DNA of 64,000 bases, taken from positions 38,895,656 to 38,959,655 of the forward strand of contig CM038709.1 in NCBI GenBank assembly GCA_021613375.1, read 5' to 3'. This DNA is from Megaleporinus macrocephalus (lineage: Eukaryota; Chordata; Actinopteri; Characiformes; Anostomidae). Below the pieces are notes generated by a model that made no database searches, was not told the DNA's origin, and worked only from the letters and a program-made list of their open reading frames with translations. Made by a program: the position numbers and the translations under genes. Shown here piece after piece: positions 1-64,000 of this stretch; position 1 is the stretch's first letter; the number at the start of each line of letters is the position of its first letter.

Positions 1-205
1 GCTTAGTTCCAACCTGCATCTAAAGCACTCATCTAACACCAATTCATCTGACTGACCAGTCAAGGACCTGTAGTGTAGTTCTAGTCTGGGGCAGGTGTGG
101 CGGATCTCCCGGACCAGGGTTGGTGACCATGATTTTAGAGTGACCATATCATACTTGTGGCATTGTGTTAAGCATTAAAATAATAGTAACTTGCCCACCC
201 TGCAG

Positions 206-369
206 GAAGAGGTGGGATTTCAGCTTATGAATCCATCAGAGCCATCATCACTGGACTGGAGAACCATTTGACTCGGCTGAGTTCCTCTTGGCTGAGGACG
301 ATAACTGTGGTTGCATTTGATCAGATCATTTGGAGCACCTTTCGTGATTATTTCAGGGAGAGAAACAAG
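206..369 (+). CDS. parp14: Macrodomain C-terminal exon
   Basis: The exon follows a TGCAG acceptor and reads RGGISAYESIRAIITGLENH, then a strand of the type TITVVAFDQIIWSTF. This is the last helix and strand of a macrodomain, the ADP-ribose-binding fold. The donor (AAG|GTTTTA) is weak. This exon ends in phase 0 while the next recognised exon needs phase 1, so its 3' end or the next exon is uncertain. Confidence 0.7.
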
Positions 370-3300
370 GTTTTATTGAATCATTCACCATCACAATTCA
401 TTCAAAGTATAGCTTTTGGTCTTTTGGTAAATATATAGTAGAGTCCATTAACAACAATGCCTCTACATTGTTTTCTAGTATATATATGTGTGAAAAATAT
501 AAGCTTGAATATATGAATTTTATTATTTCGCAATATTAATATTTGGTATGTCCCTATTTTCTTTGATGAAACAACCTAAGAGTTTTCTGAAGATATATAT
601 ATGCTCACCTCCTTGTAGCTACACTCTTTCTCCATTACATCAGTTCATCAGCTCCACTTACCATATAGGAGCACTTTGTATTTCTACACCTACAGACTGT
701 AGTCCATCTGTTTCTCTGTATACTTTGTTACCCTGTTCTTCAATGGTCAGGACCCCCACAGGACCACCACAGAGCAGGTACTATTTAGGTGGTGAATCAT
801 TCTTAGCATTGCAGTGACACTGAAAACTCCAGCAGCACTGTCTCTGATCCCCACTCACACCAGCACAACATACACTAAGGCACCACTGCAACATCAGTAT
901 CACTACAGTGCTGAGCACCCAAATAATACCTGCTCTGTGGTGGTCCTGTGGGGCCTCTGACCACTAAACAGTTAGTTTACATTTCATTAACTCAAAAAGT
1001 CAAATCAAATCAATTTCTAAAGGTGGCATATGCAAGTTGGGACCACCCACTAAGTAATTGTTTTTTTTGGTTTTTTTTTTTCATTTTTCGAGCAGACCCT
1101 CACTGGAACCATGACAGCATATACAAATCAAGGTTTGCTTTATCTTTGAGTTGTTAAAATAGACCTTAAGTAACTAATCTCATCTCCTTTATGATGGAAA
1201 TAAATATGAATGTTCAACTCAACTTACAGTCCGAATCAAAGACGTCACAGTTGAGATCAAAAAAGGCGACATCACTAAAGAAACTACACCAGCCGTAGTC
1301 AACACGACCAACAGAGAAATGAACTTGAAAACAGGTTAGTTTAGTCCGTATTTACTGCTTATTCCAGAAATCATGATGTTTGTTGTGTTATGCAGTACAT
1401 TATTCTCAGTTAATGTTAAGTTAATGTTGCCAGGTGTTTCAGGAGCCATGATAAGAGCAGCTGGACCTTCTGTTGAAAAGGAGTGCCGACAACTCGGTAA
1501 GGATTTGATTGTCCATTTGATGCTGCTTTGGATAATTTGGGACTTCTCTTATGATTGAGGAAAGGTTTGGAATCACTTTATTAATGATTTTTGTTATTTT
1601 ATATACAGCAGCAAGGTGAAAATGAATGAACACATTCTGTCTAGAGAACATACTCTCAAATGGCACATTTCTATTTATTTGCTGATTTTAAAATATGCCA
1701 AAGAATTAAGAAAACATAGAAGGCGATGCACTGTGCAACTTTTGCATTTGCCGCTTTTTCTGTTTTATTTTTTCTAAAATGTGAAATCAGCACATAAGCA
1801 GTTCTTGTGCAGCGAAACCGTGCAGACGTGTTCAAATTATTGGAATCATTTGACTGACCAAATTGCTTTCACCTTACTGAAGACATTAAAAATGTTTGAG
1901 CAGCAATTCCAAACCTTTGAGTGCTGAAGTCCCAGATAAACCTGGTGTAGGAAAGAGAACTGCAGGCCTTCACTTGTTCCTGCACAGCAAAAACATGCCC
2001 GTGTCTTTTCAGCTCCATTGCAGGGTGACACGGTTGCTGTGACCAGTGGTGGAAACATGCGGTGTGATAACATCATCCACATGATTGGACCCCACTCCGC
2101 TGCCGAGGCGAGGTTACGGGTGAAGAAGGTGCTGGAGAGGTGTGAGCAGAAGAAAATCAGCGCCGTGTCCTTCCCTGCTGTGGGCACAGGTAGGAACTGC
2201 AGGCTGAAAAACACTGAAGGGACATTTCAGCCTAAAACTAGCACTTCATATGTTATTTGTAATGTTGTTCAGTATTCAGTAGTGCAGCATTATAGTCCTC
2301 AGCCTCACTACAATACCCAGTATGCACCATTGAGTACGTCCACCAAAAATGCAAAAAAAAAAAGAGAAATATGTATCTTTATTTTTGCCTGTTTTTATTT
2401 TTCTACATCGTTTGAACACAACAGCTGTGTATATCCTGTGAAAGTTTCATCATGGATGGACCAATAGAAATGCTCCAAAATAGCTTGGAAAAAATAATTG
2501 TTTCATTGACTTACATTAAAAGTACAGAATGCCTTTTGGTTATTATCATTGGATTATTATGGGAGATTATGGTAGTTTAAACTGTCCCTCTCACCTTCAA
2601 GATACATCATCAAAAATGGCTTTCATAGTGCTTATATTAGAAAACCTCACTCTAGACCAGTGGTCCCAACCCTGGTCCTAGAGGACCCCCTGCTCTGCAC
2701 ATTTGCTGTGTCCCCAATACACCTGGTGCTGCTAAATCCTTCCTGAGCATGTGTGTTTTGGCAGGATAAGCCAAAAATGTTCAGGGCTAGGGGGCGTTCA
2801 GGACCAAGGCTGGGAACCACAGGTCTAGGCCCCACTAGGAGGCTAGTATGCATCGAAATAGATGTTAAAATTGTTACCTTTTTATTTTAGCCCTCTGCGC
2901 CTTTTTAATACCTACATTATGTTTGTAAAACAGCTGTTTTTTATATTTTTGTTGGTTTAGATTTCTCTACACGAACAAGGCAGCTTCCTTGTACACTGTG
3001 TAAAACAGAAATGCTTCAAATTAGCTTGGAATAAAACCTGTCTTCATTCACTTACATTAAAAGCTATGATTGGTTTTGAAGATGCATATTTTTCCACTGG
3101 ATATCAACAGTGAGAATAATTTTAATTGGATGGAGATTTATCACTCTAACAGTTTCTCTGTGTTTAAGGTGGAGGTGGTCTTGAGGGTGAAGAAGCAATG
3201 ACCGCCATGCTGGAGGCGTTTGAAGATCATCTATCTCAGCGGTCATTCACTGCTCTCAAACTCGTCTATGTTGTTATTGACCGAGATGAAGTCCTACAAG

Positions 3301-6300
3301 AGTTCCAGCGAGGTCTCAGAGAGTGGAGCCCAGACACCCAGGTAGAAAACATCAAGCTTCAGGAAACAAGAAGAACAGAAATCATGATTTATTAAAATAA
3401 GAAATACTGTAATGCAATATTACTCTACACTACACTATAAACATATACTATATTGCCAAAAGTGTTCACTCACCCATACAAATCATTGAATTCAGGTGTT
3501 ACAATCACTTCCATGGCAACAGGTGTATAAAACCAAAAACAAAGACATGCAGACTGCTTCTACACACATTAGTGAAAGAATGGGTCTCTCTCAGGAGCTC
3601 GCTGAACTCCAGTGTGGTACCATGATAGGAACCACAGCAGCTCAGCCACGAAGTGGTTGCTGGGGGGCTTTGTACGCAGAGGTCACCAACTTTGAAGACT
3701 TGAAAAGCCAGGCCTTCTCGTTCAACATCAGTGTCTGACCTCACAAATGTACTTCTGGAAGAACTGTCAGTCAAAAACTGACTTCCATAAACACTGTGTG
3801 GAAAGCTTTCCAAGTTGAAGCTGTTATAGCTGCAAAGGGTGGGCCAATATTTTATTAAACCCCATGGATTAAGAATGGGACGTCACTCAAATTCATATAA
3901 TGAGCAAATACTTTTGGCAATACAGTGTATTAAGGTATTTTCACAAAAAAATAAAAAAAATTATCCCTCCAAGTCAAATTATATGTTTGGTTTGAGTTTG
4001 TTGTGATTATGAGCACTGTCGCCTCACAGCAAGACAATCTGGGTTCAATTCCCAGTCCGGGTTGTTCTGTGTGGAGTGTGTATGTTCTCTCCGTGCTTGA
4101 GTGGGTTTCCTCCAGGTACTCCGGTTTCCTCCCACAGTCCAAAGACATGCATGTTAGGTTGATTGGTCACTCTAAATTGCCAGTAGGTGTGAGTGCCATG
4201 CGATGGACTGGAGAACTGGAGAACCCGCCCTCGCCCGATGACGCTGGGATTCGCCTCAGCCCCCCCGTGACCCCGACTATCAAAATTAAGTGGCAGATAA
4301 TGGATGGATGGATGTTGTGATTATGTACAATTTTGAGTTGAATATACTGAAAAGAAAAATAATCATATATAAACTTTGCCATAACTTTTGCACACATTGT
4401 ACAGCAAGTTAAAAACAGCCTTGTTAATTATGTTAATTAATAGAACAAGAATCTTTCAAGTCAACCCATTTTTATTACCCCATCAGGACAGTGGGGATGA
4501 GGACGGAGATGAATATGATGAAGAGGCCTGTTTGTCTGAAGAAGAAGACCAGAGAGCGTCCCATACCTTTCAGTGAGTTTTTAAGAGATTATTTATTTTT
4601 ACATTCAGTCATATGTATTCACATTATATTATTTATTATATTATTATATTTTGCATGAACTATTACACAGTCGTATGAGAATGCATGAAGTTCTGTGCAT
4701 GTGAAGGCAGTTTGACCCAGGGTTGCCCAGACTTGCAGTTTTTGAGGTCATGCATCTAATTTAACACCCCATGTCAAATCATATGTTTGGTTTGGGTTTG
4801 CTGTGAATGTTGTAGTGTAGGTGGCTTAATCCCATTTATTTTACTTTAAATTGTGTTTTGTATTGTAAATAGAGCTGCTCTTGGCTGAGCTAGTTTTATG
4901 TTCAGTTATGTTGCAAGTTATCCGGAGCCGCAGTGGTGAGGACGTAGTCTTGGTTCGGTTTATGAAGAAGGCAGCTCATAGTTCACCACATAGATAAAAA
5001 CTCTAACATTCCTTGACCGAGCAAAAGTGCCTAAACACCGACAGCACAGCCGTAACAACATAGACTGTAACAGCTTCCCATTGATTTTGAGGCTGTGTTG
5101 AGTGTTGGTTATTTCATTGCCCTGTACTGCCTGAAGATTCTCAGTTAACAACTCAAGTGTATTGGTCTTGGTTCTACACCCACGCAAGAAAACTCCAGAA
5201 ATATAATAAATCATAGAGAACTAAGATGCAACAATATGCTTTATTTTGAGTTTATTATATTAGCCAAAAAAATCTAATGTAAAGTCTTGTACAATTAAAA
5301 AAATTAAGTGTCCTGCGGCCTTACATTTTGAGTTAATCAGCAGAACAAGAATCTTTTCATTCAGCTTCTTTTTAAAGTTTAAATAACTTAAAATTATAAG
5401 ATAAAATAGAACAAATTTACATATAGTATGTGTTTTTAATTTTAAATTGCATTTACTGCCTGTAAACTTCAACCAACTCATAGCAGAAATGCAAAATCAG
5501 GTCCAACTGGTCACCTTCCTTTACTTATTTATAATGTTTCTCTATAATGTGTATTTGTTCAGGCATGCAGATCAGCTCTTCTGGGATCCAGAGACAGGAT
5601 TTGATGTGAGTACTATAACAATAACTCACTGCCTCTTAAAATCACACCATGATTTCTTCTGTGAAAAAGGCTGTTGAGGAACTGTCCATCAAAGAAATAT
5701 GTATTTCTTTTGCAATCATAGCTAAGATCATCTTGGGAGCCATGCATGCGAAATGTCTTGCTGTTGAATGTGCTGTTTCTTTTGTTTTGATTGTGTAAAT
5801 AATATCCTTGAGTCAGCCTCTGCAATCCTTTCAGCTGGAGAACTTGGACCCAGAACTGAAGACTTTGTTTTACATATGTGGTATCAGTGATGCTCAGCTT
5901 AAAGACAAGAAGACATCTAAGGTTATTTATGATTTCGTTGAGGAGAAAGGAGGCGTAGAAGCCGTCAAGGACGGGCTGAGGCGGAAAGGTGAGGACAGCA
6001 CACAATGCACACTGTGGAAGTGGAAGTTGTGAATTCTAAGCCATCCTAGGGATGACTGGGTTTCTGGTAGCTGAGGCACTATATTATCTGAAGTATTCAC
6101 TCATCGATCCAAACTATTGAATTCAGGTGTTTCAATCACTTTCATGGCCACAGGTGTATAAAACCAAGCACCTAAACATGCAGACTGCTTCTACACACAT
6201 TAGTGAAAGAATGGGTCTCTCTCAGGAGCTCAGTGAACTCCAGTGTGGTTCCGGGATGCCGTCTGTGCAACAAGTCCAGTCGTGAAGTTTCCTCACTACT

Positions 6301-9300
6301 TAATGGCGCATAGTGTGTAGGGGTCACCTACTTTCTAGAAAGTCAATCACAACAGACCTCCAAACTTCATGTGGCCGTCAGATTAGCTCAAGAACAGAGC
6401 GTAGAGAGCTTCATGAAATGGGTTTCCATGGCCGAGCAGCTGCATCCAAGCCTTACGTCACCAAGCACAATCGTCAAGCAAAGCGTCAGATGCTGTGGTG
6501 TAAAGCATGTTGCAACGGAACTCTAGAGCACTGGAGACGCGTTCTCTGGAGTGACAAATCACACTTCTTTGTTTGGCAATCTTATGGATACTTGTCTGGC
6601 TGTGTTGTGCCGAGTATAAAGTTTGGTGGAGTGGGTTGTTTTTCAGGAGTTGGGCTCAGCCTGTGATGTTCCAGTGAAAAGAACTCTTAATGCTTCAGCA
6701 AACCAGGAAATTTTGAAATTTCATGCTCCTGTTCCAACATGACTGCAGCCTGTGCATAAAGCAAGTTCCATAAAAACATAGATGAGCCAGTTTAGTGAGG
6801 AAGAACTTGACTGGCCTGCCTGTCCTCAACCCAATAGAACAGCTTTGGGATGAATTAGAGCGGAGACTGTGAACCAGGCCTTTTCGTCCAACATCAGTGT
6901 CTGACCTCACAAACGTGCTTCTGGAAGAACTGCCCAAAGTTTCCATAAACACACTTGAAGCTGAAGTTGTTATAGCTGAAAAGGGTGGGCCGACATCATA
7001 TTAAACCCTATGGATAAAGAATGGGATGTCACTCAAGTTCATATGTGTGTAAGGATAGATGAGCGAATACTTTTGGCAATATAGTGTATATGCAACTAAG
7101 AGAAGTCTTACTGGCTCATCCTCTTGGTATTACAAGGTTTCTTTTTTGAGTCTTGGTTCCTCTCTTCATGTTATTAAAAGGGTTTCTCCTTTTCAGTCTT
7201 TTCGGTAAAAGAGTTTCTCTATTTGAGTCTTTGATCATCTTCATGAGTCTTCTTTTATGCTCCTAGGGTTCCTCTCAGCAGTGTTTTTTTGTGTTCTGCA
7301 TAAAATGTTCCATGACTTTCGGAGCTGAATCATATTTGGCAGATGTGATGTGATAAGATGAGAAATATGATACATTCTGCTATAAGGTGCTATAAGATAT
7401 AATGTGCCTCCTGTGATTTAATGAGATATTATATTGCCAGTGCACTCTCCAGTTACAACCATATAATTAAACAAAACGTTTTGATAACTTTTGATAACAT
7501 TTTTGTTTATCCTGTGCAATCAGATGACACAATAGAAACTTTGGCCAAAATAGCACAAACAAAGAACAAGAAGAAGAAACACAAGAAAAAGAAGAAGAAG
7601 AAACAACTGAGCAAAACAGACATTGGTGGACCCCACAACTTCCAGTAAGTTTTTTCTTGAATTTTTGTTTTGTTGTTTTTTCATGCAGTGTATATGTCCA
7701 GATGCAGAGACCACCCCTAAATGTCAAAATGGCCAAAAAGAAACAAACAGTACCAGAATTCATTTTGATGCATGGCAGAGTTCAGATGGCATCATTTTAC
7801 TCGCTGTAACCAACAGCACCACCAGAGCAATCGTGTTCATTTTAAAACTAATCTAACCTGCCTTGTCTGAACTCCCCGTTAATTAATTTTGGGTTAATGT
7901 GGATCGTAACGAACTTCTAAGAAGTGTGGAAATATCCCTACAGGAACACCTACAGAGACACAGATATCCCTACAGAGATATAAGTATCCTTACAGAGATG
8001 TAGGTATCTCTACCAGAGATATAGGTATCCCCACAGAGATACAGTCATCTTTACAGAGACACTGATATCCCTATAGAGATACAGATATCCCTACAGAGAC
8101 ACTGATATCCCTATAGAGATACAGATATCCCTACAGAGACACTGATATCCCTACAGAGATACAGATATTCCTACAGAGAAACAGATATTCCTACAGAGAT
8201 ACAGATATACTTACAGAGATACAGGCATCTTTACAGAGACACTGATATCCCTACAGAGAAACAGATATCCCTACAGAGATACAGGTATTCCTACAAAGAT
8301 ACAGATATACTCACAGAGATACAGATATACTAACAGAGATACAGGCATCTTTACAGAGATAATGATATCCCTACAGAGAAACAGATATCCCTACAGAGAT
8401 ACAGGTATTCCTACAAAGATACAGGTATTCCTACAAAGATACAGATATACTAACAGAGATACAGATATACTTACAGAGATACAGGCATCTTTACAGAGAC
8501 ACTGATATCCCTACAGAGAAACAGATATCCCTACAGAGATACAGGTATTCCTACTGATGTTTATTCTTCTTCTGTGACGACGCGCTGTTGATAGCTTAAA
8601 GAAAAATTCTGCAGATACCAACTTAGTTGTAAATGAATTTATTATACAAAAAAGTATAGCATCTTATCTGACATCCGACGTCCAATCTTCTGATGCCAGA
8701 GAGAGGCCTTCTCTTCCCCTGATCTGAAGACGCTCTGAAATGTGTTTGCCGAACCTCGTGTTTAAGTACCCCATTTACCATTCTGAGCCCCAAGACCTTT
8801 GGCCCAAATACATTCCCCATATGTGGTAGAAAAACAACGGCCCTACCAGATTTTACTAATACAAGCCAGATGTTTCCCAGACCTACCATACATTAACCTC
8901 TGACCCTAAGTCTCTCTGCAAACATTCTCTTTGCACAGCAAAAGATGAACGTCGGATTTTGTATGCAGCTTAATATATATATATATAATGTATGAATATA
9001 AAAATATATATGGAAAATTACACTACACTACAAAGATACAGATATACTAACAGAGATACAGATATACTTACAGCGATACAGGTATCCCTACAAAGATACA
9101 GATATACTAACAGAGATACAGATATACTTACAGCGATACAGGTATCCCTACAAAGATACAGATATACTAACAGAGATACAGATATACTTACAGCGATACA
9201 GGTATCCCTACAAAGATACAGATATACTAACAGAGATACAGATATACTAACAGAGATACAGGCATCTTTACAGAGACACTGATATCCCTACAGAGAAACA

Positions 9301-12300
9301 GATATCCCTACAGAGATACAGGTATTCCTACAAAGATACAGATATACTAACAGAGATACAGATATACTTACAGCGATACAGGCATCTTTACAGAGACACT
9401 GATATCCCTACAGAGAAACAGATATCCCTACAGAGATACAGGTATTCCTACAAAGATACAGATATACTTACAGCGATACAGGTATCCCTACAAAGATACA
9501 GATATACTAACAGAGATACAGATATACTTACAGAGATACAGGCATCTTTACAGAGACACTGATATCCCTACAGAGAAACAGATATCCCTACAGAGATACA
9601 GGTATTCCTACAAAGATACAGATATACTTACAGCGATACAGGTATCCCTACAGAGATACAGATATACTTACAGAGATACAGTCATCTTTACAGAGACACT
9701 GATATCCCTACAGAGAAACAGATATTCCTACAGAGATACAGATATCCTTACAGAGATACAGGCATCTTTACAGAGACACTGATATCCCTACAGAGACACT
9801 GATATCCCTACAGAGAAACAGATATCCCTACAGAGATACAGGTATTCCTAAATAGAAACAGATATACTGACAGAGATACAGATATACTTACAGCGATACA
9901 GGCATCTTTACAGAGACACTGATATCCCTACAGAGACACTGATATCCCTACAGAGAAACAGGTATCCCTACAGAGATACAGGTATTCCTACAAAGACACA
10001 GATATACTAACAGAGATACAGATATACTTACAGTGATACAGGTATCCCTACAGAGATACAAGTATTCCTACAGAGAAACAGATAGAGATACAGACATACA
10101 TATATACTTACAGAGGGAATGTGATATCCCTATAGAGATACAAATATCCCTACAAAGATACAGGTATTCCCACTGAGATACAGATATCTCTACAGAAATA
10201 CAAATATCCCTACAGAGATACAGATAACCCTACAGAGACACTGATATCCCTACAGAGATCCAGGTATCCCTACAGAGATACAGATATCCCTACAGAGATA
10301 CAGATATTCCTACAGAGATACAGATATACTCACAGAGATACAGATATACTCACAGAGATACAGATATACTAACAGAGATACAGATATACTAACAGAGATG
10401 CAGATATACTAACAGAGATGCAGATATACTTACAGAGATACAGATATCCCTACAGAGATACAGATATTCCTACAGAGATACAGATATCCCTACAGAGATA
10501 CAGATATTCCTACAGAGATACAGATATACTAACAGAGATGCAGATATACTAACAGAGATACAGATATACTAACAGAGATACAGATATACTTACAGCGATA
10601 CAGGTATCCCTACAAAGATACAGATATACTAACAGAGATACAGATATACTTACAGAGATACAGGCATCTTTACAGAGACACTGATATCCCTACAGAGAAA
10701 CAGATATCCCTACAGAGATACAGGTATTCCTACAAAGATACAGATATACTAACAGCGATACAGGTATCCCTACAGAGATACAGATATACTTACAGAGATA
10801 CAGTCATCTTTACAGAGACACTGATATCCCTACAGAGAAACAGATATTCCTACAGAGATACAGATATCCCTACAGAGAAACAGATAGAGATACAGACATA
10901 CAGATATACTTACAGAGGGAATGTGATATCCCTATAGAGATACAAATATCCCTACAAAGATACAGGTATTCCCACTGAGATACAGATATCTCTACAGAAA
11001 TACAAATATCCATACAGAGATACAGCTATACTCACAGAGACACAGATCTCCCTACAGAGATATAGGTATCCTACAGACATACAAGCATCCTTACAGAGAC
11101 ACTGATATCTCTACAGAGACACAGATATCCATACAGAGATACAGATATACTTACAAGGATACAATCTGTTAAAATTAAAGCTGTACAAAAGGCTAAAGAT
11201 GGACACAGTACTAAATTATGTTTAGTTGTTATGCTTTTTACCAAATGCTGCATAATTAATAACTGCTGGCCATTTTGACTCAAAATTGTTTCTGCTATTA
11301 GCAGTTATGTAGTCTGAAAAAAATGCTGTATGTGCTTATTTTTTAGCTTTATTCATCTCCTGACTTCTAACATGATTTCTTATTGCAATACTAATAATGT
11401 CACTTCTGTCATCCCTTTCTGTGTGTTTCTCAGACACGTTGGCCATGTGGGCTTTGATGTGAGTACCTTATACACACTTGACACATATGCTTACTCGTAC
11501 GCACACTACTACCAAAATAATTCCAGGATCATTATGATTAGAAAGGTCTTGTTGCAAGCTGTAAAGTTTGGAAAATGTTATTTCTCATGGATCAACTGCT
11601 TTTGATTTCAGGTGGATAACCTGGACCCTGAACTGAAGAACTTGTTCGACATGTGTGGCATAAGTGATGCGCAGCTTAGAGATAAGAACATATTTAAGGT
11701 CATTTGTGACTTCATTGAGAAGAGGGGAGGAGTGGAGGCTGTCAAAGAACAGCTACGGAGAGGTAACTCGTAATAATACGTAATAATGAGTCATAGCTTT
11801 AAATAAATGTTTTGCACCTTTATTTACAACCCCAATTCCAACAAAGTTGGGTCTTTAAAATGTAAATAAATGTAAATAAAAAGTGAATGGAATGATTTGA
11901 AAAACTCATAGGCCCATATTGTATTCACAGTAGAACATATAGCACATACTGAAAATGATTAACTCATTTAAAACTTGATGACAGCTAAAAAAAAGTTGGG
12001 ACAGGGGCAACAAAAGGCTAGAACATTAAGTGGTATTAATAAATAACAGCAATTTTAAGAAGTAACTTGCAACTAGGTCACATGACCGGGTATAAAAAGA
12101 GCATTCCAGAGAGGCAGAGAGAAGCAAAGAGGGGCCGAGGTTCACCAATCAGCGAAAAACTAGAACTATGTAAAAATCGTGAAGACATTAGATATCCTAC
12201 CATCTACAGTATGCCATCAAAAGATTCAGAGAATCTGGGAAATACCTGTGCGCAAGGGGAGAAGACTGACGGTCAGTATTGGATGCCCATGATCCTCAGG

Positions 12301-15300
12301 CCCTCAGGCAGTATACATTGCAACAGGCATGTTTAACAGGCATTCTATACTGGAAATCACTGCATGGGTTCAGGAACACTTCCATAAATCATTGACTGTA
12401 AACATAGTTCACTATGCAATCCACAAATGCAAGTTAAAGCTGTATCATACAAAAAAAGACACCATATGTCAAACCTATCCAGAAACGCTGCTATCTTCTC
12501 TGGACCAAAGGCTGTAAATAGAGAAATAGAGATGTATCTCTCACTAAAAATGAGAAATCAGTTCTATGATCAGATAAGTCTTCTCTACAGTGGAAACTAC
12601 GAATGCTATGTCCTGCAGACTCAAGAGAAGAGGGCTGCATTAGTGCTTATGGCGCGGGCAGGAAAAACACTATCAATGCTGAACAGTATACAGAGGTTTT
12701 AGAACCATATATCTTCCTATCCAGACAGCGTCTCTCACAGGGAAGGACTTGTATATTTCAGCAAGACAATGTTAAACTACAGATTGCATCCATCCCAACA
12801 GCATGGTTTCACAAAAGAAGAGTCTGGGAGCTGAACTGACCGACCTGCAGTCCAGACCTTTCACCAACAAAATATTTGGCGCATCATGAAATGAAAAATC
12901 CAGCGTATACGATCCAGGACTGTTAATCAACTAGTGTCCTACATCAGACCAGAATGGGGCAACATTCCTCTCCCAAAGCACCAGCAACTGGTCTCCTCAC
13001 TTCCCAGACATTTACAGGCTCTTGTTAAAAGAAGAGTAGATGCTATATAATGATAGACATGGCCCTGTCCCAACTTTTCTGAGATGTGTTGCTGCCATAA
13101 AGTTCTAAATGGGTTAATAAATGGGTTAAAAATTAATAATTTCATTTTACAATGTAAAGGGGGACAAGGGGACTTTTGATGGATTTTGGGACACATCCAG
13201 TGACCATACAAATTGCTCAGCTTGGCCATTTCTCCATAGCAGACCAATATGTAGCTCCTCCTTCAAAAATTAGTCAGTCCGGTTACCTCACAGTGGTCTC
13301 TGGTGGTTTCGGAATATCCATCAACCCAGTAAAGCAAACATCTCACAGGGTGCACGTGTGCTCCCAGGTCTCTCTCTGAGCCATGTCCTTATCCTCAGGA
13401 CATCTAGGGTTAGGGTTAGTATTCAATCCTCCTCCCCAATGTATGGCTTTACTATTCTTAGCAATTCTGGCATCAGCCACTCTCCTCTTCTATTGCCACC
13501 CAATGTGCCTTGTAGGGTGCTGATTGTTTATGCTGAAACCTTAACTTTTATCCTCAGTCAAGCATATGGTCTGTCCACCAGGGCTTCCTCTTTTGCTGTC
13601 CTGTAGCTGGGCTCCATGATGAGCCTCTTCAAGCTGCCTCTTCCACTGTTTCTTCCTCCTCTGTCCAAAGACTTTTGTCTTTGAGGTTGTGGAAGCTCCA
13701 TGCCTCTTCTGGCACCTAGTTGGCGCTATCCCAGAAGACATGGCATACATTGTGTTTTCAGCGAATGCTCTTTTACTGAAATAGAAGCAGGGTAGAACCA
13801 TCACTCAGTGCTGACTGAAGAGGCACACGCCACAGAAAGCTGTGAGGATCTTAGACATGTGTTCTTGACATATATGCTTTGAATCTGTTTTAATATAAAA
13901 AATATATAACTCTAAATTGAAATTGCAGTCAGCCAAACCTCAAGTCCAACTGTTGTTTTTGCCGGCCTGAAGACCAGTGTTCCGCGATGCTGCTGAATGG
14001 GGTGAAGAACCATCAAGTCAAATTCATGCATGGGCATAGCAGTGCACTTTTTCTGGTTGCCATATGGATCCTGAATGTCTTAATGTGTGAAGTTTTCTTA
14101 TCGTGCCAGTTTTAGATTGCTCTATGCAGATTCACAACTATATTTTTTTCTCAAGCCTTACACAAGAGGCAGAAAACTATACTGGATATTCATTTTATTG
14201 ATAAATTATAGTTTGCTTCGTATAAGACATTAAAAAATATATTATTATTTCTTCTGTACAGAACCCAGGCCTACTCCACCAAAAGAAACAAACCCAAACC
14301 CAGCCAATCAGCCAGTGTGTCTTGCTACTGATACAGCTGCAGTAACTTTCCCTGTAACGACTGTAGAGGTGTACGGAACCTCTCCTGCTGATGTTGCCAA
14401 AGTCAAGAAGCTCCTGGATGACCTTATCTCTGAAGAATGCACCAGCAGAGACGTCCAGTCCAGTTACCTGGCCAACCTTCAAGAAGCTGATAAGGAGGCC
14501 ATCGTCGCCCTTAGCAAGAACAACGAAGTGCAGATACTTGTGGCTTCCTCAGACATGCTAACTGTTTCAGGGAAGAAGGACGATGTGTTAGATACAGTTT
14601 TGAACATCTCATCCTTCATCCAGGCTGCCATGGAGAGAGAAGCCCAAGAAAGTGAGAAGAGTAGACTGAGTGAGACTTTGTGCTGGGAGGTGGCTGAAGG
14701 AGAGACTTGGGTACCACTGGACTCCAACATTAGCTACCAGCTGGAGTTAGCCTTTCACAGAAAAGAGCAGAACTTTACCTACGAGGAGGATGGAGAGGTT
14801 TACACAGTGGATTTCAAGCAGCTGATGCGGGTAAACAGCAGGGGAATGTCCTGCAAGATAAAGAGAACCCTGATTGGTGACCCTGACACAGGTAAAGGTC
14901 TTCATGATTTGATACAAGAGGCTCTGGTTATTGAGACATACACTAACAATGATCAGGCGAAAAGGCATTAGTGACAGAAAAGGCAGAGCTACAGCCAATT
15001 TCATCTTAAAAGGCTACAGACAAATGTATCAGACAAAAATAACCTGGGTGAATACAAAAACGGTGATTTCATTTATTAAGGAAAAAAAGCTATCCAAACC
15101 AACCTGGCCTTATGTAAAAAAGAAATTGCCCCCATTCAATTAACCACATTTTTTTTTTCACTAGCCACACCCAGGCCTGATTACCGCCAGACCTGTAGAA
15201 TCAGGAAATCACTTAAATAGAACCAGTCTGACAACATGATGTAGGCCAAAAGATCTCAAACAGCAAAACAATATGCCCCTATCTAAAGAAATCCAAGAGC

Positions 15301-16990
15301 AGATGAGAAACAGTCATTGACATAAAAAGACTACAAAGCCATTTCTAAGGTTTTGGGGCTCCAGTGAACCACAGTGAGAGCTATTATCCACAAATACAGA
15401 AAATGAACCTTCCCAGGAGTGGCCAGCCTACCAAAATTACTCCAAGAGTACATCGACGACTTATCGAGAAGGTCACAAAAGAACCCTGAACAACATCTAA
15501 AGCACTGCAGGCCTCACTTGCCTCAGAAAGAGACTGGGCCAAAATGGTATTCATGGGAGATAAAATAAAAATATTTTAAAAATAAAAATAAAAAAAATAA
15601 TAATAAAAAAAAAAAAAAAAGGCCCATCTCACATTTGCCAAAAACGTCTTGATATTCCCCAGACTTTTTGGGAAAAAATTTTGTGGACTGATGAGACAAA
15701 GGCATTTCACACCAAACCACTCACAATTATTTTGTTTACATGTTGTCTACTTAATTATGCAGACGTTTTTTTATCTCTGTAGCTCCATCCCTGGTTCTAC
15801 AATAGTTGTATTGTTATGGTTGCAAGTTGCACGTTGCGAATTGCGAAGTGTTATTTGTTTTTTGCTTTCTGCCAGACCTTCGCCATGTAACTCATCCCGC
15901 AGCTTTCAAAATATCAATGCCGCTCCAACTCCAGATTGTCCGGTGCTTTTTGATTATATGCACAGATTCCAGTAAACAACAAAATTTTCCCAAATTTTTT
16001 CCCATAGAGAATGAATAGGATAGAAATATTCATGTCAATCAACTGAACTTCTGCTCGACCAACAGACCCCATGTCACATACACTGACTCAGGGCAGACGC
16101 CCGACCATGACTGCAGTGTTGGTTTGATCGACACTCGTCTGTTTGTCGTTTTTTCCCAGCCCTCCTTTTCCCCCCTATGGAGTCCCATTCATTTTCAAGC
16201 GCACTCAAATATGGTTTCGGTAAACTTACAGCCACCAAACTGCATGTACTCACTCAGGGCAGGTCCTCAAACACACTGTCCTGCACTCCTGTACTTGTCG
16301 TTTATTCATCCCTTGTTCCTTGCACTACTTAAGCTGCGCAACCATCCTGCGTTTCACTTTTCTAGTTAATACTGAGTTGCAGTTTAATTGAGTTTACAAT
16401 GTTTAATAGTAAAATACTGTTTAACTAAACAAACATAAACATAACTTAATATAAATCTAAAATAATTTTAGCTGTCATTGTCAGATATCAGGCCCTTGAA
16501 AAGCAACAACATTTAATACCGTTCAGGTCCTAGTGCAAGACCCTTATTCTCTGATTAGACTCCTGAAGGCCTCTGTGCAGTGCAGGTTGGCCAGTGGAGG
16601 GATGTCACTGGACTTGTTCATGAAATGAATCCCTCAGGACAGCTATACTTTATTTCTGATCAGATCTGCTGTACTAAACATCTGCAACTCTGTTCCTCCA
16701 GCTATTATTCCGCCGCCACCAACATGGACTAAAATGGAAGGACGGGACTTGGAAGTAATTCTGCTCACTCCAGATTCAGAAGAGTACAAGAAAGTAGAGA
16801 CAGCTTTTCTGAGCTCCAGTCAGCACCAGGATGTAGATCCTGTTCAGGTTGTGCAGGTAAGAAAACACATGAAACCTGCCTCTGTTGAAAATCATTGGAA
16901 AATAATTTTCTTAATTCAAGTTCAATCATTAAAAAAATGGTTTAGCAGTCATGTGTCATCCATGTTTTTATGGTTTTTGTATGTAATTGT

Positions 16991-17026
<36 letters not shown>

Positions 17027-20000
17027 TTCAGGCTTTTATTATATCCAGCTACTTGTTTATCTGTTGCTATAATTTAATAAATAGATTTTTTATGTAGTTC
17101 CGTTTTATTACAACATATAGCAAGCCCTAATATATTATCTAGTTACTCAATAAATAAAGTTTTACAATATAGTATATTCACTGCATATGACTGTGAGCAT
17201 GAGCATTTAACAAAAACTCCTCAAGCGTTGTTAAGTAAAGCCAGTGGTTCAGTGTCTTGTACAGTCAAGGTTAAAGGTTAAAGCTCTGCTGGGTTCCTGG
17301 GTTCTGTGTGGTGCCTTTATTTTCATTAATTTGTTACCTGTTGTTATGGGCATGGATTTTCTTGTGTGTTTGTGTGTTCTTTCGATGTTTCTGTCCACTG
17401 TTTATAGTCCTGTCCGGTATTCCTGTTTGCTTCACTCCAGAATCCGTTCCATAGTTTGGCTCCTCCTCCCCTTTAAAAGAGGCGCCGGCTTCTCACACCC
17501 CTTAGGAAGACCTCATTCAGATTGTGACTTGTTGTTGAATACTCTGTTTGCTCTGCTTGTTATCGACCCTGCTAAATCTTTGACTTTTGATCTTTTGCCT
17601 GCCCCTTTTGTTTTGATTGCTGTTTGTATATATTGTATAATTGTAAATAGAACCGGTTGTAGAGAGTGACTGCCATTTTGTTTGGGGAGTGGGTTTTTGT
17701 CTGTGTTTTGAGTAGCTAGCGAGTGAGGCTAGCACTGTGTCTTTGTCTTGTCTTTTGTTGTAGGTTAGTCAGTTTCTGTCAAATAGTTAGTGTGGGGTTT
17801 GTTTGTTTTGGCCTGGGTCACTCTTGAGGTCATTATCTGGTTCACCTGAAAATAAGCCACGTTACACTTTTGTAAACTGAGTAAACTTGTCTTGTCTGTC
17901 ACTTTAACAATTTCCCATTTTTCATTAGATGTGTTGCGGCCTGACCTAGACCGGGTCGTAACACTGTCTGTAAGTGGCAGAGCTAAAGTTTTAAAGGTTA
18001 CATTAACTCTGACTAAATATTGACCCATTAAATTTACACAGAGGTGTCAAGTAATGAAGTACAAATAATTTATCTTACTTTTTATCTTACTCTTATCTTA
18101 ATTTTGGTTATTTTCCAGTTACTTTACTGAAGTAATTATTTTTCAGCTGACTTTTTACTTCTACTCCTTACATTTACACTCCATTATCAGTACTTTCTAC
18201 TCCTTACATTTACACTCCATAATCAGCACTTTCTACTACTTACAGTTACACTCCATTATCAGTACTTTCTACTACTTACATTTACACTCCATTATCAGTA
18301 CTTTCTACTCCTTACATTTTAAAACTAGCCTCGTTACTCCTATTTCATTTCAGCTTGTTTTCTTTCACATACATTTACATTCCAGTAAAGATTATTGATA
18401 ACATGCCTTTGAAGTTTGACTTTGTGCTCCATTACAATACTTACAGACATCACTAGACATCATATCTTCTGCTCCATCAAACACATGTTAATGCTCAGTA
18501 GTACACAGATATGCTTCTTTAATATATTTACATTGTACTAAACTACATTCAGTTTCAATGGGCGTATATGCAGCTAAAACAGGAAGCCTAGCGCATCCCA
18601 AATTTATCAACACTAACATCTTAATATATATATAATGTTATATAATATAACATTATAGTCATTATGGTTTTAGAAGAATGGGGTTTTTGGGGAGGTGGGC
18701 TAGTGCACTATAGACCCCTGTGGTGCAGCCTAAGCTTTTGTCCTTAATGCCATTTTATTTCCCTTACATTACTTTTACTTTATACTTTAAGTAATTTTGA
18801 AAGCAGTACTTTTATACTTATACTGGAGTAATAAGCTTGAGTTGATACTTCAACTTCTACAGAAGTATTTTTAAACCCTAGTATCTATACTTCTACCTGA
18901 GTAATGATACATAAGAAGACAGGTTACCTTCTTGAATCTCTGGAACTGAAGCCAATTGTTAATCCCTTTATCACAAGCTCACTTCAGTTTGAGGTAAAAT
19001 TGTTTCCAAGTGTTTGTGATAAATCACTTGCATTATGTTTTCTATTATTTCAGATTCGCAGAATTCAGAATAAAGGCCAGTGGCAGGCATACTCTGTGCT
19101 GAAGCAGGGGGTGGATAAGAAATACCCCAACCAGAACAATGAGCAATTTCTCTATCATGGCACCTCTAAAGAAATCTGCCAGAAAATCAACAACAATGGC
19201 TTCAACAGGAGCTTCTGTGGAAGAAACGGTATGTCCTATTTCAGATGTACAGAGAGCAAGCGATGTGTCCAAGAAGTAATATCCATAAAAAGTATCAGGG
19301 GCTCGAGTGGGACTTGTTTTCATATCAGGAGTTGCATGATGCACACCATCCCAACACTACAGACACACACACATAAAAATGGAAGGCATTGCATCAAGCA
19401 AGGGACTGCGGGACAGTGAGTGCCTTACATATTCTGATATTTCAACACTGATACAAGATAAAAGCAGCAAATCAGAAAGCTGGATTTACATAAACACTGC
19501 AGTGCCTTTACTGTAAAGCTGATCAGCTGAGATGTACAAATGGGACAGCTTAGCAGTACAAAGAAAAATAAAACAGCAAATATAAAACTAAAACTTAATT
19601 AATGGCAGATATGAAACATGTGTATGGTCCGTGTCTTACCTCTAATGACTCGATGCATTGAAGTTAAGCTTGATTTTTGCTTTGAAATCTTTATAAGAAC
19701 TGTGTCAGCTTTTGTATTCAAAGAGCCCTCTTTGTAAAATTCACAAAATACCAAACACAACAACTTGTATTTTGCCATTTTTGGATTGCAAACTTTTATT
19801 TTGCAAGTTTAGGAGGAGTAGAACATGACATAGGGGTAGCATCTGTTCATAACTTTATGTAAACTGTATGCAGTGCTCTAATAATAAAGTAATACACTCT
19901 GTAAAGTTGTCTGTTGTGTCAACCAGTACTAGATTGGATGCTGTGGCCAAATTCACATCATTGTGCTAAATATTCTCGAGGTTAGCTTCTTAACTGAATT

Positions 20001-20725
20001 TCCATTCCGCCTTAAATGGGGCATCAGCTGGCATGACGGCATCCATCCAAGCATCTGATCGCAGCTCCTAAATCATTAAAAAAAAGGAGCAGGAAATGAG
20101 AATAAAAACTTTATCTAATCTCTATCTCAGTAATGGCAGCAAGCCTAGGGTGTATCAATAGAAGCTGGAGCCATTGGTTTAATGCCTAATTATTACAAAT
20201 ATAAACTTGGATGTAGCATTTATAGTTTAGGTGTTCTTTTGCCCATAGGCAGGAGCTTATACATTAGAGCTAACCATCCCAAAACTTCACCAAACTCTCA
20301 CAATTACCCTCTCTGGCATTGACTAGGATGCTCATCAGGATATAACAGGGCTTCATTAACTCTAGCAGTGATAACTGTTTGCACTGATAGTTCCAAGATA
20401 TGTTCAACCCAACTTTCATGTCTTTTAAGCTGTCGTTCATGGTGAGGGCACCTACTTTGCCAAAGATGCCTGGTACTCCTGCCACGACCATTACTCAAGC
20501 CCAGATGAGAAGGGATTAAAGTACATCTACAGAGCCAGAGTTGTGACCGGATTGCCATGTAAAGGACGTAGAGGAATGAAGGAGCCGGACCCTTTGGACC
20601 CATACAATCCCCAAGCTGGTCTATATGATTGCGCTGTGAATGATCTGCAGAATCCATTCATCTTTGTGGTGTTCTGTGACGCGGGGGCTTACCCAGACTA
20701 TCTGATCGTCTTCAATAATGTGTGA
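206..20725 (+). CDS. parp14: PARP14-like macro-PARP with two WASP-type GBD modules (5'-partial)
   Basis: Exons read from the sequence: 206-369, 1230-1334, 1434-1496, 2013-2189, 3169-3341, 4487-4572, 5563-5605, 5835-5988, 7524-7644, 11434-11458, 11612-11762, 14262-14891, 16702-16856, 19054-19228, 20430-20725 (TGA at 20723-20725). All have AG acceptors and GT donors, and from 1230 onward every junction keeps one frame (about 784 residues). Domain order is macrodomain end, macrodomain, GBD-like 1, GBD-like 2, KH-like, WWE, PARP catalytic. Family knowledge: PARP14-type proteins are interferon-linked mono-ADP-ribosyltransferases that act in antiviral and antibacterial defence. Macro, KH-like, WWE and catalytic parts match that family; the GBD modules in the linker are not part of mammalian PARP9/14/15 as I know them. 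The 5' exons lie left of the window. Exons 206-369 and 1230-1334 do not join in phase, so one exon or the true donor is missed there. Fish have several parp14 paralogues; which one this is cannot be told. Confidence 0.88.
370..1229 (+). repeat. Foldback (inverted-repeat) element in intron
   Basis: Between about 640 and 965 two arms are inverted copies: GACCACCACAGAGCAGGTA-type sequence near 763-782 and its reverse complement near 930-950, with the CAGTGACACTGA/CAGTATCACTAC pair inside. Related arms occur at 21180-21540 and 27680-27900. This is a non-autonomous hairpin element of the kind common in fish. The rest of the stretch is AT-rich intron, including a poly(T) run near 1061-1090. A missing small exon may also hide here. 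Confidence 0.6.
1230..3341 (+). CDS. parp14: Complete macrodomain in four exons
   Basis: Exons 1230-1334, 1434-1496, 2013-2189 and 3169-3341 join in phase. Key blocks in order: VEIKKGDITKETTPAVVNTT (start of the fold), GVSGAMIRAAGPSVEKECRQ (glycine-rich ADP-ribose loop and helix), NIIHMIGP, ISAVSFPAVGTG (phosphate loop) and GGGLEGEEAMTAMLEAFEDH with a closing strand. This is the usual macrodomain order, and the four-exon layout is typical of macro-PARPs. It should bind ADP-ribose on protein targets. Whether it also hydrolyses ADP-ribose cannot be told by eye. Confidence 0.88.
2640..2835 (+). repeat. Short palindromic MITE
   Basis: Ends are inverted copies of one sequence: CTCTAGACCAGTGGTCCCAA at 2650 and TGGGAACCACAGGTCTAGGC near 2811-2830. 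It lies in the macrodomain intron and has no coding content. Family name not assigned. Confidence 0.6.
3446..3931 (+). mobile_element. Tc1-like element, internally deleted
   Basis: Terminal sequences TATTGCCAAAAGTGTTCACT at 3452 and the inverse TACTTTTGGCAATACAGTG near 3909-3927 frame a copy that keeps only the two ends of a longer Tc1-like element, seen also at 6076-7088, 43478-43605 and 44880-45420. The transposase middle is gone, so it cannot move by itself. Confidence 0.75.
3985..4320 (+). mobile_element. tRNA-derived SINE-like element
   Basis: The head contains GAGCACTGTCGCCTCACAGC and a B-box-like GGTTCAATTCC, as in tRNA-headed fish SINEs. The body holds TTTCCTCCCACAGTCCAAAG, and the tail ends in TGGATGGATGG. 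It sits in the intron before the first GBD exon. Confidence 0.75.
4487..5988 (+). CDS. parp14: WASP-like GBD module, copy 1 (acidic lead, degenerate CRIB)
   Basis: Exons 4487-4572, 5563-5605 and 5835-5988. The first encodes an acidic stretch (13 D/E and one R in 29 residues) ending SHTFQ. The second gives HADQLFWDPETGFD, aligning with the WASP CRIB tail HxxHVGWDPxTGFD but without the second His, Val and Gly. The third gives the GBD core (NLDPELKTLF, CGISDAQLKD, KVIYDFVEEKGGVEAV), close to N-WASP. The N-WASP GBD binds Cdc42 and its own VCA helix. Since the CRIB core is lost, copy 1 probably does not bind Cdc42 but may keep the hydrophobic helix-binding surface (inference). Splice phases inside the module (2, 0, 1) equal those of copy 2. 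Confidence 0.86.
6076..7088 (+). mobile_element. Tc1-like transposon, degenerate
   Basis: The left end near 6076 and the right end (TACTTTTGGCAATATAGTGT, 7069-7088) match the 3446-3931 copy, but this one retains fragments of a transposase gene broken by frameshifts and deletions (for example FHGRAAASKPYVTKHN at 6420-6470). It is a dead copy inside the intron between the two GBD modules. Confidence 0.8.
7524..11762 (+). CDS. parp14: WASP-like GBD module, copy 2 (polybasic tract, intact CRIB)
   Basis: Exons 7524-7644, 11434-11458 and 11612-11762. The first encodes a lysine tract (KNKKKKHKKKKKKK) followed by DIGGPHNFQ, like the N-WASP basic region and CRIB start. The 25-bp second exon gives HVGHVGFD, completing a full CRIB (I-x-x-P-x2-F-x-H-x2-H-V-G), though the WDPxTG segment of N-WASP is absent. 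The third gives NLDPELKNLFDMCGISDAQL and the remaining GBD helices (ICDFIEKRGGVEAVKEQLRR). It is about 70% identical to copy 1 over 50 residues (35 matches by hand count). The module starts and ends in phase 1, the form suited to exon shuffling and tandem duplication. Cdc42 and PIP2 binding is plausible from the motifs but not shown. Confidence 0.88.
7927..8554 (+). repeat. 20-bp minisatellite, array 1
   Basis: Tandem copies of a 20-bp unit close to ACAGAGATACAGATATCCCT, with variants such as TCTTT and ATACT at the end of the unit. It lies in the intron that splits the CRIB motif of GBD copy 2. The reading frames through it carry no protein meaning. Confidence 0.92.
8555..9027 (-). mobile_element. 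Possible solo LTR inserted in the minisatellite
   Basis: A 473-bp non-repetitive block begins TGATGTTT and ends ACTACA (TG...CA). It is flanked on both sides by CTAC (8551-8554 and 9028-9031), as expected for a 4-bp target duplication. On the minus strand it has a TATA-rich stretch near 8973-8990 and AATAAA near 8637-8642. No internal coding region is present. A solo LTR is the best reading, but the family is unknown. Confidence 0.5.
9028..11165 (+). repeat. 20-bp minisatellite, array 2, with 60-bp higher-order unit
   Basis: This is the same 20-bp unit as array 1. Around 9030-9240 three 20-bp variants (ATACTAACAGAG, ATACTTACAGCG, ATCCCTACAAAG) recur in fixed order as a 60-bp higher-order unit. 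Longer blocks containing GGCATCTTTACAGAGACACT recur from 9260 to 10870. The array ends about 270 bases before the 25-bp CRIB exon. Confidence 0.92.
11826..13160 (+). mobile_element. Degenerate Tc1/mariner-type transposon
   Basis: The left end is CCCCAATTCCAACAAAGTTG, with CCCTGTCCCAACTTTTCTGA near the right end. Between them are decayed transposase blocks in shifting frames, including a TINAEQYTEVLEPY-type stretch and FQQDN near 12757-12772, followed by CSPDLSP near 12850. Several stops and frameshifts make it inactive. A related element is at 39167-39982. Confidence 0.75.
13161..14261 (+). other. Intron sequence, nothing identified
   Basis: No exon is needed here, since the exons ending at 11762 and starting at 14262 join in phase. 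A stretch at 13380-13800 has frames open for 60-87 codons on both strands with no family I recognise; it may be an old repeat fragment. A two-copy GGGTTA run near 13408 is too short to mean anything. Confidence 0.5.
14262..14891 (+). CDS. parp14: KH-like and WWE domain exon
   Basis: A single 630-bp exon joined in phase to the second GBD module. After a Pro/Asn-rich linker comes a KH-like region of the PARP14 kind (TTVEVYGTSPADVAKVKKLL to about residue 125 of the exon). Then follows a WWE domain: CWEVAEGETWVPLD, YQLELAFHRKEQNFTYEEDG, VYTVDFKQLMRVN and KIKRTL. WWE domains bind ADP-ribose or iso-ADP-ribose units. The order KH-like then WWE just before the catalytic domain is the PARP14/PARP11-type layout. 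Confidence 0.9.
15070..15725 (+). mobile_element. Truncated Tc1-like transposon
   Basis: The start of the element and the beginning of a decayed transposase gene can be recognised (TTCCCAGGAGTGGCCAGCCT near 15410-15430, CATCGACGACTTATCGAGAA near 15452-15471). It is interrupted by A-rich sequence at 15560-15620 and ends without the second half of the gene. Confidence 0.6.
16702..20725 (+). CDS. parp14: PARP catalytic (ART) domain, H-Y-L type
   Basis: Exons 16702-16856, 19054-19228 and 20430-20725. After PPPPTWTKMEG comes the fold start (IRRIQNKGQWQAYSVLK), then the NAD+-binding FLYHGTS (triad His), the GEGTYFAKDAWYS strand (triad Tyr) and the C-terminal AYPDYLIVFNN, where the third triad position is Leu rather than Glu. 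H-Y-L is the signature of mono-ADP-ribosyltransferases of the PARP14 class, so it is not expected to build chains. The domain is complete to the stop codon and shows no breaks. Introns hold MITE and simple-repeat sequence. Confidence 0.93.
16993..17028 (+). repeat. (TTTA)n microsatellite
   Basis: About nine TTTA units directly after the first catalytic-domain exon. A similar array lies at 41697-41731. Confidence 0.9.
17073..18030 (+). other. Intron sequence, nothing identified
   Basis: This part of the first catalytic-domain intron has open frames of up to 141 codons with no recognisable family. A hydrophobic frame at 17244-17669 has no support from splice phase or domain content, so it is left uncalled. 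Confidence 0.4.
18039..18905 (+). repeat. MITE with internal 34-bp tandem repeats
   Basis: The ends are GGTGTCAAGTAATGAAGTAC-like and ACTTCTACCTGAGTAATGAT-like, similar to a common hAT-type fish MITE. Inside, ACTTTCTACTCCTTACATTTACACTCCATTATC-type units of about 34 bp repeat at 18150-18315. No coding content. Confidence 0.55.
19229..20429 (+). other. Last intron of the macro-PARP, nothing identified
   Basis: AT-rich sequence between two catalytic-domain exons. No repeat family or gene could be recognised by eye. Confidence 0.5.
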
Positions 20726-20995
20726 ATACATGAAGTCACTCTACATCACTGTAATATGCAAATGACATGTTTCTATTTACTCACAGTGACCAAACTGACT
20801 GACCATGAATGTAAATTTATTGAATACTTCAAAGCGTATGGCAAAACTACACTCAAATATCGCTGAACTATTATTAGTAACTGTAAATGTAAAAACTGCA
20901 CTTCTCTTAATCTTTTAGGGTGATGTAGGTTATATTCCTTTTTTTTATAATTGTATTTTATACCAACAGCAATAAATGTACGTTAAACAAACATT
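20726..20995 (+). other. parp14: Macro-PARP 3' UTR with poly(A) signal
   Basis: The sequence after the stop contains AATAAA at 20971-20976, a suitable poly(A) signal about 245 bases downstream. No competing gene lies here. The transcript end itself is inferred. Confidence 0.6.
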
Positions 20996-21179
20996 TTACC
21001 TGCCGGTCTCATTTATTTGCTTCTGTAACTCCTGGTTCTTTCCAGTTACAAGTTCTTATTTGCATAACTTCAGTTCCAGTCAGCATAGGAGTGACTTGCT
21101 CAGGTCAGTAGAATGCTATTGTAAAGATGACAGCTCATCTGTTGCTGCACAGTTTGTGTTGGTCATCCTGTAGTCCTTC

Positions 21180-22117
21180 AACGGTGGTCACAGGCAGCTG
21201 CCCACAGGACACTGCTGACTGAATATTTTTGGTTGGTAGAATATTCTATGTCCAGCAGTGACACTGAGCTGTTTAAGAACTCCAGCAGCGCTGCTGTGAC
21301 TGATCCACTCATACCAGGACAACACACACTGTCAGTGTCACTGCAGTGCTGAAAATAACCCACCACCCAAATAATACCTTTTGTGCAGAGGTCCTGTGGG
21401 GGTCCTGACCACTGAAGAACAGAGTACACATGAACTACAGTCTGTAAATGTAGAACTACAAGGTGTTCCTATACGGTAAGTGGAGCTGATAAATGTACAG
21501 ACACTGTAGAAACAAGGAGGTGGTTTTAATGTTATGGCTGCCCCTCATGCTTCTCTTTTTAATGGAAACAACTGCCCACAGGGGGGTTCATTCATTCACA
21601 CTTTCTGCACAACGCTGACACAGCTTCCAACCTGATCTATAATCCACATGAAAGCATGTTCTTACAGTGTCATATTAGCAGAATAGCTCTGGGTGTTTAA
21701 TCCTGAAATCAATATATAAGTAGCCTTATTCTCATCTAGGCTAGAGCCCAGGGAGATAAGAGAGATGTTTACACTATACCCTCATCACATTAGACCACTG
21801 TGCCATCCAGATGTACCAGCACTGAGATTGGATGGGACTGTTTCAGCCATTCCCACTTTCCATAAAGACTCAGTCAGAGACTGCCTCTACCTGTGCAGAT
21901 TTGCCATCCAGACATCAAATAGAGATTCTCCTATCTTTTCCTTGGTATTTAGCTCATAAAATTGTAAATCCTGTTTGCCCGGAGGAGGTTCCTCCAGTCC
22001 GAGGGAGTTTTTCCTTGCCACTGTTGTCTCTGGCTTGCTCACTGGGGGATATATGTTGTAACTGTCTGTTTTTAAACTCCTGTTAAAATGCTTTGTGACA
22101 ACATCGTTGTAATAATT
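21180..22117 (+). repeat. Foldback arm plus fish dispersed repeat
   Basis: 21180-21540 is one arm of the foldback family seen at 640-965 (GCAGTGCTGAAAATAACCCA, then GGTCCTGTGGGGGTCCTGAC). 21960-22110 holds GGGAGTTTTTCCTTGCCACT and TGCTTTGTGACAAC, a tail typical of a widespread fish repeat. It is cut off by the LINE that starts at 22118. Confidence 0.6.
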
Positions 22118-23203
22118 CAGAATCAGAATCAGAAATACTTTATTGATCCCAGGGGGAAATTGCAGTTTTTACAGTAGCAGAAGAAGAATATACACTCTAA
22201 TAATAATTTACAACATAAAAGAAATTTGTAGTATGTACACATATATAAGTCATATATTACAATAGAAGAATAAAATGTAAACTGACTGTGTCTATAGTAA
22301 TAAGTATAGATATACTGTATACAGCAGTAAGAGTTTAGAAGTAAGAAGTTATTGCACATTTGAGTTCTTACATACATAATTAAATTATAGTTCTACTGGT
22401 ATCACTGTACATGTGAAAGGTGTTGTACGTTAAAGGAGGAGTTATAAAGTCTGAATGACCTCCTGTGGCGTTCTGTAGTACATGTTGGCTGAAAGAGTCT
22501 TGCACTGAATGTGCTCCTGCGTCTCATCACTGTGTGATAAAGAGGGTGGGAGCCATTATCCATGATGGCCTGCAGCTTAGACAGCGTCCTGCTCTCAGAC
22601 ACTGCCGTCAGCGAGTCCAGCTCCACACCCACAACATCACTGGCTCTGCGGATCAGTTTATCAAGTCTGTTGGCGTCTGCCACCCTCAGCCTGCTGCCCC
22701 AGCATGCAACAGCATATAGGATGGCACTGGAAACTACAGACTCATAAAAGATCCTCAGCATAGTCCTGCAGATGTTGAAGGACCTCAGACGCCTCAGAAA
22801 ATAGAGACGACTTTGGCCCTTCTTGTAGAGGGCGTCAGTGTCCTTAGCCCAGTCCAGTTTATTGTCAATGTGCACGCCCAGATATTTATAGTCCTCCACA
22901 GTGTCCACACTGACCCCCCTGATGGAAACAGGGGTCACCTGTGTTTTGTCCCTCCTCAGGTCCACCACCAGCTCCTTTGTCTTTGTCACGTTGAGCTGCA
23001 GATGGTTCAGCTCACACCACGCAACAAAGTCGTTCACCGTCGCCCTGTACTCATCCTCATCACCCCTGCTGATACATCCAACTAGTGCAGAGTCATCAGA
23101 GAACTTCTGAAGGTGGCAGGTCTCTGAGCAGTAGTTGAAATCAGTGGTGTAGAGGGTGAAGAGGAAGGGAGAGAGGACAGTTCCCTGTGGTGCTCCAGTG
23201 TTA
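22118..23203 (-). mobile_element. 5'-truncated LINE with reverse transcriptase end
   Basis: On the minus strand a frame is open for about 267 codons, from 23203 down to 22402. It shows RT motifs GAPQGTVLSPFLFTLY and FSDDSALVG, then a C-terminal region with LGVHIDNKLDW and an SAILYAVACWGSRLRVAD block. The 3' end has TCCCCCTGGGATCAATAAAG followed by a short ATTCTG repeat, as in Rex1/CR1-clade LINEs of fish. The endonuclease and N-terminal parts are missing, so it is dead by truncation even though the remaining frame is intact. Confidence 0.85.
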
Positions 23204-23500
23204 AAATTGGGTGGTAATCAGATGGTAATCACACCAAATATTACAGAGGTTATGAGAAGTAGCATTTGACAGCCCCCAAATAGCAAGGAACTCCCAGAGG
23301 AAGCCTGCCAAACCCAGGATATAACGCCAGATGAAACATGGAGACAGGCCTATAAGACAGTGCAGTTGCCCAGTCTAAGTCAGACCATGTTAGACCATTC
23401 ACAGATCTTCTCAGATCACGTCTGTGCCGTGGTATCCTCAAGAATAAAGCTTGTACTCTGAACTGGTCTTCATTTTGATGGCAAGAAAAGAAGGTACAAC
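23204..23500 (+). mobile_element. LTR-like repeat copy 1
   Basis: Contains CTTGTACTCTGAACTGGTCT after an AATAAA (near 23442), resembling the R/U5 part of an LTR. A second copy at 60478-60745 aligns along its full length (CACACCAAAT..AGAGGTTA at the start, TACTCTGAACTGGTCT near the end). No internal genes were seen, so a solo LTR or fragment is likely. Confidence 0.45.
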
Positions 23501-24109
23501 AGTGGCCTAATCTTAAATAGCTCCTTACCTCTCACATTGTGCATCTATGATTTAATATAAAAAACTTTTATTTAAACCTTTACTGTGTTGTGTGTAAAAG
23601 CTGTTATCCAGTGCACACTCCATAGACAGCAGGAAGAAATTTGAGACTGAGTCTTTATTTTGCCCAGCTTTGTTCATCATACAGGCTAAGAATGTTATCA
23701 TGTTGGTATATTATTTGAACATCACTGCTGCTATTTATATCCTGTGAAAGTTTTATGATGAATGGACCAATAGAAATGCTCCAAAATCCCCTGGAATAAA
23801 TTATGGTTACATGAACTTGAGGGAAGATACTGAGGGAAGATGCTTTTGTTCTACTGTAACTGATTCTGATTCTGATTCTGATCTGAACTTATATTGAAAG
23901 TAAAGAAGGTTTTTGTCTATATATACACCTTTTTCTGCAGAGGTTAGTGCAATGACACATTAGATAGATGGATGGATGGATTAATCAACTAATTTACTGA
24001 TTGATTGATTGACTGATTGTTGCATATACAGTTGTACCTGAAAAACACTGAAATTCAGACCAGTTTTAGTATTATTCTTTATGGTATCCATAACTGATCA
24101 GCTATCAAT

Positions 24110-24795
24110 CAGGGTTATGTCTCTGCACTCTAAACTGCAGTGTCTCGACTCTCTGTCAACATGTACCACATAATATACCACATAAACCGATGTTAATTTA
24201 CGTGTACAAGCATCAAGTATATAGTCTAACTTAGCACTGTTTCACTTCACACTGACCAAAGTTTGATTATTCATCATCACATATGAGGAAAATCATTTAA
24301 CATGTTGGATTATACAGCCACTTTAAACCCATTACTAAACTATTTAACTCATATATTAACATGAATCGCTTCTTGGGCTGCTCATAGGGACTGAAAGTGT
24401 TTGTCTGTTCATTGGAACAGGTTGTACTTGTTATGAAAACACCAAACAAAAGGCACAGAAAGGCAGAACTACTTGGTTACATACTGCTAAAGTTAAAGCG
24501 ACACATCTCAGATTAAAGCGAAAGCAAGTTCCAGAATGTGACGCTGAACACACCGCTCTCAACATGGAGCTAAAACTGTAAGTATACATAATAAAATATG
24601 CAGTAGCATTAACAGAATATCAGTCCTGTTTTTTATGTAAAAGTATCTCTATTTTTGTGATTTTTAGTTTTCTATGTAATATAAATTCTACAGTTGTCCT
24701 TTATACTGGGTCAAGATTTCATGATGATTGGACCAGTAAAAAATATGCTTAAAAGCTGCTTTAAAAAATGTCTTTCCATTATTTTATATGAAGGT
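24110..24795 (+). promoter_or_regulatory. NLR promoter/first exon region, copy A
   Basis: The first exon ends ATGGAGCTAAAACT|GTAAGT (ATG at 24564, last base 24577). Upstream, 24514-24525 reads TAAAGCGAAAGC, one mismatch from the GAAANNGAAA core of an IRF/ISRE element, and TTAAAGCG occurs again 20 bases before. The same block recurs at 26575-27110. Spliced to the next exon (acceptor 27317) the ATG gives only about 13 codons, so the exon is probably 5' UTR with a short upstream frame. Confidence 0.55.
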
Positions 24796-26574
24796 TGATG
24801 GTTGTTGACCTGTCCTCGTTCTGGGGATACTTGTTTTTCTTGGGACAGGCATGTAATGATAGTGTAATGTTATTAGAGGGACAGTGAACTATACATGCTT
24901 GTTTACTCTTGAAGACATAGTTCAGGAGCAACTTGGTGTACGTCCTATGTTAGGCTGATCCACTATATTTCTCTGCAGTGCTGTGTGTATGTATAGTTGC
25001 TACACAATGCTACATCAATTTCTTTAGTCAATGAATCCTTTTTGGGGATATCCTTTACCTCAACATTTGCCACAATGTGATTTGATTTGAAACTGGGGTC
25101 AATTTGTTACCAGAGAACCAATGCTGCTGCACTATTAGAAGCTTTAAAGGCTAAGCATTATTTATGGACACCCCTGGTGATTTCACATTGTTTTAGATAT
25201 TGAAAATATATAAACATGACTTCAAATGAAATTTGCTGCTTAATTTGCTTTAAAATAGATGATTGTAATTAAATTGACGGAAAACCCTGAGTTTGCTATG
25301 GAAATTCCTGAACAGTGAACAGCATTATGACTGACTGGAACTGCGAGTGCTGCTTCTTCAGATTCCAATTATATTTCTGAATTTCAATGTAAAAGAGCCT
25401 GTTACGTAGCAAACTAGACCACCTTATCACTTAGTCCTGAGACTTTTAGTCAAACCACACACACAAAGGTAGTTGGGTGTAAACAGTATCTAGCTAAATA
25501 ACCAACATTATTCATGACAACAGCCTAGCAACCAGCTAAACTCAGATATAGAGATACAGTTATTGTAGTAAATATGATCAAAGTGGAACTCGCTCTCATA
25601 CGACTCTATAAATCTTCACAATTCAGCTATGTTAGCTTAGCATAACTTGAGTCACAGAACTAAACAACTGAAGCTAATGTTAGCTAACATCAGCTAAAGC
25701 AGGCTCAGTAACTGAGCTTACCTGGTTTACCTTCACATACACGGAGGCTCTTGAACTCCTCTCGCTGGTTTCTTACACACCCATATTGTTGAACAGCGTC
25801 AGTCTTAAGATCCATTCGTCGTGTAAGCCTACGTCCCGTAGTTGTGATAATCTCCAGGCTTGAAATGATCTACAGATGACGGAGGGAGAGGATAGTACTT
25901 TCCAATGTGCCTGTTTTCTGGATAATTGGGGTTCTTTGGGGCGTTTGTGCGTGTCACGTGGAAATAATGCACACCATAAGTGCAAAAATATTAATCGTGT
26001 CTATTTTCAAAGCACGCTGTATAACATTCAATCAGTTTCCCAGCAGAAACAATAAAGAAATGCAGTGGTTTTATATTGTCAGTCATTGAGCATTTCCATT
26101 GGTCCATTCGTCATGAAATAATGCATCCTGCTCTTCATCTCTCCAGAGGTTAATAGAGGTTAACTTCTATTAGAATTAAGGAACAAATGGATGGATTAGT
26201 GGATGCATTCACTGATAGTATGTACATTGGTACCAATTTAACTGAGACGTTTGGTCTTTATTGCATTTCTGTGGACAAGAAATCCTCAAAACATTACAAT
26301 GAATTAATAAAAAACAATCAACATCTGCTTATCAAACTTTTTACATGTTATAATAATTTTGTGCTATATGTTTGACTAATTGAAGTCAGTAGGTTAGGTT
26401 TTACAAACTCTGGTCAAGCCTCAAAACTTCCACATCAACAATAAAATTCAGTCCAGTTAAAGGATCATTACACATCCAGCATAACAGACATATAACGCTA
26501 CATGATGATGCTGTCTGGCCTGTCAATGCCCATATCGCTGCTATACCTAACTTCATGCCTAACTGAGCAGGTAA
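24796..26574 (+). other. Sequence between the two promoter copies
   Basis: No gene was recognised. A GACCAATAGAAATGCTC-type dispersed repeat piece lies near 26090-26130 (minus orientation). The rest is AT-rich. Confidence 0.4.
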
Positions 26575-27110
26575 TGATCAGGGTGAGGTCTCTGCACTCT
26601 AACCTGCAGGGTGTAGGCTCTCTGTCAAAATATACCATATAATATACCACATAAACTGATGTTAAGGTAAAAAAGTATTATAAAAAATATTATAATACTT
26701 GATACAAATAATATATTAACATGAAGCGCTTCTTGGAACAGGTAGGACCTGTTATTTAAACAAACAAAAGGCACAAAAACACAGAGCTATTTAGTTGCAT
26801 ACTTCTTAAGTTAAAACAACACATCTCACATTAAAGCGAAAGCAAGTTCCAGAATGTGATGCTGAACACACTGCTCTCGACATGGAGCTAAAATTGTAAG
26901 TATACATAATAAAATATACAGTAGCATTAACAGAATGTCAGTGCTGTTTTTTAAGTAAAAGTATCTCTATTTTTTGTGATTTTTAGTTTTCTATGTAATA
27001 TAAATTCTACAGTCCTGTATAGTGGGTCAAGATTTCATGATGATTGAACCAGCCAAAAAAAATACTCAAAAGCTGATTTAAAACATGTCTTTCTGTTGTT
27101 TTACTTGAAT
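26575..27110 (+). promoter_or_regulatory. NLR promoter/first exon region, copy B (duplicate)
   Basis: This block matches 24110-24795 over most of its length, including TAAAGCGAAAGCAAGTTCC at 26832 and ATGGAGCTAAAATT|GTAAGT (donor about 26896). The IRF-like motif and the donor are conserved while flanking bases have drifted, which fits selection on both copies or a recent duplication. It lies closer to the first coding exon at 27410. Confidence 0.55.
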
Positions 27111-28142
27111 AGTAAGGAAGGTTGTTGTCTTGTAAAGTTCTCACTTTGGAGATCCAGATGCTGTGCAGTAGAAAACCTGTAATTGCTTGCAGTGTTTGTT
27201 GTTGTGTTGGTGAGTGTTTGTGTGTGCTGCTGTATTAATATTAATCGTTCAAGTCGTATTGTGTGAGGAGAAATATGAGGTATGTTTGTGATGATTGTGA
27301 TGTTATTGTGTTTTTAGATGTTCTCCAGAGATGCTCTTTCTCTGAAAAAGAAAGTACACTGTAAAGAAAATAAAAAAGGTGTGCCCGCTGGCAGATTGTG
27401 AAGAACCAGATGAGCAAGATGAGTCACTCTGAGGAATCTGAGGAGACAAACAAGAGTTTTTCTAAAACTGAGGACCGAGAGTATGTGTAAGTAAATCTGT
27501 TTACATCTCATATTCCTCATTTTGCATGCAAAAAATATTAAAATTTAAATATTGTATATTATATTTATAAATTAATATTAAAACAAGGCAACAATTTCTA
27601 GTCAGGTTAGCCAGGTTAGCTTGCAGGTTAGATATGTTAGGGCTCTTTTATTGTTATTCCTTCATGAGAATATTTCATCAGCTCCACTTACCATATAGGT
27701 GCACTTGATAGTTCTACACTTAGAGACTGTAGTTCATCTGTTTTGTCTGTACACTTAGCCCCCTTTTACCCTGTTCTTTAATGATAAGGACCCCTAAAGG
27801 GCCACCACAGAGAAGGTACTATTTCGGGGGCGGGTAAATAATTTTCAGTACTGCAGTGACACTGACGTGGTGGTGGTTTTTAGTGTGTGTTGAGTGAATC
27901 AGGCACAGCAATGTAAATCTTTTCACATACCACTATACCATAGCATAGCTGAAAAACGGTGGAAGCGCTGCAGAGCACTGTTTGGAATGGCACCGGCAAG
28001 CAGCATACAGGGTACAACTTGTTCACTAGACAGGTAGCATAGCAGTCAGTTAGTTAACAACCAGGAGAAAGATAAAGAAAGTGAGACTGGAGATGCAAAA
28101 GAACTTGTGCCCACAGACCAAAAGGCTACATATTGCAAAGTT

Positions 28143-28506
28143 TGCTGACATGGACCACGCTCAGAAATGAGCCAAGGGGGGCGAACTCAGAAGGCTTGGA
28201 CTGGAATTATAGTTGGCTTTAATGCTTGTGCATGACCATGAACCCCCCGGTCTTTGGGATGAGAATGAAAAATGGGGAGGGGAAGGGGAGGTGGTGGGTG
28301 CAGTGTTGTTTGGTTTGTTAATCAAAGGAATGGAGTGAGAATGGGGGTACATATAGGCGGTAATCAGGGCATGGTCCAGCTCCCAAAACTAAGTTATGTG
28401 GTAACTTCACTTTGCTAGCATGGACCATGCCTGGAAATGAGCCAGGGTGGCCGAACTCAGAAGGCTTGGGCTGGAGTTCTAGGTGGCTTCGTTGCTTGTG
28501 CAGGCT
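28143..28506 (+). repeat. Direct repeat pair in NLR intron
   Basis: A block of about 90 bp (ATGGACCACGCTCAGAAATG...GGCTTTAATGCTTGTGC) at 28143-28235 recurs with changes at 28416-28506. No coding meaning was seen. A foldback arm (related to 640-965) lies just before, at 27680-27900. Confidence 0.6.
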
Positions 28507-29077
28507 GGAAAGACAACAGACTAAGATGTAGGAGCTAAGGGGCAGGCACCGAGGCTGGAAGGCTGGTTGATTCCTTATAATACCTCTGAGTAGCAGTGTG
28601 ACCTGATGGTGGGAGGATGACTGAAGGGGTGAACCATGAATGAGTGTATGGAAGAAGTTGATGGCTGCTAGGTAGATCTTGAGGGAGGATGAACATTTGG
28701 AGCAGTGAATACAGGCAAGATCGAAAAGATCCAGAAAATAGCTTCAGCGACCATAGGAAAGGGCTAATCATAAAGCCCTTACCTTAAACACACTCTTCTG
28801 TCAAGGCTTTCCTGCTGCTGTCTTTATTTGTTTTTCTGTGCTTTACTGATTGGTTTTGTTGTTCTATGTGTTCTTTCCACTGCACGCATCTTACAAGGTG
28901 GACCAGCAATACAGTCTATATTTCTATATTTTATCAGTGTGTATCAATATTAGCATCAGAATTTTTCAACAGTGTAGTCCAGTTTTATTCTGAGGTTCTT
29001 TGGTGCAACTGGAGAGATCCTCCCTAGTAACCACTGTAAAACTCATGATGTATGTACATATATTATTTTATTTAAAG

Positions 29078-32000
29078 TTCTTCAGCACCTCCAGAGAGAT
29101 GCAAATCAGTGGAATCCCTACAGAGTGATTGGCCTCAAGATGAACACCTGAATTTGAAAGTTCAAGACTCTCTCTCTCAACACAGGTAATACATTTTCAC
29201 AGTATTATGCCATACTCCACAATTTGTATCACACGGATTTAATGTGTTAAGTGATGAGAATCTTCTGAAGTTCTCCTGAGCCTACCTTTAACATGGCAGT
29301 ATGACTCATTTCTCATGCTGTGCCATCTGACTGCTTGAACCACATTCAACAGTGGTTTCAGGCCTCATCCTACAAGGACTGAGATTTCTAGAGATTCTCT
29401 GCATCATCCTAGAATATTACGGACAGTAGATGTAAAAGACATACAATGCATTAAGAAATGTTCATTTTAAACTGTTTTATGACTCTCCCACCAAGTTTAC
29501 CATTAAAAAGTGGTGAGTCATGACACATCTTGACCCATCTGAGACTTTTTTGGAGCTCCTTTTATACCCAATAATGACCCCTCACCTGTTACCAAATCAC
29601 CTGCTAATTGTGGAATGTCTCTAAACAGTAAAAGTAACAGTAACTTCATCATTCATTGTTGTATGTTGCAGAAATCAATTTGTATAAAAATGTATAAAAT
29701 ACAATGAAGTTGATTAGTCAAAAATGCTAGAAGGCACATGTTTGTACTATGTTCGGTTAAACAAAGGTTCATGAGAATTCATAAATCATAGATTATTATC
29801 TTTATTGTCCCAAACTTTCCAGAAACAGGATATTCAGACAAAGAAGAACATGTGTAGTAGAAACTGATATCTGAGATCTGCAGTTTTTTATACTGATGAA
29901 TCTAAACCTATAATTAGGATTAGCAGAAAAAGCAACCAGTTCCTAAGACTGAAATTTGGAAGTTTCATAAAAAAAATTTCTCTCCACATTTATTAAACAA
30001 ACAAAGAATATGAAGAAAACAATATACAGAAATTAAAATACATTAATTTAATGAATATTAGATTAATGAAATGACATTTAAACAACGCTTTACTATAAAC
30101 TGTTATGGAATACATAAGTCAGTTTTCATGACTCACCCTTGAAGTACTAATGATGTATGTACATATACTATTTTAAAGTCCTTCAGTGCCTCCAGAGAGA
30201 TCACAATCAGTGGAATCTCTACAGAGTGATTGGTCTCAAGAGAAACATACAAATTTTAAAGACCAACGCTCTCTCGCTCAACACAGGTAATGCATTTTCT
30301 CAGTATTACACCATGTCTGTTAGATTAGAGTTTCACACAAATATCCCTTTTCTTTATATTATTTACTGTGTTGTGTATTTAATCTGCACCAGCAAACCTT
30401 GCATTTTATATACAAAAAGTCTCACGAAAATCATTTTCTCTCCACATTTATTAAACAAAGAAAGAATATAAAGACAACAATATATAGAATACTAGGATAA
30501 AATAGTTAATAAAATTAATATGGGATTAATGATATGGTACATTCAAGATGCTTTAATATAAACTGCTTTGGGTAACAAAATCAGTTTTCAAATGTTTCAC
30601 CACAGAAGTACTCATGATGTATGTACATGTACTATTTTAAAGTCCTTTAGTGTCACCAGAAAGATGTGAGTCAGTGAAATCTCTAGACCAACGCCAGAAT
30701 TTTAAAGATCAAGACTCTCTCTCTCAACACAGGTAAAACACTTTTTACACAGTATTTGGCCATGTCTATTACATTTCATAATTATTTCCTCTTCCTCTTA
30801 TTTCCTTTTTTAAATATTGTTCACTGCCTTTTATGTTTAATCTGCACCAGCCTGAAGTCTTGATACTGAATGAAACACATAACAATATATAAACACCAGC
30901 AGTTCTGTCTTTATTGCTACAATGATTTTGTTTCAGAGATAAAATTACACTAGTACAAAAGTCTGAGACCACCTTATTTGTTTATTTTATTTTCAGACAA
31001 ACTTTAAGTACAGTTTATTATTTTTCAGAGGGATGAAACATAAAAAAGCATCTGTCAACATTTAGTTTGTCCACTCTGACTGAGAGCCTGTGCACACAGA
31101 CAAACCAGCTTGGGCGCAAAGAGCTTTTTACTTATACATTACTGAAACAAATCAGTAACATCAGTAAAATAATTTTATCTGACTTCTTTTAGCTGTATTT
31201 ACTGATTTTTAAACCGGACTCTCATATCAGCCATCAATCTTTCTGCCAGAGAGGCTCAGAAGGCAGGATCGAAGTAAAATCATTTTGATTCTGGGCATGA
31301 TTAAAGAATATATAGAATATATATAACTTATTTGAAACTTCTGGAGTCTTCGGCATAGGCCCGTCCTATATCCAGGTCCTGGAGCGTCAAGACTTGTCCT
31401 GCCGAGCAGCATTGTGTTTGTTGCACCTGTGCAAGAAGTGAATATGGTTTGTTAAGAAGAGGCCACTGTGCTCTGAGACTGAGTTAAAGGTGCATAAACT
31501 ATGCAAGAGTCCAAGCTGCCGTAATTATGCTAGTAAGTTTAAAATACTGAAAAAGCTTAGTCATTGTTTAATGTTAATGGGCATCGGTAACCATCACCAC
31601 CAGTAGTCAATAACTTTTATCCCAGTATTTAGTCAAAATTATATTCAGGACTCTCCCATTACTCAAAGCCAGAGGTCGTTCTGCTTTGGCTTGCATCTTA
31701 CTCTGGGGAGGGTCTGTATATGAACCAATGAAGAATGGCTGAGATACACCGTGTGTAATTGGCTGATCTGTTCATCTACATTTCATGTCTAAAAACTTTA
31801 AAACTATGAAACTTCTCATAATTAAAAAAGACGCGATTACAGTGTTTCATACAGCTCCTGAAGTTGCTTCAGTTATTGCCTCCATGGTCAACTGGCCAAG
31901 TCTTATGGGCCTCCTGGGCTTGGGGCAGGTTTCCTTGGGAGGTTGGGCTGTCGTAAAAACCCAGGAATTGCTGAGCCATAAACTTGCTAAGTTCCTGATA

Positions 32001-32608
32001 TCAACGTTGTGGAAAGGATTCTAGACTGATTAATCTAAATTTGCATTTTGGATTAAACAGCAAGGACAACCAACCAACTAAGACTGTGCTTTGGAGGTGT
32101 GGCCAGAGATTTATTTGAGAAACTTGAGAAAAGTTGGTCTCCTGAAAAAAATGAAAGCTTTAATAACAGTAAAGTGTGGACATACTAAATACTGAAACAT
32201 CTGATATTTAGTTTAGACTTCTATTCAATAAGTGTTTGTTTTCTTATTCTCAACTGGAAATTAAAGTTTTGCACATTACTGTACCTAAAAAGCCAAATAA
32301 TAATCATTCCAGTTATCTTGTTTTTACATAAGTTTTTACAAACCTGAATAAAGAAAAAAATCATTAAACATGCAAAAAAATATATTTTTGATGAAGACAT
32401 CTGAGCTCTCTGTACAGATATACAGAAAAAACGAACAGGGCAGTAATTATTTCTGAGTAATTTAGGTGGAATAATTCAGGCAGTATCCAGAGTTTGTGCA
32501 TAATGAAGAAATGTCTTTTAGCAACCTACAACAAAGTCTACAAAGACTTGCCATACAACCAGAGGAGAAAAATGGAAATACTGAAACAACAGAAATTGAA
32601 GACAGAGG
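29078..32608 (+). CDS. NLR N-terminal linker exons (three related repeats plus one)
   Basis: Exons 29078-29185 and 30179-30286 (108 bp each) and 30643-30732 (90 bp) encode versions of PPERxxSVESLQSDWxQ...DxxSLxQH, a short repeat known in the N-terminal part of fish NLRs. The fourth (32522-32608, 87 bp) reads NLQQSLQRLAIQPEEKNGNT and leads into FISNA. All four enter and leave in phase 2, so each can be gained, lost or skipped without shifting the frame. Flanking intron sequence is duplicated too (GTACTxATGATGTATGTACATxTACTATTTTAAAG before exons 2 and 3). Confidence 0.82.
30733..32521 (+). other. NLR intron, no exon found
   Basis: AT-rich intron. An open frame of 79 codons at 31785-32024 (MSKNFKTMKLLIIKKDAITV...) matches no family I know and has no splice or promoter support. 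Confidence 0.4.
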
Positions 32609-32694
32609 GTAAATCTAAAAACACATATTTTCTTTTATGATTAATAATGATAAAAACAATACATTTTAACTTGTTTGTCTTTCTGTTTTCATAG

Positions 32695-34440
32695 AGAAGA
32701 ACCCAGTTGTGCTGTGGAAGTTCTGGAAAAAATCAAGTCAAACCTGAAACTGAAATCTCAGCGTTGGTGTGAAGGACCAGCAAATGACTTCACCCAGACC
32801 CTTCTCAGTAAGATATTCACAGATCTCTACATCACAGAGAACGGTAGTGATGAGATCATCACTGAACATGAGTTCAGACAGATTGAGGCAAAGTCCAGGA
32901 TACCAGCAACAGATGACATGGAAATCAAATGCAACGACATATTTAAACCCTCACCTGGACAAGACACACCCATCAGAACTGTTTTGACAAAGGGAGTCGC
33001 CGGCATTGGAAAAACAGTCTCTGTCCAAAAGTTTATTCTGGATTGGACGGAAAATTAAGCCAATAGAGATGTCCACCTCATATTTCCACTTCCTTTCAGA
33101 GAGCTGAACTTGCTGAAGGATGAAAAGCTCAGCCTGATGGCTCTTCTTGATAGGTTTTTTGCAGTCACGAAAGAACTGGAAATTTCCATCAGTAGCTATA
33201 AGATTATCTTCATTTTCGATGGCTTGGATGAGTGTTGCTTTCCTCTGGATTTCCAGAACAACGTGAAACTCTCTGACGTGACAGAATCAGCCTCAGTGGA
33301 TGTGCTGCTCACTAACCTCATTATGAGTAATCTGCTGCCTTCTTCTCTCATCTGGATAACCTCCCGACCAGCCTCAGCTCATCAAATCCCATCACAGTAT
33401 ATTGACAGAGTGACAGAAGTAAGAGGGTTCAAAGAACCACAGAAGGAGGAGTACTTCAAGAAGAAGATCAGTGATCAGGAATTGGCCAGTAAAATCATAA
33501 GCCACATTAAGAAGACCAAGACTCTCCATGTCATGTGCCACATACCACTGTTCTGCTGGATATCAGCCACTGTGCTCGAGAGAACGATTCAAGAACAAGA
33601 GATTCCCAAGACTCTGACTCAGATGTACACACACTTCTTAGTCTTCCAGACCAAGCAGAAGATGAACGATGACATGCTTCTTAAACTGGGAAAACTGGCC
33701 TTTGACCAGCTGATGAAACAAAATCTGATTTTCTATGAGGAAGACCTGAGGGACAGTGGCATTGATGTCAATGAAGTCAACATGCTGTTAGAAGTGTACA
33801 CAAAGTTATTCAAGGTGGAGGATGGGCTGTGCCAGAAGAAAGTATACTACTTTGTTCATCTGAGCATTCAGGAGTATCTGGCAGCTCTGTACGTGCATTT
33901 AACCTTTGTGAAGCACAACAATAACATACTTGACCAGAGTTGCCTACCTGGACTATCAACACAGAGGGAACTCCCAATGTCAGGTTTACATAAATGTGCC
34001 ATCGACAAGGCCTTAAATGATAGGCACGGACATCTGGATCTTTTCCTCCGTTTCCTTCTGGGCCTCTCGCTCGAATCCAACCTCTTGCAAGGCATTCTAA
34101 CACAGACAGAAAGTAGCATCTACAACACTGAGGAAACAACAGCTTACATCAAGAAGCAGATCCAAGGAAATCCCCCCGTAGAGAAATCCATCAATCTGTT
34201 TCACTGCCTGACTGAACTGAATGACCATTCCCTACAGGATGAAATTCAGAATTACTTGAGTTCTGGAGAGATAAAACGAACCACGCTCTCTTCTTCACAG
34301 TGGTCCGCTGTTGTGTTTGTACTTCTGACGTCAGATCTGAAAGATTTTGATTTGAGTTCATGCACTGGAGCACACAACCGTTCAGAGGAGCAGGTTCTTC
34401 TGAAGCTCCTTCTAGTGGTTAAGGCAAGCAGAAGCGCTCA
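32695..34440 (+). CDS. FISNA-NACHT exon
   Basis: One large exon. [25 protein letters not shown], then [15 protein letters not shown] and [17 protein letters not shown]: Walker A GVAGIGKT (about residues 256-263), then WTEN and the TAA, then [20 protein letters not shown], Walker [11 protein letters not shown] and sensor-like [11 protein letters not shown]. The helical parts follow ([35 protein letters not shown]). After the stop the frame is open for 1382 bases to the donor at 34440. The stop codon differs by one base from AAA, which codes the Lys usual at this place in the family (from memory, GKAN). Confidence 0.9.
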
Positions 34441-35094
34441 GTGAGTAGACCAGATCAATATGCATTTTGAAGGAAACTGATCAGGGCTTAAAGTGTACAT
34501 CAATGAAACCAATGCAAGCTTGATTATGACACTGACAACATAAAGTCTAGTAATGAGATCCAGGACTTGTTGGAAAGGGCACGTCAGGCCCTACTAACCT
34601 ATGGAGATTTAAAATTTCTCCACTGATCTCCAGTGCTTCATAGACCAGATATCAAACAATGTTATGTGTTTTCCTGACGTCTACAATAAAATGTCATGTC
34701 TGGTTGGAGAGGGAGCGTAACACCCTTTAATCCTGTAAAGTGTAAATTTAGTCACTCTTTTTTTTCACCACGTTGCAGTGCTCTAAATTGCTCTGGTTCT
34801 CTGTTGTAGATTGAGTTGTACAATTTAAATCTTTGAATTAATCCCATAAGCATTTTAACTCAGTATTTATAGGATTGTAAGGATGTTGTGCTCCCAAAAA
34901 TAGGCACAAATTTTCCAAAAATTTATACAATTTATTGGTTATAACATTAGATATAGACATTAGATAACATATTGGATTGTTATGTATTTTTTTTAATGCT
35001 TTGCACGTCATTGCATTCTGTTTTATCGATTAACATTCTAGACAGGGTCTCTTTTTTCGAATTAGAGTTCTATATTGTGTTTTACTCCTTCCAG

Positions 35095-38000
35095 ACTTAA
35101 CAGTTGTAAACTGACTAATAGAAGTTGTGAAGCTCTGACTTCAGTGATCAGTTCACGTACTTCCCTTCTGAGAGAGCTGGACCTTAGTTGGAATTATCTG
35201 CTGGATTCAGGAGTGAAGCTGCTTTCTTCTGGACTGGGAAATCCTAATTGTAAACTGGAGAAACTGAAGTAAGATTGTCTTTCTGGGAGAGTTGAATCAT
35301 ATTTACTATTGAAAATCATATATACTGTTTAAAAATGTTTTCTTTTAGCTTATTTGATCGAAAATAATACTCATAATATTACTATTAGATTCAATACTGA
35401 TACCCTTAAAAGTATTGATTTTACAACTCACTTTGTGGCAGCACAGTATTATTTGTAGATATCATATAATAACTTAGTTTATCCTATTAATAATAGTAAC
35501 CTAAAAAAAGAACATTTGTGAATAAACTTGAAAAAGCCAGTTAGTAATATTCAACATTCATTAAAGTGGTTGTAGAATGTTTTATGTATGTTTTATGTGT
35601 GATGTGTGTGTGTATTGTGTAGTGTGTGATGGGTATTTGTAGCATGTAGTGTGTGATGAGTGTGTGAAAAATGGATGAATTGATACTTATTTTCTTATTT
35701 TTTCCTGTTATTATTGGTAGAAAATTTTAATAATCAAACTAATCATTAAATCATAAATTAACTAAACAACAATGGAATAGTATTTTACTACTCCAGATTT
35801 AAACTGTTTCTTTAACACAGAAACAGACAGCTGTGTTAATACAATAAGGACAAGTATTTTATAAAATATACTATACTATGTTCTATATATCTATACTATG
35901 TTTTGTAAATAAGTGTATAATTGCATCTTTTAAATTTGAAAAAAATCTTGTTAGAAAAGGTTACGTGATTTAAATACCATATAACCTACAGCTGTCCTAC
36001 ACTTAAACTTTTCATGTGGTAAAACATTTTGTTTTTTATTTAAATGTGTCATGAAGTCAGTAAGTATGTGTATATTGTATATTTTTGTTCTATCTGCAAA
36101 AAAACAATGAGATATAAGAAGGGTTTCCTGTACTGAACTCTAATAACAAAGAAAAAAGTGTTGCACAACAACATATAAGTAAACATTTTTAGACAACAGA
36201 AATAACTTCTCCAAGTCAATAAAATAAAATAAGTAAATAAATGACAGATCACAACCTTTCACAACAAAGCTGTAACCAACATTTTCAACAAAATCATTTT
36301 CTATTAGTCATAGCTGTTTATAACTTCTAGCATACATTCTACACATTTAATTCCAGTCAAAGTGACATGAAGTTAAATTTGGATCAACAACATGCGACCC
36401 TTTGTTCCATTTGTTTTGGGATTTTATAATTAATTTGTTAAACTACAAAATGAAGCTCTTTCTTAATTTTTCCACTGACAATAACAGAACCAAAATCAAG
36501 GTTTCAATGTGGGGATTTGGAAAATAAAATTGCAAATAATTGCTCTCCTAACTTATGTCATCTGAACTAATTTTTTACACAGGAAATTCATGTTACTTCA
36601 ATGCTTGTGTATTTGAATCTTTTATAGTGCTTGTACAAGAAAAGGCAGACAGTTGGCTAAAATAATTGGTTTTAAACATTGTGATTGTTATTCTCTCTGC
36701 AGGCTGGTGAGTTGTGGATTTGGAAGTGAAGGCTGTCGTGCTCTGGCATCAGCTCTGATATCAAACCCGTTCCATTTGATGCTACTGGACCTTACTAAGA
36801 ATGATCTAGAAGACAATGGAGTAAAACAGCTCTCCGCTGGACTGGAGAATCCACAGTGTAAACTCGAGAATCTAAGGTAAGTTAATCCAATTAATCCAGC
36901 AATGTACAATGTATGGCCAAAAGTATACAGACACCTGATCATCACATCTATATGAGCATTTGGACATCCTATTCCTAAACCATGAACTTTAAAATTGATT
37001 TGGTCCGCTCCCACAGTCAGTCAAAAGAGCATTTGTGAGGTGAAGCACTGGCATTACAAAAAAAGACAGTCAGTGCTCTTTGCTGCCCACTTGAGTATCT
37101 TCACACAAAACCTATTAAAGCATGTTCTTATGCAGCTGGCTTTGTGGCAGAGTCATGACAGAAGAGGAAAGGATCTTTCCTAAACTGCTGCCACAGATTT
37201 GGAAGCACATAATTAAGTCTTTGTTTACTGTCGCATTAACACCACACTTCACTGTAACTGAGGGTCTGAGCCTAAATCCTGAAAATAGCTCCAGACCATT
37301 ATCTCTCCTCCATCAAACTTTACTGTTGGCATTACACATTCAGTGATTCAACAGAGGATAAGATTTACATGCTTCAGTGATCTCGGTCTATGAGTTTGCT
37401 TTATAGTTGAGCTGTTGTTGCTCTTAGACGGTCACACATTTCATAAACTAACTTATGGCAAAGGTGGTATACTATAGCTCTGCCACATTTAAAGTCATTA
37501 AGCATTGGCTCATTCTACTGCCAGTGTTTGTCTATGAAGATTGCACGACTATGTGTTTGATTTGTACTCATGTTAGCAATAGGTGTGGCTAAAAGAAATT
37601 AAATAAATAATCAATGATTTATAACCGTTAAGGCTTATATTTTTGATCATATGTTATATGTCAGCTTTGAGCTTGAAAAAAGTGTTTCTTATAAAATTAA
37701 TCTTATTACAAATACTTACTTTTTATAAATGTTTGCATTTTTTATGTTCTATGAGCCAAGATTATCTATAATTGTCATGCATTTAAACTTCCCCCCTTAC
37801 ATTTTCTCGTAAACAATTTTTGTAGTTTAATGTATGAAGATATAATTTTTTTTTATATGACCATTTGATATAATTTTATATGGGCGTAACATGTATGTGC
37901 CAAAACTTAATTTTAATTTTAATTATAAAATTTAAGGCAGTTTACATTTGTTATACATGTTGTTATATTAGTAATCAGTTGTCCCTTCTGAGCTACTAGT

Positions 38001-41000
38001 TACTAAATGAATTAGTACTAAACAAGTTACTAAATTATTTGATCGGTTCTTCAGATATGGGCTCAGTAAGCTCACATATGGACCACAGTTTTAGTAACAA
38101 ACAAAGTGCACAAAGGAAATAAATATTTTAGATATGGACATAAATGGTTAAAGGAAGTTTCTCATTGTTACTTTGGCTTTTGGCAGGTTGGTGCATTGTG
38201 AAGTTAAAGACAAAGGCTGTGCTGCTCTGGCTTTAGCTCTGAAATTGAATCCATCAACCCTAAAGGAACTAGATCTGTCTGAAAACCCAGTGGGGGACCC
38301 AGGACTGAAACAGCTTGCATCTGCACTGGAGAGTCCTCTCTGTACACTGAAGATATTGAGGTTAAACACTTTGTGTGTGTATAATATATATATATATTTG
38401 CTCTTGGAAAGGTTTTGTGTGTATTTCACATATAATAGACCTGTACAAGTCTGAAGTGGGTGTTGATGTTGCTTCTCCAGGTTGTGGGGCTGCGGTATCA
38501 CAGAACAAGGCTGCAGCATTTTGGCTTCAGTTCTGAGATCCAACCCATCACACCTAAGATTAGTGGACCTGTGCAGAAATGACATACTAGACTCTGGGCT
38601 GAAGCTACTTTCTGCACAACTGAAGAACCCCCAGTGCAAAATTGAGATACTGAGGTAAGATCACTACTGTTGTAGACCTTATACACCAATTACATAGAAA
38701 CACTGCCGGGGATAGTACAAAATGGAATGGAATAAAACGACTTGGCTGCAGTGCAGAGGAATCTAAACCACTTTATGTTGGGCACCAGATGTAATAAAAC
38801 AAATGCTAAGCCTTCTAGTAATAGTAATAATACTATTAATTAGTAGTTTATAATACACTACTTTTTTATTTAAGTGACTTGTGATTGGTTTTTAACACTT
38901 TTGTGCTGAAGTTCTGGTGGTTGTAACAATAAAGATTTTGCATAATTTACTGACTTTATTGATAGTAATAGGAACAGTCGTATTCTGGATCTCAGCGGGT
39001 GCTTGTTTAGTGAAAATGTTTGCTGACATATATACAAGCCCTCAACGATGAGGATGTTTTTCCCCAGTGGCACAGAGAACACAATATACATTAGGTCCAA
39101 AAGCTTTTGAAAGGTGGACTACTCACTGACCAGTATTCATGACTGAGTAGGTACCACCCACATTTATATCCCCAATTCCAAAAAAGTTGGGACACTTTGT
39201 AAAATGTAAATCAATGCAAATAAAACCAGAATGCAATGATTTGCATTTTCAACTCTCATAGACCCATTATTTATTCACAGTAGAGCACAGAGCACATATC
39301 AGAAGTTGAAAGTGAGACATTTTTTAAATTTTAGGAAAAATATGAATTAGTTAAGAACTTAATGGCAGCAACACATGATTCTGTACTGGAATCACTCCAC
39401 AGGCTCAGGAACACTTTCAGAAATCATTGTCTTTGAACCCATTTTGCCATGTAATTCACAAATGCAAGTGAAAGCTGTATCACACAAATAAGAAGCCATA
39501 TGTCAAACATATCCAAAGCGCTACCGTCTTCTCTGGACCAAAGCTCATTTTAAATGGACTGAGGCACAATGGAAAACTGTTCTGCAGTCAGATACATCCA
39601 AATTTGAAATTCCAATTGGAAACCATGGACATGAGAGAGACCATCCAGCTTTTCAACGCAAAGTTCAAACGCCTGAAGCTTCACCGAAGAAGAGTTCGGG
39701 TGCTGAACTGGTCTTTTATCAACAAAACATTTGCCGAAAAATGAAACAAAAAATCTGACCCAGGACTGTTGAGAAGCCCGAATCCTACATCTGACAAGAA
39801 TGGGACAGCATTCCTCTCCCAAAACTACACCAATTGGTCTGCTCACTCCTCAGACATTTACAGAGTTTAAGTTACAAAATGTCTCACTTTCAACATCTGA
39901 TATGTGTTTTATGCTCCATTGTAAATAAGTTATGGGTCTATGAGATTTAAATATATTCACATTCTACACAGTGTCCCAACTAGTCCTAAATTAATCATTA
40001 AATCATATATTAATCAAACAACAATGGAAGTTTAGTATTTTACTACTCCAGATTTAAACTGTCTCGTTAACGCAACATGCATATATGTTACCTCAAAAAT
40101 ATCTTGTTAATTTTTATTGCATTAACGTTTATTAGTATTTTTAATGTTCTATGGGTTAAGATATAGATTTAAATACCATATAACTTTTCCCACTTACATT
40201 TCCTCGTAAATCATTTTTGTAGTTAAATGTATAAAAATGGTCCAACTTTTCTTTATTTTCTTTTCTTTACAACTAAATAGGCTGGGTTTTTTTTTTTGGG
40301 GGGGGGGGTTGTTTAAAGAAAACACCATCCAAATGTAACGTAATTAATATAACAAAACAAAGAAACCAGCCGTTGCTAAGCCATTGCTCATATCTGCTGT
40401 GATAAAGCTGTTGATGGAGGTGGTTCTTTGAAGCTGTCCAAGATACATTAAGAAGCATACGATAAAATGTATCAGGGACCACCTGTTCTGAAGCTGAAAT
40501 GAGGCTTAACATCTTACATGTCAGTAGTTCCTAATAAATGGGCAACTGTGTGTATACCTTTCCTGATTACAATAACAAATAAGAATTTATAATTCATTTT
40601 TGGCACAAGGTGCTATGGTGTTAACCTCTAACCTCTATGTGAAAGTTCCATAGAGACTTAAGTTGTGATGAGGAATTTACTGTCAAATTATATTAAAATG
40701 TGTAACTATTCTCTCTGCAGGCTGAGGTATTGTGGCATCACAGATGAAGGCTGTTCTGCTCTAGTTTCTGCTCTGAAATCAAACCCCTCTCATCTCGTTG
40801 AACTAAACATGTCTGGAAACCCTGTTGATACAGGATTGAAGGAACTTAATATGCTAAAGGCTGATCCACATTACCGACTAAAGACAGTAACGTAAGTATC
40901 GTGTATGAATATTGTAGAGAACACAATGAATACTGCAGGGATTCTTTCAAATTATAAGTACAATCCGCTATTTGTCAATATTTGAGATCTCTCACAACAA

Positions 41001-41698
41001 ATAAACATTTAACCAGTGCCAGAGTCCAATCAATTTATTTTACCGATCGTGTGATCCTACCTAGTATGCTCATATCATTAGTACAGCATATGTTATATTA
41101 TGTTTTCAAGATTATTCAGTTCAAACTGCATAATATCACTGATACGTTGATTTCAACAATGAATACATCCTAAATATTAAATAATTAAATGTTCTGGTAA
41201 GGACATCCCACCTTAAATGGTGCCTAAGGCATTAATAATTACTGCTGCACATTTTACGGTGGAACAAGGTAATTTAAACAAGAATCTTAAACTATCAATA
41301 TACCTTAACCAGAGTTTTATGTATGGAGCTACTGATAAATATATGCCTCTTTCTGCTTCTGCTAAAGCATCACCAAATTCAAGCTGCTGCTTCAATGTAA
41401 AAAGGTGTAATGTGAAAATCACTCTCATTCTAAGCTAACAGAAGCTCAGCAATTTATAGTATAAGTAATTATACACTAAAGGAAACATAGTTTTGTGTTT
41501 TATGTTACATTTCTCATAATAGATCCACCTTAATTTTTACACACTCCACCTTTAACTTTCAAACTATTTGTATAAATCTGAGATAAGATATTTTTAATGA
41601 CTGAACTATACGTCTAAAGTAAGAGTAAAGTTAGGAATGCCACATTATTGCAACACAGAAATCAAATACCTTTTTAATTTCAATATATACAGTTTCAT

Positions 41699-41729
<31 letters not shown>

Positions 41730-41883
41730 TTATTAGTGTGCAAGTGATTTCAAATATTTGAACAGTGGTGCAACTTTAGCTGGTCCTCATTTTTAATCTG
41801 TTTAAAAGTTTAACATAAAGAAAGAAAGGAGCATTCTTCTAATAGTTCTTTTTACTGTGTGTTGCAGGTTCTACAAAGAATAG
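35095..41883 (+). CDS. LRR exons and terminal exon of the NLR
   Basis: Four 174-bp exons (35095-35268, 36703-36876, 38187-38360, 38481-38654) and one of 171 bp (40721-40891) each encode one pair of ribonuclease-inhibitor-type LRRs: a C-x-(L/I/V) start, GCxALxSAL, LxELDLSxN and GLKxLSxxLxNPxCKLExL. The last exon, 41868-41883, adds FYKE and TAG (41881-41883). The fifth LRR exon has lost one codon and the usual L-x-L spacing ([14 protein letters not shown]). No B30.2 exon follows. Confidence 0.9.
35269..36702 (+). other. NLR intron, nothing identified
   Basis: AT-rich sequence with a TG-rich patch (about 35580-35670). No repeat family recognised. Confidence 0.4.
36902..37610 (+). mobile_element. 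Tc1-like non-autonomous copy
   Basis: Starts ATGTATGGCCAAAAGTATAC and ends with GCTCATTCTACTGCCAGTGTTTGTCTATG... and GGTGTGGCTAAA, the two ends of a Tc1-like family. The middle is scrambled and non-coding. A piece of a related element is at 63640-63850. Confidence 0.65.
39167..39982 (+). mobile_element. Degenerate Tc1/mariner-type transposon
   Basis: Begins CCCCAATTCCAAAAAAGTTG and ends CAGTGTCCCAACT, an inverted pair. Related to 11826-13160, with decayed transposase traces near 39780-39870. Inactive. Confidence 0.7.
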
Positions 41884-43477
41884 CTGATGTTCAACAGTGA
41901 ATGTGCTGAAAGGACACAAATGAAAGACCAAGAAAATGCTACTATATACCCCTCACTACCCAATTACAGTTAATAGCAATTATAATTAGCTTTTCTATTT
42001 ACTATAAATATCTTTGATATACAGAAAATTCAAGGTGCAAAATTCAAATGTAGGAAGAAAACCATAATATATATAACCAAAATATCCATAATGTTAAGAC
42101 ACTGTATATATCATTAAAACACTGTATATATCATTAAAGACACTGTATACATCATTAAAGACATTGTATATATCATATGTGTATATATCATTAAAATATC
42201 AATGATGTTAAGACACTGTATATATCATTAAAGACATTGTATATATCATATGTGTATATATCATTAAAATTATTGGTAACTTTCTCTCCTAGTGTGAATG
42301 ATAACCAGCCTGTATTTTAATCACTTCAGTCAGTGTTGGGACTTATTTACAACATAGACCAGCCAGTACTGAAATATGTGAGGAAGCGTAAAAAATGAAC
42401 AAATGCAATAATAAAACAATCATAACCATGAAACTAAATGGAATAATAAAATTCAGTTACATAAAATTAAACAGGTCAGGTGAATTAAAAAATAATAATA
42501 AAGTAAAATAATGAGCTACAGATTAAAAAGTAAATAAATAAAAACAATGAATAAAATAAAAGTAAAGAGAACGAAAATAATAACTCAACAGTAACTAAGA
42601 GTAATAGTTAATAATACTAGAGAAGTGCATTAGCTGAAGGAAACTCAGAATGGTTATGTTTGTGAATCAGAGGATGAGGGTCTGTCCTAAGTGACTACAG
42701 ACAGTCTGGTGGCTGAAGGTTTAATGAAAACGTAATGTTTGGGTTTGGCCGGAAATGATTGCGATTCTACAGGAGGAACGAGGGATGAATAAATGACAAA
42801 AAGATGAGTGTGGGTCAGTATATCTGTGGATTAGTGTTTTGGGATCTGCCTTAAAAGAGGTTTGGGTGTGACTGAAAAAGACGAGTGCGAGTCGAACCAA
42901 CACTACAGTCGTGGTGAGGGGTCTGCCCTGAAGCTATGTATACAAAGCGGTGTCTGTTGGTGGAGCAGAGGTTTAGTAGATTGCTGTGCACTTTTCCATC
43001 CTGTTCATTCTCTATGGGAAAAATTCGTTGTTTTCTGGAATTTGGTCAAAAAGCTGTATACAAGCCCGAATCACAGAATCAGACTGGACAATCTACAGAT
43101 GGAACAATGTGGGACGAGTAAAACAGTGTGAAAAAAAATATTACAAATATATGTGTATATATATATATATATTCACTTATAATAGTACATAGAAAATGTG
43201 GTATTAAATACATCTAACAATAATATTAAAATGTAACTCAAATCAAATAAAACAGTTGCAGGCTCAGTGACTTAAAGTTTAAACCAGCTCACTGGTGTAG
43301 TTTACAGTGTATTCTACCAGTTCAGTAAAAGTTTTCACCCCTGACGAGTGAGCCAGTCACTGAAACTAGTCTGATGAGTAGCATTACTTACATTCAGTAG
43401 TGTTAGTGATATATGGTTAAGGTTAAGGTTTATTTATTTATATAACACCTCTTACAAGAGATGTTGTCACTCATACA
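41884..43477 (+). other. Intergenic, downstream of the NLR
   Basis: 42080-42270 holds ATATCATTAAAGACACTGTAT-type tandem repeats of about 30 bp. A patch near 43004-43040 is an inverted relative of 15960-16010 (CATTCTCTATGGGAAAAA). No gene found. Confidence 0.5.
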
Positions 43478-44116
43478 TTATATTGCCAAAGTATTCATTA
43501 CACATCTAAATAATTGAATTCAGGTGTTCCAATCACTTCCATGGCCACAGGTGTATAAAACCAAGCACCTAGTCATGCAGACTGCTTCTACACACATTCA
43601 TGGCAAGACGTGAAAGAAGCAAATAATTAATTAATAAATAAAATAAGAAGCTAAGATTAAAAGTTTAATCCATTTAAGACAGCAAACATTTAAGACAGCA
43701 AACATTAAAGATAATGAGACCTAAAGCTTGGCACAGGAAAATCAAGTCTATGTGTATTTTGGATTCTCAGGATAGTTCATCAATTGCTAGCAAGATCAAT
43801 TAAAAATTTGTATCCCAGTCTTTTCCACCGCTGGACCAGGCATAGTTACCCTGTTTCTTGCCAGATCACCCATTACCGCACATTCCAGAATGAGAGGTGT
43901 ATAGTAAACTGTCTTTGGTTGATACCATGGGGTAGTTCCAGCACCCCCGAGTATTAATGATTTACATCCAATATAATTAACCCCCCAATCGTTCAAAGAT
44001 ATGTGAACATTTTGCCTCTAATTGGATAATAAGTGATGTCAAGCCAAATCTTGACAACAGGCAGTTTGGCAGCAGAAGGAACTATTCCACCACACACTGT
44101 CTTATTAGCCTAATGG

Positions 44117-44166
<50 letters not shown>

Positions 44167-45420
44167 TTCTGAAGTTCAGGGATCAGTGTGTACTTTGATT
44201 ACTATCGTCTTTGCCAAGGACGTTGATTCGGTTGACCAAGGACTTTGATCGGTTGGCAGTTCGCTGTCTGCTAGGCCTTGGTGTTAGATCAGTTCGGGTT
44301 TCATGGTTTGTAGTTTCATGACGTACCGCCGCCAGAAAGTGCAACATCAGGATCGTAAGTGGCAATATCCAACCTGTGGAGTGGCTTAAGGAACTCTATG
44401 GGGCCCCATTATTTTCCTGGCTTTAACAGCGCCTTGTTGATCATTGCAAATATGTGGATGAGTCTCACCCAGGTATGGGCATCTCAAATTCCATGTACTT
44501 TTCAGTAGACACTAGCTAAACTGCAAGTCTAGGTGAGTCGCCACAAAAATGAAATGAAAGAAATGTAAGGTGTTACATATAACACACCTCAATCAAACCC
44601 CTGTAGTACCACCCTTATCTATCAATCAGAACATCCTAGAAGTTTGTCATGGAATCAGAGAGTCTTGGGAATTTTTATTCAGGATGACCTGTGCTGGGAC
44701 AGACAAGTGTTGGACTGAAAGATATAGGTGATCTCCAGTACCTTATTTGTGTAGGCTTCTGAATGATATTTAATTTAGTGTAGTAGAATTTGTGAAATCA
44801 GTAGAACGAATAATTTCTTTGTTATATGTATTTCATGTGATTGTAGCAGCAAAATGTTTTAAAAACCTACAATGATGCTGAATGAATAGGTCGCTCTCAG
44901 GAGCTCAGTGAATTCCAGAGTGGTACCATAATACGGGGCCACCTGTGGAACAAGTCCAGTCGTGAAATTTCCTCACTACTAAATATTCCACAGTCGACTG
45001 TTAGTGGGGTTATAACTAAGTGGAAGTGATTGGGAACGACAGCAACTCAGCCACAAAGTGGTGGCCACGTAAAATGACAAAGCGGGGTCAGCGGATGCTG
45101 AGGAGCATAGTGCACAGAGGTCGCCAACTTTCTTTAGGGTCAACCGCTTCAGACCTCCGAAACTCATGTGGCCTTCAGATTAGCTCAAGAACAGAGCATA
45201 GAGAGCCTCATGGACTCTAGAGCAGTGGAGACGTGTCCTCTGGAGTGACAAATCACATTTCACTGGTAATCTGATGGATCAGCCTGGGTTTGGCAGTTGC
45301 CAAGTGTAAAGTTTGTGATGGGGGGGCCATTGGTTTTTCTCAACAGCTCTCCTCGCAGGAGGTCACGCTTTATTTCATGCATTAAGAAAACATTTCAGTG
45401 TTGAACCACAAACTTTAACC
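43478..45420 (+). mobile_element. Tc1-like element split by a later insertion
   Basis: 43478-43605 is the left end of the family seen at 6076-7088 (ATTGCCAAAGTATTCATTAC through CAGACTGCTTCTACACACAT). 44880-45420 resumes at the next bases of that element (GGTCGCTCTCAGGAGCTCAG) and runs into transposase remnants. About 1.27 kb in between does not belong to it and includes a (TA)n run at 44121-44162. Truncated at the right. Confidence 0.6.
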
Positions 45421-46120
45421 CTTTTATAAGAGGCACGCTTGTTTATCACCTCCAGGAATGATTCTAATTCTAAAATGTTTACTAGTTCATATCTGGGATT
45501 TCAGAAGCCTGATGAATATCATTAAGCACTAAGTCTTGGTCATTAAAATGTTTAACATTTCCTCTAACCGCCACCATCTGACTTTTTAATGCTACAGTTC
45601 CAAATGCATGTGTTAGGGCAGTGGCCACTGAGGCCAGTATTAATACACCTGTAGTCTTTTTCTCTTATATATTGGGTAGATTAAATCTATTAATGCTGGC
45701 TTGGTATGATTACTTAAGTTTGTTCTGTAATTAGCTGCTTTAAGTTTTCACACACATCCTTTAAATAACTGGCCGTTAATTAACCAATTCAGAATCAAAT
45801 GATCTAATCTATCTGGCCCAGATAGCAGACTGTGTTGGGCCGATTATGGCAGTTATTTACGAGTGTTGGTTGAATTTTGGACAGACATCAGGCATGTGGG
45901 CCAGAATTGGGCCAGATGCTGGACAGCTGTGACTGGTTTTGACTATCTATGCCAGTTCTGGTGTGAACGTTGTGGCGTTGTGTGACAGTGGGATCTGTGG
46001 GTGGTTTATGCCTTTTGCCCACAACTGGCATGTCATCCCATTACTGAAGTTACAGGTAAATCTCTCAACAGTCATAAAGATCTGCTTTAGTACTTTACTT
46101 AATGTATTTACTTAATGTTA
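45421..46120 (+). other. Intergenic, weak repeat only
   Basis: 45820-45960 carries GGGCCAGATG-type short motifs of a dispersed fish repeat. Nothing else recognised. Confidence 0.4.
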
Positions 46121-47235
46121 GTCAGTGATGGAGGGAGACTCAATGATGGAGGGACACTTAGTGATGGAGGGAGACTCAAGTGATGGAGGGACACTTAGTG
46201 ATGGAGGGAGACTCAAGTGATGGAAACACTTAGTGATAGAGGGAGAGTCAGAGATGGAGGGAGACACAATGATGGAGGGACACTCGGTGATGGAGGGAGA
46301 GTCAGTGATGGAGGCACTCTCAGTGATGGAGGGAGAGTCAGTGATGGAGGGAGACTCAGGTGATGGAGGGACACTCAGTGATGGAGGGAGACTCAAGTGA
46401 TGGAGAACACTTAGTGATAGAGGGAGAGTCAAGTGATGGAGGGAGACACAATGATGGAGGGACACTCGGTGATGGAGGGAGAGTCAGTGATGGAGGCACT
46501 CTCAGTGATGGAGGGAGAGTCAGTGATGGAGGGAGACTCAGGTGATGGAGGGACACTCAGTGATGGAGGGCGATTCATTGATGGAGGGAGACACAATGCT
46601 GGAGGGAGAGTCAGTGATGGAGGGAGACTCAGGTGATGGAGGGACACTCAGTGATGGAGGGAGAGTCAGAGATGAAGGGAGACACAATGATGGAGGGAGA
46701 GTCAGTGATGGAGGGAGACTCAGTGATGGAGGGAGAGTCAGTGATGGAGGGAGACTCAGGTGATGGAGGGACACTCAGTGATGGAGGGCGATTCACTGAT
46801 GGAGGGAGACACAATGATGGAGGGAGAGTCAGTGATGGAGGGAGACTCCGGTGATGGAGGGACACTTAGTGATGTAGGGAGAGTCAGAGATGAAGGGAGA
46901 CACAATGATGGAGGGACACTTAGTGATGGAGGGAGACTCAAGTGATGGAGGGACACTTAGTGATGGAGGGAGAGTCAGTGATAGACGGAGACTCAGGTGA
47001 TAGAGGGACACTCAGTGATGGAGGAAGACTCAGGTGATGGACACTAGTGATGGAGGAAGAGTCAGTGGTGGAGGGCAAGTCAGCAATGGAGGGACAGTCA
47101 GTTTAGAGGGTGAATCATTGATGGCGGTAGAGTCTGTGATGGTAGGCGAGTCAGTGGTGGAGGGCAATTCAGTGATGGAGCGTGAGTCAGTGATGAAAGG
47201 CGTGTTGGTGATGAAGGGTGAGTCAGTGATCTTGT
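46121..47235 (+). repeat. 18-bp minisatellite
   Basis: Tandem copies of about AGTGATGGAGGGAGACTC with variants (GACACT, GAGAGT, GACACA). Because 18 is a multiple of three, several frames on both strands stay open and look like proteins. They are not genes. The array decays toward 47235. Confidence 0.93.
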
Positions 47236-47639
47236 TTCACTGTTGATGTTTGTAATTGTGGGTCTGATTTCCATCTGCAGTGTTAATGGATTGATTGATG
47301 CTGAATAGGTAGACAGAAGTATATCTGATTCCACTCCGTGACTCCAAGTCTCCCTACAGCAAAGTCCTCAAAGTTGGCAGCCCTGGAACCATGTTTGTAG
47401 AGCATGTTTTCAGTGCAACTTCTAGCATGTGTGTTTTAGTAGCGTAATAATTTATCATGTTTGTAGTCTTTGTGAATATTTACAGCAAAATATTCAAAAT
47501 TACAAACTGCAGTAACCGACCGTAAAGATCTGGGTTGCAGCTTGTGTAGTTTAACTTTTCTATTGTAAAAAAAACTCAAAACAAGTTTCAGGTTTTACCC
47601 TGAAAGAGAAAAACACACAACGACTCAGTAGTAATTGAA

Positions 47640-48182
47640 AAACATCTTTATTCCTTTGTTAAATGACAGTGGTAAAGTGACGTCCATGGTCAACTAGTAG
47701 AAACATTCTATTGCCAAGGCAGGTCATGCCAAGGGGTCCAAGCATCCATATAAAACACACTGGTTGCTGGGTCCCCATGCACCAAAACCCCCCACCTCAC
47801 ACTTTTTTCTGTACTGGAAACTTTTTTTTTAACGTCATACAGGATACAGTTAAATAAAACGGCATAAGGTCCTTGCAGCAACAAGCCTTGAGTTTAAAGC
47901 ACAGGTTGTTTGTTATTCTATTTTTTTATTACTTCAAGACATGAAGCCATCTCAACTCTGAAAGCTAAATCATATAGACGGGATCTCCTTTCAAACTGAA
48001 GTAAGAGATTAGCTTGATTTTATTATCTACCCATGCAAGAAAGGGTTCACTTGAAGAGAAAGAGGAGACAGGGATGGGTGAAATGAAAATCGTAGCCCTA
48101 AATCAGCATAATCCACCATTAAGACGCGCACTCAGAGTCAAACTGGGTCAGAGAGAGACGAAGGAGATGACTGGGCAGAGGA

Positions 48183-48240
<58 letters not shown>

Positions 48241-48254
48241 TTAGTGTTATTGCA
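47640..48254 (-). other. ubxn4: ubxn4 3' UTR with poly(A) signal and (TC)n
   Basis: On the minus strand AATAAA lies at 47652-47647, about 600 bases after the stop. A (GA)n run on the plus strand at 48185-48238, read as (TC)n in the transcript, follows directly after the stop codon. UTR extent is inferred. Confidence 0.65.
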
Positions 48255-51200
48255 CTACATCTGCTGAGTGGAGTTGCCGTTCCACGTGTTGTTGTCGTCT
48301 TCGCTGTCCTCTTGAGTCCTTAGCCGGTAGATTTTGCCGTCCTTCTTGAAGTCCTCCGGGCGCTTCTCCAAGACCCTCTTGCGGATGCTTTCTCTGAAAT
48401 GCAAATGCAGTTTCACGTTTGTGGTGAATCTCTAGTGGTTTGTATTTGAATGGCAGTTGTATAATCATTAATACAGCTATACAGAACAGATTAAACAGGG
48501 TCATCTTGGGTGTGTCTCAAAACCTAGTGAGCTCCTACATAGGCAGCATTTTACTTCATAGTATGCACTTCTGACATGTAGACTGTCCCAATTCTTACCC
48601 TAAACATACTGTCTACTGAGGAACCTTATTTTAACCTGATTTTAAGGAAGCATCGAACGCTTCCTCAGCCGCTAAGACAATCCCATGATACAACGCAGGC
48701 AAAGAGAGACTGCGTCACGGCTTGTTCCCGCCCACTGCAGCACGCTACCGTGGTTTAGCTAGTTGCTAAGTTACCAGCCGGCATCCAAAACAATAGCCTG
48801 AGGCTCAAAAATCCGCTAGCATAGATGCTAATGGCTCGACAATAAAACTGCTAAATGGTGAAGAACTCGTTACAGAGTTGATAATAAAATACTGTTTTGT
48901 GTGATTATATGACCAGAAACACATTAAAACTCCAGAGAGAATCAAAATAACTCACATTTTAAAACCACTTCACTGCTCGTAGATTTGCCTGTGTTGCATC
49001 ATGGGATTGTCTTAGTGGCTGAGGAAGCGTTCAATGCTTCTTAAAATCATGTCTAAATAAGGTTCCTCAGTAGACAGCATGTTTAAGGTAAGAATTGGGA
49101 CAGTCTACATGTCGGGAGCGCATACTATGATGTAAAATGCTGCCTATGTAGACCCTCACTAGGTTTTGAGACACACCCATAATCTCACAAAACAGTATTT
49201 TATTTACAAATCTGTAACGAGTCGTTGATCATTTGGCAGTTTTATACTGAGCCATTAGCATTTATGCTAGCATTTTTTTAAGCCTCGGCCTATTGTTTTG
49301 GATGCCAGTCGGTAGCTTAGCAACCAGCTAAAACACCGGTCACGTGAGGCATTCTCTCTCTAACTAGAGCGTCTCAGTAATCTGTTTTATGAGGAGAGAT
49401 GTCAGACAGAACGCTGCTACTTAAACAACTGCCTACCTAGACAGCCTACTTAGACACTCACTTGGTTTTGAGACACAACCCTTGTGTTTCAGTCTGCAGT
49501 CCTGACCTCAGAACAGTACACCATACATGCTAACATGTTTATGTACAGTTCTTATTATGTTTGTATTATGTATTTTTGTTGACCACAGCTTCCAAACACT
49601 TGCATACAACTCTTCTTCTGGTCCATATGCCGTGTTGAGGTCTTCAGCTATAGACCTGCTAACCCTGATGGAAAGATTTTGGGGATGATTTGTGTAGAGA
49701 CACTGACTATATAGATGGTAAAGGACAGGTTAAAATGAATGTTTGCTTTAGTGTTTGGCTTAATGTCTTTTAATAGATTAACAATTTAATTGTCCACAGC
49801 ATCCAACTACTGTAGTACAAGACAGAAGTGTCCAAACTATCAACTATCTTGCTTGATAGCTGTGTTTGATAAATCATTGAAGTGATACACTACACTGTTG
49901 TAGCTCCACAGCTATTACACTACAGTTACTCAGTGCCACCCTCTAAACAGGCCAGCATCTTCTCAATAATACATCCTACTGCTTTCTTCAACTTCAGTTT
50001 ATATGCTCAGCACACTGACTTTACACCCTGCTTGCTGCACAAATCTAACAAATATGAAAAGTTATTGTATACTTAAGTAACAGTGATACACTTACTAAAT
50101 GTGATAACTGTGATAAAGTTACTTAATAATTGAATTTATAGAAGATTTAATAAACTATTTGATGAAATTGTAAATGACTGTAGAATCAATGTAGTTCATT
50201 AACATTAACGCACATCTAAGTTAAACATAAATTGATAAAAATAACTTCAAATAAGTAAATTCGGAAACGAGGGCAACACTGGCTACAGGCCTGTTAATGC
50301 CAAGGGGAGTGAGAGGCATCTAGTGTTTAAAGCAACAACACAATTCTTAAATTGATTCATTTAGCGATTCTCTTTTTTTAAAAATTATTATTAGTCTATT
50401 AATCTCTCTATTAAACTGTAATGTGAGTGTGTTAATATATATAAAAAAGCATGAGGGAAACGCATGGCCATCCTATACATAATGTATTAAAGGCTACCTT
50501 AAACGCACGGTGCCTGCATATCGTTACTGTACAAAATGTAAGTCAATGGAACCAGACTTTTTTGGAGCATTTCTATTGGTCTATGAAATTTTCATACAAT
50601 GTAAACGGCAGCTGCCGTGTTCAAACAATGGAGATATGTTTTTTTGGACAGCGACGATATGCAAGGGGAACACTGGTAGTGTAACCCACCTCTTTGGTTC
50701 TCCAGAGGACGCTGAGGTGTTGGAGTTTGATGGCCGTTGCTGTGTGCGGGAGGCTGCTGCTGCCCCTGCTGCCCCAGGTGGAGGGCTGCTAAAGAAGAAT
50801 CCAGTAAGGAACCTCCACACAGCCAGCAGGGGATACAAGATACTTCCCAGCAGTGCCCAGATTCCACCACTGCCAGAAGACTGGACTACAGTGTTAGCCG
50901 GTCTGCCTGACTGCTGTAGGAACAACGAGGAGGTCATTAAGAGATTTACATTATGGGCACCATGTGCTTAAACCCAGCGCATTAGGCAGAGCAGAGGTAT
51001 TCAAACTGTGTGACAGGCTCCCTCTAGTGGGACATGAAGGAATTGCTGGTGGAAGCAGGGGTTATTAATTTAATAATATTAAAACGATGCTCATATAACT
51101 TAATTTATAATCTGATATATTCTTGGTTTTCACAATGTAATTTACTAATAAAAATAATATTTTATTCTTATAACAACGTAGTCTAAATTAGTGACACATG

Positions 51201-54200
51201 AAAAATTTAGCAGTGTTGTCACCTGGAGATGGATCAGAAAAAAAAAAAAATAAATAAATAAAACACATGATGAATATTAATTCCGCCATGTTTCATCTGT
51301 GCCGCTACTCTAATGACAGCTTAAAACCAAGTAAACTAAAGTAACACCTGGACATGAAACATCCACATCCCATGCAAAAAGTAAAAAAAAAAAAAACTTT
51401 CTTGTCGGGAACTGAACTTACAAAAACATGCAGCAGACTCCTCTGAATGTTTTGTCTTACTGTATTAGATGATTATAGACAAACTGAATGATCTGAGTTT
51501 GAAAACCTCTGAGATACTGGGACCCTTACAAACATTATCTATAGATATCTATATCTAAAAAAAAAAAAAAAAAAAAATCACAAATAAATGGCTTTATAAT
51601 AAGAGGTTGTCCTATGACAATTCCTTCTTGTCCCACTAACAGGGGAGCTTAGTTGCATAGACTAGACTATATATCCACTAGTCTGCACTGTGGGCAGCTG
51701 TTGACATGTCAGGTACTGCATTTAATTTATATACTATTAATTAAATAATACAGTACAAAAACTAAAATGCAGTTCCAGAAAGGTATGTGCTACACATGTG
51801 GCTTACAGTATCTTCAGCGACTATGTCTTATTACAACATTTTCACTGTTTTCAGTATGTACAGAGCTGTACTGCTTGCTGCAGGTGATAAACCACAAATA
51901 TATTGTCTATCAGCTGGATAAAAACTGATGCATTGAAGCACAGATACTCAGGAGTTCCACACCCTCAGGTTAACAGACAATACAGCCTACAATGGAAAGT
52001 CTAATAAGTGTTCTGCTATGCATATCCCCCTTAAGAAATAGCAATTTACTTACAATATACTAGGTTTTTACTTCACCTGTTCAAAAACATAACTAATCTA
52101 ATAGTACTAGCTATTCTTAAAGGTCATGCATCTAATACAGAACATCTACAAAGTGCATCTATATGGTACCAATTAATGTAGGGACGAAGGTTAATAAACT
52201 GGTCACTCAGTGTCTAGGCTATTACTCATCACATGAACTACACCGCCCAGCAGCTTTGGAGTGAGTGGCCTACCGGCAGCAGGACGATGGAGGCACTTGG
52301 GGCTAGCTCCAGCTCCAGCAGGGTCTTCCCCAGATCTTCTGCAGTAAACTCCCGCCTGGGGAACATGGTGGCCAGAGAGAAGTGGCCATACCTGTTGCCC
52401 ACCTCCTGCATAGAGAAGGCAGAAAATATGCTTACATTACACATTTTGTAATCTGATTTGCTCCTGATAACAAATGTTTAATCAGTAGCGATATTTCTAG
52501 GCAGAAGGTCAATGGAAAGTGACTGACACCACCAATGCTCTGGTCGCCATCCATTCTTGTAGTAAGGGAGGTTCAGAGATGCACTCAAAGACTGGCTCTA
52601 ACAGACAATCAAAGGGCTAGAGGAGTCGAGAAAAGAGCTGTGCATGCATGCTGTCTGATCAGTCAGACAGATAATAGCGGTTATCATGTTTATAATGTGT
52701 GATCTCAGTTTTATGGATGCTGTTGTTGAAAAATTGAGGCCAGTCATGTTGGCTATATGACAAGAATGTTTATTTTTGTTCGGGAACCTTGCCTGCTTGT
52801 TGTGCAAGACTGCGCAGACCTCCTTACTGCAGTTTGAGAAATAAGCCAAGAGCAAAGCTGAGATAATGAGTAAGCAGTCTGGACTGCAATATCTTAAAGC
52901 CCAGGGGAACCAGAATCTGTGATCGCTTTCTAATCAGGTCAATGTTGGGTACAGTGTATACTTAGGTAAAAGTTGTGTAAGCTTTTCCTGTGCTAATCAC
53001 ATTGGTGGTGTCGTCGCTGTCCGAAGAAAAACAAGTCTCCAAAAACGAGATCTCTAAAATAATAACTTTACAGGAGAGAACAAAAACCTTTACTTTTAAT
53101 GTAAGTCAATGGAACCAGATCTTGGAACCAATGGGTCTGGAGCACTTCTACCGGCCCATCCATCATGAAATGTTCAGATAATGTAAACGGCAGCTTTGGA
53201 CAGCGCTGATATGTAACTTATAATAAAACTACATCACTGAAGTACACGGGCTGCACAGCCAGTGGAACGGCTCAGAATGAACCGCTCTATCCACCAGTGT
53301 GGAAACTGACCTGAGCAGCAAACTGCCTGGCCTCCTGCAGCCGTGCCTCTGAGGGGAACTGGTTGGTCAAGGAGGAACCGTCAGGCAGGCGGAACTGTAT
53401 TCTGGCAATGGCGCTAAAAATAATAATAGAATGAGTGAACGACTGAGATGGTACCATGAGCACACCTATTTGTAGTAGAACAGATCAAATACAGTCACAA
53501 ACAAAACATTCAAACAGCACAGACAATTACAGCTCTTTCAACAAAAAAAAGCATTTTCAGGGCAAATGCGACATCACAAATATAATGTTAACACACTTGT
53601 TATTTTGATAAATCATTATTTAATATTTCACTTTGCATTAAATTATCACAGTCTATCCTGGCTTGAAAACTCTACAACATCTACAGACTGACCCATTTGA
53701 GTTTTATGCCAGCCTATTAAAATGATTCCGTCATACAACATAATTACAAACAAAACAGCTCAAATAGACAGAATCTTGAATTATTGATAGAAGACTAAGG
53801 AAAAAAATAGAAGCTTAAAAAAAGCAGACATTCATTATAGAAAGTATGATTACTTAGCACAAGCCACTTTGCCTGTAGATAAACATTTATATCTACATGG
53901 AAACCGAATCAGAGAGATAAAAAACTGCATATCTAATTTGAACTATTTGAGAACTAAAATAGAAATTAAATACTTCTAGCAGTTTGTTAATAGAAGTTTG
54001 ACATAGTCAAACATAGCGCTGTCAAAGTGTGCTATCCACTCCCCAGTCTATATACGGTAAATAGGTTGCAAAGCCTGTTTGAAAATCTTTGTTTTCCTGA
54101 GGTCAACATACCTCCAGATATTCAGTCTACAATAGGGCTGCAGCTATCGATTATTTTAGTAATAGAGTACTTTATCAATTATTCCATCGATTAATCGAGT

Positions 54201-56498
54201 AATCGGATAAAATATATATTTTTTATATAAGCTTAGATCTTTTATGGACATAACTCACTATCACACAGACTTACGTTCTTAATTAGCCATTACATATAAC
54301 CATAACTAACATACATGCTTTACTAGCCTTTATCTCAACTCTCCATCTCACTGATTTAGGGTAAATGTTATGGTTACTGTGTGTCGCTCCGCTCTGTGGA
54401 CTGGACGTGCTGAAACATTGAAACACTGATGTGGTGCTCGGCTAGGGGTTACCGTAAAACTCAGACTCGCTATCAGTTTACTGGAAAAGCTCAGTAGCTT
54501 GCTTTCTGAAGTTAGCTTCTTATTTAAATACCTCGTTCCACCTTAAATGGTATAGAAGTTACATTCCGGCGCCTCCACCTGCTGCATCATTTAAGGTGGA
54601 AAGCTAACTTCAGCCTCGTCTTTTTTCAGGTTGGCGTTTAGTAACGGCTCCCTCGGCTAGTTCGGTTTTACAGTAGACTTTAGACACTGTGTATTGTTTT
54701 CTCTGACCCGTCTCTACTGTTTGTCTCTCCTTACTCTCTCTCTCTTTCTCTATTTTGCAATCCGCTCCATCAAATCACGTCTTCTTTGTGTCACCTGGCA
54801 ACACCGTAAGCACGCGCTGTGCAACAGTAAAAGTCATCCGTGCAAAACAGTGCGCTGTATGTGGTTGTATGGATTAAACGAATCTTCGAGGCAAAGAATT
54901 TGCTTTGATAATTTTTTACAATCGAATTACTCGAGCTCCTCGAGGAATGAATCGTTTCAGCCCTAGTCTACAACATTCAATCTTTTAGTTTATGTATAGT
55001 TTATGTATAAATCACAGGAAGCATGTAGGAGACGAGCCCTTTACATCCAGTGGAACAAGAGAAAGCTAGGTATTAAATTCACCCAAAGGCTAATCACAAA
55101 AACTGTATGAGATTTAGAATAGGAAACCTTCTCTCTCTCTCTGTAGCCTTTTTCTTCATCTCTTGCTCTGCTTGTCTGGCTTGTAGTGCTGCTATTCTGG
55201 CTGCTTCTGCCTCCTCATTGGTCTTAGCGTAGCGAGCTGCTCGGTCCGCACGGTCCTGTGTGACAATTAAAACAACAGCATCACTCACACAGTCCGGGTT
55301 TAGTTCAGTAAGACATCATCATCACCTTGTTACAAAAGATAATATATTAATACCCTGATCCTTATTTGATAAGAAGACTATCCAGCAGCAGCAAATAATC
55401 TACAGACTAACTCCTGTAGGGATGGGCAAGCAGGCCTGTAGATCAATTTTTTATATTATTGTGAATAACCATGCTATTGACTAGTGTTATTGTGTCTGAC
55501 TATTGAAATACAAACCTAAAGTGACTAACTTGGCTGATTAGCTTTATTTAGTAGCTTCAGCTGCTTTATTATGTATATACATTTGCACTACATAACGCCT
55601 ATCAGCCATAACTGTGGTCAGCCAAATGATATGATAACTTTGACCGACCCAGTGGCCAGTAAATGTGTCATAATGAAATTTCACTGTTTTTACTCCAACA
55701 TCTCCTGATCCTTTAGAATTTAACAAGTGGGCTTAACTGCTTTAGGCATTTATATACGTTCATGGTCGTGACCTCTCATAACTATATTGAATTCAAAGCA
55801 CGCAGATGCTGGAGTGAACCGTACGCATACTTGTTTACATGAAAACAGCTCTGCGCTCTTTAAGGCTTAGATAAAGACTCACCTGAGCTATCTGCTGCTT
55901 GACCCGCTCCCTGGCCGCTCTCTCCTCAGCCTTTTCCCTGTTCCGCTCCTCCAGCATGTGCTTGGTCTTCTCCTCCTCCTGCTTCCGTTTGAAGTCCAGC
56001 ATCTCCTTCCCCAGCTTCCGTCTCTCGATCTCCTTCTTTATCTGGTTCTGTGCGCCACAAGTAATTCAAGGTTTGCACATTAAACAGGAGCATACGCTGT
56101 ACAATGAAATTCTTACTTTGCTGAAACTCCATAACAAAGACATGAATAATGGGGTTAATATAAAAAATAAAATATATACCTCCTCTTCGCCCTTCTTTTT
56201 CTGTTCACGTCTCTCCTCCAGCTTCTTTGTTAACCTACAATGAAAACATTGCTCTTTAAAGTTATGAATCCTTTCACAATCGTTTACAGATCTAGGTCTC
56301 TAGATCCAAACTACTAGGTCATTATTTTGTGTAACATTGTCTAAGACAATTAAATTACACATATATTTATCACAACAACAATATCTGTTACACTTACAAT
56401 GATAATGTAAAGATTTTTTTTAACAACTGTTTTTATTTTAATATAAAGGGATGATCAATATCGAGAACACCTTAATTTATTGTAAAGATATCCTTTTA

Positions 56499-56568
<70 letters not shown>

Positions 56569-59500
56569 AACTGACAGCTGCTAGCAGTTTCACCACGGTT
56601 CAGATGCTGAAAACCACTGGTCTGGATGCAAATGTAACCTATGTCACTGTGAGCTGCAGCACAGAGAGGCAAAAGCACTAGTGGGAAACCATAGAATGTT
56701 GGTCTAGTGGCATGAACATGTACTGTCCCTTTAAATACTGACTTAGAATGTTGGCCAGAAAAAGTCTGCTAATAAAAATAAAAAAAACACTGCTGTTTCT
56801 GTACTGAGAGGATTTTATTTGAGGGTTTTAATGATTTTTGTTCTGGAAGAATACATTGAATAGTCACAGATTTTGAAGAAAGCTGTCTCTACATGCCCCT
56901 GCTTAGAATTTGATTGATACATTGACAGATCCTGGCTGTTTTAATTTTTCTACGTATATAATTATTACTGAGCTACATTTGAACTGGACTGCCCTACTGC
57001 CATCGCTGAGCTGCGTCGTTGTCTCTGGATCATCAGATATCGAACACCCATCTTCAGCTACTGAATGCCTCGTCCTCGGTAGGGACTGAGTGCACTCAGG
57101 AGAAGGGAAATTGTAGATAATTATAGAAATATTTTAGTTTTTTAAGTTTTATCATCTCATTTTTTTTGCATTGTTATTATTCCTTTAGTTTATTTATCTC
57201 TTTATCCAGTGTGTATTATTGCAAGATTTAATATGTTTAAAAAGACAATACATATATACACACTAGATTATTTATAATTGTTGTCCTATGTTTTCCTTGG
57301 GTGGAGGATTTTTTGTTGTTGTTTTTTGTTAAATTAACTCATCCAATCTCCCTAAAGAACCTAGACTACAGATGATAAACTTTAGATTTATCCCGTGCTT
57401 GTACTCATTAAAAGCATGTGGCTACACAAACAGTTGTGATGTGTGGACAAATGGGAACCTTCCAAACCATTGATGAAACCAAAAGTCCTGAATCTAGATA
57501 ACATCTCAATAAAATACTCTACAAAGGCAGAACAAAACTCTGGCTAACAGTAAGAACGATAAGCTTCAACTACACAAACACTTACCTCTCAACTCTGGCA
57601 TCCAAGGCTTCCTCTGCTTGAGAGGCCTGTGATGTGTCATCCGATGACAGGCTTCTGTCCTCACCTGGAGTCGCATGACCTGAAGCACCTTCCTCCACAG
57701 GCATGGACAGAGATTCTAGGAAGACAAAACATAGTATGTGCACAAAAGTAATGAGGGAGACTGATTAGGTGCATGCAAAGAACTCACAAACAAGATAAAA
57801 CATGGAGACACACATCACTGCCCTGAACGAACTGAAACCATGACTCGAAACATACAAAATTAGAACATCTGCAAGACAGCGACAAACGATCACAGTTCTG
57901 GGCACTTAAAGTGTCCAAGATATATACAAAGTGTCCAGAACTATGGAAATGGACTTATTGTCTTAATTCCCACCTAAATGTGTAGGTAGGTCATCACATA
58001 TGCTGTGCTTTCAGTTTACTGCCTACCAACACGCTATTCTATAAGAAACATCTACCATACAGGTGCAATTTGTAGTAGAGGCAAGCTGTATAGCACAAAT
58101 ATAATATCACAATACAACACACTATGTGTCACAATACTTATTTTCAGACATCTGACCAGTCAGTAGTGATACAGAAATAAAACTTCCAATTAACTTACAA
58201 TTAAACAAAACTAATTTTGCTCTCTTTGTAATGAACCTTAAATGAACAGTCAGCATGCTACCAGTACTAACCATACACATCAAACAGTATGTATATCTAT
58301 ATAAGTTTACTGTGCTGGCATATATTTTGTCACAATAACAATATACATAGTCACCTTGCCCAGCTGTACTAAGTTTATTATTCCTGAGTTCCAAAAAAAA
58401 AAAAAAAAAAAAATTCAACCCTGTCCATCAGTTAGGTCCACCATGCTGACTAGATACTATTTAGAATACTGGAACCATTCTCAACACAACAGTGACAGTA
58501 AACAAACACTAGAATCCAATAAGATATGGCCTTGTTATCAAGTGTCCAGTTATTACAGCTGGACAACATCTCTCACCTTTAGACGTAGCAGCTGTTGAGG
58601 GATTCTCTGTTGTGATGGCTGGGCTGTTTGCAGAATGGCTTTCAGAAGTGGAGGCAGCCGTATCCGGGGCGGCACCGGAACCCTCTGTTTGCATCTCTCT
58701 CTCTGCATTGGCCTGGTCTCCACCACCGGTCTGCTGAGAGTGCATCTATACAGCACAAGATCATGAGATAAATAACAGGGTTTATATACATTTCACAACC
58801 TGAATCAATTTTAAACGTGGGACCTGTTTATATATATATATACACATACACACACATGCCACAGTTGCACAATTGTATTGTTTATCATCGAACATCATCA
58901 AAATGTCTACTGACGTCGCCAAAGGCCACAAAGTGAACACAAGCCCTCTAGCCAAGAACAATGTGCTGTTAGCATCTTCAGCAATAACAGCTCCAGATGT
59001 TTGCACGTGTTGTGATGAATGATATTCACCAAATTTAAGTTGTTCTTCTCAAAATAATTTTCAATGATCAATGTTCTGGGTAACGTATGACCACTATAGC
59101 CAGCAATACTAGCTATGATATTCAATAAAGCTGTCAGCCATCATGACGTTGATTTGAGCAAAGAGCAAAACATAACATTTTAAAAGCACCGTTCAATATA
59201 CTACATGTAAATAAAATAGTAACAGCTACTTCCATCTGAAAATCTATCAGCATTACCTCAACAGCATTTCCAATAAAGCCTACCAAACAAAATAAACACA
59301 TGCCTTCAGGCATTTAGTTAATCTTTTCATTTTTTCTTTTCTTTGCTGTATTTAACAATTTGCTGTTGATAATTTTTTGTCTTAAATAAGAAAATATTGA
59401 CCTAAATAAGTAAGCTTCAGTAACACGTTTGTAAAATTAGTTTCTGATTGTTATGTCTGGTGACATCACTTCTGGTTTCGAGTACGGCAGCGAAGAAAAC

Positions 59501-60045
59501 GAGGCAGACATCAGTACATGGTCTGATCTGAGTATCACGAAACATAATATCCCGATATTCAATATTTCAATATTTTCTTACATAATCCAAAAATCTCTCC
59601 AACTCCAAACCTTACTAGTATGAGCAACTATTGACAGTTGATAAAACATGTAGGCACTATACACATTAGTAAATTTGCTATTACGGTGTTTACAGCTAAA
59701 CAAAACATTGCCCAACTACGCTATATTACTAACACACCAATGTATTTGTAATAAATTGCAAGTAATGTATCTATATTGTGTAGCCCTGAGTATATGACTT
59801 TAAAGTGAATATAATAAAAAAACAGAGAATCTGTGAGCATTAGAGTTCCAGGGCTCTTGCAGAAGACGCTTGGTCAACTCCATTACATATTTAGTCCTAA
59901 TCTGCTGGTAACAGTCTCTGCTTTACCTGTTTGACCTTGTTTATCCTCTTTGTAAGCTCCTCTGCAGAGACTCCGCCAGCAATGACTTCCAGGGGAATGC
60001 CATTCTCACCTATGAAAAAACTGGATGGAATGCACACCACCGGAT
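48255..60045 (-). CDS. ubxn4: UBX domain protein 4 (UBXN4/erasin), N-terminus outside window
   Basis: Ten minus-strand exons: 60045-59927, 58745-58577, 57715-57586, 56234-56180, 56047-55883, 55255-55128, 53413-53311, 52405-52274, 50913-50690, 48393-48255 (stop 48257-48255). All junctions agree in phase, about 454 residues against roughly 508 in human, so about 55 N-terminal residues lie to the right of the window. Domains: end of the UAS/thioredoxin-like part (PVVCIPSSFFIGENGIPLEV), a low-complexity Ser/Thr region, a long charged coiled coil (RLTKKLEERREQKKKGEEEN, RRKLGKEMLDFKRKQEEEK), the UBX domain (IQFRLPDGSSLTNQFPSEAR, ATMFPRREF, SIVLLP), a hydrophobic membrane segment (IWALLGSILYPLLAVWRFL) and the tail NNTWNGNSTQQM. 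UBXN4 sits in the ER membrane and recruits p97/VCP for ER-associated degradation. Ordinary housekeeping gene, no breaks seen. Confidence 0.95.
48507..49179 (+). mobile_element. Foldback element with long inverted ends
   Basis: The left end TGGGTGTGTCTCAAAACCTA is repeated exactly, inverted, at the right end (49155-49179), and the match continues for about 200 bp (for example TAGACTGTCCCAATTCTTAC against GTAAGAATTGGGACAGTCTA). It lies in the last ubxn4 intron. 49180-49490 is a second, partial copy of the same family in opposite order, ending GGTTTTGAGACACAACCC. No coding content. Confidence 0.8.
52274..53413 (-). CDS. ubxn4: UBX domain exons of ubxn4
   Basis: Exons 53413-53311 and 52405-52274 make the UBX fold. 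The first has the beta hairpin IQFRLPDGSSLTNQF and helix LQEARQFAAQ. The second has YGHFSLATMFPRREFTAEDL with the FPR motif that inserts into the p97 N-domain cleft, then LLELELAPSASIVLLP. All key residues are present, so p97 binding is expected. Confidence 0.95.
54133..54965 (+). mobile_element. hAT-type non-autonomous element with 8-bp target duplication
   Basis: The ends are TAGGGCTGCAGCTATCGATT and the inverse of AATGAATCGTTTCAGCCCTA. The flanks are identical 8-bp copies, GTCTACAA, at 54125-54132 and 54966-54973. An 8-bp duplication plus these ends is typical of hAT transposons. At 833 bp with no transposase frame it is non-autonomous. Lies in a ubxn4 intron. Confidence 0.88.
56501..56564 (+). 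repeat. (CA)n microsatellite
   Basis: About 32 CA units in a ubxn4 intron. Frames through it are not genes. Confidence 0.95.
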
Positions 60046-60477
60046 CTGCACGGAAGCAGCGTTAAGGGACGAATAAACACGTTTAAAAGGTGCAAGAACA
60101 TGGCTTGAACTTTTTCTTCACTTACTAAAACATCTAACACCAGCAGGCATGCCAAATGAGAATGCTGCTCCCGAGGACCATTTCTGAACATTTGGTAATT
60201 ATCTATCAGGTTCATTAAAAGTCTGCCAGCGAAAAAACAAACTCATGAATTTGAAAAAAGAGCAAATCTGCAGGCAGCATAGTCTATGCTAGATGTTGCG
60301 TTATCACTTACACTTATCATTTATCAGTGTTCTCCAATTACAGTACCTAGCAGGCATTTCGCAAACACATCACACAAACATTGAGAAACCTGTGGTTTCA
60401 AGAAGTCCTAGCCTAGCCACTGTTGTAAATATTTCTTACACACTATGCCGTTTGTTAAAAAGCTTGTTTATACTGAT

Positions 60478-60745
60478 GGCCACCACACCAAATGCTATAG
60501 AGGTTAGGAGAAGTTAATGGTTCATTTTACAGCAGGAACCTCCCAAGGCTCTGCCCCAAACCCAGGAGATTACGATTTAGCCAGATGGGTCACATGGGCC
60601 AGGTGAAACAGGTAGGCCGGCCTAGAAGACCATTTTCAGATCTTTGTTAAAGCACGTCTGTACCATGGTATCTCTTTAAGAATCAAGCCTATACTCTGAA
60701 CTGGTCTCCCTTTTCATTTGGATGGCAGGAAAAGACATTACAACA
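60478..60745 (+). mobile_element. LTR-like repeat copy 2
   Basis: Aligns with 23204-23500: starts TGATGGCCACCACACCAAAT and contains TATACTCTGAACTGGTCTCC and, near the end, GGCAGGAAAAGACATTACAA. No internal retroelement genes. Likely solo LTR. Confidence 0.45.
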
Positions 60746-62204
60746 CCAGTTACAGCACAAAGTAGATGGTAGAAAGGCATTTTTACTGTTTCCTTTCCAA
60801 GGATGATCTGAAGGCAGTTACTTCTGTTGTAGAGCCACAATAGGATATGTTCCTAGCAGTAGCATTAGCTATCTCTATTAATCAACCAGCAATAAACAAA
60901 CACACGAACAGCATCTCACTTTAGAGACTATCGCGGCAATGCTGTGATGTTTAGAGCAGGTGTAGCGACAGGTACTTTATAACATATATTACAAATTAGA
61001 ATGTATTTTTCTTCCTTAACATGAAGTATTTCTGTGAGAAACAGGCTTCTCCAGCAGGGAATCATTTTGGGTGGGCCGTGACTTTATTGGCTGCTGAAAA
61101 GCCGGCGTTCCAGAACGAATCTAAAGGTCAGCATAATCCATCAGTTTTACAGGAGAGCCGAATAAAAATCAAATCCAATCAAAATATCCAGGTTTTGCCA
61201 ACAAATGGAGTACTACAATGTTTTAATGTGCTTCTGTAGTTTCTACTGTTGAAAGACTGAATTTAAGGTGGACGTTATTTAAGGACAGACGAGCTGAAAT
61301 GCTGACCAGCAGGCTAGTCCATTAGCATCTGCGTTTATCTCTCTTTTCTTACACAGATAGAAAGACAGAAGATAAATCCTCCACAAATGTAATTACTGAA
61401 CGTCTGAGCAGGTGATGGACTGTATATATATGTATGTGTGTGCCTATATATATGTGTGTGTGCCTATGCATGCCGCTCTATCAGCTGCCCCCTCACAGAA
61501 TCTCAGCCGCAACACATATACTGCCAGATATCTGAACTAACTCACTGCTGTAAACCTAGACACAGGTTTTAGCATAGACGAGCTCAACTAACTCTTAAGT
61601 AGGGATATCACAATACCAGAATTTTCACTTCAATACTGATACCAAGTGTAGTATCACGATTCTCGATACCACAATAATACTCGGAAGTAAAAAACCCCAC
61701 AGAAATATAAACTCTTTCCTTTGTTTGCACGTAAAATGTGAATTTGAATGATTTAAACACTCATCGTTGCGTTTTAATCACCAACACTTTACCGTTTAAG
61801 ATGAACCCACATTCAATTTATCGATTAAGCAGACTTCGTGCCTGAGAGCCTATTTGGGATGGAAACGCAGTTCACACGGCATGACATAATTAGTTTATCC
61901 CCAACACATGAACAGTTGGATTAGTAACCACTAGTAAAGGTTAGTAAAGCTCACCAGTGTATTCTTTAACTTAACCTGTCCACCTCTTAGCTCTGTGTAG
62001 GGGTCAGAGTGCTGGTCAGCCTAATGCTTAGCCAGGTCGCTGGTCTTGCCTGCTTTGCACTGGAGAGGTTTATAACACTGTTCTGGGTTTGGGGTGTTGG
62101 TTGGGTTCTTGTCTTCATCACTAATGTAAGCAAAATATATCCACACTTCACTCCTCCACAAGTTGCGCATGTGAGAGTACATCTTTCATTGTGGGCGTGG
62201 CCAG

Positions 62205-62548
62205 TAGGGCTGTGTATTGGCAAGAACCTAGCGATACAATACATATCGTATGATACGGTGGTCACATTCAATATATTGCAATACTTCAAGCGATTTTTCA
62301 AATCCTACTATTAAAACACACCACTGTATGAACAGGTTTGCGGATGCTTACAATAGCACTGCGCCCTTGTGCTGCTTGTTAATGTTGGAGTGGAGCTGAA
62401 AATGGTTTACAATGCTGCCATCTAGTGGTCAGTGAGTCACTGTTTGCCAGGAATCTGTGTATCGATACTGTGACTTTGAGAATTGATACAGTATCGCGAA
62501 ACATAATATCCCGATATTCGATATTTTCAATATTTTCTTACAACCCTA
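62205..62548 (+). mobile_element. hAT-type MITE with 8-bp target duplication
   Basis: Begins TAGGGCTGTGTATTGGCAAG and ends TATTTTCTTACAACCCTA. The flanks are identical, GTGGCCAG at 62197-62204 and 62549-62556. 344 bp, non-coding. A related end fragment is at 59535-59590 (CATAATATCCCGATATTC). Confidence 0.85.
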
Positions 62549-64000
62549 GTGGCCAGGCTAAGCGGAGCAGGCTACTGCTTTCCCGCTGCTACAGCTGGCT
62601 TGCATGTGTCGCTCAACCGAGTCAAATTAGTCCACACGATTCGCTAATTCACAATACTTATTCAGTTGCTTAAGGCCACCACACATCAGACAGGCCATGC
62701 AGCACAGTGAATGTTATACACAGGAGCTAGTTATTGGGCTATAATCAATATTGAAAGCATCGAGTGCTAAAGAATTAAATTGTTTGTGACACTGCAGTAT
62801 TGAAAAAGCATTGAATGTTCGCTGCATCATGCAACTCTACTCTTAAGTGATTCTTTTCAAACCAATCCAAGAACCAAAGGAAAGTGACTGAAGTGAGAGA
62901 CAGACAGACAGACATACGGGGGGAGGGGAAACATGCTAAGATATCACTGGTCAGGCAGAAATCACCACACTCCAAACAAAGTCTACAGAAGAACCTTTGT
63001 CTTTTGAATGAGCCGACATTGTGCTTGGATTGAGCTTAAAGAGACGAAGAACACAAACTAACAAGGTAAAAAGGTCCATGTTCAGGTTTTAAGGTTGATG
63101 TGAAGCAAAAAATCTACTTTTAACCACGTAGCCATAAAGGATACATATCTGTGAAAACTGGACGCACGCCTCACTGCAAAACAAAAACAGACTTTTAATT
63201 CAGATGAAGCAAACCAATGCTGTTATGTCTAGTTAGGCTGTGTGTGTCCAGCTGCCCCACCTTTTAGCATCTACTTTAATTGCGACACAGAAACTTTTTG
63301 AGAGCTCTGCTACGCGGTGGTCCCTCCAACTCGACAACATCTGTGCGGACTGTTCATCGTCTCCTAGAAAGACAGGAGAGAAGGTATTCACTGAGAGTTA
63401 TCATCAAGAAGCGGACACTTTTAACACTAGGTCAGAACCAGGTCAGGTCATCTGCCATTCTGCAAGACGGCCAGTTGTTCAAATCCATCTTCTGGCCAAA
63501 CATCATATTACAACTTGTGAAATCAGTGCTGCATGAGGTACACTGTGTAAACACCTTCTCATCCAGTGTAGAGTATTAAGAGTATTAATAGAATAGTCTA
63601 CACTTCTGGGAAGGCTTTAAACTAGATGTTGGAACATGGCTGTGAGGGTTTGATTGCAATCAGCCACAGAAGCATTAATAGGGTAGATACTGAGTGGTCT
63701 TTAACTCTAGAGAACACAGTTCCACTGCTCCAGCGTCCTATGCCGGGGATTTTTTTACCAAGCATGGTGACCTTAGACTCGTGTGCAGCTACTCCATTCC
63801 ACTGGCAATGCTGTTCTATGGAGATACAAACTGTCTTAGCAATGGGTGCAACCTTAAAGTACATGACTAGCAGCTGTATCTAGCTACCAAGACTTGGAAG
63901 GCTGGAGAGCATTATTAGCTGATCTGACACATTAATGAAACTGCAATGCATCTCATTCTACAACTAACAGTATTCAGGAAATACTTTCATCTGCTGAACT

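Follow-up and report, generated by a model that had tools for sequence, protein, structure and literature searches.

A 64,000-nucleotide stretch of the Megaleporinus macrocephalus genome (the window) contains a predicted PARP14-family gene with two tandem copies of an N-WASP-type GTPase-binding region, placed between the last macrodomain and the KH–WWE–catalytic part. Sixteen GT-AG exons on the + strand (206–20725) join into a single 850-residue open frame; the gene's 5′ part lies outside the window, and the exons are known from the genomic DNA of one species, as a gene prediction. The joined protein starts with a macrodomain, continues with two N-WASP-type GTPase-binding domains (GBDs) and a WWE domain, and closes with the PARP catalytic domain and the stop; Pfam finds Macro, PBD (twice), WWE and PARP within this one protein. 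The combination of a PARP14-family gene with two N-WASP GBDs, read from the sequence, is not described in the papers among the matches listed. This agrees with the statement of the initial annotation that no mammalian PARP with a CRIB or GBD is known: no PARP of this kind was found among the matches listed, which were papers on PARPs only.

Domains of the predicted protein

The gene is identified by its encoded domains as a PARP14-family member in fish. Its catalytic domain matches Pfam PARP (7.7e-18), with PARP15 (5.1e-48) and PARP14 (1.9e-41) as the best PDB matches. The triad of the mono-ART type is H-Y-hydrophobic; in the alignment with PARP15 the HGT and YFA stretches are conserved and IFVVF is aligned as well, and the residues present predict a mono-ART-type enzyme. 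This domain is encoded by exons L (16702..16856, start of the ADP-ribosyltransferase region), M (19054..19228, HGT motif) and N (20430..20725, domain end and TGA stop). N-terminal to it is a macrodomain (Pfam Macro 4.5e-18; best PDB match PARP14 4abk, 5.5e-32) that starts in exon A (1230..1334), continues through B (1434..1496) and C (2013..2189), and ends in D (3169..3341), which closes in phase 0. Further upstream are exon e1 (206..369), the tail of a preceding macrodomain, and a short linker exon, e2 (1096..1132, phase 0 to 1); part of exon D aligns with positions 205–360 at 29% identity (E 0.009), which places the end of this second macrodomain at 206–369. PARP14-type proteins begin with RRM and KH domains and have three macrodomains, and the 5′ part of the gene, where these would be encoded, is beyond the window. 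Exon K (14262..14891) opens in phase 1 and encodes a weak KH region, at the place next to WWE that KH7/KH8 take in PARP14-type proteins, and the WWE domain that precedes the catalytic domain. WWE reaches 28.7 bits in Pfam (cut-off 21.1) and KH_PARP14_8 reaches 22.5 bits, under its cut-off of 27; the structure prediction of the exon has a mean pLDDT of 52.1, and the KH–WWE exon has no PDB match at 0.001.

The six GBD-coding exons lie at 4487–11762, where the initial annotation had located them. Copy 1 comprises exons E (4487..4572, phase 0 to 2), an acidic stretch before the domain, F (5563..5605, phase 2 to 0), which encodes HADQLFWDPETGFD, and G (5835..5988, phase 0 to 1), the helical core. 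Copy 2 comprises exons H (7524..7644, phase 1 to 2), a lysine-rich basic region and the CRIB start, I (11434..11458, phase 2 to 0), a 25-nt exon encoding HVGHVGFD and the CRIB end, and J (11612..11762, phase 0 to 1), the helical core, in which the peptide originally quoted for this copy is found. Copy 2 has a PDB match to N-WASP (E=1.5e-32) and copy 1 a match to WASL (E=6.4e-29); chance similarity is ruled out by these values (1e-32 and 1e-29). The PBD profile (PF00786), whose joint occurrence with PARP and macro had been proposed as a check, is indeed found with both: it matches two stretches of the joined protein (2.9e-14), and alone copy 1 scores 24.2 bits and copy 2 37.4 bits (cut-off 21.3). 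Weak Pfam matches to Flavodoxin_2, DUF6075, Ferlin_C, DUF4604 and DUF6447 in the joined protein and GBD pieces were below cut-offs and were discounted. Pattern searches for GBD relatives confirmed none of 8 and then 42 stretches in viral contigs, and none of 174 in bacterial and archaeal contigs.

Splicing across the GBD exons

Each of exons E–J is preceded by AG and followed by GT. Because D ends in phase 0, K starts in phase 1 and the phases of E–J agree, all seven junctions from D–E to J–K are in frame, as had been claimed for the borders with the macro exons before and the KH–WWE exon after. On a crude, approximately weighted splice score applied to 1–21000 (1076 GT and 1543 AG sites), all six E–J donors fall within the top 6% of GT sites and all six acceptors within the top 12% of AG sites. 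Poor scores occur at four borders of the gene model, none within E–J: the e1 donor (42nd percentile), the B acceptor (62nd) and the AAG acceptors of D and N (both 71st). When exon skipping was enumerated, 7 of the 64 subsets of E–J joined D to K in frame, and all seven retained G or J; the GBD exons are thus not all skippable, since every in-frame path holds a GBD core exon.

Each GBD copy has two internal introns, whose positions and phases match between the copies; on these grounds a retrocopy was rejected. Together with the seven in-frame junctions and the lack of a D–K frame without G or J, these introns give good support to the prediction of one gene rather than an inserted retrocopy.

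Comparison of the two GBD copies

The description of the copies as nearly matching the N-WASP GBD holds for both helical cores (each has 40 of 52 residues in common with N-WASP), but the CRIB consensus is present in copy 2 only and WDPxTG in copy 1 only. The CRIB consensus used here is I-[SG]-x-P-x(2-4)-F-x-H-x2-H-[VI]-G. Copy 2 carries it as I-G-x-P-x2-F-x-H-x2-H-V-G (IGGPHNFQHVGHVG, at residue 367), with 6 of 7 consensus residues under the MAFFT gap and 7 of 7 after a shift of this gap by one residue. It also keeps a basic region (K/R at 14 of 31 upstream residues vs 10 of 18 in N-WASP), with Q where the KKR triad ends in a basic residue; it lacks WDPNTG and has F or a gap at the position of WASP Trp-252. 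Copy 1 keeps WDPETG and the core, has an acidic stretch upstream and, despite its PBD score, retains only 2 of 7 CRIB consensus residues, so that the usual mode of Cdc42 binding is to be expected of copy 2 at most. Against N-WASP 210–271, copy 1 has 45 of 62 residues identical without gaps, and copy 2 is about as close (44 of 62, 6 gaps). As both cores are equally near N-WASP, a split of roles depends on CRIB, basic region and WDPxTG alone; equal roles for both copies were set aside after this residue map.

The cores look old and constrained. Exons G and J differ at 36 of 150 sites (8, 7 and 21 at the three codon positions; dN 0.149, dS 1.41); 17 of the 32 changed codons are synonymous, and 35 of 50 residues are identical. 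In random-mutation simulations of the same size, none of the 5000 trials that started from G and one of the 5000 that started from J reached this identity; stops arose in 66–68% of trials. Part of the constraint could be older than the fusion. The dS of 1.41 makes a recent duplication unlikely; blastn between the introns of the two GBD units gave no similarity at a setting that also missed the G/J pair, with minisatellite self-hits dropped.

Possible roles of the GBDs

PARP14 is described with RRM, KH, macro, WWE and ART domains in two papers (PMC13224862; PMC10450202). The present protein resembles PARP14 and PARP15 in its macrodomain, WWE, mono-ART-type catalytic domain and PARP14 order, and differs in the two WASP-type GBDs between macrodomain and KH–WWE. 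With N-WASP (WASL) and WASP it shares the basic region, CRIB and autoinhibitory core, but here the GBD occurs twice and is embedded in a PARP. The joined protein ends in the PARP domain, without VCA (WH2, central, acidic): Pfam gives no WH2 or VCA match in it, and no WH2-like pattern occurs in the three + frames of 1–21000, so the fusion should not itself nucleate actin. WH1 is likewise absent from the Pfam matches of the 850 residues, the 5′ gene end lying beyond the window. An additional short WASP of some fish, S-WASP, is described as having CRIB and the autoinhibitory domain without CA (PMC3298513). It is similar to the present case as a WASP derivative of that composition; it has WH1 and lacks the basic region, whereas the present protein shows no WH1 and carries a basic region in copy 2. 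Split KH domains hold insertions in other PARPs, namely ubiquitin-interacting motifs in PARP10 and macrodomains in PARP9/14 (PMC10450202). The GBDs here seem similarly added to a split-KH insertion, the split KH being presumed; unlike in PARP10, the inserted module is of a Cdc42/VCA-binding type.

The explanation that we tentatively favor, at somewhat under an even chance for the whole, is that the GBDs form a targeting arm with divided roles on a mono-ADP-ribosyltransferase. An N-WASP-type GBD would have been gained by exon transfer and duplicated afterwards, and the copies would then have divided the labor. Through its basic region and CRIB, copy 2 would bind Cdc42-GTP at membranes. Copy 1, which has no CRIB and keeps WDPETG and the autoinhibitory core, would bind WASP-family VCA regions in trans, at their amphipathic C helix. 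The GBDs could in this way direct the transferase, along with its macrodomain reader, to places with active Cdc42 and branched actin, where substrates might be WASP-pathway proteins, or pathogens and effectors exploiting them. The proposal of the initial annotation that ADP-ribosylation is coupled to Cdc42 or actin nucleation is plausible. A literature search on PARP14 with focal adhesion and Cdc42 gave no paper with PARP14 among the matches listed.

Published data on WASP proteins bear on both proposed partners. The affinity of WASP for Cdc42 is still in the low nanomolar range for a 201–254 fragment made up of basic region and CRIB (PMC6166713), so the parts after CRIB are not essential for this binding in WASP. 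W252A costs WASP 19-fold, and the fragment still contains Trp-252 (PMC6166713); copy 2, which is without an equivalent of this residue, may thus bind Cdc42 more weakly than N-WASP. The VCA-binding region of N-WASP is 210–274 (PMC5217673), and the match of copy 1 (210–271) spans nearly the whole of it. A VCA peptide binds the isolated N-WASP GBD weakly (28.8 uM; PMC5217673).

Other explanations differ in what the GBDs would do. They could be a passive linker, translated and merely spacing or locating the enzyme after both copies lost partner binding, copy 1 through loss of CRIB and copy 2 of WDPNTG; the need for G or J in the D-to-K frame would keep frames open without any binding. We regard this as unlikely, because frame alone does not explain 17 synonymous codons among 32 or 35 of 50 identical residues at the observed dS, unless the constraint predates the fusion. 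Alternatively, the GBDs could be an integrated decoy that imitates the effector surface of N-WASP, so that a caught effector is ADP-ribosylated or betrayed and Cdc42 binding is incidental. The GBD region of N-WASP is a common bacterial effector target: EspFU (PMC2567903) and NpeA (PMC11253601) are reported to target it or its neighborhood, IcsA binds the VCA-binding part (PMC5217673) and SemD the basic region and CRIB, and the IcsA and SemD surfaces are both kept between the two copies together. PARP14 is itself described as a fast-evolving immune PARP (PMC13224862), and fish NLR gene pieces lie downstream. The two cores, however, show constraint and not fast change, and we consider the decoy quite unlikely; the same low probability applies to the wider suggestion that an immune enzyme of an animal contains a built-in N-WASP mimic, whose tandem GBDs would face pathogens with a Cdc42 surface and a VCA surface and would answer capture, or abnormal Cdc42/actin activity, with ADP-ribosylation.

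The GBD core is an autoinhibitory domain in WASP (PMC3298513; PMC5217673), and the GBDs here adjoin the KH–WWE–catalytic part. An internal switch has therefore been considered, in which a GBD would fold onto an amphipathic helix elsewhere in the protein (e.g., in KH8–WWE) and Cdc42-GTP would open it, gating the transferase as in N-WASP. No partner helix is recognized and exon K is predicted poorly, and this arrangement is distinctly doubtful. Very improbable is a nested WASP-like gene formed by the GBD exons within the PARP gene, an idea to which the S-WASP of some fish lends some weight. Both GBD ends splice in phase with PARP exons and the + strand of 1–21000 has no WH2-like pattern, grounds on which a separate gene was rejected; in addition, S-WASP lacks the basic region that is present in copy 2.

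The targeting of PARP14-type enzymes to substrates is poorly known, and this natural fusion names candidate partners: Cdc42-GTP, the VCA of N-WASP/WASP, and PIP2. If the targeting explanation is true, the fusion would connect ADP-ribosylation with the actin machinery hijacked by intracellular pathogens. A further suggestion would be that PARP14 can take up new modules where its macrodomains are inserted, much as ubiquitin-interacting motifs sit within the split KH of PARP10 (PMC10450202).

The introns carry further features on the + strand. A transposon copy with a transposase-like frame (6304–6663) lies in intron G–H (6078..7089), and an internally shortened copy in intron D–E (3447..3930) has 88% and 76% identity to its ends; we take both to be Tc1-like, and they bracket exons E, F and G. 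A repeat search found 20-bp minisatellite arrays in intron H–I (7949..11163, as 7949–8554 and 9029–11163). The fish NLR gene pieces lie 12 kb downstream.

Exon structure and domains of the PARP14-like gene

The PARP14-like gene (206–20725, + strand) was joined from 16 exons with GT-AG borders into an 850-residue open frame ending at TGA; this length is the part inside the window, as the 5′ end of the gene lies beyond its edge. The joined protein has Pfam matches to Macro (4.5e-18), PBD/CRIB in two stretches (2.9e-14), WWE (8e-6), and PARP (7.7e-18), and a KH_PARP14_8 match falls under the Pfam cut-off. WASP-type GTPase-binding domains (GBDs) share this predicted protein with macro and PARP domains, as the initial annotation had proposed. 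The macrodomain is nearest to that of PARP14 (4abk, presumably macrodomain 3; 5.5e-32), and the catalytic domain to those of PARP15 (5.1e-48) and PARP14 (1.9e-41); both parts look intact.

The inserted exons form two three-exon units, E-F-G (4487–5988; copy 1) and H-I-J (7524–11762; copy 2). Each unit has a phase 2 intron inside the Q codon of FQH, a phase 0 intron following FD, and a phase 1 intron at its end (past RRK in copy 1 and past RR in copy 2), and the start phases are unlike (0 for E, 1 for H). One open frame runs through E–J, which bears out the proposal that these exons splice in phase with the macrodomain and KH-WWE exons. Because exon D, the macrodomain end (3169–3341), ends in phase 0 and the KH-WWE exon K (14262–14891) starts in phase 1, their direct join is out of frame; among the 64 possible combinations of these six inserted exons, 7 restore the frame, each with G or J in it. 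As H-I-J begins and ends in phase 1, it can be skipped with the frame kept, making isoforms with a single GBD possible. Intron H–I is mostly occupied by two arrays of 20-bp minisatellites (30 units, 7949–8554; 107 units, 9029–11163) ahead of a 25-nt exon, and could affect the splicing of copy 2.

On a crude splice scale, the borders of E–J score well; the donor of exon e1 (206–369) and three acceptors (B, D, and N) score poorly. The e1 donor (AAG/gttttattg) is at the 42nd percentile, and the e1–e2 border may be placed otherwise.

Divergence of the two GBD copies

Copy 2 matches N-WASP at 1.5e-32 (6uhc) and copy 1 matches WASL at 6.4e-29 (9r3y). The description of both as nearly matching the N-WASP GBD holds for the cores, in exons G (5835–5988) and J (11612–11762), which are about equally close to N-WASP (40/52 each; over N-WASP 210–271, 45/62 identical in copy 1 and 44/62 in copy 2). 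The CRIB consensus, however, is matched in copy 2 but not in copy 1, which retains F and the first H and has lost I, P, the second H, V, and G. Of the 31 residues upstream of CRIB in copy 2, 14 are K/R, whereas the 19 aligned residues of copy 1 contain no K/R and 11 D/E. At the I/J exon border, the six-residue stretch WDPNTG is missing from copy 2, and copy 1 retains WDPETG. In studies of WASP mutants, Cdc42 affinity is reported to come chiefly from the basic region and CRIB residues (PMC6166713), and N-WASP 194/195–253 and 210–274 are described as the Cdc42 region and the region binding the helix of the C-terminal VCA, respectively (PMC5217673). Set against these regions, the residue differences make copy 2 look like a putative Cdc42 binder, perhaps weakened, which might bind VCA as well, and copy 1 like a putative pure VCA binder.

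Comparison of exons G and J over 150 sites shows 36 differences (8, 7, and 21 by codon position), with synonymous changes in 17 of the 32 changed codons (dN 0.149, dS 1.41; NG86). Their 35/50 identical residues were reached by equal numbers of random changes in 0/5000 and 1/5000 trials (starting from the two copies), and stops were introduced in two thirds of trials from either copy. No intron similarity between the units was found by blastn self-comparison, whose limited reach missed the G/J pair too. Taken together, these results make the duplication look old. If the copies stem from two WASP-type genes, the constraint is partly older than the fusion. Both copies depart from N-WASP in the same way at two residues, too few to decide the matter. 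The self-comparison also found two transposon copies in the same orientation (3447–3930, internally shortened; 6078–7089), which we take to be Tc1-like. They flank E-F-G on both sides, and possibly bear on how the unit moved, or lie there by chance.

Place among PARPs and possible function

The KH domain of PARP9 and PARP14 is described as split by a macrodomain-bearing insertion, and the split KH of PARP10 as containing ubiquitin-interacting motifs (PMC10450202). Lying between the macrodomain and the KH-WWE exon, the GBDs would fall inside this insertion. The fish gene would then differ from PARP9 and PARP14 in apparently holding GBDs there as well as macrodomains, and exon K might begin with the second half of the split KH. 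A single-sequence model of this exon (mean pLDDT 52.1) has a strand at 35–37 and a helix at 42–56, ahead of the KH8 match at 68–121.

The most economical reading is that the GBDs would recruit the protein to Cdc42-GTP and WASP-family proteins, positioning the transferase and macrodomain. They may instead be an integrated decoy aimed at effectors reported to target N-WASP (EspFU and NpeA among the matches listed; also IcsA and SemD). Two further rivals would make them an internal switch that Cdc42 opens, or simply a passive linker. Immune use of the fish gene is plausible because of its NLR neighbor and the reported immune record of PARP14 (PMC13224862, PMC4038475), of which extra copies are described in many fish genomes (PMC4038475).

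Among the matches listed from the PARP literature (titles and abstract starts, with most subscription papers outside this scope), none named a PARP carrying either CRIB or GBD, which is not proof of absence. In main text, the word start "crib" is absent from two PARP surveys (PMC4038475, PMC4245714) and "gtpase" and "rho" from a third (PMC10450202); a 2026 PARP14 review (PMC13224862) contains neither "fish" nor "actin". Fish PARP14-like database entries with such a domain may well exist, never discussed in print.

Neighboring genes and repeats

The NLR gene pieces (32654–40892) share the + strand with the PARP gene and follow it 12 kb downstream. They match NACHT, NOD2 winged helix, NLRC4 HD2, LRR_6, and FISNA, a NACHT-associated domain specific to fish (3.8e-23); the FISNA and NACHT matches suggest that the window is fish DNA. 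A UBX domain frame (52241–52477, − strand; 1.5e-9) and a lysine/glutamate-rich frame without Pfam match (55838–56065, − strand) are perhaps a single UBX-family gene. The reverse transcriptase frame at 22405–23217 (− strand; RVT_1, 2.8e-8) is also matched by ALKBH8_N (9.6e-11), probably a transposon part bearing that name. Repetitive frames on both strands at 46121–46865, seen in the ORF list only, are probably a further minisatellite.
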